Assembly: GCA_937921825.1 (NCBI GenBank)
Contig: CAKZVK010000117.1
Span: 1 to 43,456, forward strand
Source of the DNA: an uncultured Saprospiraceae bacterium
GTDB taxonomy: Bacteria > Bacteroidota > Bacteroidia > Chitinophagales > Saprospiraceae
Reading direction: 5' to 3'
Length of the DNA stretch: 43,456 bases
The notes under the pieces are model-generated. The model did not search any database, had not been told where the DNA came from, and worked only from the letters and a program-made list of their open reading frames with translations. The position numbers and the translations under genes are program-made. Positions 1 to 43,456 of the stretch are shown piece after piece. Position 1 is the stretch's first letter; the number at the start of each line of letters is the position of its first letter.

Positions 1-555
1 GACGACTTACAGCAAATCAAAGAAGCGATTAGACTTTCTCCCAGTTCTTATGGGCTTCAAGCATTTAAGATATTAGACATTAAGGATAAAGATATCCGTG
101 AGAAATTAAAACTTGCTTCCTATTGGCAACCACAAATTACAGAAGCATCGCACTTGTTAGTTTTCTGTGGATATGCTGATGTAAATGATGGGCATATTGA
201 TGAATACTTAAACCTAAAAGCCGATACTCAAGGTTTTGATGTAGAATTGCTAAAAGAGTTTCGCAATTTTATGAAGGTTTTTATAGAAGGACGAAAGAGT
301 GGCAAGCAAGTATGGACTGCCAAGCAAACCTATATTGCTTTAAGTAATGCAATAGCAGCCTGTGCTGAACTTAAAATTGATAGTACACCAATGGAAGGGT
401 TTGAAGCTGAAAAATATAATGAAATATTAGGACTAAGTAGCAAAGGATTAAAAGCGGATGCTTTATTGGCAATAGGTTATCGTAGTGATGAAGATAAAAC
501 ACAATATGATGTGAAGATTAGAAAACCAATGGAGAGCCTTTTTGAGATAGTATAA
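1..555 (+). CDS. NfsB-type NAD(P)H nitroreductase, 5' end cut off
   Basis: The frame is open from the first base, so the N-terminus lies outside the window; 184 codons remain of a family usually about 210 residues long. The visible part holds a PSSYGLQAF segment, typical of the FMN-binding loop of NfsB-like nitroreductases and dihydropteridine reductases, then ITEASHLLVF, and a C-terminal AIGYR segment followed by KIRKPMESLFE. Family members are FMN-dependent homodimers in the cytoplasm that reduce nitroaromatics or quinones with NAD(P)H. A TTG at 154 could be read as a start but lies inside the conserved domain. A small membrane protein follows 30 bp downstream and an AraC-type regulator after that, on the same strand. 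AraC regulators often control such reductases, so linkage is plausible but not shown. Family call is firm; substrate is unknown. Confidence 0.85.
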   Translation, partial: DDLQQIKEAIRLSPSSYGLQAFKILDIKDKDIREKLKLASYWQPQITEASHLLVFCGYADVNDGHIDEYLNLKADTQGFDVELLKEFRNFMKVFIEGRKSGKQVWTAKQTYIALSNAIAACAELKIDSTPMEGFEAEKYNEILGLSSKGLKADALLAIGYRSDEDKTQYDVKIRKPMESLFEIV

Positions 556-585
556 TCTTTAACATAAATATTCTAAGTCAGAATT

Positions 586-1050
586 ATGAAAATAACGCAA
601 CTTAAAAAGAGACCGAATATTGGGCAAGACAAAAAGTTGAATGATAAATTCACTCATTTCGAAAAACTGATTAACGAATTGAAGAAAAAGGAAATACCCT
701 CGGATATAGTTAGTTCAATAAACCAATATATTGAAGAGGTTAATTCCTTTTTGGGTTCTAATAAGGATTTTCGTGTACAAATTAGAAAATCAAAAAATAG
801 CATTTTGAAATTGATAAATAAAGAACTGAAACTTATTCCTAAAAACTTCTATCTTTTTAGATGGATGAGTATGGGAATATCAATTTTTGGAATCCCTCTT
901 GGAGCTGTTATAGCAACAAGTACAAAAATTTGGGGATTGTTTGGAATAGGAATTCCTATCGGAGTGATTATTGGAAAAGCAATAGGTGCAGGAATGGATA
1001 AAAAGGCATTTAAAGAGGGAAGACAACTCGATATAGTAGCTGTTGGGTAA
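586..1050 (+). CDS. Small hypothetical membrane protein
   Basis: This 154-residue protein is not recognised. Residues 1-88 are charged, Lys-rich and probably helical. Residues about 90-111 and 113-135 form two Gly/Ile-rich hydrophobic stretches that look like a membrane hairpin, followed by a short charged tail. There is no signal peptide, so a cytoplasmic N-terminus is likely. It lies 30 bp after the nitroreductase and 43 bp before the AraC-type regulator on the same strand, so the three may be co-transcribed. The gene is AT-rich, like its two neighbours. Function cannot be given. Confidence 0.6.
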   Translation: MKITQLKKRPNIGQDKKLNDKFTHFEKLINELKKKEIPSDIVSSINQYIEEVNSFLGSNKDFRVQIRKSKNSILKLINKELKLIPKNFYLFRWMSMGISIFGIPLGAVIATSTKIWGLFGIGIPIGVIIGKAIGAGMDKKAFKEGRQLDIVAVG

Positions 1051-1093
1051 TGTGCTTTGAATTCAATCTCTAAATTCTAAACAAAATATTCAA

Positions 1094-2002
1094 ATGAATG
1101 AAATAGTAAGAATAAACAACATTTCTCAAGTTCATGATTATTATGGATTGCATAAACCCAATCATCCATTAGTTTCTGTATTGAGGTCAAGAGATATTTG
1201 CAAGAGACAACCAGAACAAGTAAATTTTTTCTTCGATTTTTATCAAATTGCATTAATATCAGACTCCTTAGATTTTATGCAATACGGGAGAAGTGCTTGC
1301 GACTTTCAAGAGGAGGGGGTAATATTTACATCTCCTAAACAGGTAATGGCTTTTAATGGAGAATATAAAAACCCATCTGAAGAATCTGGCTGGTCAATTC
1401 TGTTTCATCCTGACCTAATCAGAAATTCAAATTTAGGTCACAATATAGATGATTATACTTTTTTCTCATATGATGCAAATGAAGCACTTCATTTGTCAGA
1501 AAATGAGAAAGTTTCTCTGTCAGGATTAGTCGATAAACTTGAAAAGGAAATTAATCACAATATAGATAAGCATAGCCAAAAGCTAATTACAACAAATATT
1601 GAATTGATATTAGATTATTGTTCAAGGTATTATGACAGACAATTTTATACCCGAACGAGTATAAACAAAGATACAGTCTCGAAATTTGAGAAGTTACTAA
1701 AGTCTTATTACAATTCTGATAAACAATTCGAGTTGGGCATACCATCCGTAAAGTATTGTGCAAAAGCATTGAATTTATCTCCAAACTATTTGAGTGATTT
1801 GTTAAAGAAAGAAACGGGAAGAAATGCACAAGAGCATATTCACTTTTATGTCATAGAAAAAGCTAAAACCAATTTATTGAACTCTAATTATTCCGTAAGT
1901 CAACTTGCTTACGATTTAGGTTTTGAGTACCCACAGCATTTTAGTAAGCTATTTAAAACCAAAACAGGAATAAGTCCTACTGAATATCGAAATTTGAATT
2001 GA
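1094..2002 (+). CDS. AraC-family transcriptional regulator
   Basis: The 302-residue protein has the usual AraC layout: a variable N-terminal sensing domain (about 1-190) and a C-terminal double helix-turn-helix DNA-binding domain (about 210-302). The first HTH is seen in VKYCAKALNLSPNYLSDLLK, and the second in VSQLAYDLGFEYPQHFSKLF followed by KTKTGISPTEYR, the classic AraC signature. The N-terminal part contains GEYKNPSEESGWSILFHPDL, which resembles the cupin-like half of regulators found beside oxidoreductases in Bacteroidota. It is the last gene of a same-strand group with the nitroreductase, which may be its target. The inducer is unknown. Confidence 0.88.
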   Translation: MNEIVRINNISQVHDYYGLHKPNHPLVSVLRSRDICKRQPEQVNFFFDFYQIALISDSLDFMQYGRSACDFQEEGVIFTSPKQVMAFNGEYKNPSEESGWSILFHPDLIRNSNLGHNIDDYTFFSYDANEALHLSENEKVSLSGLVDKLEKEINHNIDKHSQKLITTNIELILDYCSRYYDRQFYTRTSINKDTVSKFEKLLKSYYNSDKQFELGIPSVKYCAKALNLSPNYLSDLLKKETGRNAQEHIHFYVIEKAKTNLLNSNYSVSQLAYDLGFEYPQHFSKLFKTKTGISPTEYRNLN

Positions 2003-2336
2003 AAAAGAAAACTGAGCAGAACAATGTGTATGATGTTCATGCCTCCCATTCGGTCGGCACGCCACATACACCATCCGTTATATCACATATTTGCGGTGTT
2101 CCGAAAAAATACTGTAACTAAATAAATTGTAAATTGAGAACGATCATCAACGAAAGAAAAAAATATATCAGGCTACCGCCAGTTATCTTTCATTCACTAA
2201 CGTGAACATAAGCGATACCGCTAGCGCTGGCGAATTCAGAGTCTTGTTCTTGGCTGGCAAATAGTTACTACCGTTCAAACACAAACGGATGCTTTTGGCA
2301 TCTTAAACTGCAAAGTAATAAAGATCAGTCCTTTTT

Positions 2337-2364
2337 AATAACTGCAGTTGTATACATGATATAA
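2337..2364 (+). repeat. Short dispersed repeat, copy 1
   Basis: The 5' part aataactgcagttgt recurs at 16284 as aataactgcagctgt, and similarity runs on for about 27 bases (tgata followed by a/t-rich sequence). Both copies are intergenic. Nature unknown. Confidence 0.4.
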
Positions 2365-2443
2365 CATGCGATCATGACATCATATACGTCTCAGTTCACT
2401 TCTTCGGTGAATACTAAACGGTGTAGCTTAAGTTCCCCGTTCG

Positions 2444-2483
2444 GCGTAGTTTGCAGCATAGCCTTAAGAAGTAAAGCCAACTA
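2444..2483 (+). repeat. 40-bp direct repeat, left copy flanking higBA
   Basis: This sequence, beginning gcgtagtttgcagcatagcc, recurs in the same orientation at 3442-3481 with 37 of 40 bases identical. The two copies bracket the toxin-antitoxin genes, leaving about 960 bp between them. Confidence 0.8.
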
Positions 2484-2631
2484 CGTCACATGTACTAATC
2501 AAGATTCTGTCTTGAACTAAATACCTCTATGGTCCTGGATTGTAAGCTCGGTCGACGGTAAGACTATTGATAATCGTATAGCATCGAGGCAACATGCCAC
2601 GTTGATCTTTGGGTCTCGCTTTTCTGTTCTC

Positions 2632-3021
2632 CTAACTTGCCTTTTTAAGTTTATATGGTTTTAAAAAAGCATAGAAGTTCAATTTAAATTCTTCGCCCAA
2701 TTTCAAGGCTATTTGTTTCGTGATTTCTCTTCTATATTTAGTGATATCATTTACTAATTGCGGAGATACTCCTATACGTAAGGCTAATTCCTTCTGACTA
2801 ATATTGTTTTCTGAAATCAAATCAATTAATAACTCAACTGGATTCATGTCCAATAGATATTTCTCAGTTTGTTCATGGTTATATTTTTGAATTAGAAATG
2901 AGAGTAATTCAATTTCATCTTCATGATGGGGTGAATAACTTTCTGTTAATCTTTCTAATTGATCACAATAGTCATTGTACTGGCTATTATTTTTGATGAT
3001 GGTGTGGCTTAATTTTCTCAT
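2632..3021 (-). CDS. higA: HigA-type antitoxin (XRE family)
   Basis: The 129-residue protein has an acidic N-terminal half (about 1-60) and a C-terminal helix-turn-helix of the XRE type (about 65-110, with NISQKELALRIGVSPQLVND). It follows the toxin gene and overlaps it by four bases, giving the toxin-first order typical of hig loci. Family antitoxins bind and neutralise the toxin and repress their own promoter through the HTH. The larger N-terminal part is probably the toxin-neutralising region. The pair sits between 40-bp direct repeats in otherwise gene-poor DNA, which suggests it arrived as a unit. Confidence 0.88.
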   Translation of the reverse strand: MRKLSHTIIKNNSQYNDYCDQLERLTESYSPHHEDEIELLSFLIQKYNHEQTEKYLLDMNPVELLIDLISENNISQKELALRIGVSPQLVNDITKYRREITKQIALKLGEEFKLNFYAFLKPYKLKKAS

Positions 3022-3347
3022 TTACTGAACATATTTATTTCGCAGATATCAATTTTATCATACTGTTTGTGAGTACCTACAAATTTGACATACAAGTTGA
3101 TGAGCCTCTTTCCAAAATAGTAGCCTGTTATCAGCCTGTACTTATTTCCGCCTACCTTGAATACTATTCTATTTGAACTTTTACACTTGATAATATCGGC
3201 AGAATTGAATGTATTTAATACATCATTTGGTTTGTCCCATGTTACATCTTTCAACTTTTCATAAAATTTGATAAACGCATTAAGCATTTCTTTATCTCTT
3301 TTTACAGTTTCTAAGACATTAACCCACTTCACAAGATTTATCTTCAT
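3018..3347 (-). CDS. higB: HigB-type mRNA interferase toxin
   Basis: This 109-residue basic protein matches the HigB branch of the RelE superfamily: ADIIKCKSSNRIVFKVGGNK, then YRLITGYYFGKRLINLYVKF and VGTHKQYDKID near the end. HigB toxins cleave mRNA in the ribosomal A site, and the conserved Lys, Arg, His and Tyr residues in these segments are the expected active-site positions. The start codon is followed by MKINLV and there is no good upstream alternative. The antitoxin gene overlaps its 3' end by four bases, so the two are translationally coupled. The palindrome ttcgaa just upstream of the start may be part of an operator; this is inference. Confidence 0.9.
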   Translation of the reverse strand: MKINLVKWVNVLETVKRDKEMLNAFIKFYEKLKDVTWDKPNDVLNTFNSADIIKCKSSNRIVFKVGGNKYRLITGYYFGKRLINLYVKFVGTHKQYDKIDICEINMFSK

Positions 3348-3441
3348 ATTCGAAGATACAAAACTTAATTAAAATACGCAATATGCAGATTTTCTATAAC
3401 TCGAATTTCGTGCATATACAGTTTGGATTATTCATCATTCA

Positions 3442-3481
3442 GCGTAGTTTGCAGCATAGCCTTAAGAGGTATAGCCCACTA
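3442..3481 (+). repeat. 40-bp direct repeat, right copy flanking higBA
   Basis: It matches 2444-2483 at 37 of 40 positions in the same orientation and lies about 95 bp upstream of the higB start. Confidence 0.8.
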
Positions 3482-3488
3482 AGCGCTC

Positions 3489-3509
3489 ATCTAGGCTTGC
3501 AGCCTAGAT
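3489..3509. repeat. Perfect 9-bp inverted repeat
   Basis: The arms atctaggct and agcctagat are separated by three bases (tgc). No T-run follows, so it is not an obvious terminator. It lies just beyond the right direct repeat and may belong to the same element. Confidence 0.65.
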
Positions 3510-3609
3510 ACAATACGATTGTTTAGCAAAGACAATGAAGGTGGTTTCATGAAAACTCTGGGACTTATTAATAATATGTGTCTTATTGATTCAAAATTTT
3601 ATTCTTCTG

Positions 3610-3640
3610 GGTTTCGAGTCAGCCCTATGGGATCGAAACC
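3610..3640. repeat. 8-bp inverted repeat with inner stem
   Basis: The arms ggtttcga and tcgaaacc are perfectly complementary, with a 15-base middle that contains a smaller ccc-tat-ggg stem. It looks like a designed secondary structure or a recombination site rather than chance, but the role is unknown. Confidence 0.5.
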
Positions 3641-3739
3641 GCCAGTCTTCAGTAGCGATTCTTAACGGTGAGAAAATTAATAATCAAAGAGCACAGAGAC
3701 AACCTACCTCGCCGAACTTTGAGTACTGGAAGAAGCGAA

Positions 3740-4831
3740 TTAACTACAGCTCCGAATTAATTCAAATGGCAAGCATCTCGTACCTCGATCAAAGAAGAAA
3801 GAGATGTAAGTGTTATTCTTATCTTCTGGATACTCTTCAAAATACATATTAACACCAGCCGGCACTCTCTGACAATCAGCTTCATGTACTATAAGCTCAC
3901 AATCCTCATAAGAAATTGTTTTTTCGATATTGATGCTCGCTAAATCATAGTTGTAAGCTAGGTACTTACCTACGGATTTTTCATTTATGAAATAGTAAGC
4001 ACCTGATGACTTATCAAAAGACCTCTTATAAGTGCCTGGTACCAGCTCAGTAGCTAAGTCTGCGTAGCTGATGTTATCATCAAAAGCTGGGACGGGTATC
4101 CTGTGAGAGTTATTCTCCATATTCACTAATGCACCAGCAGGACTACTAGAGACTATCTTATATCTATCCTCTTCTTTGGTGATCGTCGTAATTAATTCTT
4201 TCTCTAGGTGATAGCTACCTTCTTGATTTAATTCATAAAGCACTTCATTGCTATAGTATTCTGGACTTTGGCAGCTGCCTATGCTTGGCGCTATTCTTTT
4301 GTAGTTATAAGTTATTTGTTCACCCTCATCTAGGTATAAAATTGTGTCTTTGATTGCTTCGATAAGGACTCCGTCAGAATAGTACTCACACCTGATGGGC
4401 AATTGCTCTTTACCATATAAATCGAAAGCTGGAATTTCTAAATTATAACTCGCCTCCCCTACGGTGCTTTCCTTCCAGAAATAATTGTGGGATAGATTTT
4501 TTATGCTCGTAAAGTAAGACTGGCTCGCTGCCTTCTGTTCTTCACCATCTAAGAATACTTTCAGTTCATTGTTGCTAGAAACCTTAACCTTTTGGCTAGG
4601 TCTAATTCTGAGCAGGGTCTTTGATTTGTCACAATTCTTGGCTTTGATAAGACCAGCCCCCTCTTTAGAATCTTCGAAGGCTATCGTCTGTGCAAGCATT
4701 TCATGAAAAGGGCCTCTATCCTTTGGAGAATAACAGTACCTCTGATTTTCTGCATAAAAATGATGGGCTATAAAGTAGCAGGAAAAGGAAAGTAGCGCTA
4801 AAGCAAGTGTGGCTTTCGTTGATGTTTTCAT
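3740..4831 (-). CDS. Hypothetical exported or membrane-anchored protein
   Basis: The 363-residue product is not recognised. It begins with two Lys residues and a hydrophobic stretch (about 8-24) that can serve as a signal peptide or single membrane anchor; SFSC at 15-18 resembles a poor lipobox. The rest is hydrophilic with many Tyr, Asp, Glu and a set of Cys residues. The product is therefore probably outside the cytoplasm. It stands alone, divergent from the T9SS plug-domain gene across a 340-bp gap. No catalytic motif is visible. Confidence 0.65.
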   Translation of the reverse strand: MKTSTKATLALALLSFSCYFIAHHFYAENQRYCYSPKDRGPFHEMLAQTIAFEDSKEGAGLIKAKNCDKSKTLLRIRPSQKVKVSSNNELKVFLDGEEQKAASQSYFTSIKNLSHNYFWKESTVGEASYNLEIPAFDLYGKEQLPIRCEYYSDGVLIEAIKDTILYLDEGEQITYNYKRIAPSIGSCQSPEYYSNEVLYELNQEGSYHLEKELITTITKEEDRYKIVSSSPAGALVNMENNSHRIPVPAFDDNISYADLATELVPGTYKRSFDKSSGAYYFINEKSVGKYLAYNYDLASINIEKTISYEDCELIVHEADCQRVPAGVNMYFEEYPEDKNNTYISFFFDRGTRCLPFELIRSCS

Positions 4832-5172
4832 ACTAGTAGGAATTGATGAATATAATGAGTTCTTTAAATTACTGAGATATGAAAAGAAATCGGGTGACGG
4901 GCTTTTGGTTTTAGAAAACTATAACATAATTGTTAAGGGGGTATTCTGGGCTTTACAAGCAACGAAATATCTCCTGGCTTATTAGGTAAGTCATGCACAT
5001 GAAAAGTCCTTTCCTAGAATAGTTTATGTATGATAAGGGAATAATGACGGCTTTAGCGTAAGCTCTCAATAATACTGTTTCTCTCTCTTTATAGCTGATT
5101 TTCCTATCAAAATGTTAATTTGACTTTCGTTTGTTTCTTTTGAGTTTGTAATTCGTTTAGAATATTGTGATT
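4832..5172. other. Intergenic region between divergent genes
   Basis: No gene is seen in these 341 bases. It must hold promoters for both neighbours. On the plus strand ttaatttg near 5115 is one base from the TAnnTTTG box of Bacteroidota promoters, but nothing decisive is visible. Confidence 0.4.
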
Positions 5173-6429
5173 ATGAAATACTTGTCCTTCGCTTTACTCC
5201 TACTCAGTAGCTCTCTGGCTGCACAGTTTGACAATATCTATTACGATAATGAAGTCTATGTAGATTACATAGAATCTATACAGTTTAGCCATGAAGGTCT
5301 TAGTCTTTCACTCCCTATCATAGATCTAAGAGGTGGACAGTTGTTTCTAGAGTTTGATGACAGAGATGGAGGCTTTAAAAATTATACCTATCATATTATA
5401 CACTGCGACAAAGACTGGAATCCTTCTCCTCTAGATGAGATAGAATATATAGATGGATTCAATGGAGAAGAAATAGATGGATTTAGATACTCTACCAATG
5501 CGTATTCTGAATATACCCACTATGAGCTAGCACTGCCTAATGAAGACCTAAGATGGTCTATCTCCGGCAATTATCTGCTTTCCATCTATGACCAGGATCA
5601 AGAAGTCACTGTGCTCACCAGACAGTTTATCGTGACCGAATCAGCTGTCTCACTAGGTGCAGATATAGTCCGACCTGATAACAGCCTGAAACGCAACAGC
5701 CACCAGGAACTAAAAGTGGCTATCAAAATGAAGGATCTGAGAGTGAGATCTCCACAAGAAGAAATATTCTTATCTATTATGCAGAATGGTAATACAAATT
5801 CTTCTTACCACAACTTACAGGGAACCTACGTCAGGGACAACACCATCTACTTTGACCAATATGATATGGTGACCTATCCTGCATTGAAAGAATTTAGAAA
5901 TTGTGATATCCGATCTCTGAAGTACAGAAGTGAATTTGTCTATTCCATAGATCAGGAAGATGGTGTGACTGATGTCCTCATGGATCTCGGAAGGAAAAGA
6001 GCGAATAAGCACTTTCATACCGAACCTGATGCCAATGGTGGTTTTATAATACAAAATAAGGACTTCGCTGATGGTGATGTCAGTGGCGAATATGTCAATG
6101 TCATTTTCACTCTAGAAGCTGAAAGAGAGTATGAAGAGAATATCTTTATCACTGGCGCCTTTACAGATTGGAAAGTCAGAGAGAAATATCAGATGGACTA
6201 CGACCTCACTCGAGGTCTATACACAAAGACCCTAACTCTAAAGCAGGGCTACTATGACTATATGTTTGCGCTAGAAAATGCTGACGGCATGCTAGAAATG
6301 GATCCTATAGAGGGCAGCTGGTATGAAGCAGAAAACGACTATCAGCTGATTGCTTATTACAGACCCTTCGGTGGGGAATACGATCGAGTGGTCGGTGTGA
6401 ATGTGGTGAATTCTAATCCGGATAATTAG
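5173..6429 (+). CDS. T9SS plug-domain (DUF5103) protein
   Basis: The protein has 418 residues from the ATG at 5173; a GTG two codons earlier is a weaker start. Residues 1-17 are a signal peptide ending LAAQ. The body matches the DUF5103 family, now named for the type IX secretion plug: an N-terminal domain with the LRGGQLFLEFDDRDGGFKNY and HIIHCDKDWNPS segments typical of the first plug domain, and a C-terminal Ig-like domain with FITGAFTDWKVREKYQMDYD, resembling a carbohydrate-binding-type fold. The Plug protein blocks the periplasmic side of the SprA translocon when cargo is absent. The many T9SS cargo genes in this window fit that role. Length matches the family. Distance from other T9SS core genes cannot be judged here. 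Confidence 0.85.
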   Translation: MKYLSFALLLLSSSLAAQFDNIYYDNEVYVDYIESIQFSHEGLSLSLPIIDLRGGQLFLEFDDRDGGFKNYTYHIIHCDKDWNPSPLDEIEYIDGFNGEEIDGFRYSTNAYSEYTHYELALPNEDLRWSISGNYLLSIYDQDQEVTVLTRQFIVTESAVSLGADIVRPDNSLKRNSHQELKVAIKMKDLRVRSPQEEIFLSIMQNGNTNSSYHNLQGTYVRDNTIYFDQYDMVTYPALKEFRNCDIRSLKYRSEFVYSIDQEDGVTDVLMDLGRKRANKHFHTEPDANGGFIIQNKDFADGDVSGEYVNVIFTLEAEREYEENIFITGAFTDWKVREKYQMDYDLTRGLYTKTLTLKQGYYDYMFALENADGMLEMDPIEGSWYEAENDYQLIAYYRPFGGEYDRVVGVNVVNSNPDN

Positions 6430-6471
6430 ATCAATTGATTTTTGAATTTGGATTTTTGAGTTTCTTGTTTC

Positions 6472-6499
6472 CCGCAGATTTCGCTGATTATCGCAGATC
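6472..6499 (+). repeat. Short degenerate cgcagatt-type repeat
   Basis: Three imperfect copies of a roughly 10-base unit (cgcagattt, cgctgatta, cgcagatc) follow the plug-domain gene. Similar strings are common between genes in Bacteroidota genomes. Confidence 0.5.
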
Positions 6500-6540
6500 T
6501 TTTGATTAATGCTCTGCTCACCCCTTATTCCCCTAAAGGG

Positions 6541-6727
6541 GCATCCTTTTCGCGGGCTGAGGTTCTCACTTCAGTGGGTTAGAGGGCAGAATGGCACATC
6601 CTTTTCGCGGGCTGAGGTTCTCCCTTCAGGGAGTTAGAGGGTTGAATGGCACATCCTTGGCGCGGGCTGAGGTTCTCCCTTCAGGGAGTTAGAGGGTTGA
6701 ATGGCACATCCTTTTCGCGGGCGGAGG
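6541..6727 (+). repeat. 55-bp tandem repeat array, left part
   Basis: Three full units and the start of a fourth repeat at an exact 55-base spacing (a common base falls at 6543, 6598, 6653 and 6708). Each unit carries a hairpin, ctccct-tc-agggag, followed by gttagagggttgaatggcac. In unit 1 both arms differ but still pair (ctcact with agtggg). The fourth unit is interrupted by the IS element at 6728 and continues at 8025. Confidence 0.9.
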
Positions 6728-6751
6728 TGTACCGTCCTAAAATAGGTTGAC
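6728..6751. repeat. IS terminal inverted repeat, left end (orfB side)
   Basis: It begins tgtaccgtcc and pairs with 8001-8024 at 20 of 24 positions. Confidence 0.88.
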
Positions 6752-6754
6752 AGG

Positions 6755-7651
6755 TTAATGAATAATTTCAGTCTTTAATTTATAATAGTTTTTCCATCTT
6801 TTCTTGATTGTCCCATCTTGCTTATGTGTTTTATTTGGAGTCATCATGTCACAGCTAAGGTGAGGTCTCAATTGGTTATATCTATATATCGCTTGACTCA
6901 CTGCTCGTGAAGGTTCATACTCCATCTCATTTATAAAGTGGTCAATGTATTCAGATTTTAGAATTCCATTTACTCTTTCTGCAATAGCGTTGTCTCTTGG
7001 ATTACCGTCTTGGGTCATGCTGATCTTTATCTCATAATCCTGCAATAGCTTTACATACTCATTGGAACAATATTGTATTCCTCGATCTGAATGATGAATT
7101 AATCCTCTGCATTGTTTCTCGTTTCGGAGTGCCATTTTAAGTGCTCTGATTGCATGTTCTGTTTCTAGTGATTGTCCCAGTTTGTAACCTACTATCTTGT
7201 GAGAGTAAGCATCAGTAATCAGGAATAGGTACTCGAACTTATCTTCATACTTTATGTATGTGATGTCACTGACCCATAGTTGATTAGGTTTATATGGAAT
7301 AAATTCTTTTATCAGATTTGGATATTTTTTGTAGTGATGGTACGAATTAGTAGTAACCGTCCTGCGTTTACGCTTTCTTATAAGCAATTGATTATCAGCC
7401 ATTAGGCTGAATAATTTATCACGTCCCATTTTTATTCCATTTCTGTATAAATCATCTTCTATGAGATCATATATCTTTCTTACTCCAATTCTAGGATGCA
7501 CCTTCCTGATTGCCTTGACAAGTTTCAGCACAACTTCATTACACAACTGGTTTTGAACTTGTCTTGATTTGTTCTGACTTACGGCTTGACGTGTGACACC
7601 AAACAACCTGTAGATTTTTCCTTTGCCGTATGTTGGATAAATACTACTCAT
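6755..7651 (-). CDS. IS3-family transposase OrfB (DDE integrase domain)
   Basis: The 298-residue product carries an N-terminal HTH_21-like region with the HPRIGVRKIY motif (about 54-63) and an rve integrase core. The DDE residues are visible: Asp in LWVSDITYI, Asp in IHHSDRGIQYCS, and Glu in DNAIAERVNGILKSEYI. It ends soon after RPHLSCDMMTPNKTH, the usual C-terminal pattern. Its frame is -1 relative to orfA and it is expected to be made mainly as a fused OrfAB protein by ribosomal frameshifting; its own ATG at 7651 overlaps the orfA stop. The gene appears intact. Confidence 0.95.
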   Translation of the reverse strand: MSSIYPTYGKGKIYRLFGVTRQAVSQNKSRQVQNQLCNEVVLKLVKAIRKVHPRIGVRKIYDLIEDDLYRNGIKMGRDKLFSLMADNQLLIRKRKRRTVTTNSYHHYKKYPNLIKEFIPYKPNQLWVSDITYIKYEDKFEYLFLITDAYSHKIVGYKLGQSLETEHAIRALKMALRNEKQCRGLIHHSDRGIQYCSNEYVKLLQDYEIKISMTQDGNPRDNAIAERVNGILKSEYIDHFINEMEYEPSRAVSQAIYRYNQLRPHLSCDMMTPNKTHKQDGTIKKRWKNYYKLKTEIIH

Positions 7652-7986
7652 TCTTTCGATTGCTTGGTATTTGACTTTTTTCTAATCTCTATTTTGAAAG
7701 TCTCCTCAGCTATTTCTATAATTTTTTCTGCTGCAATTCTTTTCATCTTCTCGTGTTCAAGAAGAGCTTCCAGTTCCTTAATTCTATTCTTATAATCCTT
7801 ATCATTAGATGACTCCATCTTAATTGTTTGTGGACCTAATTTACGAATCCATTTAGTGATAGTGCTATGACCTTTGATTCCGTATTTTTTTCTTACAACC
7901 TCCTTTGAACCACCTTTTAATACTTCATCAATCACTTTCAACTTTAATGATAAATCATAATGTTCGCTTGATCTTAATCCTGGCAT
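7648..7986 (-). CDS. IS3-family transposase OrfA (HTH protein)
   Basis: The 112-residue product holds an N-terminal helix-turn-helix (about 10-50, SLKLKVIDEVLKGGSKEVVR then GIKGHSTITKWIRK) that binds the IS ends, and a C-terminal heptad-like Leu/Ile stretch (about 68-100) for multimerisation, a normal OrfA layout. Near its end the codons AGA AAA AAG give the slippery site for the shift into orfB. OrfA alone is usually a regulator of transposition; OrfAB is the transposase. Confidence 0.93.
   Translation of the reverse strand: MPGLRSSEHYDLSLKLKVIDEVLKGGSKEVVRKKYGIKGHSTITKWIRKLGPQTIKMESSNDKDYKNRIKELEALLEHEKMKRIAAEKIIEIAEETFKIEIRKKSNTKQSKE
7675..7681 (-). other. A6G -1 frameshift signal in the IS
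   Basis: On the minus strand the heptamer AAAAAAG is in the phase A AAA AAG relative to orfA. A -1 slip enters the orfB frame, which stays open from there through the orfB ATG at 7651, giving a single OrfAB polypeptide of about 400 residues. Confidence 0.88.
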
Positions 7987-8000
7987 ACGTTTACTATTTG

Positions 8001-8024
8001 GTCAACCTATTTCAGGACAAGACA
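8001..8024. repeat. IS terminal inverted repeat, right end (orfA side)
   Basis: Its reverse complement begins tgtcttgtcc and matches the left end at 20 of 24 positions. Confidence 0.88.
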
Positions 8025-8113
8025 AGGTTCTCCCTTCAGGGAGTTAGAGGGTTGAATGGCACATCCTTGGCGCGGGCGGAGGTTCTCCCTTCAGGGAGTT
8101 AGAGGGTTGAATG
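8025..8113 (+). repeat. 55-bp tandem repeat array, right part
   Basis: It completes unit 4 and adds unit 5 after the IS. The common string ggttctccct falls at 8026 and 8081, again 55 bases apart. Units 4 and 5 share gcggagg where units 2 and 3 have gctgagg, while tttt and ggcg variants alternate, which suggests doubling of a 110-bp pair. Confidence 0.88.
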
Positions 8114-8245
8114 GCAATCTTTTAGAGAGCACTTCAAATTTTTCTAAAAAAATTAGACTTCAGGCATCGCTTTCCTCTTGCATGCCCATATTAAAGAGTA
8201 CAGAAGCTTCTGATATCTATTTAAATCAGATAAATTAGAGACACT

Positions 8246-9235
8246 TTGAAGAAAATCATACATAAAATCATATGGGCCGCAAGCATAAGCATGCTAATTC
8301 TTATGAACTCATGCTCTACAGACGAGTTCAGTGATTTGACCTTAATAGAACAGCCCAAAGTTGATACGATCATTGTCAATAGTGATGTCTTTGTCAGAAA
8401 TGACAGTGGATCTCAGACCTACAGAGGGGTCTACGCAGGCTGCCTCGATGCTGAATTGACGGGCGCTGGAGAGAACAATTATCAACATTTTCTGGCTTAT
8501 GGTCCAGATTTGATCTTGGAAGAAGGAGAGGCTATCTATGATGAACCAATATTTGTTTTGTTTTGGGAAACAATCGGAGAGGACCTGACTCCTGGACAAT
8601 ATCTAGCTGAAGGAAGTATCGTCGATCCACAAAGAGATACAGATGAACTAGTCTGTTTTGATCTGACGATAAGTGAAGTGAATGAATTCTTCATATCTGG
8701 TTTTTTCAATACTGTGGAGAGCAGTAATACTGTAAGGGAAGGAGAATTTACAACTCTGATCTATGATTGTGTAAGCTTAGGTATACAAGATGAAGACTTT
8801 GGAGAGTTCACCTCAGGTAGAATTACAAGATCAGAAGATACTCTGAATATTACTACCTACATGTCTGCCACTACTGCATGTCCAGACATCTTCCCTAACG
8901 AGCCAGGTGTCTTCCGAGTTATAGTCGGTGGTGGCAAACTCGAAGTAGATAGTGATGGTGATTTGCTTCTGGAAGAAGACCCGAGTTTTCTCATCCATAT
9001 AGATATCAGAGAAACTTATGAGCTGAATCAGCCACTACAAGGATATTATTATGAAGACATATCAGCATTCAGTGGGTCTGTAATCGAATATGATGAGCTC
9101 ATCACTTTTGGGAATGCAATAACTATAACCATTACCTCAGACAGTGAAGGCTTTCTCATCGGAAGCTACTCAGGCATGATAGGGAACAGAATGATACAAG
9201 GAACTTTCAGATCAGAAATCGCAACCAACTGCTAG
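8246..9235 (+). CDS. Hypothetical lipoprotein upstream of an ECF sigma gene
   Basis: The 329-residue product begins at a TTG (8246) followed by MKKIIHKIIWAAS; no ATG fits better. Residues about 9-23 are a hydrophobic signal segment ending LMNSC, a plausible lipobox with Cys-23 as the lipid anchor. The mature part is acidic, rich in Asp, Glu, Ser and Thr, and likely all-beta; no known domain is recognised. The sigma gene starts only 11 bp after its stop, followed by the membrane-barrel gene with a 4-bp overlap, so the three probably form one operon. The lipoprotein may be a sensor or target of that system; this is inference. Confidence 0.72.
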   Translation: MKKIIHKIIWAASISMLILMNSCSTDEFSDLTLIEQPKVDTIIVNSDVFVRNDSGSQTYRGVYAGCLDAELTGAGENNYQHFLAYGPDLILEEGEAIYDEPIFVLFWETIGEDLTPGQYLAEGSIVDPQRDTDELVCFDLTISEVNEFFISGFFNTVESSNTVREGEFTTLIYDCVSLGIQDEDFGEFTSGRITRSEDTLNITTYMSATTACPDIFPNEPGVFRVIVGGGKLEVDSDGDLLLEEDPSFLIHIDIRETYELNQPLQGYYYEDISAFSGSVIEYDELITFGNAITITITSDSEGFLIGSYSGMIGNRMIQGTFRSEIATNC

Positions 9236-9246
9236 TTGTAGAAGCT

Positions 9247-9801
9247 ATGGAAGATCAGATACCCAATATCATTCAAGGCTGTATCAGGCAGGAGCGGAAA
9301 GCTCAGCACCTACTCTTCCAGCAGTATGCGAGATGGGGACTGACGATCTGTAGAAGATATGTGAACAGTGAAGAGAAGGCCCAAGAAGCTTGTAATGATG
9401 GCTTCTTAAGAATATTCAAAAAGATAGACACCTTCGATGCGACCAAAGGAGAACTCAAAGCATGGATGGCTAGAATATTTATTAATTGTGCTCTGACCTC
9501 TACTAAGAAAGAAGCATTCAATTCTTCCTTTACATCTCTGGAAGATGTCAAACATGAACCCGTATCAGAAGAGGCTTTCTTTAAATTTGATGGAGAACAA
9601 ATACTAAGATTCTTAAAGTATATGCCCGTCGGTTACAAGACTGTCTTCAATATGTATGTGATGGATGGCTATAGTCATAAAGAAATAGGTGACCACTTAG
9701 GCATCTCAGAAATAACCTCTAGGTCACAACTAAGAAAAGCCAAGATATGGATCAAAGAAAATGTATCTCTTGATGCACTAAAATCAAGTCTGGAATCATG
9801 A
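9247..9801 (+). CDS. ECF-type RNA polymerase sigma factor
   Basis: The 184-residue protein has a sigma region 2 (about 20-85, including AQEACNDGFLRIFKKIDTFD and LKAWMARIFINCAL) and a sigma region 4 (about 118-170) with YKTVFNMYVMDGYSHKEIGD and HLGISEITSRSQLRKAK. Region 3 is absent, as in ECF sigma factors. It redirects core RNA polymerase to stress or envelope promoters. The next gene overlaps it by four bases and encodes a membrane protein that is the likely anti-sigma factor. RseP-type proteolysis, also encoded in this window, often releases such sigma factors. Confidence 0.92.
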   Translation: MEDQIPNIIQGCIRQERKAQHLLFQQYARWGLTICRRYVNSEEKAQEACNDGFLRIFKKIDTFDATKGELKAWMARIFINCALTSTKKEAFNSSFTSLEDVKHEPVSEEAFFKFDGEQILRFLKYMPVGYKTVFNMYVMDGYSHKEIGDHLGISEITSRSQLRKAKIWIKENVSLDALKSSLES

Positions 9802-11363
9802 AGGAAGAAAAATATATAAAAGATACCTTGTCAGGTTACGAAAGCCCCATGGATATGGAGGCGACTTGGGCTGATCTCGAAAACATCTTGGATGGCAACA
9901 AGAAAAAGAAGAGAGGCTTTTGGATATGGAGGAATGGATTACTCTTAGGGCTGGCCCTATTACTTGTAGGTGCTTTAGCGCTATGGGTTTTCATGTCCCA
10001 AAGCAACACTAACCAAACCCTCTCTGAAGTGCAGACTTCAGAAATACAAAATAACACAGCAACACAATTAAATATTACTACAACTAGCCCAATCAAAACA
10101 GAAGAACTTCCCATTACACAAACTACAGCAACATCAAATAGCAACTCAAACCAAAAAGTAAACACCGCAATTAAATCAGTCACACAAACAGCAACTCAAA
10201 AATCTAATCAGGAAATAAGCCAACCAACAAATAAAATTCAACCAACAAAACTGCAAGAACCAGTCAGCAAAAAAACTCAACTAAACTCCAACCCAGAAAG
10301 CAAAGAGTCAAGCTCTAAGAATACCATACCTGCACAAAATGCAGTAAAAGAAAATGCTCAAGTACCCACATTTACCAATCAAGTACGGAAAACAAGAACT
10401 GATGAGCAAATAAAAACAGATGAGAGATCAACAATCTCGACCGAAAACAAAAATCTTAAGTCACAAGCAGAGACACGGTCTGTAATCAATTTTGATCAGC
10501 TTGCATCATTAGGACCAGAAACGCTAGATTGGGATAGAGCACTTGTGCTGAATTTTCCTTCCATTCTCATACCACAACCGCCGACTATACGCGTCAGAAA
10601 ACCCAAACATAAAAAATGGAGACTCTCAAGCAGTCTAGCCGTAACACGTTCTTACTTTGACTTTGCCACTTCTAGCGGTCCTTCCTTGGTAGATTCGATG
10701 CCCAACATAAGAGGAACCTATACAGGTATCACCAAACCAGGTCTTGGGGTAGCACTAGAACGCATCACAAAGAATGGTCTTAAATTGTCAATAGGGTTAA
10801 ACTATCTAAATCATGCTTACAATCACTCTATAACAGATACTTTTTTATCGACGGAGCAGACGAATGTGGTTAGAACTGAGGTGTATATTTCTGACAGCGG
10901 CGCCCTCCTAGGCACAGGTGAAGGAGAAACAGTAGTCTGTACAAAAGCATATGAATGGCAGCATGATGACAATGTCAACTTGCACTCTTTTCAAGTGCCT
11001 GTAATGCTCGGCCTAGAAAGAAAATGGGGCAATCTTGATTATTCTTTTTCAGTGGGCCCTGCACTTAATTATGTCTTTAAGCAAAGTACACTTCTAGGCA
11101 CTAGTGATGAGTTGATAACCTTTTATTTCGAAGAGTATGGTGTAGACTTTGAACCAGTATTCCCTATTCATCAGGTAAGCAAGTTACTGCTTGCTGGCGC
11201 AGGAAAACTAGAACTAGGTTATCACTTACCTGGGAACATGAGATTTTTTACGGCTCTAGAAGCGAGTCGTTCTTTTGGCAATTTTGCTCATGAAGAATTC
11301 AGAGAACTAAATACCAAAATAAACAACTACGGTATCAGGACTGGACTCAGTATAAACTTCTAA
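9798..11363 (+). CDS. Putative anti-sigma factor with outer-membrane barrel domain
   Basis: The 521-residue protein has an unusual layout. Residues 1-45 are a short hydrophilic cytoplasmic part; residues about 46-66 are one strong inner-membrane helix; residues about 68-230 are a Thr/Asn/Gln/Ser-rich, Lys-containing linker with almost no structure; residues about 273-521 look like an outer-membrane beta-barrel domain, with alternating patterns, Gly-rich turns and a C-terminal Phe (IRTGLSINF). Its start overlaps the sigma gene stop (ATGA), so the pair is coupled. A sigma gene followed by such a protein recurs in Bacteroidota. Spanning both membranes is inference: the barrel could also pack against the outer membrane only after cleavage. 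The anti-sigma role is inferred from position and the short cytoplasmic N-terminus. Confidence 0.75.
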   Translation: MKEEKYIKDTLSGYESPMDMEATWADLENILDGNKKKKRGFWIWRNGLLLGLALLLVGALALWVFMSQSNTNQTLSEVQTSEIQNNTATQLNITTTSPIKTEELPITQTTATSNSNSNQKVNTAIKSVTQTATQKSNQEISQPTNKIQPTKLQEPVSKKTQLNSNPESKESSSKNTIPAQNAVKENAQVPTFTNQVRKTRTDEQIKTDERSTISTENKNLKSQAETRSVINFDQLASLGPETLDWDRALVLNFPSILIPQPPTIRVRKPKHKKWRLSSSLAVTRSYFDFATSSGPSLVDSMPNIRGTYTGITKPGLGVALERITKNGLKLSIGLNYLNHAYNHSITDTFLSTEQTNVVRTEVYISDSGALLGTGEGETVVCTKAYEWQHDDNVNLHSFQVPVMLGLERKWGNLDYSFSVGPALNYVFKQSTLLGTSDELITFYFEEYGVDFEPVFPIHQVSKLLLAGAGKLELGYHLPGNMRFFTALEASRSFGNFAHEEFRELNTKINNYGIRTGLSINF

Positions 11364-13897
11364 CCGACTTCTTTTCTGAGTACTTCTAGAGGTGATCTCT
11401 GCAAGACTTCTTTAGTATTGAAGAGTCCTATCATTACTGTGAGACTGACTATGAATACAAAGATGGCTACAATAGGCAACCAATCAATATTAAACTCTAG
11501 ATCCAGTTCGCTCGTTGCAATTAAGTAACTCCCTACTATGGCAATCAGAATACCTGTCAATGCAGAAAGACTACCTAGTATCGCATATTCTATCGCATTG
11601 ATCTTGAGAATCTGATGGCTTTTGGCGCCTATGGTTCTCAGTAAAACTGACTCTCGTATACGCTGATATTTACTGAGTAACAAAGAACTAATCAGCACTA
11701 TAAGACCTGTCAAAATACTGAAGCCTGCCATAAACTTAATCACGTAAGAAATCTTACTCAAGATATCACTAAGGGTAGCCAAGATAGACCCTAGATCTAC
11801 CACCGAGACATTAGGATAGGCCTTGACGACTGCTCTTCGGTATTCTCCCATCACTTGATTATTAGGACTCTTAGTCACTAGAACATGAAACTGTGGCGCC
11901 TCTTCTAAGACGCCATTAGGAAAGAGTATAAAAAATCTTGTACGCATAGATCGGAACTCTATCTCTCTGATACTACTCACATAAGTTGTGATCAAGGCGC
12001 CCTGTACATTCCATACTAGCTCATCCCCTAACCAAACGTCTAAGGATTCTGCCCAGCTCTTATCCAGCGATATGAAAATGGAATCCCCGGGGTTGGCTAC
12101 ACCTATAAACTCTCCAGCAACTATTGGCTCGTCAGATTCTAAAGTATCTCTATACGTGACTCTAGCCTCTCTATGCATCACCCACCGCTCTGCCCTACGT
12201 GTCGTATCTCTTATCCATTCTTCTTTCGTCTTGCCTTTCCAGCCTGCCAGCTTCATGGTCACTATCGGTACTTTCTGCACCACTGGCATATCCTTACTCT
12301 CCGTCAGCTTTGATATATCGTCCACTTGCTCAGACTCTATGCCATAGAGGATCATATTGGGTTGATTGCCTGCGTCCATAGAATTGACATTGCTCAGGAT
12401 GAGACCTTGTATGATAAAGAGGATCGTTAATATCGCTGTCCCTAAGCCGATAGATACGATCAGTGTCCTCGTTTGATTATTCGGTCTATACAAATTGGCT
12501 AAGCCCTGTCGGAATACGAAACTCCATCCAGAAGGAAAAAATTTCTTGACCGCCCACATCATAAGGTTAGACAAAAGATAAAGTAACAAGAAAGCAGCCA
12601 AGAGCCCTGCAGTAAATAGACCCGCAGTACGCAATTCTCCCGTCAAGGTGAATAAGAATAAAAATAATGACAATACTATACCGATATAAGCCATCCATTT
12701 AAGTGGATCCTTCGGCGCTAAGTCCTCATCAAAAGAAGACCGAAGTGTTCTCAAGGGACTGACTAAACGAATCGCCAACAATGGCACCAAGGCAAAAAGT
12801 CCTGTTACTAAAGTTCCAATGGTCAATCCTTGGAAAATGGCCTTCCATGAGATACTGAGTTTAACCTCGTATGGCAAGACGTCCTTAAGCAAAATCGGTA
12901 GCACCACTTGCAACAGACTACCTAGAGCAGCACCGATCAATACCCCTATGAATCCCAAGACCATGATCTGCAGAAAATAAACCAGAAACGCTTGGTTGCC
13001 TTTCATACCGAGACATCTTAGGACGGCAATAGAAGGAATCTTAGATTTTATATAAATAAAAACACTACTAGCCACTCCGATACATCCCAATAGCAAGGCT
13101 ACCAAAGCAACAAGATTGAGAAAGCTATTGAGAAAAGAAAAAGCACGATTAAGACTTCTCTTTTGGTCTTCTACCGTTCTGACTCTAAAACTTTGCTCAC
13201 GAAATGGCTTCATCCTTTCGGCACTATTATCCCACTTTTCTCTATCGAAGCCCTCAGGTGTTTTGACAAAATATTTATACTCTACAAGACTACCCGGCTG
13301 TATCAGTTCTGTCTCCGTCAGACTCTCCTGACTTATGTATACAGAAGGTGCAAAACCTGCCCCAAGAGACACCGATCCAAAACTACTCATCAATCGTCCT
13401 CCTATCGCATACATCTGCTTGCCCAATCTTATACTATCCCCTACCGTTAGTTCATGCTCAAACATCAAGGCATCATCTACTAGCGCTGTATTTTCTACTT
13501 TGTAACTATCCTTCGATTGTGGAGGATCAGTGACGAGATTTCCATAGTAAGGGAAGCCCCCATCGATAGCTTTTATACGGGTAAATTGCGTACCCTCTGT
13601 AGAAGGGATGTAAGACATGGAGAAAAACTCAAACTGGCTGGCTTGATCTTCGGCTATAGAATCAAGATAGACTTGCAAGTGTTCTGGCAGAGGCTTATTC
13701 CCTTCTACCATAATATCAGCTCCTAGTACTGACTTCGTCTGGGCATCTATATCCTTGACCAGATTATAATTGAATGAATTAATGGCTACCAAGGCCATAA
13801 TGCCAAGAATAATAGAGGACATAAACATGAAGAGTTTCCCTCTGTTCTTCCTACTATCTCGTAGAGCGGTCTTCGCCAAAAAAGAAAAGTTACTCAT
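11360..13897 (-). CDS. ABC exporter permease, YbbP/FtsX-like
   Basis: The 845-residue protein has the double FtsX design of YbbP-type permeases: an N-terminal membrane helix (about 22-42), a large periplasmic domain, a group of helices (about 255-380), two middle helices (about 400-450), another helix near 475-500, a second periplasmic domain and a final set of three helices near 720-830. It ends SPLEVLRKE, typical of this family (SPL..LR). The ATPase gene lies one base upstream on the same strand, so both are one unit. E. coli YbbP is about 800 residues. Such exporters move lipids or hydrophobic compounds out of the inner membrane. Its stop overlaps the stop of the convergent barrel gene by four bases, with no terminator between them. 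Confidence 0.9.
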   Translation of the reverse strand: MSNFSFLAKTALRDSRKNRGKLFMFMSSIILGIMALVAINSFNYNLVKDIDAQTKSVLGADIMVEGNKPLPEHLQVYLDSIAEDQASQFEFFSMSYIPSTEGTQFTRIKAIDGGFPYYGNLVTDPPQSKDSYKVENTALVDDALMFEHELTVGDSIRLGKQMYAIGGRLMSSFGSVSLGAGFAPSVYISQESLTETELIQPGSLVEYKYFVKTPEGFDREKWDNSAERMKPFREQSFRVRTVEDQKRSLNRAFSFLNSFLNLVALVALLLGCIGVASSVFIYIKSKIPSIAVLRCLGMKGNQAFLVYFLQIMVLGFIGVLIGAALGSLLQVVLPILLKDVLPYEVKLSISWKAIFQGLTIGTLVTGLFALVPLLAIRLVSPLRTLRSSFDEDLAPKDPLKWMAYIGIVLSLFLFLFTLTGELRTAGLFTAGLLAAFLLLYLLSNLMMWAVKKFFPSGWSFVFRQGLANLYRPNNQTRTLIVSIGLGTAILTILFIIQGLILSNVNSMDAGNQPNMILYGIESEQVDDISKLTESKDMPVVQKVPIVTMKLAGWKGKTKEEWIRDTTRRAERWVMHREARVTYRDTLESDEPIVAGEFIGVANPGDSIFISLDKSWAESLDVWLGDELVWNVQGALITTYVSSIREIEFRSMRTRFFILFPNGVLEEAPQFHVLVTKSPNNQVMGEYRRAVVKAYPNVSVVDLGSILATLSDILSKISYVIKFMAGFSILTGLIVLISSLLLSKYQRIRESVLLRTIGAKSHQILKINAIEYAILGSLSALTGILIAIVGSYLIATSELDLEFNIDWLPIVAIFVFIVSLTVMIGLFNTKEVLQRSPLEVLRKEVG

Positions 13898-14608
13898 CTA
13901 CTGACCTGCCTCTATGGAGTGATCAATAGAACTGTACTCATCTGAGATGATGCGTCCTCCCTTCAGCCTTATCTTCCTATCGGTCTTCATTGCCAGTTCC
14001 ATATCATGGGTGACTATGACTAATGTCGTCTTCTCTTCTTTATTCAGATCAAAAAGCAAAGTCTCTATACTTAGGCCTGTCTCCTCATCGAGATTACCAG
14101 TAGGCTCATCAGCAAATAAGATCTGTGGGGTATTACTAAAAGCTCTAGCTATAGAGACTCGCTGCTGCTCTCCTCCTGATAACTGACTAGGATAGTGATC
14201 CATTCTTTCGCCTAAGCCTACTCTCCCTAACAAATCCTTACTCACTGTCTTAGCTTCAGATCTGCCCAATAATTCTAGAGGAATCATAACATTTTCTAGA
14301 GCTGTCAAAGTAGGAATCAATTGAAAATTCTGAAAGATGAAACCCACTTTCGCATTTCGCAATTCTGCTTTTTCATTTTCAGTCTTATTATTAATGGTCT
14401 CACCACAGAGGATCAGTTCTCCAGAGGTGGGTTTATCCAGACCTGCACAGAGACCCAGTAGGGTTGTCTTGCCACTTCCTGAAGGGCCTATGATAGATAG
14501 ACTTTGTCCAGCTTCCAATTCAAAATTTATATCCTTGAGTACTGACAGAGATTTACTGCCGCTGTTATAGACCTTACTGATTTTCTTTGCTACTAGTATC
14601 TTACTCAT
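13898..14608 (-). CDS. ABC transporter ATP-binding protein, YbbA/LolD-like
   Basis: The 236-residue protein is a complete nucleotide-binding domain: Walker A GPSGSGKT at 41-48, Q-loop Gln at 93, signature LSGGEQQ at 143-149, Walker B ILFADE at 163-168, D-loop NLD at 172-174 and switch His at 201. The pattern places it with the LolD/MacB/YbbA group that drives FtsX-type permeases. The permease follows immediately, and the TesA-like esterase is divergent, separated by 54 bp. This is the same arrangement as tesA with ybbA-ybbP in E. coli, which suggests a conserved functional link in lipid handling. Confidence 0.94.
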   Translation of the reverse strand: MSKILVAKKISKVYNSGSKSLSVLKDINFELEAGQSLSIIGPSGSGKTTLLGLCAGLDKPTSGELILCGETINNKTENEKAELRNAKVGFIFQNFQLIPTLTALENVMIPLELLGRSEAKTVSKDLLGRVGLGERMDHYPSQLSGGEQQRVSIARAFSNTPQILFADEPTGNLDEETGLSIETLLFDLNKEEKTTLVIVTHDMELAMKTDRKIRLKGGRIISDEYSSIDHSIEAGQ

Positions 14609-14641
14609 GTATTCGCCCCTCGTTATGTATACTTAGTTGTG

Positions 14642-14649
14642 TACCTTTG
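14642..14649 (+). promoter_or_regulatory. Bacteroidota -7 box for the GDSL esterase
   Basis: TACCTTTG fits TAnnTTTG exactly and ends 13 bases before the ATG, which implies a very short leader. A clear -33 TTTG is not seen. Confidence 0.55.
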
Positions 14650-14662
14650 ATAAAAAAAATTA

Positions 14663-15358
14663 ATGCACTCTTTTTCCTCTACTCTTCTCTTCTTAGTTCT
14701 CTTAGGAACTTTCTCTGCATGCAAAGATAAACAAGTCCCTCAGCAAGAAGTTGTGAACCGTACTCAAGAAGAGACTAATACAGACCGATCTTCTACCAAA
14801 GCCGGAAAGAAAACGATTTTATGCTTCGGTAATAGTCTTACCGCAGGACATGGTCTAGAAGAAAAGGATGCATGGCCTACCCTGCTACAGAACAGATTAG
14901 ACTCATTGAATCTTCCGTACAGAGTAGTGAATGCCGGGCTGAGTGGAGATATCACCTCAGGAGGTCTGAATAGATTAGATTGGGTACTGAAGCAAGACAT
15001 AGATGTCTTCTTTCTAGAACTCGGTGCTAATGATATGCTCAGAGGCCTAGATGTCGCAAAGACTGAAGAAAATCTAGATGCGATACTGACCAAGGTCAAA
15101 ACTAAATTTCCAGATATTCCTATAGTGATCGCTGGAATGCTTGCGCCACCCAACATGGGTAATGACTATGAAAAAGCCTTCAATGCCATCTATCCAAAAT
15201 TGGCTAAAAAATATGAAGCGCAATTGATTCCTTTCTTCCTAGATAAAGTCGCAGGCGTCAAAGAACTCAATAATGCAGATGGCATACATCCCAATGCTGA
15301 GGGCTCTAAGATTATTTTAGAATCCGTCTGGACCGCCATGTCCCCTATACTTAACTAA
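14663..15358 (+). CDS. TesA-like GDSL esterase / lysophospholipase lipoprotein
   Basis: The 231-residue protein belongs to the SGNH hydrolase family. The catalytic Ser is in GNSLTAG (Ser-58; Asn replaces the more usual Asp of GDSL, common in this phylum), block II Gly is in GLSGD (92-96), block III is GAND (121-124), and the Asp-His pair is DGIH (Asp-206, His-209). Residues 1-20 form a signal ending FSAC, a lipobox-like site, so the enzyme is probably lipid-anchored in the envelope. Family members hydrolyse thioesters, arylesters or lysophospholipids. It is divergent from the YbbA/YbbP-type exporter. The DMT transporter gene follows after 13 bp and may be co-transcribed. Confidence 0.92.
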   Translation: MHSFSSTLLFLVLLGTFSACKDKQVPQQEVVNRTQEETNTDRSSTKAGKKTILCFGNSLTAGHGLEEKDAWPTLLQNRLDSLNLPYRVVNAGLSGDITSGGLNRLDWVLKQDIDVFFLELGANDMLRGLDVAKTEENLDAILTKVKTKFPDIPIVIAGMLAPPNMGNDYEKAFNAIYPKLAKKYEAQLIPFFLDKVAGVKELNNADGIHPNAEGSKIILESVWTAMSPILN

Positions 15359-15371
15359 GTTTCTCATACAC

Positions 15372-16235
15372 TTGAAAAACTCAGCCTACTATAATTTCCT
15401 AGTCCTCAATTTCGGACTATTGATGATTAGTACTTCTGGAGTCCTCGGGAGGACACTGCAGATGGCACCTGAGTTATCCATATTCTATCGCTGTGTATTA
15501 TCGGCGATACTGCTTGGTACATTCATAGCTATAAAGAAGTATGGCCTCGGCATAAAAGAGGAAGGACACAAAAAGTACATTCTCATTGGAGGTATCCTCA
15601 TGGCGATACATTGGATAACGTATTTCTATGCCTTGTCTTTATCCACTATAGCTATAGCCATTCTCACCTTGCATATGTTTCCTGCTATGACAGCCATTTT
15701 AGAACCATTACTACTCGGTACAAAATTCAAAGTGTACCATCTAGCCTTAGCGACCTTGGTCATCATAGGAATCTATATTATATCGCCACCTATAGATCTA
15801 AGCAACAATATCTTTAAGGCTGTACTCTTTGGAACCTTATCTGCACTCACCTATGCACTTAGAAACATCTATACACGAAAGATCATGAAACATTACAATG
15901 GTTCCGTTATGATGTTCTACCAGCTATGTATCATGATGGTATTATTGCTGCCTTATCTATTCTTAAAATCCAGTCAGCCATTGATTACCCATGACTGGCC
16001 CTTTATTATCGGCTTAGCAGTATTAACGACCTGTCTAGGGCATACCCTGCTCGTACAGAGTCTTAAGAACTACTCTGCTGTGACGATCAGTCTGATGAGT
16101 TCTATTATTCCTATCTATGGAGTATTCCTAGGATACATTTTTCTGGCTGAAATGCCCGCTAAATCGACCCTAATAGGTGGAACTTTCATCCTGACTAGTT
16201 TTGTAATAGAAGGCTATCATGCTAATAAGCGCTAA
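15372..16235 (+). CDS. EamA/DMT-family transporter
   Basis: The 287-residue protein starts at a TTG 13 bp after the esterase stop and consists almost only of hydrophobic helices, about ten, in two EamA repeats (about 8-135 and 145-283). Visible family features are the ISTSGVLGR start, the LSIFYRCVLSAILLG segment in repeat 1, and ALTYALRNIYTRK then SLMSSIIPIYGVFLGYIFLAE in repeat 2. Members are inner-membrane drug/metabolite exporters; the substrate cannot be read from sequence. It is shorter than nothing in the family (usual length about 290-300). Confidence 0.9.
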   Translation: MKNSAYYNFLVLNFGLLMISTSGVLGRTLQMAPELSIFYRCVLSAILLGTFIAIKKYGLGIKEEGHKKYILIGGILMAIHWITYFYALSLSTIAIAILTLHMFPAMTAILEPLLLGTKFKVYHLALATLVIIGIYIISPPIDLSNNIFKAVLFGTLSALTYALRNIYTRKIMKHYNGSVMMFYQLCIMMVLLLPYLFLKSSQPLITHDWPFIIGLAVLTTCLGHTLLVQSLKNYSAVTISLMSSIIPIYGVFLGYIFLAEMPAKSTLIGGTFILTSFVIEGYHANKR

Positions 16236-16283
16236 GCACATAAACTTCTGGAGGTAAGAAAGTGTAAATGCTATGTGATCTTC

Positions 16284-16310
16284 AATAACTGCAGCTGTCC
16301 ACCTGATAAA
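16284..16310 (+). repeat. Short dispersed repeat, copy 2
   Basis: It begins aataactgcagctgt and matches the copy at 2337-2364. It lies in the gap after the DMT transporter. Confidence 0.4.
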
Positions 16311-16330
16311 ATAATGGAGGCAAAAAATTC

Positions 16331-16648
16331 TTACGCTGTCTCTATATCGAACTCACTATCTGAATGAGTGAGCTTAAGCAGGTTCTTGATAGGATGGTCT
16401 ATCTGACATCTTAGAACCATACTTGCATTCTTACTGATGCATCTTAACCGCGTCATGAAAAGCGAATTCACTCCCGTAGTATCTATATCTGTGACTCTGG
16501 TTAGATCTATAATAAGTCTATCCCAAGGGTCTACTTTAGTATGTAATTCTGTTTTTAGATTTAGGGCAGCTAGAGAAACCAAGCGGCCAGATAGAGCAGC
16601 ATTCATGTCTTGCCCCTCTCTTAGATAAGAGATAGATAGTTTGTTCAT
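16331..16648 (-). CDS. STAS-domain protein (anti-sigma antagonist type)
   Basis: From the ATG at 16648 the product has 105 residues; an earlier ATG at 16684 adds a hydrophobic dozen residues that do not belong to the domain. It shows the STAS fold pattern: LSISYLREGQDMNAALSGRL, then DRLIIDLTRVTDIDTTGVNS, where the TTG motif stands where SpoIIAA-type proteins have the phosphorylated Ser or Thr. Family members sit in partner-switching circuits with anti-sigma kinases. No kinase or phosphatase gene is nearby. It follows hscB by about 106 bp on the same strand and may be separate from it. Confidence 0.75.
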   Translation of the reverse strand: MNKLSISYLREGQDMNAALSGRLVSLAALNLKTELHTKVDPWDRLIIDLTRVTDIDTTGVNSLFMTRLRCISKNASMVLRCQIDHPIKNLLKLTHSDSEFDIETA

Positions 16649-16754
16649 CAGGTTGTGTAAGATGACAGAAAAAATGAAATTCAATGAAGTAGATGCAAAT
16701 ATTCTGCCAATAAGCCTCAGCAGGACTAGCCTTAAATAATAGTGTCAGTAGAGG

Positions 16755-17285
16755 CTATATCTCGCTCTCTTTATTAGTTAAGTTATCTCTAAGTCGACGA
16801 AGATATTTGGACTTTAGATAATACCCCTTGATGGCTGCCAGCTTAGAAGGTTCTGGATTAGCGAAATCAAAATCAGCAATGTTTTCTAGAAAAGAAGCTT
16901 TTAGCTCGGCTTCGAAGGTATCTACCTGAGAAGATATTTTTTCTAGACTCGCATCTGATGGCTCCATTTTATAATCCATGATGAGCTCATTGATATCCAT
17001 CATTTCCATCAGGAAATCTTGTGGCATCTGCTCAGAGCCTTCTTGAGGTGCAGAATCTAGTAATTCTAAGATATGTCTAATCCTACTCTGTTCTTGCTTC
17101 AGGACTTTATAACCTTCGTTGACTTTAGTGCTCATGGACATTGCACTTTCTTTTTCTTCCTCCGAGGCTAAAGAAAATCTATCAGGGTGATACTGCCTAC
17201 TCAGACTATAGTACTCCTTAGTCAGCTGCGCCTGATCTAGATCAAAGCTAGGTGTCAATGAAAATAATTCGAAAAAATTAGTCAT
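16755..17285 (-). CDS. hscB: HscB-type Fe-S cluster co-chaperone
   Basis: The 176-residue protein opens with a J-domain whose HPD motif is at 33-35 (SRQYHPDRFSL) and continues with a C-terminal three-helix domain (about 85-170) with DFLMEMMDINELI, the region that binds the IscU scaffold. HscB brings IscU to the HscA chaperone during Fe-S cluster assembly in the cytoplasm. Length agrees with E. coli HscB (171). It lies 8 bp after rseP on the same strand, so they share a transcript. No hscA or iscU is visible here. Confidence 0.88.
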   Translation of the reverse strand: MTNFFELFSLTPSFDLDQAQLTKEYYSLSRQYHPDRFSLASEEEKESAMSMSTKVNEGYKVLKQEQSRIRHILELLDSAPQEGSEQMPQDFLMEMMDINELIMDYKMEPSDASLEKISSQVDTFEAELKASFLENIADFDFANPEPSKLAAIKGYYLKSKYLRRLRDNLTNKESEI

Positions 17286-17293
17286 GCTCCTTT

Positions 17294-18616
17294 CTAGAAT
17301 AGACGTGATATATCTAAGCCCATAGCGTAGATCATAAAGAAGATCAGAACAAAGAATCCTATCATGGTGGCTTTCTCCATTACAGAATCTGGCACTTTGA
17401 TACCTGTTATGGATTCAAAGAGTAGAAACATGACGTAGCCTCCATCCAGTGCAGGAATCGGCAATAGATTAAAGAAGCCTAACAGCAATGAAAGATTAGC
17501 CGTCATCAACCAGAATCGTTCCCAGTCCCAGGTATCGCCAAACATCTTACCGATGGTGATAAAACTTCCGAGACTGTCACTGGCTTTTATACGACCAGAA
17601 AACATCTGACCGAAGGCTTTAATTTGGTCTCCCAAGAAGCTGACCGCTTTATTCCATCCTGCAGGCAAGGCTCTGCCTAGAGAGTATTTTTCTTTTTTAG
17701 TTTTTACATATTTATCAAAGCCCTGTGCTTGCACCCATATTCTTCCATCTTCTTTGGCTAGGTCTTTATTGAGTATATCAGAGCCACGTTGTATGCCTAT
17801 ACTTACAGGTCCATCATCAAGGTCTGCTAGCGTCTTAGACACTTGATGCATGTACGGTGTTGGTTCACCGTTTACTGATATAATTTTATCGCCTACTCGC
17901 ATATCCGCAGCAGCTGCGGGTCTCCCTTCAGTAACATCCGCTAAGACATACGGACATCGTGGAGCGAATAGAGGATCTCTACCATTTTCATACTTGGTCA
18001 ATTTAGAGATCGCCGCTTCGGAAATCTGCAAAGCCTGCTCACTACCATTTCGAGAAATTAGAATCGAGTTCGCCCCATTGATAACTAATTCTTTTTTGAT
18101 AAGCCCAGAACTGAATTTATCAAAAGGTACCTCCCCTACTTTTATAATTTTATCTCCATCTCTGAGGCCCAGTTCTTGTCCTAGTTCTGTGACTGCTACA
18201 CCATCGCTGACACTAGCTGGGTCTATGTAGGTTTCTCCCCAGACGAATAGCACCATAGCATATAGAAAAACTCCCAGCAAGGCATTGACGAATACACCGC
18301 CGACCATTATGATGAGTCTCTGCCAGGCTGGCTTAGACCTGAATTCCCAAGGTTGTGGTGGTTGCTTCATTTGTTCTGAATCAAAACTCTCGTCTATCAT
18401 ACCAGAGATTTTGACATAGCCTCCTAGAGGTAACCAACCCACTCCGTATTCTGTCTCACCGATTTGCTTTTTGAATAAGGCAAAGCCAGGATTGAAAAAC
18501 AGATAGAACTTTTCTACTCTAGTCTTAAACCACTTAGCCGCCGAAAAATGACCGAGTTCGTGTAAGACCACAAGGATAGAAAGACTTAGAAAAAACTGAA
18601 GAACGGTTATAATCAT
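17294..18616 (-). CDS. rseP: RseP site-2 zinc metalloprotease
   Basis: The 440-residue protein carries HELGH at 19-23 in the first membrane helix, the zinc-binding motif of RIP proteases, and the partner motif NLLPIPALDGG in a late helix supplying the third ligand. Between them are membrane helices and two PDZ-like segments (about 125-200 and 220-290). RseP cuts anti-sigma factors and signal-peptide remnants inside the inner membrane. Its size is that of E. coli RseP (450). The ECF sigma and its membrane partner at 9247-11363 are a possible client. hscB follows after 8 bp. A TAnnTTTG box precedes it. Confidence 0.94.
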   Translation of the reverse strand: MIITVLQFFLSLSILVVLHELGHFSAAKWFKTRVEKFYLFFNPGFALFKKQIGETEYGVGWLPLGGYVKISGMIDESFDSEQMKQPPQPWEFRSKPAWQRLIIMVGGVFVNALLGVFLYAMVLFVWGETYIDPASVSDGVAVTELGQELGLRDGDKIIKVGEVPFDKFSSGLIKKELVINGANSILISRNGSEQALQISEAAISKLTKYENGRDPLFAPRCPYVLADVTEGRPAAAADMRVGDKIISVNGEPTPYMHQVSKTLADLDDGPVSIGIQRGSDILNKDLAKEDGRIWVQAQGFDKYVKTKKEKYSLGRALPAGWNKAVSFLGDQIKAFGQMFSGRIKASDSLGSFITIGKMFGDTWDWERFWLMTANLSLLLGFFNLLPIPALDGGYVMFLLFESITGIKVPDSVMEKATMIGFFVLIFFMIYAMGLDISRLF

Positions 18617-18671
18617 ATCTTACTAAGGATATATAAATCACATAAGTTCATCCCTCACCGGAACGAAGGCC

Positions 18672-18679
18672 CAAAAGTA
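18672..18679 (-). promoter_or_regulatory. Bacteroidota -7 box for rseP
   Basis: On the minus strand TACTTTTG fits TAnnTTTG and lies about 55 bases before the rseP start. Confidence 0.5.
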
Positions 18680-18763
18680 CTAATAAACTATATCTAATAT
18701 GACACCACCTATAGTGATTCTTAGTTCATCAAATAGCTCTAACTTTACTGCTCAAATTTCCTA

Positions 18764-19462
18764 ATGATTCAGTTTTATACAGCAGATCTCGAACAAAAAA
18801 CAGCGACTCTAGAAGAAGATGAGTTCCTCCATTGCTGTAAAGTTTTGCGACATAAAGAAGGAGATCTTATCTCTCTCACAGATGGTAAGGGTACCAAAGC
18901 AGAAGGTAAACTGATCAAGATCAAAAAGAAAAATGCGGAAGTAGAACTGCTATCAAAAAATACTTTTCCAAAACCCGAAAGTCATCTAACCCTCGCTGTC
19001 TCTATCCTCAAGAACAAAACCAGATGGGAATGGCTGCTCGAAAAATCTGTAGAACTCGGCGTAGATACCATCATCCCTCTAGTCACCCAACGATCAGAAA
19101 GGAATACTATCAATCTAGAACGGGCTAATAAGATCATGAGAAGTGCTGCACTCCAGTGCCTCAGACCCTACCATCCAGTAGTCACTGAAAGTATTAAGTT
19201 CAAGAAATTTATGAGCGAAATTCATGAAGCACAGGATAAGTATATCGCTCACTATCATGAAGACCATCAAGACTTATGGACTCTCCAGCCAGCACATTCC
19301 TCCGCAATTATTATGGTAGGACCTGAAGGAGATTTTTCTGAGGAAGAAATCCAACTCTGCAAGACACAGAACTATCTAGGAGTCAATATTTCCAAAAATA
19401 GACTGAGAACCGAGACCGCAGCTATCGCTGTGGTTCAAATCCTAAAGAATCTAGGCTACTAG
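18764..19462 (+). CDS. rsmE: 16S rRNA m3U1498 methyltransferase RsmE
   Basis: The 232-residue protein has an N-terminal PUA-like RNA-binding part (about 1-68) with FLHCCKVLRHKEGDLI and a C-terminal SPOUT methyltransferase with a deep-knot fold: EKSVELGVD at 93-101, MVGPEGDFSEEEI at 184-196 and LRTETAAIAV at 214-223, the SAM-binding knot. It methylates N3 of U1498 in 16S rRNA of the assembled small subunit. Length is normal. It is divergent from rseP and followed by a DEAD-box helicase, both RNA-directed, with a separate promoter box between. Confidence 0.95.
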   Translation: MIQFYTADLEQKTATLEEDEFLHCCKVLRHKEGDLISLTDGKGTKAEGKLIKIKKKNAEVELLSKNTFPKPESHLTLAVSILKNKTRWEWLLEKSVELGVDTIIPLVTQRSERNTINLERANKIMRSAALQCLRPYHPVVTESIKFKKFMSEIHEAQDKYIAHYHEDHQDLWTLQPAHSSAIIMVGPEGDFSEEEIQLCKTQNYLGVNISKNRLRTETAAIAVVQILKNLGY

Positions 19463-19502
19463 CACTAGGAAGAAATAAACTGTTTTCGTGCTATAATTAA
19501 GC

Positions 19503-19510
19503 TACCTTTG
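19503..19510 (+). promoter_or_regulatory. Bacteroidota -7 box for the DEAD-box helicase
   Basis: TACCTTTG matches TAnnTTTG and lies 28 bases before the TTG start at 19539. Upstream gttttcg is a weak -33 match. Confidence 0.55.
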
Positions 19511-19538
19511 CCGCTCACTTCAGAAAAACTACTGATTT

Positions 19539-21224
19539 TTGGACTCATTTAGAAAACTAGGACTCTCAGACGAGATACTAAAAGCCATCGAAGAGATGGG
19601 GTTCGAAACCCCGTCTGACATCCAGAGTCAAGCGATACCAAGACTATTAGGAGAAGACAAAGACCTTATAGGCCTTGCTCAGACTGGTACTGGTAAAACT
19701 GCGGCTTTCGGTCTACCCCTTATAGAAAGAATAGATTCTAGCATCAATGCTACTCAAGGTCTTATACTCGCTCCTACCAGAGAACTCGGAAAACAAATCG
19801 CCGAGCAAATAGAAGTATTCAGTAAGTATAAAGACAAAGTAAATGTCCTAGTTGTGTACGGAGGTACACCTATCATGAATCAAATCAGAGCACTAAAAAG
19901 GACGCAACATATTATTATAGCGACTCCAGGTAGACTGATAGATCTGATAAATAGAAAAGCTGTAAAACTTGATGAGCTCAAATTCTTAGTCCTAGATGAG
20001 GCAGATGAGATGCTTAATATGGGATTCAAAGACGAGCTCGATGAGATCCTTGGCTATACTCCTGAAGAAAAATTGACTTGGCTATTTTCTGCAACCTTTC
20101 CTTCTTTTATAAAAAAGATCGTCAAAAAATACATGGACGATCCTATCGAAGTACGGATAGATGCTAAAAATGAAGTCAATAAAAATATAGAACACCTCTA
20201 CGCAACTGTCAAGAATAAGGATAAGAAAGATGCGCTGATGCGTTTTCTAGATATCCATGCTGGTATGCGTGGTGTCGTCTTCTGCAGAACCAAAAGAGAT
20301 ACGCAAGAACTAGCGGAACACTTACTGCAGAAGAACTACAAAGCAGATGCGCTACATGGCGATCTTTCTCAGAACCAAAGAGATAGGGTCATGAAAAGAT
20401 TCAAGAAGCATGACCTCCAGGTACTCATCGCCACTGATGTAGCAGCTAGAGGAATAGATGTCAATGATCTAACGCATGTCTTCCACTACAGCTTACCTGA
20501 TGACAACTCTTACTATACACATAGGAGTGGTCGTACTGCCCGTGCAGGTAAGAAAGGAACTTCTATAGCTTTCGTATCTGGCAGAGATAAGCATAGAATA
20601 GGAAGACTAGAAAGACAACTTGGTATAGACTTCGAAAAAGTACTAGTACCAGACACTGATAGTATCACAGAAGTCAGAATGACAAACTGGGCTACGCAAC
20701 TTGTAGAAATGCAAGCTAAAGGCAAGCTCGACAAAAAGGTAATGGATCAGGTAGAGTTACTACTCGCCGATCTTACGAAAGAAGAAATTATATCTAAGCT
20801 ACTCTCACAAGAGATGGATCGTCTAGGCATAGGTTCCTCTAAAGATCTCAATGATACCTCTACTGGAAGATCAGGAGATAGAGACCGCGATAGAGGTGGC
20901 CGAGGCGGTAGAGGAAGAGAAAGAGATCGTGACAGAAGACGATCAGGAGGAAGAAGCAGATACCGTGATAGGGATAGAGACAGAGATCGTGACAGAGACC
21001 GAGATAGAGACCGCGATAGAGATAGAGATAGAGATCGTGATAAAAAGAAATCTCGCAAAGACGATAAGAAGAAAAAAACATCTAGTCGCAGAAACAAGGA
21101 CGAGAAAAGAGAAGCACGGAATAAGAAATTTGACAAGAAAGTCAAATCAAGTAAAGAAGGCAAGTCTGGCAAATCTTCTAAAAAGAAGAGCTCATTCAAG
21201 AAGAAAAAATTTGGAAAGGACTAG
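19539..21224 (+). CDS. DEAD-box ATP-dependent RNA helicase
   Basis: The 561-residue protein starts at a TTG; the sequence DSFRKLGLSDEIL is the usual beginning of the family, so the start is credible. Motifs in order: Q motif around FETPSDIQ (22-29), motif I AQTGTGKT (47-54), Ia PTREL (79-83), II DEAD (153-156), III SAT (184-186), V ARGID (303-307), VI HRSGRTARAG (328-337). It is a CsdA/DeaD/RhlE-type helicase acting in ribosome assembly or RNA decay. From about 449 the tail is Arg/Asp/Gly then Lys-rich, with a long run of Arg-Asp dipeptides (about 485-505), a flexible RNA-binding extension. A 10-bp hairpin lies in codons 19-26. Confidence 0.95.
   Translation: MDSFRKLGLSDEILKAIEEMGFETPSDIQSQAIPRLLGEDKDLIGLAQTGTGKTAAFGLPLIERIDSSINATQGLILAPTRELGKQIAEQIEVFSKYKDKVNVLVVYGGTPIMNQIRALKRTQHIIIATPGRLIDLINRKAVKLDELKFLVLDEADEMLNMGFKDELDEILGYTPEEKLTWLFSATFPSFIKKIVKKYMDDPIEVRIDAKNEVNKNIEHLYATVKNKDKKDALMRFLDIHAGMRGVVFCRTKRDTQELAEHLLQKNYKADALHGDLSQNQRDRVMKRFKKHDLQVLIATDVAARGIDVNDLTHVFHYSLPDDNSYYTHRSGRTARAGKKGTSIAFVSGRDKHRIGRLERQLGIDFEKVLVPDTDSITEVRMTNWATQLVEMQAKGKLDKKVMDQVELLLADLTKEEIISKLLSQEMDRLGIGSSKDLNDTSTGRSGDRDRDRGGRGGRGRERDRDRRRSGGRSRYRDRDRDRDRDRDRDRDRDRDRDRDRDKKKSRKDDKKKKTSSRRNKDEKREARNKKFDKKVKSSKEGKSGKSSKKKSSFKKKKFGKD
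19594..19616 (+). repeat. Strong hairpin inside the helicase 5' coding region
   Basis: The arms agatggggtt and aaccccgtct pair over 10 positions (one G-U) around a 3-base loop cga. It falls about 55 bases after the start codon, a position where mRNA structure could affect translation. Confidence 0.55.
20980..21047 (+). repeat. Short-period DNA repeat coding the Arg-Asp tail
   Basis: Imperfect 6-base units of the form gataga / gaccgc / gatcgt repeat and encode alternating Arg and Asp in the helicase tail. Such tracts can change in length by slippage. Confidence 0.75.
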
Positions 21225-21255
21225 CTAGAGGCTACTCGTTTAGCTTTTCATAGAA

Positions 21256-21723
21256 TTAGATTCTTTCCCAGAATTGATTACGTCCGAGTGCTTCAAATCC
21301 GATATATCCTCTCACTTTGAGTTTATTATCGCCTTCTAGGTAGATCTTACATTTATAAGACTTTCCATTTTCAGGATCCATAATGGTACCTCCTTGCCAG
21401 TAGCTTTTGTTAGGTTTCATATCCTGCAAAATGATCATGCCCACGACAGGTTGATTCTTTTTATCGCCTGTACACTGTTTGCACACAGTATCATTTGGCT
21501 TTAGAAGTAGGTGCCTCACCTTTCCATAGAGAAGACCATTCTCTTCATAAATTTCTACATGAGATTTTGCTTCCCCTGTGCTATCATCAATGGTTTTCCA
21601 TAATCCTACAGGACCAGCTTGTGCTCCCAAATCAATAGAATAAGAACAGATCAGTAGACCGATTGCTAGTAAGTATCGTAATATGGAGGCTCCTTTCATT
21701 TGTAGTAGATTATGATGTGTCAT
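21256..21723 (-). CDS. DUF2147-domain exported protein
   Basis: The protein has 155 residues, or 147 from the more likely start at 21699 (MKGASIL). A signal peptide ends near DLGAQA. The mature part is a DUF2147 domain: GLWKTIDDSTGEAKSHVEIY, then GKVRHLL, a C..C pair in VCKQCTGDKK, and KCKIYLEGDNKLKVRGYIGF. This family is periplasmic and of unknown function, common in Bacteroidota and Proteobacteria. It converges on the helicase with 31 bp between the stops. Confidence 0.88.
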   Translation of the reverse strand: MTHHNLLQMKGASILRYLLAIGLLICSYSIDLGAQAGPVGLWKTIDDSTGEAKSHVEIYEENGLLYGKVRHLLLKPNDTVCKQCTGDKKNQPVVGMIILQDMKPNKSYWQGGTIMDPENGKSYKCKIYLEGDNKLKVRGYIGFEALGRNQFWERI

Positions 21724-22087
21724 CCAAATTTATGTGCTCTAGAGAACATTCGCTAGCTATTTATCCGATTTATTCCATATAAATTCATGCATGCAATGGT
21801 TAATCACTATCTTATAAAATGCAAACCAGAGTCTGGCAGCTCTATCAATTTCTTTCTATGCTTTGACTATAAAAGTCTTTACCCAAATACTTTGAAGAAT
21901 AATAGAGATGAACTCTACTCATAATCTATTGACTTCTCGAAGACAAATCTCTCATAATCAGTCTATAATGTTAGAATTAAAGCCAATTATGTGGCAGCGC
22001 ATGAGAAAGTCGTTTTCGTTAAGTAATTAGCAATAACTAAGTTTTTATAGAGCTGGTACATGATATTTGTACCATAAATAAGCAAAA
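21724..22087. other. AT-rich gap between divergent genes
   Basis: No gene is seen in these 364 bases. It must hold promoters for the DUF2147 gene and the metalloprotease; an inverted repeat at 22055-22073 is the only clear structure. Confidence 0.45.
22055..22073. promoter_or_regulatory. Inverted repeat in front of the metalloprotease gene
   Basis: The arms ggtaca and tgtacc flank seven bases (tgatatt) and end 14 bases before the ATG. Its place over the expected promoter and transcript start suggests an operator; no regulator is known. Confidence 0.4.
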
Positions 22088-25000
22088 ATGCACCTATCTA
22101 TCTCTGACCTAAGTCTAGAACTAAGGTTCTTACTACTATTCTTTATAGTCGGAAGTCTTCCTACTCAAGCCCAGTTAAATAAATCTGACTGGAAGAGCAC
22201 TCAGCAACTCTCCTCCTTTTCAGAACAAGCTGAAGTCCTAAAAGATGGACCAAAACATTATCTAATTTCAGAACTAGAGGTAGAAAAGGTTCTACCACAG
22301 ATGAAGTCTAGCCAGATGAATGTGTGGTTGCCTGAGCCTAATGGAGAGTTCTCAGAATATATCTTACAGCCAACTCAGGTCGTCGCCGAAGAAGTACAGA
22401 AACATTATTCTATAAAAACCTATAGAGGTATAAAGAAGGATGATCCTACTACTATTATCGCTTGCGACATCAGTGCTGAGGGATTACATGCTGCAGTATT
22501 TCAAGGATCAGAAACTTACTACATAGAACCCTATGCAAGTCAGCACAAAGCCCAACATATAGTCTACTACAAAAAAGACGTGCCCCATCACAAAGTGAAG
22601 TGCGGTGTTCATGATCATGTAGAAGAGTTAATGGAGCAGACGATCAGACCTCAGCTCAAAGCACCTGGTGTTAAAACTACTTTTAGACTAGCATTGGTTG
22701 CTGCTGGAGAATTTTCGCTACAGTTTGGAGGGACACCTTACAGCACAACGAATGTACTTGATGCCCTCGCATCCGGTGTCAATATTATCAATACCATTTA
22801 TCTCAGAGACATAGGCATTGACTTCACCTTGGTCTCTACACCAGCCTTGGTATTTCCAGACCCAGCCATAGATCCTTTTGACCTCAGTAATGATAACCAA
22901 TTACTTGATGACTGTCAGGAAACTTGTTTTGTAAATTTAGGTGTCAATGGCTTTGATATCGGGCACCTGGTGATCTGGAGTAATCCAAGTGGCTTGGCCT
23001 CTTTTGGAGTAGTTTGTAATGACTCTTCTAAAGGTTATGGCTATTCTAGTTTTAACGGATCAGTATCTGGCCTATGGGTAGATTACGTCTGTCACGAAAT
23101 AGGTCATCAGTTTAATGCCAGACATAATTTCGCAGCTAGAGAATGTCAAAATTCTACAAATGGTTTCAGATTCGAACCTGGAGAAGGCTCTTCAATCATG
23201 AGCTACGCCAATGTATGTGGTGCACCTGTGCAATATGCTCAAGGCTCTGATCCTTTCTTTCATTATGCTTCTATAAATAGGATCCAAGAATTTGTACTCC
23301 AAGATGGCACAAACTGTGGTGTGACGTCTGGAGGCACTAACACAGATGATCCAAGATCAGATGCGGGCACTAGCATTATCATTCCTCAGAATACGCCTTT
23401 TGCCTTAGTAGGCTACGGAGAAGATGCAACAGACTCATTATCTCTAAGCTACCACTGGGAGCAATATGACGGAGATTCACGTGCGACAACAGGTCTTCCA
23501 GATTGTGCTGACCCTACACAACCTCTATTTAGATTCAGACCCCCTGTGGCTGAGCCATACAGATCCTTCCCAAGTTATGATCAAGTCTTACTGGGACTAA
23601 ACAATGCAGTAGACTTTGAAAAGCTACCCTGCATAGAAAGAACCATGACTTTTTCACTTGCGGTCAGAGATAATAATATAAGCTTCGGTAGAATTACCCA
23701 TGACACAATGGTAGTCACCGTCGCTAATACAGGACCCTTTGAGCTAAGCTCGCCAAATGGAGGAGAACTCCTAACTGGTGGAGCAGCTACCGATATAACA
23801 TGGAATGTAAATAACACAGATACCCACTGTCCTCTGATAGATGTTTTAGTATCTACAGATGGCGGCGTAGAGTATACGGTGATCGCTAATGCTATTCCCA
23901 ATACAGGTACAGCTAGCGTCATCATACCCAACATAGCGTCTACTGATGCTAGAATGCTCATAAGATGTGACGTACCTGGAGGCTTCAGAGAAGGGTCTAC
24001 TTTCTATGATGTATGTGATGACAGTTTCATGATAGACGGCGCAACCTTACCTGACTTAGATGGTGATGGTTATGACAACACTGTAGACTGTGATGATCTC
24101 AATCCCATGATAAATCCAGGAGCACCAGAAATCTGTAACGGTATAGATGATGACTGCGATGGCCTCATAGATGATCTAGATCCAAATGCCGTAGGTCTGA
24201 CAAATTACTACATGGATGTAGACGGAGATGGCTATGGAGATCCTTCCACCCTCGTCACTGCATGTACTGCTCCAACTGGATTCATAACAGATGGCACTGA
24301 CTGCAACGACACCAATCCGATGGTAAATCCTGCAGCCACAGAAATCTGCAATGGGTTCGATGATGACTGTGACGGTCTTATAGATCAGGCTGACCCTAGC
24401 CTGTCGGGTTCCGCCACCTGGTATCTAGATGCTGACGGAGATGGTTATGGTGACAGCAACATCAGCACTACAAACTGTACACCTCCCGTAGGCTACGTAG
24501 CCTTAGATGGTGACTGTAATGACAACAATGCAAATATTAATCCTGGAGCAACAGAAGTCTGTAATGGCATAGATGATGATTGTGATGGACTGGTCGATCA
24601 AGCCGATCCCAATCTCGTTGGTAATTCTATTTGGTATCCAGATGTAGATGGTGATAGTTTTGGAAGCCTGACAGGGGTGATAATTTCTTGTACACAACCT
24701 ATAGGTTATGTAGCCATGACAGGTGACTGTAATGACAACAACCCTAACATCAACCCCTTAGCTCAGGAAATCTGTAATGGGTTCGATGATGATTGTGATG
24801 GACTGGTAGATGGCAATGATCCTAGTGTCACCGGTGCCTTTACGTGGTATGCAGATATAGATGGGGATGGATTTGGAAATCCGAGCAGTGCCCTACTCGC
24901 TTGCACACAGCCAGCTGGTTATGTCATCAACAATACAGATTGTAATGACTCCAACATATTTATTAATCCTTCAGCCCTAGAAGTTTGCAATGGTATAGAT

Positions 25001-27646
25001 GATGACTGTGATGGACTGATAGACCAAGCAGATCCAAGTCTTACTGGAACGCTAACTTGGTATGCAGATACTGACGGTGATGGCTATGGAAACCCTGCCT
25101 TACCGATACAGTCTTGTTCTCAGCCAGCAGGTTATGTGAGCAACAATGGAGACTGTAATGACAGTTCTGCCAGTATAAATCCTTCCGCACAAGAGATATG
25201 TAATAATATAGATGACGACTGCGATGGCCTGATAGATGGTCAAGATCCAAGTTTGGTAGGTGGTGCAATATGGTACCTCGATGCTGATCTGGATGGTTTT
25301 GGTGATCCAGTTAATTCTATTACGTCTTGTAATCCTCCCCAAGGCTACGTGAACAACAATATAGACTGTGATGATTCGAATCAAAATGTAAGCCCATCAG
25401 CTATTGAAGTTTGCAATGGTATAGATGATGACTGTGATGGACTCATAGATCAGGCTGACCCTAGTGTCACTGGCTTGACGACTTGGTATGCAGATCTAGA
25501 TGGTGACAATTACGGTAATCCTCAGAACAGCGTGAATGCCTGCTCGCAGCCTACAGGATTCGTCCTTAACAACGGCGACTGTAACGATGGAGATCCAGCG
25601 ATCAATCCTGACTCTCCTGAGATATGCAATAACCTAGATGATGACTGCGATGGACTTATAGATGGATTAGACTCTTCTCTGACGGGTACATCTATATGGT
25701 ATAGAGATTCTGATCTAGATGGCTATGGCAATCCTAATCAGACTGTGCTAGACTGCACCCAGCCACAAGGTCATGTCTCTAACAACCTAGACTGTGATGA
25801 TAATAACTCTGCAGTAAACCCTGCAGCACAAGAAATCTGCAATGGCATAGATGATGACTGCGATGGCTTAATAGATAGTGATGATCCTAGTAATACTGGC
25901 ACGAGTACTTGGTATGCTGACAATGATGGGGACGGGTACGGAGATCCTACTAATACGCTTATGTCTTGTACACAACCTTTAGGCTATATCAATAATAATA
26001 CTGACTGTAATGACACCAATCCCCTTATCAATCCTGGAGGACAAGAAGTCTGTAATGGATTTGATGATGATTGTGACGGACTAGTAGACAGTGATGATCC
26101 AGATAATCAAGGCGATGGCATTTGGTATCAAGATGTAGACAACGATGGATTTGGAAATACACAAGTGGTATTAAGTTCTTGTGTCCAACCAACTGGCTAT
26201 AGCTCAGTGCCTGGAGACTGCAACGACAACAACCCAGCTGTCAACCCCGCACAAAATGAAATCTGTAACAATATAGACGATGACTGTGATGGCCTTGTAG
26301 ACGATGCTGATCCTGATCTGAATAGCAATACTATTTGGTTTTTGGATGCTGACGGAGATGGCTATGGGACTACGCTTAGTTCTATCTCAGACTGTACACA
26401 GCCCGCTGGCTATGTAGCAAATAATACAGATTGCAATGACAACAATGCCAATGTGAATCCAGGGGCAGCAGAAATCTGTAATGGCATGGATGACGACTGT
26501 GATGGACTCATAGATAGTGACGATCCTGATGCAGCTGGCACGGTAACCACATGGTACTTAGATAACGACGGTGATGGCTTTGGTGATCTCGCTACAGAAT
26601 TAGAATCTTGTACACAACCACAAGGCTATGTCTTCAATGCCACAGATTGTAACGATAACAATAGCGCTATTTTCCCCGGTGCACCAGAATTATGCAACGG
26701 ACTAGATGATGACTGTGATGGTTTACTGGACGGAGCCGATCCTGACCTACAAGGAGGCGAAATGACTTACTACCAAGATAATGATAGTGACGGCTTTGGC
26801 AATGGCGCAGTATCAGTTCAGGCTTGTACACCTCCAGCTGGTTATGTATTAAATAATACCGATTGTGATGACACCAATGGAAGTGTCAATCCTTCAGCAC
26901 AGGAAGTTTGCAATGGCATAGATGATGACTGCAATGGACTCATAGACATCGATGATCCCAATATCGCAGGAGTGGGCTTATGGTTTGCCGATCTGGATAT
27001 GGATGGATTCGGAGATGCAAATAACACTGTACTAGATTGCAGCCAGCCAGATGGTTATACTTTCAATAATGAAGACTGTGACGATACCAATGCTGCCATA
27101 AATCCAGATGCTATAGAACTATGCAATGATATAGATGACAACTGTGATGGACTCATAGATGATGCAGACCCTACCCTAGACGGATTAGTAACCTATTATG
27201 CAGATCAAGATGGTGATGGTTTTGGTGATCCAGACAGAGCACTTTCAGCTTGTGAAGAACCGAGTGGCTTTGTAGAAAATGATCAAGACTGTGATGATAC
27301 CAATCCCGATGTCAACCCAGCAATCCAAGAAGTGCCGAATAACGGTATAGATGACGATTGTGATGGTCAGATAGATGACATGGTCAGCACCTTAGATCTT
27401 ACAGTAGATACTTGGGCGATTTATCCTAATCCTGCAAGAGCATTTATGCATATCAATGGAGCGATCCAGACAGGTGTAGATCTAAAATTATTCAGTATCC
27501 AAGGTCAACTCTTAGAAAGTAAGACGAACATAAGCTTACCCAATAAAATAGATATTAGAAATCTAGCTGAAGGGACTTACATCCTAGAGCTGCAGCACAA
27601 TGATGAAAAAATACGTTCTGTACATAAGATTATAAAGATGCACTAA
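22088..27646 (+). CDS. Secreted M12B-like metalloprotease with 16 MopE-type repeats and T9SS tail
   Basis: The 1852-residue protein has a signal peptide (to about residue 29, ending TQAQ), a propeptide (about 30-190), and a zinc protease domain (about 192-412). The zinc site is HEIGHQFNARH at 336-346 and the Met-turn is SIMSY at 369-373, as in reprolysin-like metzincins of Bacteroidota. An Ig/PKD-like region follows (about 415-650). Residues 657-1764 are 16 repeats of about 69 residues, each with a DxDGDG-type loop and a CNGIDDDCDGLID core; such MopE-type motifs are thought to bind metal, probably calcium. Residues about 1770-1852 are a type A T9SS sorting tail (AIYPNPA, then EGTYILEL and HKIIKMH). 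It is exported by T9SS and attached to the surface or released. The target substrate is unknown. Confidence 0.93.
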   Translation: MHLSISDLSLELRFLLLFFIVGSLPTQAQLNKSDWKSTQQLSSFSEQAEVLKDGPKHYLISELEVEKVLPQMKSSQMNVWLPEPNGEFSEYILQPTQVVAEEVQKHYSIKTYRGIKKDDPTTIIACDISAEGLHAAVFQGSETYYIEPYASQHKAQHIVYYKKDVPHHKVKCGVHDHVEELMEQTIRPQLKAPGVKTTFRLALVAAGEFSLQFGGTPYSTTNVLDALASGVNIINTIYLRDIGIDFTLVSTPALVFPDPAIDPFDLSNDNQLLDDCQETCFVNLGVNGFDIGHLVIWSNPSGLASFGVVCNDSSKGYGYSSFNGSVSGLWVDYVCHEIGHQFNARHNFAARECQNSTNGFRFEPGEGSSIMSYANVCGAPVQYAQGSDPFFHYASINRIQEFVLQDGTNCGVTSGGTNTDDPRSDAGTSIIIPQNTPFALVGYGEDATDSLSLSYHWEQYDGDSRATTGLPDCADPTQPLFRFRPPVAEPYRSFPSYDQVLLGLNNAVDFEKLPCIERTMTFSLAVRDNNISFGRITHDTMVVTVANTGPFELSSPNGGELLTGGAATDITWNVNNTDTHCPLIDVLVSTDGGVEYTVIANAIPNTGTASVIIPNIASTDARMLIRCDVPGGFREGSTFYDVCDDSFMIDGATLPDLDGDGYDNTVDCDDLNPMINPGAPEICNGIDDDCDGLIDDLDPNAVGLTNYYMDVDGDGYGDPSTLVTACTAPTGFITDGTDCNDTNPMVNPAATEICNGFDDDCDGLIDQADPSLSGSATWYLDADGDGYGDSNISTTNCTPPVGYVALDGDCNDNNANINPGATEVCNGIDDDCDGLVDQADPNLVGNSIWYPDVDGDSFGSLTGVIISCTQPIGYVAMTGDCNDNNPNINPLAQEICNGFDDDCDGLVDGNDPSVTGAFTWYADIDGDGFGNPSSALLACTQPAGYVINNTDCNDSNIFINPSALEVCNGIDDDCDGLIDQADPSLTGTLTWYADTDGDGYGNPALPIQSCSQPAGYVSNNGDCNDSSASINPSAQEICNNIDDDCDGLIDGQDPSLVGGAIWYLDADLDGFGDPVNSITSCNPPQGYVNNNIDCDDSNQNVSPSAIEVCNGIDDDCDGLIDQADPSVTGLTTWYADLDGDNYGNPQNSVNACSQPTGFVLNNGDCNDGDPAINPDSPEICNNLDDDCDGLIDGLDSSLTGTSIWYRDSDLDGYGNPNQTVLDCTQPQGHVSNNLDCDDNNSAVNPAAQEICNGIDDDCDGLIDSDDPSNTGTSTWYADNDGDGYGDPTNTLMSCTQPLGYINNNTDCNDTNPLINPGGQEVCNGFDDDCDGLVDSDDPDNQGDGIWYQDVDNDGFGNTQVVLSSCVQPTGYSSVPGDCNDNNPAVNPAQNEICNNIDDDCDGLVDDADPDLNSNTIWFLDADGDGYGTTLSSISDCTQPAGYVANNTDCNDNNANVNPGAAEICNGMDDDCDGLIDSDDPDAAGTVTTWYLDNDGDGFGDLATELESCTQPQGYVFNATDCNDNNSAIFPGAPELCNGLDDDCDGLLDGADPDLQGGEMTYYQDNDSDGFGNGAVSVQACTPPAGYVLNNTDCDDTNGSVNPSAQEVCNGIDDDCNGLIDIDDPNIAGVGLWFADLDMDGFGDANNTVLDCSQPDGYTFNNEDCDDTNAAINPDAIELCNDIDDNCDGLIDDADPTLDGLVTYYADQDGDGFGDPDRALSACEEPSGFVENDQDCDDTNPDVNPAIQEVPNNGIDDDCDGQIDDMVSTLDLTVDTWAIYPNPARAFMHINGAIQTGVDLKLFSIQGQLLESKTNISLPNKIDIRNLAEGTYILELQHNDEKIRSVHKIIKMH
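24056..27382 (+). repeat. Tandem repeat coding 16 MopE-type units
   Basis: The coding repeat has a period of about 208 bp. Each copy encodes an Asp-rich DGDGYG loop, a Cys, a DCND loop, INP, and the CNGIDDDCDGL core. Copies differ at many third positions, so the array is old and codon-diversified, unlike the SprB array downstream. Confidence 0.9.
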
Positions 27647-27651
27647 CAAGA

Positions 27652-27688
27652 GTAGGGCTCCAATACTTTCTAAGTAAAGGAGCCCTAC
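27652..27688. terminator. Hairpin between the two giant convergent genes
   Basis: The arms gtagggctcc and ggagccctac are perfectly paired over 10 bases around a 17-base loop. It lies 6 bases after one stop and 27 before the other and can serve both strands. The T-run is weak (tttt near 27701 on the plus strand). Confidence 0.65.
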
Positions 27689-27714
27689 CAACACAAACAT
27701 TTTAATATTCTGAT

Positions 27715-30700
27715 TTATTCTAAAATTATCATTTGCTTCATCGAAGTAAATCCTCCGCTCGCCAATCGATAATAGATTATCCCTGTAGTACCAAGGTCAC
27801 GCTTATTAACTTCTACCGCATGCTGGCCTGCCTCAAAATCTTGGAAAATCTCTTTTATTATTTTGCCCGTGATATCATAGAAGGTTAGCAACACTTCTCC
27901 CTGTACTGGAATTTCGAACTCTATAGTCGTTTTATCTAAGAAAGGATTTGGTCTATTTTGATAGAGCCTGTAGGCACTTTCTAAGTTGCTTACCAATTGA
28001 ATATTCTTGAGCTCCAAAAACTTTCCTACATACGCTTCAGAAGTAACTGTTGTGCCTAGATCTATCATACTAGACAAGCTGCCTCCCTTCTCTGCGACTA
28101 AGGTTAGCTCTAAAAGATATGCATCACTCGACCTAATGTAATCGTTGTTGTAGCTCAGTCGTAGACTAGAACCTGTAAGGTGAATATTTTCTTCTGCTAT
28201 ATCACTGGCATTCACCGCCACTACTTTTAACCCATCAAACTCTAAACCTAATTGATAGCCATAAATCTCAGTTTCAGATGTAGTAAATTGAACTGTAAGT
28301 TCTTCTCCTACCTGTACATCGCGATCAGCGAATCGTAACTCCATAAGATTATCTGCTCTTCCTTCTAGCTTGGAGGAGAAACCATTGGGAATATTGGTAT
28401 TATCTACATCACCTACTTTGACACCTATGAAATTTTCTTCCATCATCTCAGACTCTAGATTGGTGATAGTAAGAGAATCTCTGTAGTTCCATGGATTATA
28501 CAAATCCAATCCCTGACTTTTATCTATAAATTTCCATGAGCTATTACTCACTAACGTATCTGTGATACCTAAGATTAGTTTCCTGAGTTCTACGAGATCA
28601 GACCCATTTAATTGTCTATCACCATTGACATCTGCAGCAATGATTTTATATGGAGAATCTAGTAAGCGTTGACCTAATACATGTCGCTGGATCTGTATTA
28701 AATCTAAGGTGCTCACCCCATTCAGGTAATCAATATCTTTTTGCCCCTTAATGATATAATCATTGTGCATAGGGTTATCCTGAAAAGCATAGACTCCATC
28801 CTCATCAGACATCATAGCGGACTGAGAACCAGTTACTACATTAGCGATGCTTGTAGACACTTCATCTATGGACAAGCCATTCTCAGTTGTATATCTGCCT
28901 TGGATAGTAGCTCGTGAACCGACTAGCCTAGGTTTTATTACTGGCTGAATTAAACAGAAATCATTATTGCCACATTCATCCCAAACGTAGATCGCAAGTG
29001 TCACTGCTCCCTCGATATTAAGATCGTCTTCAGTAAAAATTCTACCTGCACTTTGTGTGGCTGTATTCCAACTATCTGCTCTTCCTTCTTCGAAATCTAT
29101 CAGTGTCGCTGCTGCACCTGTCACAGGTTCATAGTACCCTGAAGCAATTGGTGGTTCTGTAGATGAGAATGTAAATCTCAACTGAGCTTGTTCTGTACAA
29201 TTATCTGAAGCACCACCATTGAAATCTATTGCCCATAATTCGAAGGTGCCATCAGAGGTATCTATAGCTGTTGTTACTCCTACACAATACGGTATCGGAA
29301 CAGTCCTATCTATTACTCGTATGATCGAAGTCGTAACTCCTTCATTTCCACAAGCATCAGTAGTAGACCAACTAAGGAGGTGACCAGACTTAGTAGCAGG
29401 CACATCCGACAGCTGAAGGTTCAAGGTATCTCCTGTAATACTTTCAAAAGTCTGCACAGCATCGACAACGCCGTCATTAAAATAGTCTATTGCTACTGTC
29501 CAACTCAATGCCTCCGAAGCACAATTATCAGAATCTGATGCAGAAACAGGAATGGATACATTATCTAGATTACAGTCCGTCCCAGCTAGATCAAAAACCA
29601 TATCTGCGGCTACATTTATAACAGGTGCAGTATCATCTGATACTTTGACATTTTGTACATGAGTATACTTGCCCTGATCACCGTTAGTCTGGTCAAATAG
29701 ACACCAATCTACGACAGTCCAAGTATTTCGGATGGCATAACAGAAGTTCTCTATCTCTGGAAAAGTATCTGACTCCACAGCTATCTGGATACTGCTACAA
29801 CTCGGTGTTGTGAACCTTGGTTCTTCTATAACAGCACTGCTACAATCTAAGGTGACATCAGCAGGCCATGCAATCGTATTAGGATCCAAAATGTCAGGTG
29901 CTGTAAATACAAAGTACTGTGTACATATAACTGTAGACCCTTCTCTAAATTCTCTTCTCATTGCCCCATAGCCACAGATAGAATCGTAAGGCGGGACCAT
30001 GTCATCTATACCATCGTTATCATAATCAAACAAAGGTTTTTCATTTGCTGGCTTAGAAGCTGGCGAGATGATCGTCTCATAATCTAGATCTAAACTACCA
30101 CAACTTCCGCTGCCGCTAGGCACCCCTGTCACTGTTAGATCATCTATTGACTCACCGCAAGTCATCATCATTCCTTCAGGGCAGGTCAGCTCATCCATCG
30201 ACTTATCTTGAATCTGCACTTTTGATCTTACTGTATTAAAATTGCCGCAGTCATCGGTTACTCGCAGCTCTACTTCTACTTCAGCCCAGCCCGACTCATT
30301 CATATCAGCACAACAGAAATGGACAGCATTACCCCAGTCAGTATCCAAAGTATTACAATGACCATCCATTCTTCTGACCTCTAAAGTCACTGCACTACAG
30401 TTATCATATGATCCATTGTCGATAGCTGCAGCAGTTACGAGGCCGAATACTTCATCGTCATCTATGCTGTGTACCGTAATAGCAATAAATTCTTCTGCTA
30501 TAGCATTAGGGCTGGTTTCATCTTTGATGCTGACTGTCAAAGTATCAAAAGATACATTACCGCAACAATCTTCTGCAGTGAAGTAAATTTCATGAGTCCC
30601 CACACCTAGGTCTATCGCTGTAAAGCCAGTAGCCATATTTCCTACTATGGAGTGATCTCCAGAAGTACCTGTTACATTATATGTCGCTAAAGAATCACAG

Positions 30701-33700
30701 AAATCTCCAAGGATTAACGGAGCAGGGATAGTGTAATCCATTTCGCAGCGATTACCAGACATGGCTATCGACTGATCTTCTACCAATGAGAGCAGAGGTC
30801 CATCAGAGTCTTCTAACTTTATAACCTGCAAGAACTCTAGCAACTCTGAAGTACACCAATCTAAGACTGTCCAAGAACGTAATATCTTACTGTTCCCTAA
30901 GCAGCCTTCAGCACAGCCATCTGTAGTCCTATCAGAATAAGTAGAGGTAATATTACAGACAGAGCCATCTAAGCCCACTGCTGTACCTCCCACATAAATA
31001 TGAGGATGGCCGTAAGCGTCGCCTTCCAAGGCAGCGATAGCTGCTGGGGTTGTCATAGCAACGCAAGGTATCTCCACTGCTCTTACAGGAAGGTAGACCG
31101 TATGATCCAGAGGACTGGTCACAGGACCGTCAGTGAGTATTGCAGTAGATAGATCAAGAGGCATAAAGGCATACTCTCTAGTACAACTAATACTTTCTTG
31201 CTCATTTGAATTATTGGCAGTATAGACGATAGTCCAGGTTCTTCGGAGCAAACTATTTCCGCACATTCCGAAGTCAGAAAGATCATCTTCAAAACTGACA
31301 TTCACAACTGAATAATTAAAGCAATTATCCTCGATGCTGTTATTTACAAAATCATCTATATCAGAGGGTAGATTATCTGGCCCTTCGAGTAAGGAGACAT
31401 CGTAACAGGTCAGAGTACATTCTGGACTATAAACTCCGCCCTCTCCACCGACAGGACAGTCACATTCTAAGGTAGGTGGTGTCTTATCTTCTAAGACTAT
31501 ATTACCCCAACAAATAGAACCTGAACATAGGTCAGTAATTGTATAAACTAACTCTTGATTTATAAAATTGAAAACATTATCACCAGTAGCGTCAGTTTCA
31601 TTTCTAAAGTCTACTTCCTCACCACTTGCTGTCGTCAACACTAATTGATATTGCGAAAGATTATCTGTAATATTTCCTTCTAACAATTGATCCACGCCTA
31701 ACAGAGAAGCGTTACAATTTGAATCTACAGAAACATTAACCTTATCATTACAAGCTAGATTTACTTGTTCAGAACCACAGGTTATAGAGTAAGCACTCGG
31801 TCCACAAACAGTATAGCAATCATTATCGAAAGGCGCTGAACTAGTACTTAATGCTTCTACATCTACAGTAGAACCAGCAGTTAATATCGCACTCACATTT
31901 GAGGCAGCTGCTTGATCATAACTTACAGCATAAGCGTAGAAAGTTCCTTCAGGAAGATTTGTAAAGTGGCCTATAGGATTAGAGGCTACCACAGTAGCCG
32001 CACCTGTATTTGCATCTAGCAATAAATAGTTGATTAGAAAACCTGAGCTAAAACTTCCAGGTGCAGACTGCGTAACAATCGTTCCACCTACTCCAGCAAC
32101 TGAGGCAGCTATACAATCACATTCAGCATAATCATTTTCTGCTACACCATCTTCATCGAGATCCACACAATATGTCTCTGCGACTTCTATAGACCCACTG
32201 CATGAAGACATAGAGTTATCTACTGCCGAAACAAGCTGGAATGTATTACCTACTCCACTATGTGCATATGGACCAAAGGACAGACTAGTCCCTGAGTACA
32301 CCTGTGTACTACCTCCTACCGTAACATCAAAGCTACCCGAAGTCATAGAGCCCCTCACTGCAGAAACCTCTACATAATATGATAAGTTGTCAAGATCATT
32401 AGCATCATTGCTGCAATAAACAAAGGCTTCTATTATGAGGTCTTCACAAGCTAAAGGCTCACATGTTACTCCTGGGTACTCAGATGCTGCTGTGCTATTA
32501 GAGGCTTCACCATCTAAGGCATTAGCACCACTAAAAGTCCAAGCATTACAACTAAAGACGCCATCATTAGCGCTTTGATTATTTCTATAAGCCCAGCCAT
32601 CTAGATACTCCCAACATTCTCCATTACCGTCTGTATCAATATCTCCAAAGAGGTCTACCACTACGCCACTACAATACAATTCGATTGCATCATCACCATT
32701 GATCGTTGCTACACTGGAAGTAAAATCTGGAGGACAGTCAAAATAACTTTCAAATTGAGCAGCATTATTTGTAATCGTAACACAATCACCACTCAATAGA
32801 CTTACGGCAGGAAAAGTAAATTCTTCTCCGTCACTACCCTCTCCATTATTTGCAGACCCTATACCGTATTGACTCAAATCTGGAATATATGAAGAAGCAC
32901 AAATCTCTATAGCTTTAGGAGTACCACCTGCTAGCGGTCCATCTATTACTCCAGCGATATAAGCAGAGCCACATTGATTAGTAGCTACGACTTCAGGATT
33001 CATTCCGTTCCATGGAAATTCTCCACAGTCAGGGCATTCTACAGTAATAGTGAAAGGCACACTGGTCGCACACATCATATCATTCCAGAGAACCACTACT
33101 CCATTATATACTCCTTCACCTATCGTTGCTGGTATAACATACTCTGTCGGATATGGAGATGATAGCAGCACAACATCATCAAAACCTGCTGCATCTGCTT
33201 CTGGGTCAAAGAAAATTTGTAAATGCTCTACAACTCCCTCTGTCACATTCAAATTAATAGGTGCAGAAGTTGTCCCCTTACAAACCACTGGGCTATCAAC
33301 TGTAGCCGTCAGTCCATTACACAATCGAAGTAGTGCCATATCAAAATCATCTTGATCTAACAGGGCACTTGTACTACTCCCTATACTGGTCAGTGGGTTG
33401 TCACTATCCTGAATAGGAATATTCCCGGCAGCATCTTCTGTAGCACCGATGATCTCTGCGTTATTTATGATATCACCTCCCATCGTCGCATTACTATTAA
33501 TAGTGAGGACAATGGACAAGGTATAAGTCTCACCAGAGAGGATAGGGTTAGTGGTTGCCACAGTTGTAGCTAGAGGTGTACCTCCATTAGTATCTGGACT
33601 GCTAGAAAAATCATTTCCACTATTATCCGATGCTACAAAATCTAATGCGGTAGATAGATAGTCAGAAACTCGTACATTATAGATAGGATGTGTTCCTTCA

Positions 33701-36700
33701 TTCATGATTGTCAATGTGAAAGTCACCTTATCACCTATCATAAAAGGACCAGCAGAGGATAAAGATTTAGAAATAGCGACATCATCTACTCTACATTTTT
33801 CTACTGTCACTGTCACTTTACTCGACTGGCTATGACAAGGTGTAGTTGCGGCAACTGAATAAGTAAACTCATAATCACCAGGCACTACTCCAGTAAAGTC
33901 TACTGATCCATTAGACTCAGAAACTGTAGCACCTGAAGCAGTTCCAGTTGATGTCTCTGTCCAAACTCCTCCTCCATCAGGATTGCCTCCTAGTTCGTCA
34001 AATAATATGACTGTAGATTTTGAAGCATCATCATTACAAAGAGTAGTCATAGCATCTTCTCCAGCTTCTACTTCTGCTACAACAGTGATCGTAAAAGGAT
34101 CAATAACTTGACAGAAATTATCATACACTAAACAGATCTCACCAGAATAAATTCCAGGGCCTAGATCATCTGGCAGAGCTATACTCGCAGCAGATAAAGA
34201 TTCTATGCTAGACTGATCTGTAAACCCGCTTGACTCAGCGGCTGAATCAAAATTTAATTTAAAATGTGATAAGTTTTCGTTATCACTATTTGTCATCGAC
34301 AAAATTATATCTGAAGAACTTGCTCCTTCGCATACTACTATATCCTCTATGGTAGCTGGAGCAACAGTAGAAGAAGCAACTATTGCTTCACAGATCATCT
34401 GGCATCCATTAGTATCCGAAACTGTTACTGAATAGGAACCAGCTGCTAAATCTGAGACACTGGCAGTGGAACTACCATTACTCCATGCATAGGTATATGG
34501 GGTTGCACCACCACTTGCAGTTACAGTCACTGAGCCATTATCTTCTCCGCAACTTGTAGAGGTACTTGAGGTCGTACAGGTCGGCGCAGAAGAAGCACCT
34601 ACTGAGGTCAAACAAGTCGTTATACATCCATTAGCATCTGTTGCCGTTACTGCATAACTGCCTGAGGCTAAATCTGAAACGCTGGCAGTGGAACTACCAT
34701 TACTCCATACATAGGTGTAAGGAGCTACACCGCTATTCGCTGTAACAATTACTCCTCCATTATCTTCTCCACAACTTGTAGAGGTGCTTGAGGTCGTACA
34801 GGTCGGCGCAGAAGAAGCACCTACTGAGGTCGAGCAAGTCGCTGTACAGCCATTAGCATCTGTTACCGTTACTGCATAACTACCTGAGGCTAAATCTGAA
34901 ACGTTGGCAGTAGTACTACCATTACTCCAAGCATAGCTATATGGGGTTGCACCACCACTTGCAGTTACAGCCACTGAGCCATTATCTTCTCCGCAACTTG
35001 TTGAGGTACTTGAGGTCGTACACGTCGACGCAGAAGAAGCACCTACTGAGGCCGAGCAAGTCGTTGTACATCCATTAGCATCTGTTACCGTTACTATATA
35101 ACTATCTGAGGCTAAATCTGAAACGCTGGCAGTAGAACTACCATTGCTCCATGCATAGGTGTAAGGGGCAACACCACTACTCGCTGTAACAGTTACTCCG
35201 CCGTTTTCTTCTCCACAACTGGTAGAGGTACTTGAAGTCGTACACGTCGGCGCTGAAGAAGCACCTACTGAGGCCGTGCAAGTCGTTGTACAGCCATTAG
35301 CATCTGTTACCGTTACTGCATAACTGCCTGACGCTAAATCTGAAACGAGAGCAGTAGAACTACCATTACTCCATGCATAGGTGTAAGGGGCAACACTGCT
35401 CCCTGCTGTAACAGTTACTCCGCCATTATCTTCTCCACAACTGGTAGAGGTACTTGAGGTCGTACACATCGGCGCTGAAGAAGCACCTACTGAGGCCGAG
35501 CATGTCGTTGTACATCCATTAGCATCTGTTACTGTTACTGCATAACTACCTGAGACTAAATCTGAAACTCTGGCAGTAGTACTACCATCACTCCATGCAT
35601 AGGTGTAAGGGGTAACACCGCTACTCGCTGTAACAGTTACTCCGCCGTTTTCTTCTCCACAACTGGTAGAGGTACTTGAGGTCGTACACATCGGCGCTGA
35701 AGAAGTACTTACTGTGACTGAACAGGTTGTAGCACAGGAGTTGTCATCTGATACAGTAACAAAGTAGCTGCCTGCTGCTATTTCTGTATTACTAGCTGTA
35801 GTAGCACCATTACTCCAGACATAACTATAAGGAGCCAGACCACCTACAACAGAAACACTAGCACTTCCATTGCTCACTGTACATCCAGACGCTGTAGATG
35901 AAGTCGTACAACTAGGGCCATTTGAATTATCAATTGTCGCACTAGAGCTTGTCATACAGTTATTACTATCTGTCACTGTGACTGAGTAGGTCCCTGCTTC
36001 CAAGTTTGATATTGTTCCTGTAGTCGCTGAATTGCTCCACAAATAAGCATAAGGTTCAGCGCCACCACTTATATTAGTTACTACACTACCATTGTTCTCA
36101 CCGCAAGCTGTAGGCGTAGTAATGATTGAAATTGTAGGCGGAGACGACTCTAACACGATGGCACTACAAGAACTTGTGCAACCATTTGCATCAGTCACTA
36201 CTACTGAATAAGCTCCAGCTGCAAGACCTGAAATCATAGAACTGGCACTTCCATTATTCCACACATAGGTATAAGGTGCAGTGCCGCTGGATACATTTAT
36301 AGTTGCTGAACCACTACTAGCTCCACAGTCAGTAGGTGATGTTACAATCGTACAAGAAGGGTTTTCATTTATTGTTAATACCGTTGAAATTACACTAAAG
36401 CAACCTTTGCTATCTGTAACTATGACATGTACTTCGTCCCCATTAGAAAAGCTAGAGGAGGTATAGGAATTTGTAGTACTTGAAGCTTGTAAATTTTCTC
36501 CACTATCAGGATCATTATTACCATTCAGATCATTGAAAAAATGATACATCTCTCCTCCTGTTACCGTTAGGGTAACTGCTTCGCTTGCACATGGATTTGT
36601 GCTAGTACTTATGTTTGCGGTTGGTAGTGGGTTTACTGTGACATCAACAGCGCAGGATGAGTTACACATCGCGCCGCTCTCATAAATGTCTGTTACGGTT

Positions 36701-38349
36701 ACTGTATAGGTTCCCGCATTACTTACTGTGGCATTTGGGATAGTTATTCCTCCTGCTGAGCTAGAAAAAGTAAATCCATTCGGACCTGTCCAGTCCCACT
36801 GACCTCCTGTTCTTCCACTATCGGTTTCTGTAAGATTAATAGCATCGCCAGAACAAAGCTCTACGCCTCCAGAGATAATACAAGGTGGTAGCGCCTCTAC
36901 AGTTACTGTAGCTGTAGCTTGGCAGCCATCAGAATTGGTGAAGGTAATAGTAGTGGAACCTAATTTTATTCCTGACACAAGACCTGCTTGAGTCACTGAA
37001 GCAATAGTAGGATCAGCACTAACATAGGCATCGGTGGTGGCTGGTGTTCCTGTGACAGTTGCTGTAGCACTAGAGCCAATACAAACACCAAAGTTCTCTA
37101 TTGACACAGTAGTCGCATTTCCAACTGTTCCCGAACCTAGAAACGATCCTACACAACCAAAATCATCTTTGACTCCAGTGACAATATAACTACCAGGACA
37201 AGCCTCCATTAGAGTATAAGGTAATGTTACGTCTGTTACTGACTGTGCCACTCCATCTACAGTGTAATCAATATCCACAGGATTGGGATTACTTCCTGAG
37301 AAGGTCACCGTACCATTACATGGAGTACAGCTAGTCGAGGCTGTGGTACCCGTAAGCCTAGCAAAAGGTGCTGGTCTGATATTTACAGAAGCTTCTTCGG
37401 TGCCTACAGTTCCTGTGCACATCATTCCAAAATTATCTACGACAGAGGTCAGCTTGACTGTTGCTGCTCCAGCAGTAGGGCCAGCAACAAGGATATTATC
37501 TCCATTAGAAATGCCTACTGTGGTATTACTGACTCCATCTACGGTATGCTCTACTGTAAATGGGCCTGTTCCTCCTGATATAACTATAGGAATTTTGACA
37601 ATGGATGTGTCAGCCTGACAGACATTTCTTGTGACAGCTTCAATAGAGGCAACGGGGCAACTACTTAAGGTCCCTGGAATATAGGTCTGTGGCCCACAAT
37701 CTGCATGGATTGAAACTACACCACCATTTACAAAGTTCGTCCCATTCCAAACTACCACCTCTCCTGGGCCAGCTATATTTCCATACGACCCGTTATTACA
37801 AGCTCCGGTCACACCAATATTGTCGCCTCCATTATTTAATCCCTGCCAAGTACCTGTAGCCTCATGGAACGTACAACCCGTAGCTGAAACTAACCCGTAT
37901 TCAGCTTCCCAATTGGCTTGAGGAGCTGAGGTCACAATCATACATTCACCTGGACTTATGTTAAGAGTAGAAGATGAAAGAAGTAATCCATTACCATCTG
38001 ATAAATTACCATCATCATCGAACTGTGCCCCATTAAGATCAATAATGGACGACCCAGTATTAGTCAATACAAAATATTCGTTACCCCCTGTAGACTCAAA
38101 ACTGGTTGCGCATACATCATAAACAAACTCTGTTATGAATAACCCACTGTTCGGACACTGTGCCTCTAAGACATTATCAGACATAAAAAAGCCACTAAGC
38201 ATTATAAGCCAAGTGGGTATCTTTTGTATTACAGCCCTAAAGAGTTGTCGTATTATTCTTCTTGATAGAAAGTTGGGGCTTTCATTCTGAACTGATGAGC
38301 GATCTACTGAATTAGCATTCAGCAGATGACAGGTGGTTGGTTCTAGCAT
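27715..38349 (-). CDS. Giant T9SS-secreted multidomain adhesin with SprB repeats
   Basis: At 3544 residues this is the largest gene here. The signal sequence (about 44-63, ending LEAQ) follows a long basic leader, so the true start may lie later. Parts in order, roughly: lamin-tail-like domain (69-190); Ig/Big2-like domains (to 575); nine SprB repeats of 74 residues (660-1326; pattern SYAVTVTDANGC); a PKD-like part; a DUF11 domain (1520-1666); a second lamin-tail-like part (1773-1970); a long series of Cys-rich HYR/Ig-like modules (2100-3140); a carboxypeptidase-regulatory-like domain (3146-3200); a dockerin-like pair (3203-3260, ADVNGDRQLNGSDLVELRKL); a cohesin-like domain (3333-3450); and a T9SS type A tail (3460-3544, NRPNPF then YYRLASGGFTSMKQM). 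SprB is a gliding adhesin of Flavobacterium; a similar surface role is inferred. Confidence 0.92.
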   Translation of the reverse strand: MLEPTTCHLLNANSVDRSSVQNESPNFLSRRIIRQLFRAVIQKIPTWLIMLSGFFMSDNVLEAQCPNSGLFITEFVYDVCATSFESTGGNEYFVLTNTGSSIIDLNGAQFDDDGNLSDGNGLLLSSSTLNISPGECMIVTSAPQANWEAEYGLVSATGCTFHEATGTWQGLNNGGDNIGVTGACNNGSYGNIAGPGEVVVWNGTNFVNGGVVSIHADCGPQTYIPGTLSSCPVASIEAVTRNVCQADTSIVKIPIVISGGTGPFTVEHTVDGVSNTTVGISNGDNILVAGPTAGAATVKLTSVVDNFGMMCTGTVGTEEASVNIRPAPFARLTGTTASTSCTPCNGTVTFSGSNPNPVDIDYTVDGVAQSVTDVTLPYTLMEACPGSYIVTGVKDDFGCVGSFLGSGTVGNATTVSIENFGVCIGSSATATVTGTPATTDAYVSADPTIASVTQAGLVSGIKLGSTTITFTNSDGCQATATVTVEALPPCIISGGVELCSGDAINLTETDSGRTGGQWDWTGPNGFTFSSSAGGITIPNATVSNAGTYTVTVTDIYESGAMCNSSCAVDVTVNPLPTANISTSTNPCASEAVTLTVTGGEMYHFFNDLNGNNDPDSGENLQASSTTNSYTSSSFSNGDEVHVIVTDSKGCFSVISTVLTINENPSCTIVTSPTDCGASSGSATINVSSGTAPYTYVWNNGSASSMISGLAAGAYSVVVTDANGCTSSCSAIVLESSPPTISIITTPTACGENNGSVVTNISGGAEPYAYLWSNSATTGTISNLEAGTYSVTVTDSNNCMTSSSATIDNSNGPSCTTSSTASGCTVSNGSASVSVVGGLAPYSYVWSNGATTASNTEIAAGSYFVTVSDDNSCATTCSVTVSTSSAPMCTTSSTSTSCGEENGGVTVTASSGVTPYTYAWSDGSTTARVSDLVSGSYAVTVTDANGCTTTCSASVGASSAPMCTTSSTSTSCGEDNGGVTVTAGSSVAPYTYAWSNGSSTALVSDLASGSYAVTVTDANGCTTTCTASVGASSAPTCTTSSTSTSCGEENGGVTVTASSGVAPYTYAWSNGSSTASVSDLASDSYIVTVTDANGCTTTCSASVGASSASTCTTSSTSTSCGEDNGSVAVTASGGATPYSYAWSNGSTTANVSDLASGSYAVTVTDANGCTATCSTSVGASSAPTCTTSSTSTSCGEDNGGVIVTANSGVAPYTYVWSNGSSTASVSDLASGSYAVTATDANGCITTCLTSVGASSAPTCTTSSTSTSCGEDNGSVTVTASGGATPYTYAWSNGSSTASVSDLAAGSYSVTVSDTNGCQMICEAIVASSTVAPATIEDIVVCEGASSSDIILSMTNSDNENLSHFKLNFDSAAESSGFTDQSSIESLSAASIALPDDLGPGIYSGEICLVYDNFCQVIDPFTITVVAEVEAGEDAMTTLCNDDASKSTVILFDELGGNPDGGGVWTETSTGTASGATVSESNGSVDFTGVVPGDYEFTYSVAATTPCHSQSSKVTVTVEKCRVDDVAISKSLSSAGPFMIGDKVTFTLTIMNEGTHPIYNVRVSDYLSTALDFVASDNSGNDFSSSPDTNGGTPLATTVATTNPILSGETYTLSIVLTINSNATMGGDIINNAEIIGATEDAAGNIPIQDSDNPLTSIGSSTSALLDQDDFDMALLRLCNGLTATVDSPVVCKGTTSAPINLNVTEGVVEHLQIFFDPEADAAGFDDVVLLSSPYPTEYVIPATIGEGVYNGVVVLWNDMMCATSVPFTITVECPDCGEFPWNGMNPEVVATNQCGSAYIAGVIDGPLAGGTPKAIEICASSYIPDLSQYGIGSANNGEGSDGEEFTFPAVSLLSGDCVTITNNAAQFESYFDCPPDFTSSVATINGDDAIELYCSGVVVDLFGDIDTDGNGECWEYLDGWAYRNNQSANDGVFSCNAWTFSGANALDGEASNSTAASEYPGVTCEPLACEDLIIEAFVYCSNDANDLDNLSYYVEVSAVRGSMTSGSFDVTVGGSTQVYSGTSLSFGPYAHSGVGNTFQLVSAVDNSMSSCSGSIEVAETYCVDLDEDGVAENDYAECDCIAASVAGVGGTIVTQSAPGSFSSGFLINYLLLDANTGAATVVASNPIGHFTNLPEGTFYAYAVSYDQAAASNVSAILTAGSTVDVEALSTSSAPFDNDCYTVCGPSAYSITCGSEQVNLACNDKVNVSVDSNCNASLLGVDQLLEGNITDNLSQYQLVLTTASGEEVDFRNETDATGDNVFNFINQELVYTITDLCSGSICWGNIVLEDKTPPTLECDCPVGGEGGVYSPECTLTCYDVSLLEGPDNLPSDIDDFVNNSIEDNCFNYSVVNVSFEDDLSDFGMCGNSLLRRTWTIVYTANNSNEQESISCTREYAFMPLDLSTAILTDGPVTSPLDHTVYLPVRAVEIPCVAMTTPAAIAALEGDAYGHPHIYVGGTAVGLDGSVCNITSTYSDRTTDGCAEGCLGNSKILRSWTVLDWCTSELLEFLQVIKLEDSDGPLLSLVEDQSIAMSGNRCEMDYTIPAPLILGDFCDSLATYNVTGTSGDHSIVGNMATGFTAIDLGVGTHEIYFTAEDCCGNVSFDTLTVSIKDETSPNAIAEEFIAITVHSIDDDEVFGLVTAAAIDNGSYDNCSAVTLEVRRMDGHCNTLDTDWGNAVHFCCADMNESGWAEVEVELRVTDDCGNFNTVRSKVQIQDKSMDELTCPEGMMMTCGESIDDLTVTGVPSGSGSCGSLDLDYETIISPASKPANEKPLFDYDNDGIDDMVPPYDSICGYGAMRREFREGSTVICTQYFVFTAPDILDPNTIAWPADVTLDCSSAVIEEPRFTTPSCSSIQIAVESDTFPEIENFCYAIRNTWTVVDWCLFDQTNGDQGKYTHVQNVKVSDDTAPVINVAADMVFDLAGTDCNLDNVSIPVSASDSDNCASEALSWTVAIDYFNDGVVDAVQTFESITGDTLNLQLSDVPATKSGHLLSWSTTDACGNEGVTTSIIRVIDRTVPIPYCVGVTTAIDTSDGTFELWAIDFNGGASDNCTEQAQLRFTFSSTEPPIASGYYEPVTGAAATLIDFEEGRADSWNTATQSAGRIFTEDDLNIEGAVTLAIYVWDECGNNDFCLIQPVIKPRLVGSRATIQGRYTTENGLSIDEVSTSIANVVTGSQSAMMSDEDGVYAFQDNPMHNDYIIKGQKDIDYLNGVSTLDLIQIQRHVLGQRLLDSPYKIIAADVNGDRQLNGSDLVELRKLILGITDTLVSNSSWKFIDKSQGLDLYNPWNYRDSLTITNLESEMMEENFIGVKVGDVDNTNIPNGFSSKLEGRADNLMELRFADRDVQVGEELTVQFTTSETEIYGYQLGLEFDGLKVVAVNASDIAEENIHLTGSSLRLSYNNDYIRSSDAYLLELTLVAEKGGSLSSMIDLGTTVTSEAYVGKFLELKNIQLVSNLESAYRLYQNRPNPFLDKTTIEFEIPVQGEVLLTFYDITGKIIKEIFQDFEAGQHAVEVNKRDLGTTGIIYYRLASGGFTSMKQMIILE
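34370..36362 (-). repeat. Tandem 222-bp repeat coding nine SprB units
   Basis: Units are exactly 222 bp apart (the string aacttgtaga falls at 34551 and 34773). Six units at about 34380-35700 are nearly identical at the DNA level, while the three encoding the N-terminal copies (about 35700-36362) are more diverged. The near identity marks recent duplication or gene conversion. Confidence 0.92.
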
Positions 38350-38731
38350 CTATGATAGTTGAATAAATGAATTACTCAACACCTTCAAAATCTATGCTAG
38401 AAGTCTATTTTCTCAGAACATATTAAAAATTTCAACTATATCATCAGGTATTAATGGTTACTGAAAAGTATAAACCCACTGAATATGATACAATTATAAA
38501 ATTGAAAACTTTAATATGTTAAATCTAGGTTCCAAAACGTAAATCACATTACCAAAGCTCTTAAACTCTAATTTATTGATATAGAGCATGATACATCTGA
38601 GCAAAACCTATGATTCGTTAGTGTATATAAGAACCAATAAATAAGGTGCCAGTATCGGTCTCACAGACCACAGCCACTCGATTCCACTCTTGGATTTATT
38701 ATTGATTATCTTAGAAATATAAAGTCACATC
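38350..38731. other. Gap upstream of the giant adhesin
   Basis: No gene is seen in 382 bases. On the minus strand tagattttg (38386-38394) resembles the TAnnTTTG box with one extra base, about 37 bases before the adhesin start. A small perfect hairpin ggtct-cac-agacc lies at 38657-38669. Confidence 0.4.
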
Positions 38732-39109
38732 ATGGCCTACGATGAATATCAAGCAGAACGCATTACAAGAATTTTAGAAGAAGCGAGACTGCCTTTCTTT
38801 TCCAAAAAAATGATGGGTGGCCTTGTCTTTATGGTCAATGAGAAGATGGCCTGCGGTCTCCATTTTGACAAGAAACAAGAAAAGGATTTACTGATGGTAA
38901 GAATCGGGGAAGAGGCCTTTGAGTCAAACAACGAGAAAACAGGTTTCAGCCCCATGGCATTCACTGGAAGGACAATGAAAGGTTATGCCTTTATATCACC
39001 AGAAGGTTATGATACTGACGAAGACTTACAGCACTGGATTAATTTATGTATAGACTTCAATCCATTTACCAAAGCCAGCAAAAAGAGAAAACCTCAGAAG
39101 CCTAAATAA
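38732..39109 (+). CDS. TfoX N-terminal domain protein
   Basis: The 125-residue protein matches the TfoX_N domain: KKMMGGLVFMVNEKMACGLH, then DLLMVRIGEEAFES and the FTGRTMKGYAFISPEGYD segment, and ends in a Lys-rich tail (KKRKPQKPK). TfoX/Sxy regulates competence in Gammaproteobacteria, but the short N-domain-only proteins of Bacteroidota have no known role. It stands alone and converges on the thioredoxin-PKD gene, with a strong hairpin terminator between. Confidence 0.88.
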   Translation: MAYDEYQAERITRILEEARLPFFSKKMMGGLVFMVNEKMACGLHFDKKQEKDLLMVRIGEEAFESNNEKTGFSPMAFTGRTMKGYAFISPEGYDTDEDLQHWINLCIDFNPFTKASKKRKPQKPK

Positions 39110-39142
39110 TAGGTTCACATAAGGAGCTATTCGCAAGGACAA

Positions 39143-39178
39143 AAAAAAGGGGAAGCATTATTCGTGCTTCCCTTTTTT
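39143..39178. terminator. Bidirectional intrinsic terminator
   Basis: The arms ggggaagca and tgcttccc(t) pair around a 7-base loop (ttattcg) and are flanked by an A-run on the left and a T-run on the right, so it can stop transcription from both the TfoX-N gene and the convergent thioredoxin-PKD gene. Confidence 0.92.
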
Positions 39179-39196
39179 CCTTTCTTATTATACAAT

Positions 39197-40660
39197 CTAC
39201 TCTTTATAAAACTTCTGTACTGTATCGCCAACTGTAATAAGATACAATCCTACATTCAACCTCGTAACGTCAATTGTCACACCATCAGCTTTTTGCTGTT
39301 TTGGCGCATGAATAGAGTTTCCCAGTACATCATGAAGGAATACTTCTCTGCTGCTAATATTCTGACCTTGCACTTTCAATTCATTGCTCACAGGGTTAGG
39401 ATATAAGCTAAAGTTCTGCTGTACATCTACTGTAGAAGATCCGGAACGACATTCAGCATCTCTTACATTCCAATCATAGAAATAGTAATAATATCTTAGT
39501 GCATCAGGATCAGTAGGTGTAGAACCTGCAGTACTTCTGACGATGCTCATCAAACCTTCAACCTCATAAGGATAATTCACACCACCATCATTTCTAAACA
39601 AGTATGCATCACTTCTCATGCCTATCTGAAATCCAGTACCCTCAGGCACAAAGAAATCAATGTTTACTAACTGTTCTCCTTCTGGAATATATACAACCTT
39701 AGAACTGATCAATTGACCAGCAGCATCTAATAGGACAATAGTTCTATCTGCTGCTTTATCAGAAAACACTGTTGCAGATTCTAGGACCATTGGTTTTTCG
39801 ACATCAAAAATAAGAGCTTGATGCCCCCCTTCGAAGTATCTACCAGAACCAATATCAAAATTAGTAGGGCCTACTTTTTCTGTTTCTGATTCTATACCCT
39901 CACCTACTTTGATCAGAAATTCTTTGATGACTTCATTTTCACCGAATTCATTTCCGACTTTAAGACTGACAGAATATTCTCCAGCACCTTCGTAGGTATG
40001 CATAGGTGATTGCTCATCTGAAGTATTATTATCTCCAAAATCCCATAACCAAGAAGTCGGTCTTGGCCAAGAGTCATCTGTAAACTGCACATCGAGAATT
40101 CCACAACTTACATACTTGTCTGCAAAGAAAAACGGTTCAGAACCATATTCAATAGATGGGCATACATCTACATCATCTTTATATCCTTCTGCGTCATAGC
40201 GTCCTATCATCTCTACACGTCTATCTACACAAATCTTCATAATGGTAGGGTAAGCGCCGATCTGGTATGATGCTGAAATACTTGAGTTATCCAGGATCGG
40301 ATAAGAGGTCCCCGTAATCCAGTCTCCCATAGAAGAAGCAGTATTACCTTGTAGGTCCGCCAATCCTGTAGTAATATCAGATTCTACATAAAATACCATG
40401 GCAGAATCATCTCCATCTGGACCGACTTCATTATAAAAGTCTTCTAGGGCATGTGTTTGGTGAAAAGACCAACACGGACCACACCAAGTGGCAGAAAAGT
40501 CAATTATGACATTCTTGCCCTCAGCAAGGATATCATATAGTCTGTATTCGTTTCCATCAAGATCTGTTGCCACAAAGTCAGGAGCAATGCTGCCATTAGG
40601 AATCTGAGCAAATAGATTAAATGATAGAAAAACAAAGATCAGTTGTAAATATTTCTTCAT
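39197..40660 (-). CDS. Secreted thioredoxin-like protein with PKD domain and T9SS tail
   Basis: From the ATG at 40660 the product has 487 residues; the longer frame from 40699 adds 13 residues before a clear signal peptide (MKKYLQLIFVFLSFNLFAQ). A redoxin/thioredoxin domain follows (about 20-170) with the active pair in WCGPC (59-63 of this numbering). Next comes a PKD domain (about 180-255, with SWLWDFGDNNTSD and HTYEGAGEYSVSL), a beta-rich part, and a T9SS type A sorting tail (about 410-487; SLYPNPVSNELKVQG, LNVGLYLITV). The protein is therefore exported through T9SS and probably works on disulfides at the cell surface or in the medium. The Cys-rich giant adhesin and protease nearby are possible clients, which is inference. 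Confidence 0.9.
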   Translation of the reverse strand: MKKYLQLIFVFLSFNLFAQIPNGSIAPDFVATDLDGNEYRLYDILAEGKNVIIDFSATWCGPCWSFHQTHALEDFYNEVGPDGDDSAMVFYVESDITTGLADLQGNTASSMGDWITGTSYPILDNSSISASYQIGAYPTIMKICVDRRVEMIGRYDAEGYKDDVDVCPSIEYGSEPFFFADKYVSCGILDVQFTDDSWPRPTSWLWDFGDNNTSDEQSPMHTYEGAGEYSVSLKVGNEFGENEVIKEFLIKVGEGIESETEKVGPTNFDIGSGRYFEGGHQALIFDVEKPMVLESATVFSDKAADRTIVLLDAAGQLISSKVVYIPEGEQLVNIDFFVPEGTGFQIGMRSDAYLFRNDGGVNYPYEVEGLMSIVRSTAGSTPTDPDALRYYYYFYDWNVRDAECRSGSSTVDVQQNFSLYPNPVSNELKVQGQNISSREVFLHDVLGNSIHAPKQQKADGVTIDVTRLNVGLYLITVGDTVQKFYKE

Positions 40661-40885
40661 AGTTGTTGTTTTAAATAAATCCAATATACAGAATGACATG
40701 AAGAATTATCGAATAATTAAGCACGAATCCTCAACGAACACAAAATAAATGTTGATTCCACGACAAAAAAGATACAAATATTGTGACCTATCCCAAAAAT
40801 GCAAAATAGTTGTCTACCTCAAACCGATAAGTTATCCTACCTTATTGGCTCATCCTATTTACACTATTTTGACTATTATCGTATC

Positions 40886-40893
40886 TAAATTTG
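40886..40893 (+). promoter_or_regulatory. Bacteroidota -7 box for the 40915 lipoprotein
   Basis: TAAATTTG fits TAnnTTTG and ends 21 bases before the ATG. A TTTG at 40868-40871 is closer than the usual -33 spacing. Confidence 0.55.
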
Positions 40894-40914
40894 TTCTGAC
40901 TAAACAAATAAAAT

Positions 40915-41580
40915 ATGAAATTAAGACACTTATGCCCGATCATCTTACTGTGCCTCTTACTTATGAGCTGCTCAGAAACGCTTCCGCTAGAAGCCAATGT
41001 GAATATTATTAATCATTCTGATTGTGAGACTGAAGTCGCAATTATTAACTTCTCTGCTACCGGAGGAGAAGCTCCTTATGTCTATCAAGTGAGATCTGCA
41101 ATGGACAATAAAATAATCCATACAGAACTATCTGATGAACAAGATATTACTATCGAGCTCCCGAACATGAATAGTGTTCATTATAAGCTTGAAGTTATAG
41201 ATGATATGATGGTGAGCTCCAAAACAAACTTTGAAGTGAGAGCTAAAGGTAATTCAACTCTCAGCGACGTATTACACTTAGAGGAGAATGGGCATTTATA
41301 TCCAATGAAAAACATAAGTGTAAATCTGTACAAGACAGAGCTTAAAGCTGAACTATACAGATCAACACTAACAGACAATAAAGGCTTGTTCAACTTCGAG
41401 GATGTGCCTTCTGGAATCTATTATGTTTCTTTTGACATTTTAGAAAAGTATGAAGAGTATCACCTAGAAGTAAGTCACGCATCTAATCATGTAAAAATTG
41501 CAACAACTAGTAATTCCACTTTACCATTCGAAGTGAATTGCAGACTAGATCTGAATGTTGATTTTATTTTTAGAAAGTAA
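40915..41580 (+). CDS. Hypothetical lipoprotein with Ig-like and prealbumin-like parts
   Basis: The 221-residue product has a signal peptide ending LLMSC, a good lipobox with Cys-19 as anchor. Residues about 28-110 (INFSATGGEAPYVYQVRSA) resemble an SprB-like or Ig-like repeat. Residues about 115-190 (VNLYKTELKAELYRSTLTDN, then GLFNFEDVPSGIYYVSFDIL) resemble a carboxypeptidase-regulatory or SdrD B-type beta sandwich. It probably sits on the outer membrane. It has its own promoter box and terminator, so it is a single-gene unit. No enzyme motif is seen. Confidence 0.78.
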   Translation: MKLRHLCPIILLCLLLMSCSETLPLEANVNIINHSDCETEVAIINFSATGGEAPYVYQVRSAMDNKIIHTELSDEQDITIELPNMNSVHYKLEVIDDMMVSSKTNFEVRAKGNSTLSDVLHLEENGHLYPMKNISVNLYKTELKAELYRSTLTDNKGLFNFEDVPSGIYYVSFDILEKYEEYHLEVSHASNHVKIATTSNSTLPFEVNCRLDLNVDFIFRK

Positions 41581-41612
41581 GTTGAATTCAAATTAATCCA
41601 ACTCATATATAT

Positions 41613-41648
41613 AAGAAGAGGAAGCTAGAGCTTCCTCTTCTTTTTTTT
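41613..41648 (+). terminator. Intrinsic terminator after the lipoprotein gene
   Basis: A perfect 13-bp stem (aagaagaggaagc with gcttcctcttctt) around a 4-base loop (taga) is followed by a T-run. It is 33 bases after the stop codon. Confidence 0.95.
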
Positions 41649-41720
41649 ATATAATTAGAGCTAACAATTCAGAAGTAGAATAGCAAAGAAACTCAAGCAA
41701 GCTTCGAATGCCTATTCAAA

Positions 41721-42602
41721 TTAAAAGCAAGCAGGCAGCGCTTTTCTAGACGAAAACAATTCCGCTTCTCGTTCTATATATCTACATATCCAAGGATGGG
41801 GCCATTGTGTATTGTATAAGGCCCAGGCGGTTATTCCATTCAAGTCAAAGTAGATGTACTTCTTCAAATTAGAATACAACTTGGACTTATTACTCAATTT
41901 TGTATCCGTTTTATTGAGATAGGCATTAGCCCATACATACCTTTCTACTTGCAAAACATGCATAGCCTCATGAGCGAAAAGAGGCCAATATTCATTAGGC
42001 GCTAAGTCCTTATTGATGACGATAACATTGGCACCTGCAAAACCTCCAACTGATGTACCAAAGTGGTTCAGCGGACCTGCGCTTTCGAAAATCAACATGC
42101 CCGTCAATAAGCTTGATCTAATATTTAACCCTGCTTGCTGAAATGCAAAATAGCTCATAAACAAAGTTGAAGGACTTACTCTTGCTTGGAAGGTTCGACT
42201 TACCAGATCATAATCTAATCTCAAAAGGCCATAATGCATATGCCACCTTTCCCAAAAGTTTCTATTGGAAGCTGCGTTTTGGACAATTGAACTTCCAATA
42301 CTATTAGAGAAATTTGAAAGTAAATAATGCCCAAGCTTTTGTTTCTGTGCTAGGTTATAAATATTATGATTTGCCAGAACTTGAAATCCACTTCCTAGGG
42401 CTCCTTGTCCTGCACCTTTCAAGAAAACTTTGAGAGGCTTTTCGTTTGGCTTTTTATTAATGAGCGCTCCTACTCCACCGAGCAAGGCATTAACACCTAT
42501 ATTGTTTACAATAAACTGTCTTCGTTGCTTCTCAAATGTTTGAGCCAAGGAAATGCTCAACAGACTGCAAACTAGAAATGGAATTAAAAGAAGTTGTTTC
42601 AT
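41721..42602 (-). CDS. Putative exported HExxH zinc protein of unknown family
   Basis: The product has 293 residues from the second Met (42602), which opens a clear signal peptide (MKQLLLIPFLVCSLLSISLA followed by Q). Residues about 35-105 are Gly/Ala-rich and hydrophobic. Near 211-215 lies FAHEAMHVLQVERY, an HExxH zinc-binding motif, followed about 60 residues later by YIEREAELFSSRKA, where Glu could be the third ligand as in gluzincins. This pattern suggests a metallopeptidase-like fold, but no known family is recognised and the enzyme may be inactive. It stands alone near several secreted proteins, on the opposite strand from the lipoprotein gene. Confidence 0.68.
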   Translation of the reverse strand: MKQLLLIPFLVCSLLSISLAQTFEKQRRQFIVNNIGVNALLGGVGALINKKPNEKPLKVFLKGAGQGALGSGFQVLANHNIYNLAQKQKLGHYLLSNFSNSIGSSIVQNAASNRNFWERWHMHYGLLRLDYDLVSRTFQARVSPSTLFMSYFAFQQAGLNIRSSLLTGMLIFESAGPLNHFGTSVGGFAGANVIVINKDLAPNEYWPLFAHEAMHVLQVERYVWANAYLNKTDTKLSNKSKLYSNLKKYIYFDLNGITAWALYNTQWPHPWICRYIEREAELFSSRKALPACF

Positions 42603-42982
42603 AAGCATCAGTTATAAAACAACCACTTTGTTCGTATTAGTATTAATAAGTTGTTAATCCTGCTTTCGTCTGGACATAACAGTACGCGAAGTATCTGCAT
42701 AGACCTAAAAACACCATAATTAAATTAAACAGATCATCTAACGATCCATCCACGATGCAGTATGCTTGTTTCTATTTCGTTTCACATCAAATTCAGCTCA
42801 CGAAATCTATCAACTCACCCAAAATATTTTTCAAATATTTTGACCTCTTTTAGAAAGAGAGGTGACTGTAGTGGATAGAAAGAACTGCTGAACTTTTATT
42901 TCTAATTTTGGTCTCCGTTTAATCTTTATACAATGTGGAAAGGATTCCTCTTAAAGGGTTAGGGGGTAGCACGACACTAGAC
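42603..42982. other. Gap with tandem hairpins and a degenerate repeat
   Basis: No gene is seen in 380 bases. Two adjacent hairpins stand at 42821-42841 (aaaatattt with aaatatttt) and 42843-42863 (acctctttt with aagagaggt). A degenerate relative of the 55-bp repeat unit lies at 42942-42974 (ttaaagggttagggggtagc). Confidence 0.5.
42821..42863 (-). terminator. Tandem hairpins downstream of the T9SS cargo gene
   Basis: Two back-to-back 9-bp stems with 3-base loops lie about 120 bases past the stop of the minus-strand gene. They may end its transcript, though no clear T-run follows. Confidence 0.4.
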
Positions 42983-43456
42983 TCACTCCACCACAACTAT
43001 CCTCTTTGTATACACGACCCTCTCCTTATTCTGCTCAGGTACAAACTCCACAGAATACGTACTTGCTGCCAACTGTGACACATCTATCTTTTCCTCTTGA
43101 GTAGTTCCCTCCCGATGATACACGATCTGTCCACTCATATCTAAGATATAAAGTTTTCCTTGTTTGCTTTCTGGAAGCTCTACTGTCACATACTCACTAG
43201 CGGGACTAGGATAGACTGTCAGGTCTCTGCGCCACCACACCGTCTCTCCTACGATACTGACTATACTGGGGTCACACTTTTCTGCTTCGTCTACACGGAA
43301 GCGGGGGAAGTTAGGGAAAGAGCCTGTAGAGCTGAGATGTGGTAGTCTGATCGCACTCTGCTGGAAGTCGCAAGCTAGGCCTTTCTCATCTGGCTTATGG
43401 ATGACATGCATATAGTTATTACTACTGCCACCACGTACATAGATACGGCAGTCAGG
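42983..43456 (-). CDS. T9SS cargo protein, C-terminal fragment cut by window edge
   Basis: The frame is open through the last base, so the gene begins outside the window; 157 codons are visible. The first part (DCRIYVRGGSSNNYMHVIHK, then GLACDFQQSAIRLPHLS and FPNFPRFRV) is the end-piece found in Bacteroidota secreted proteins before the sorting domain, often after beta-propeller-like repeats. Residues about 85-157 are a T9SS type A tail (LTVYPSPASEYVTVELPE, GKLYILDMSGQIVYHREG, YTKRIVVVE). The ATG at 43411 is inside the protein. The catalytic or binding part, if any, is not in view. Confidence 0.88.
   Translation of the reverse strand, partial: PDCRIYVRGGSSNNYMHVIHKPDEKGLACDFQQSAIRLPHLSSTGSFPNFPRFRVDEAEKCDPSIVSIVGETVWWRRDLTVYPSPASEYVTVELPESKQGKLYILDMSGQIVYHREGTTQEEKIDVSQLAASTYSVEFVPEQNKERVVYTKRIVVVE

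Follow-up and report, generated by a model that had tools for sequence, protein, structure and literature searches.

Described anti-sigma barrels and the three-gene operon

Anti-sigma factors of the RseA/RseP sigma-E and FecR-type systems are membrane-anchored and answer envelope signals; these systems have periplasmic domains or receptors that are separate outer-membrane proteins. In Bacteroides thetaiotaomicron, the Dma proteins consist of an N-terminal sigma-binding domain, one transmembrane helix, a long disordered tether and a C-terminal β-barrel; their genes adjoin an ECF sigma gene, and dma2 lies in a three-gene operon whose third gene is BT_1557 (DUF4943) (PMC13088901). In the EcfO/Reo pair of Phocaeicola vulgatus, with a similar pair reported in B. 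fragilis, Reo is an outer-membrane β-barrel anti-sigma factor that reaches from the cytoplasm to the surface; an envelope-stress response is proposed, and NigD proteins belong to the regulon (PMC9308784, PMC13114119). Loss of the anti-sigma factor raises target genes in the Dma and Reo systems (PMC13088901, PMC9308784, PMC13114119), and loss of dma2 raises das2 and its neighbours (PMC13088901).

We analyzed a stretch of 43,456 nucleotides from an uncultured Saprospiraceae bacterium (the window), which carries an operon of the same architecture as the Dma proteins and EcfO/Reo, a recently described kind of sensor of the bacterial surface. The initial annotation knew of no detailed study of such an architecture, which the reports on Dma1/Dma2 and EcfO/Reo contradict (PMC13088901, PMC9308784, PMC13114119). 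Its operon was found as claimed: the plus strand carries ORFs at 8246-9235, 9247-9801 and 9798-11363, with a gap of 11 bp between the first two and an overlap of 4 bp (ATGA) between the last two. The proposed layout of the third protein (stub, one inner-membrane helix, linker, barrel-like end) also holds. The features are as follows.

8130-8168, plus strand: promoter-like block, with a -35-like CAAATTT (about 8135-8141) followed by TTCAGGCATC (8159-8168); from alignment
8246-9235, plus strand: lipoprotein of 329 aa with a TTG start, probably a surface lipoprotein; lipobox-like signal, with C-STDEF after the lipobox
9247-9801, plus strand: ECF sigma factor of 184 aa; Pfam Sigma70_r2 5.5e-13 and Sigma70_r4_2 4.5e-11, TIGR02937 3.6e-18
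9798-11363, plus strand: third protein of 521 residues, with stub, helix, tether and barrel; Pfam, AlphaFold2, Foldseek and co-evolution with the sigma factor
9798-9911, plus strand: putative sigma-binding stub, residues 1-38; orthologue identity and co-evolution with the sigma factor
9936-9995, plus strand: inner-membrane helix, about residues 47-66, N-terminus in; sequence, with KKKKR before the helix
9996-10646, plus strand: disordered periplasmic tether rich in Q/N/T/S/K, about residues 67-283; low pLDDT
10647-11357, plus strand: predicted eight-stranded outer-membrane β-barrel, residues 284-520, ending in ...LSINF; AlphaFold2 and Foldseek

Going by the published description of Dma1-3 rather than their sequences, the third protein shares with them a predicted barrel (Pfam match under the cut-off), one helix, a long disordered tether, an adjacent ECF sigma gene and a host in the Bacteroidota. 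The sigma factor beside Dma is of the ECF21 family. In the place of their sigma-binding domain, the third protein has a stub that co-evolves strongly, as an ensemble, with the sigma factor. The dma2 operon contains BT_1557 (DUF4943), whereas the lipoprotein of the window matches no Pfam family, and 12 pairs of this shape occur in the window's genome as against three named Dma proteins. With EcfO/Reo it has in common an anti-sigma factor whose outer-membrane β-barrel would place it from cytoplasm to surface; NigD proteins are part of the EcfO regulon, but the window lipoprotein matches no NigD model. Unlike the RseA/RseP and FecR-type systems, one chain itself holds the barrel.

The triad is kept in identical order in two genomes of the same genus (G003 and G001), and this arrangement is therefore not due to chance. 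A third (G011) carries the lipoprotein, the sigma factor and the partner up to residue 33 at one contig end, and a start-less partner at the end of a second contig. The sigma factor is 76-80% identical in these three genomes and 61% identical over residues 8-182 in the nearest named relative, an uncultured Saprospiraceae (L062).

From the putative sigma-binding stub to the predicted outer-membrane barrel

The stub is better conserved than the remainder of the third protein, with identities to the G003 and G001 orthologues of 66% and 58%, versus 28% and 18% for the linker and 33% and 29% for the barrel. The fetched loci contain 207 distinct related sigma cores, of which 198 are followed by a downstream ORF. 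In 188 cases this ORF encodes an early hydrophobic helix, and in 186 of these 188 partners the stub contains a Trp. None of 76 sigma ORFs, the three longer than 215 residues having been read, showed a fusion to a partner. About 19 of the 198 partners carry two or more stub units in tandem as judged by eye, the automatic count being crude and inflated by Trp residues near the helix.

Co-evolution was calculated for the 165 of 188 pairs in which the helix starts at residues 28-66. The top 20 stub-sigma couplings average 1.24, a value reached by none of 22 random re-pairings (0.812, sd 0.036) or 22 within-genome re-pairings (0.903, sd 0.046); an earlier set of twelve random re-pairings averaged 0.82 (sd 0.036). 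The adjacent membrane helix scores 0.84, level with its own controls (0.80 and 0.84). With an effective number of 163 the co-evolution is shallow, which leaves individual residue pairs uncertain: one of the 12 random re-pairings produced a coupling (1.56) above the best stub value (1.54), and two of the top 15 couplings fall in the membrane helix. As an ensemble, the couplings suggest that the stub clamps sigma regions 2 and 4, and we infer that the third protein acts as an anti-sigma factor.

The inner-membrane helix lies within a longer model helix (residues 20-87, AlphaFold2). The tether that follows has pLDDT below 50 over residues 70-231 and in patches to 277; at about 215 residues (67-283) it is longer than the roughly 160 first estimated. 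Prediction of the C-terminal part, one of the checks that the initial annotation had proposed, returned eight strands over residues 284-520 and an OmpA-type fold (AlphaFold2, 27-sequence alignment with the closest orthologues left out). The pLDDT is at least 81 in 16 of the 25 ten-residue blocks from residue 281 on and 43-77 in the other nine. The best Foldseek match is OmpA 9fzc (E 3.2e-7, rmsd 8.7), with a TM-score of 0.67 by target length and 0.25 by query length; OmpA 1bxw and NspA 1p4t reach 0.67 and 0.66 by target length, and Ail and OmpX barrels are also matched. Compared by sequence with the PDB, the third protein gave a single match, at E 0.16, and nothing useful.

The Pfam OMP_b-brl_2 match is under the 27-bit cut-off (19.2 bits, E 0.0014), as might be expected if the third protein were a soluble periplasmic β protein on a membrane anchor rather than an outer-membrane barrel. 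We consider this very improbable, given the eight-strand model, the OmpA, NspA, Ail and OmpX matches, the terminal Phe, and the presence of OMP_b-brl_2 at E 0.01 or better in 28 of 77 partners, including that of the window. The analysis points neither to a soluble, periplasmic C-terminus nor to a stub that makes no contact with the sigma factor. A link between outer membrane and sigma factor through one chain, as originally suggested, is well supported by the barrel model, the fold match and the stub-sigma co-evolution. In this arrangement the sigma factor would be the gene switch, and the third protein, stretching as one chain between cytoplasm and outer membrane, would be its lock.

A single-helix anchor is also found in RseA, and the window encodes an M50/PDZ protease (17297-18616, or 17294-18616 in the initial annotation; Peptidase_M50 1.3e-52). 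One may imagine a stress sensor of the RseA type whose release depends on regulated intramembrane proteolysis, this RseP-type protein being the site-2 protease. We regard this as unlikely. The gene lies about 6 kb from the operon on the opposite strand, and no counterpart occurs in the 18-kb stretches around the operon in G001, where gene order diverges just before it, or in G003, where the stretch ends before the expected position. Because M50 proteases are housekeeping genes, closeness to the operon says little, and the link of this protease to the operon is unsupported.

The lipoprotein and the upstream motif

Cys23 of the lipoprotein is invariant in all five aligned sequences (the window and four others). 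No Pfam family matches at E up to 1, and NCBIfam gives a single unrelated match at 0.16; NigD domains are absent in both scans. AlphaFold2, with one relative in the alignment, yielded an unusable model (mean pLDDT 28.3). No significant BLAST match links the protein to the L062 lipoprotein (E 2.6); one lipoprotein may therefore take the place of another in the course of evolution. The published surface-export signal after the lipid Cys is K-(D/E)2 (PMC5080379). STDEF in the window has the D-E and lacks the Lys, and SKEEY in the orthologue L048 fits the K-(D/E)2 or Q-A-(D/E)2 pattern. The third place after the lipid Cys is acidic in 23 of 24 triad lipoproteins versus 17 of 85 other predicted lipoproteins in the same loci; an earlier, less complete scan (14 triad and 103 other proteins, with that of the window missed and one mis-sited) gave the same trend. 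The signal of the triad lipoproteins thus resembles the surface-export signal, and the window lipoprotein is probably displayed on the surface.

Among 100 pairs with 2.4 kb or more of upstream DNA, a lipoprotein gene lies immediately upstream of sigma in 23 of 62 barrel-type pairs, mostly Saprospiraceae, versus 1 of 38 others. Barrel type here means a match to a profile from an alignment (A4) whose members, 23 of the 62, match by construction; outside this set the count is 16 of 39. With two lipoproteins recognized by eye (L175 and L185) included, the Saprospiraceae have 22 of 37 barrel-type against 0 of 5 other pairs (Fisher p 0.018), and the remaining families 3 of 25 against 1 of 33 (Fisher p 0.31); given this split by family, the pooled p of 6e-5 is inflated by shared ancestry. 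A wider count was set aside, as many loci had too little upstream DNA; its totals of pairs with an upstream lipoprotein were 16 of 125 for barrel partners, 1 of 8 for long partners with a terminal strand signal, 1 of 16 for other long partners, 0 of 38 for short, 0 of 9 for type IX and 0 of 2 for cut ones.

The lipoprotein could be only an output of a Dma-type switch, as NigD1 is for Dma1, with the barrel alone sensing the membrane or a surface ligand. This is quite possible, if not what we would expect. Dma1 is reported to act via its target nigD1, bt_4005 (PMC13088901). In 39 of the 62 barrel-type pairs, the two found by eye among them, no upstream lipoprotein was scored, so the lipoprotein is not obligatory. 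Upstream lipoproteins also range from 248 to 1283 aa and differ in domains; CarboxypepD_reg occurs in 4 and SdrD_B in 2 of 11 upstream proteins scanned, and that of the window has neither. Against an output-only role, the lipoprotein is the first gene of the sigma factor's operon, almost only with barrel-type partners, and between orthologues it diverges as fast as the barrel, unlike the sigma factor and stub, a pattern more in keeping with a partner than with a fixed effector. The initially proposed part of the lipoprotein as sensor or ligand is a hypothesis that the barrel-type association and the surface-export-like signal strengthen.

The promoter-like block aligns upstream of the lipoprotein gene in the window, L048, L049 and L051. 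In L062, TTCAGGCATC lies 60-70 bases upstream of the lipoprotein start, where inspection by eye and a motif search located it although the aligner had not put it in that column, making the motif common to these five relatives. The site at 8159-8168 is the sole exact one in the window. The genome G000 has 14 YTCAGGCATC sites, two of them intergenic before a gene (that of the operon and one other); this is no enrichment over a reversed control (12 sites), and the regulon search by promoter motif in G000 gave no clear second target. A search of 185 loci also located TCAGGCATC in 10 others, at sites that do not belong to this operon. The motif is consistent with autoregulation of the operon by its sigma factor.

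A proposed switch and a type IX variant

We think it probable that the operon encodes a self-contained switch like those of Dma and Reo, sensing at the outer membrane, with the lipoprotein as partner of the barrel. Residues 1-34 of the third protein would hold the ECF sigma factor inactive, with sigma region 4 contacted by stub helix 1 (about residues 3-11) and region 2 by the Trp24 segment (about 15-32). The disordered tether would span the periplasm to the OmpA-like barrel, where we infer contact with the surface lipoprotein, possibly a ligand-binding or occupancy subunit. Disturbance of barrel or lipoprotein may release the sigma factor, most likely by proteolysis of stub or tether, and the freed sigma factor would transcribe the operon from the conserved upstream promoter to rebuild sensor and lipoprotein.

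The window's genome has 12 sigma-partner pairs of this shape; nine match the barrel profile and six have a lipoprotein. A type IX secretion signal takes the place of the barrel at the C-terminus of the partner in 10 of 77 related pairs. In the PorA/PorXY-SigP system of type IX secretion, ECF sigma signalling is influenced by a cargo protein that carries a C-terminal sorting domain (PMC7712824). The variant would resemble it in tying such cargo to an ECF sigma factor, but the passages cited describe no single chain with stub, membrane helix and sorting domain. We suggest, tentatively, that the Bacteroidota sigma-binding stub (about 30 residues, sometimes in tandem) is a module tethered to the surface in at least two ways: by an OmpA-like barrel accompanied by a surface lipoprotein of its own, the form found in the window, or by a C-terminal type IX (type B) sorting domain, mostly in Flavobacteriales. 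In the latter case the anti-sigma factor would be type IX cargo in its own right, and its export status would set sigma activity. The window's genome would then hold a set of paralogous switches whose stub-sigma pairs are insulated by co-evolution.

To the published Dma/Reo work the analysis adds the stub-sigma co-evolution, the lipoprotein association, a genome with 12 pairs, a shared promoter-like motif and the type IX variant. If correct, it would extend the few studied Dma/Reo systems to a triad of lipoprotein, barrel and sigma factor that is repeated several times in one genome, provide a testable model of how the stub holds its sigma factor, and point to a further design with type IX secretion in place of the barrel.

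A three-gene operon and its conservation

The three-gene operon proposed in the initial annotation is borne out: ORFs are found at the positions claimed, with the first two genes separated by 11 bp and the last two overlapping by 4 bp.

Features of the operon
8159-8168: promoter-like site TTCAGGCATC, the sole exact site in the window
8246-9235, + strand: gene 1, lipoprotein; TTG start, signal sequence with a lipobox-like MNS-C at its end
9247-9801, + strand: gene 2, ECF sigma factor, by domain matches
9798-11363, + strand: gene 3, third protein (the partner, a putative anti-sigma factor); stub, hydrophobic helix, disordered linker, barrel

The lipobox Cys of gene 1 is invariant when the window's sequence is aligned with four others. 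The stub of the third protein, its proposed sigma-binding part, comprises 38 residues, ends in KKKK and is followed by a single hydrophobic helix. A barrel-like end had been suggested for residues 273-521, and the AlphaFold2 model, generated from an alignment of 27 sequences, indeed contains eight strands across residues 284-520. Mean pLDDT is 63.7 and pTM 0.46, both pulled down by the disordered linker; from residue 281, pLDDT is at least 81 in 16 of 25 ten-residue blocks and 43-77 in the other nine. Foldseek identifies 47 PDB matches to the model at E 0.001 or better, including NspA, Ail and OmpX. The top match is OmpA (9fzc, E 3.2e-7), with a TM-score of 0.67 by target length and 0.25 by query length (rmsd 8.7).

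On the 3' side, the end of an FtsX/MacB-type permease gene on the opposite strand abuts the operon. Upstream lies an IS3-like element (6734-8018) that carries a small HTH ORF besides its integrase core (6758-7651) and has 18-nt inverted repeats that are 94% complementary. The element breaks an array of 55-bp direct repeats (AGGTTCTCCCTTCAGGGAGTTAGAGGG..., 6560-8116) and leaves the promoter-like block intact. Upstream of this element is a type IX secretion plug protein (5167-6429; PF17116, 7.9e-38), an orthologue of which precedes the triad in the same-genus genomes G003, G001 and G011. The window also encodes a reprolysin-like metalloprotease of 1852 residues (22088-27646), which has MopE-type motifs in 16 stretches and carries a type IX sorting tail, and a very long ORF (27715-38349, - strand; 3544 residues).

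G003 and G001 retain the same three genes in order. One contig end of G011 carries the lipoprotein, the sigma factor and the first 33 residues of the partner, and the end of another carries a partner lacking its start; we take these fragments as a single operon split across contigs. Sigma identity across the same-genus genomes is 76-80%, and genes flanking the operon are 47 to 75% identical. The window lipoprotein is 37% identical to that of G003 and 23% identical, over part of its length only, to those of G001 and G011. For the third protein, identities to G003 and G001 are 66% and 58% in the stub, 28% and 18% in the linker, and 33% and 29% in the barrel. The cytoplasmic half is therefore constrained and the envelope half fast-drifting, a pattern that would fit a switch that stays fixed while its sensor changes. 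The nearest named relative, the uncultured Saprospiraceae locus L062 (sigma 61% identical over residues 8-182), also has the triad, plus a second one truncated at the end of its stretch; BLAST detects no significant link between its lipoprotein and the window's (E 2.6).

The 5' regions of the window, G003, G011 and G001 align at an AACTTT-like stretch and also at TTCAGGCATC or close variants of it. L062 carries TTCAGGCATC 60-70 bases ahead of the lipoprotein start, as located by eye and motif search. TCAGGCATC is present in 16 of 185 loci, with this operon in six of these. YTCAGGCATC is not enriched in the window's genome, G000 (14 sites vs 12 for the reversed control), and occurs at 16 sites vs 5 in G003; each of these genomes has two intergenic sites, this operon being one. 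The counts are compatible with a small, perhaps self-directed regulon and are not proof of one.

Repeated triads and the upstream lipoprotein

G000 contains sixteen sigma matches at 1e-6. For 12 of these, the window's included, the next protein has 382-521 residues and one early helix, and six of the 12 pairs have a lipoprotein directly upstream. A barrel profile built from the partner alignment A4 matches nine of the 12 partners, with no match in L158, L166 and L167; two Pfam barrel families match three of the 12 each at E 0.1.

Across 100 sigma-partner pairs with at least 2.4 kb of upstream DNA, a lipoprotein of at least 200 residues directly precedes the sigma gene in 23 of 62 barrel-type pairs (those matching the A4 profile) vs 1 of the remaining 38 (Fisher p 6e-5). 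Among barrel-type pairs outside A4, the figure is 16/39. When the pairs are split by family, with L175 and L185 added as lipoproteins by eye, the Saprospiraceae give 22/37 barrel vs 0/5 non-barrel pairs (p 0.018) and all others 3/25 vs 1/33 (p 0.31). Common descent therefore explains part of the pooled association.

Most triad lipoproteins carry acidic residues after the Cys. The third residue is acidic in 23 of 24 (one re-sited by hand) vs 17 of 85 other predicted lipoproteins from the same loci, and at least two of the five post-Cys places are acidic in 21/24 vs 14/85. The surface export signal, in the available text of PMC5080379, is K-(D/E)2 or Q-A-(D/E)2; the window lipoprotein (STDEF) has the acidic pair and lacks the Lys. 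Domains vary among 11 upstream proteins, with CarboxypepD_reg in four and SdrD_B in two; the window lipoprotein, from this set, matches neither.

Co-evolution of stub and sigma factor

From the fetched loci, 207 distinct sigma cores were taken. A downstream ORF follows 198 of them, 188 of these ORFs have an early hydrophobic helix, and 186 of the 188 carry a Trp within the stub. Mean-field direct coupling analysis covered the 165 pairs whose helix starts at residue 28-66, the other 23 being excluded. The 20 strongest stub-sigma couplings average 1.24, vs 0.812 (sd 0.036, 22 runs) after random re-pairing and 0.903 (sd 0.046, 22 runs) after within-genome re-pairing, in which 81 of 165 pairs, spread over 23 of 107 genomes, were movable. 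None of the 22 random or 22 within-genome re-pairings reaches 1.24. The membrane helix, which shares the history of the stub, gives 0.84 vs controls of 0.80 and 0.84. The stub holds 24 of the 30 strongest couplings, with 17 expected by column number. The strongest single coupling lies within the random range, and we therefore trust the ensemble only.

In window numbering, stub residues E4, I7 and L11 couple to sigma I119, V138, D140, L162 and K166, all within Pfam's region 4. Residues E15-D32 couple mainly to R17, F24, L32, T33, R36 and Q46 of region 2, with R17 just ahead of Pfam's boundary. There are exceptions, such as stub M18 with sigma Q161. The covariation suggests that the stub may clamp both sigma domains. 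Partners in L103 (6675-8726), L227, L240 and L089 show a tandem stub motif, which a crude search pattern matches three to five times, and belong to related sigma factors.

A type IX variant and the known family

A further alignment (A3) holds 77 partners, the window's and 76 of 77 downstream ORFs at 80 loci. The type B sorting domain of type IX secretion, CHU_C, matches 10 of the 77, as does TIGR04131. Checked one by one, the sorting domain scores above cut-off in the C-terminal part of nine (L063, L067, L079, L082, L102, L105, L108, L111 and L125); by our own profile and its sequence, L107 is likely the tenth. These partners retain the stub and membrane helix. Nine presumably belong to Flavobacteriales, and L102 is assigned only to Bacteroidetes; our profile has no match among partners from genomes of the window's order. 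SprA is present in all ten genomes and G000 and absent from 14 control genomes, a weak test because SprA is common in such bacteria. No report of anti-sigma factors ending in a type IX sorting domain was found in the literature searched. PorA, a sorting-domain protein, influences PorXY-SigP signalling, according to the accessible portion of PMC7712824.

The operon is real, and its architecture is that of a known family. The initial annotation knew of no detailed study of such an architecture, which earlier published work in fact describes (PMC13088901, PMC9308784 and PMC13114119, in the portions available). Dma proteins, as described there, run from a sigma-binding domain through a helix and a disordered tether to a barrel, and their genes adjoin those of ECF21 sigma factors; dma2 shares an operon with two further genes, which go up on dma2 deletion (PMC13088901). 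Stub, helix, disordered linker, barrel and neighboring ECF sigma gene are common to Dma and the window operon. Two of these sources also describe a sigma/anti-sigma pair whose anti-sigma factor is predicted to reach from cytoplasm to surface (PMC9308784, PMC13114119), named ecfO-reo in the latter. To this family the present analysis adds the lipoprotein-led triad, its repetition, the co-evolution of stub and sigma factor, and the type IX variant.
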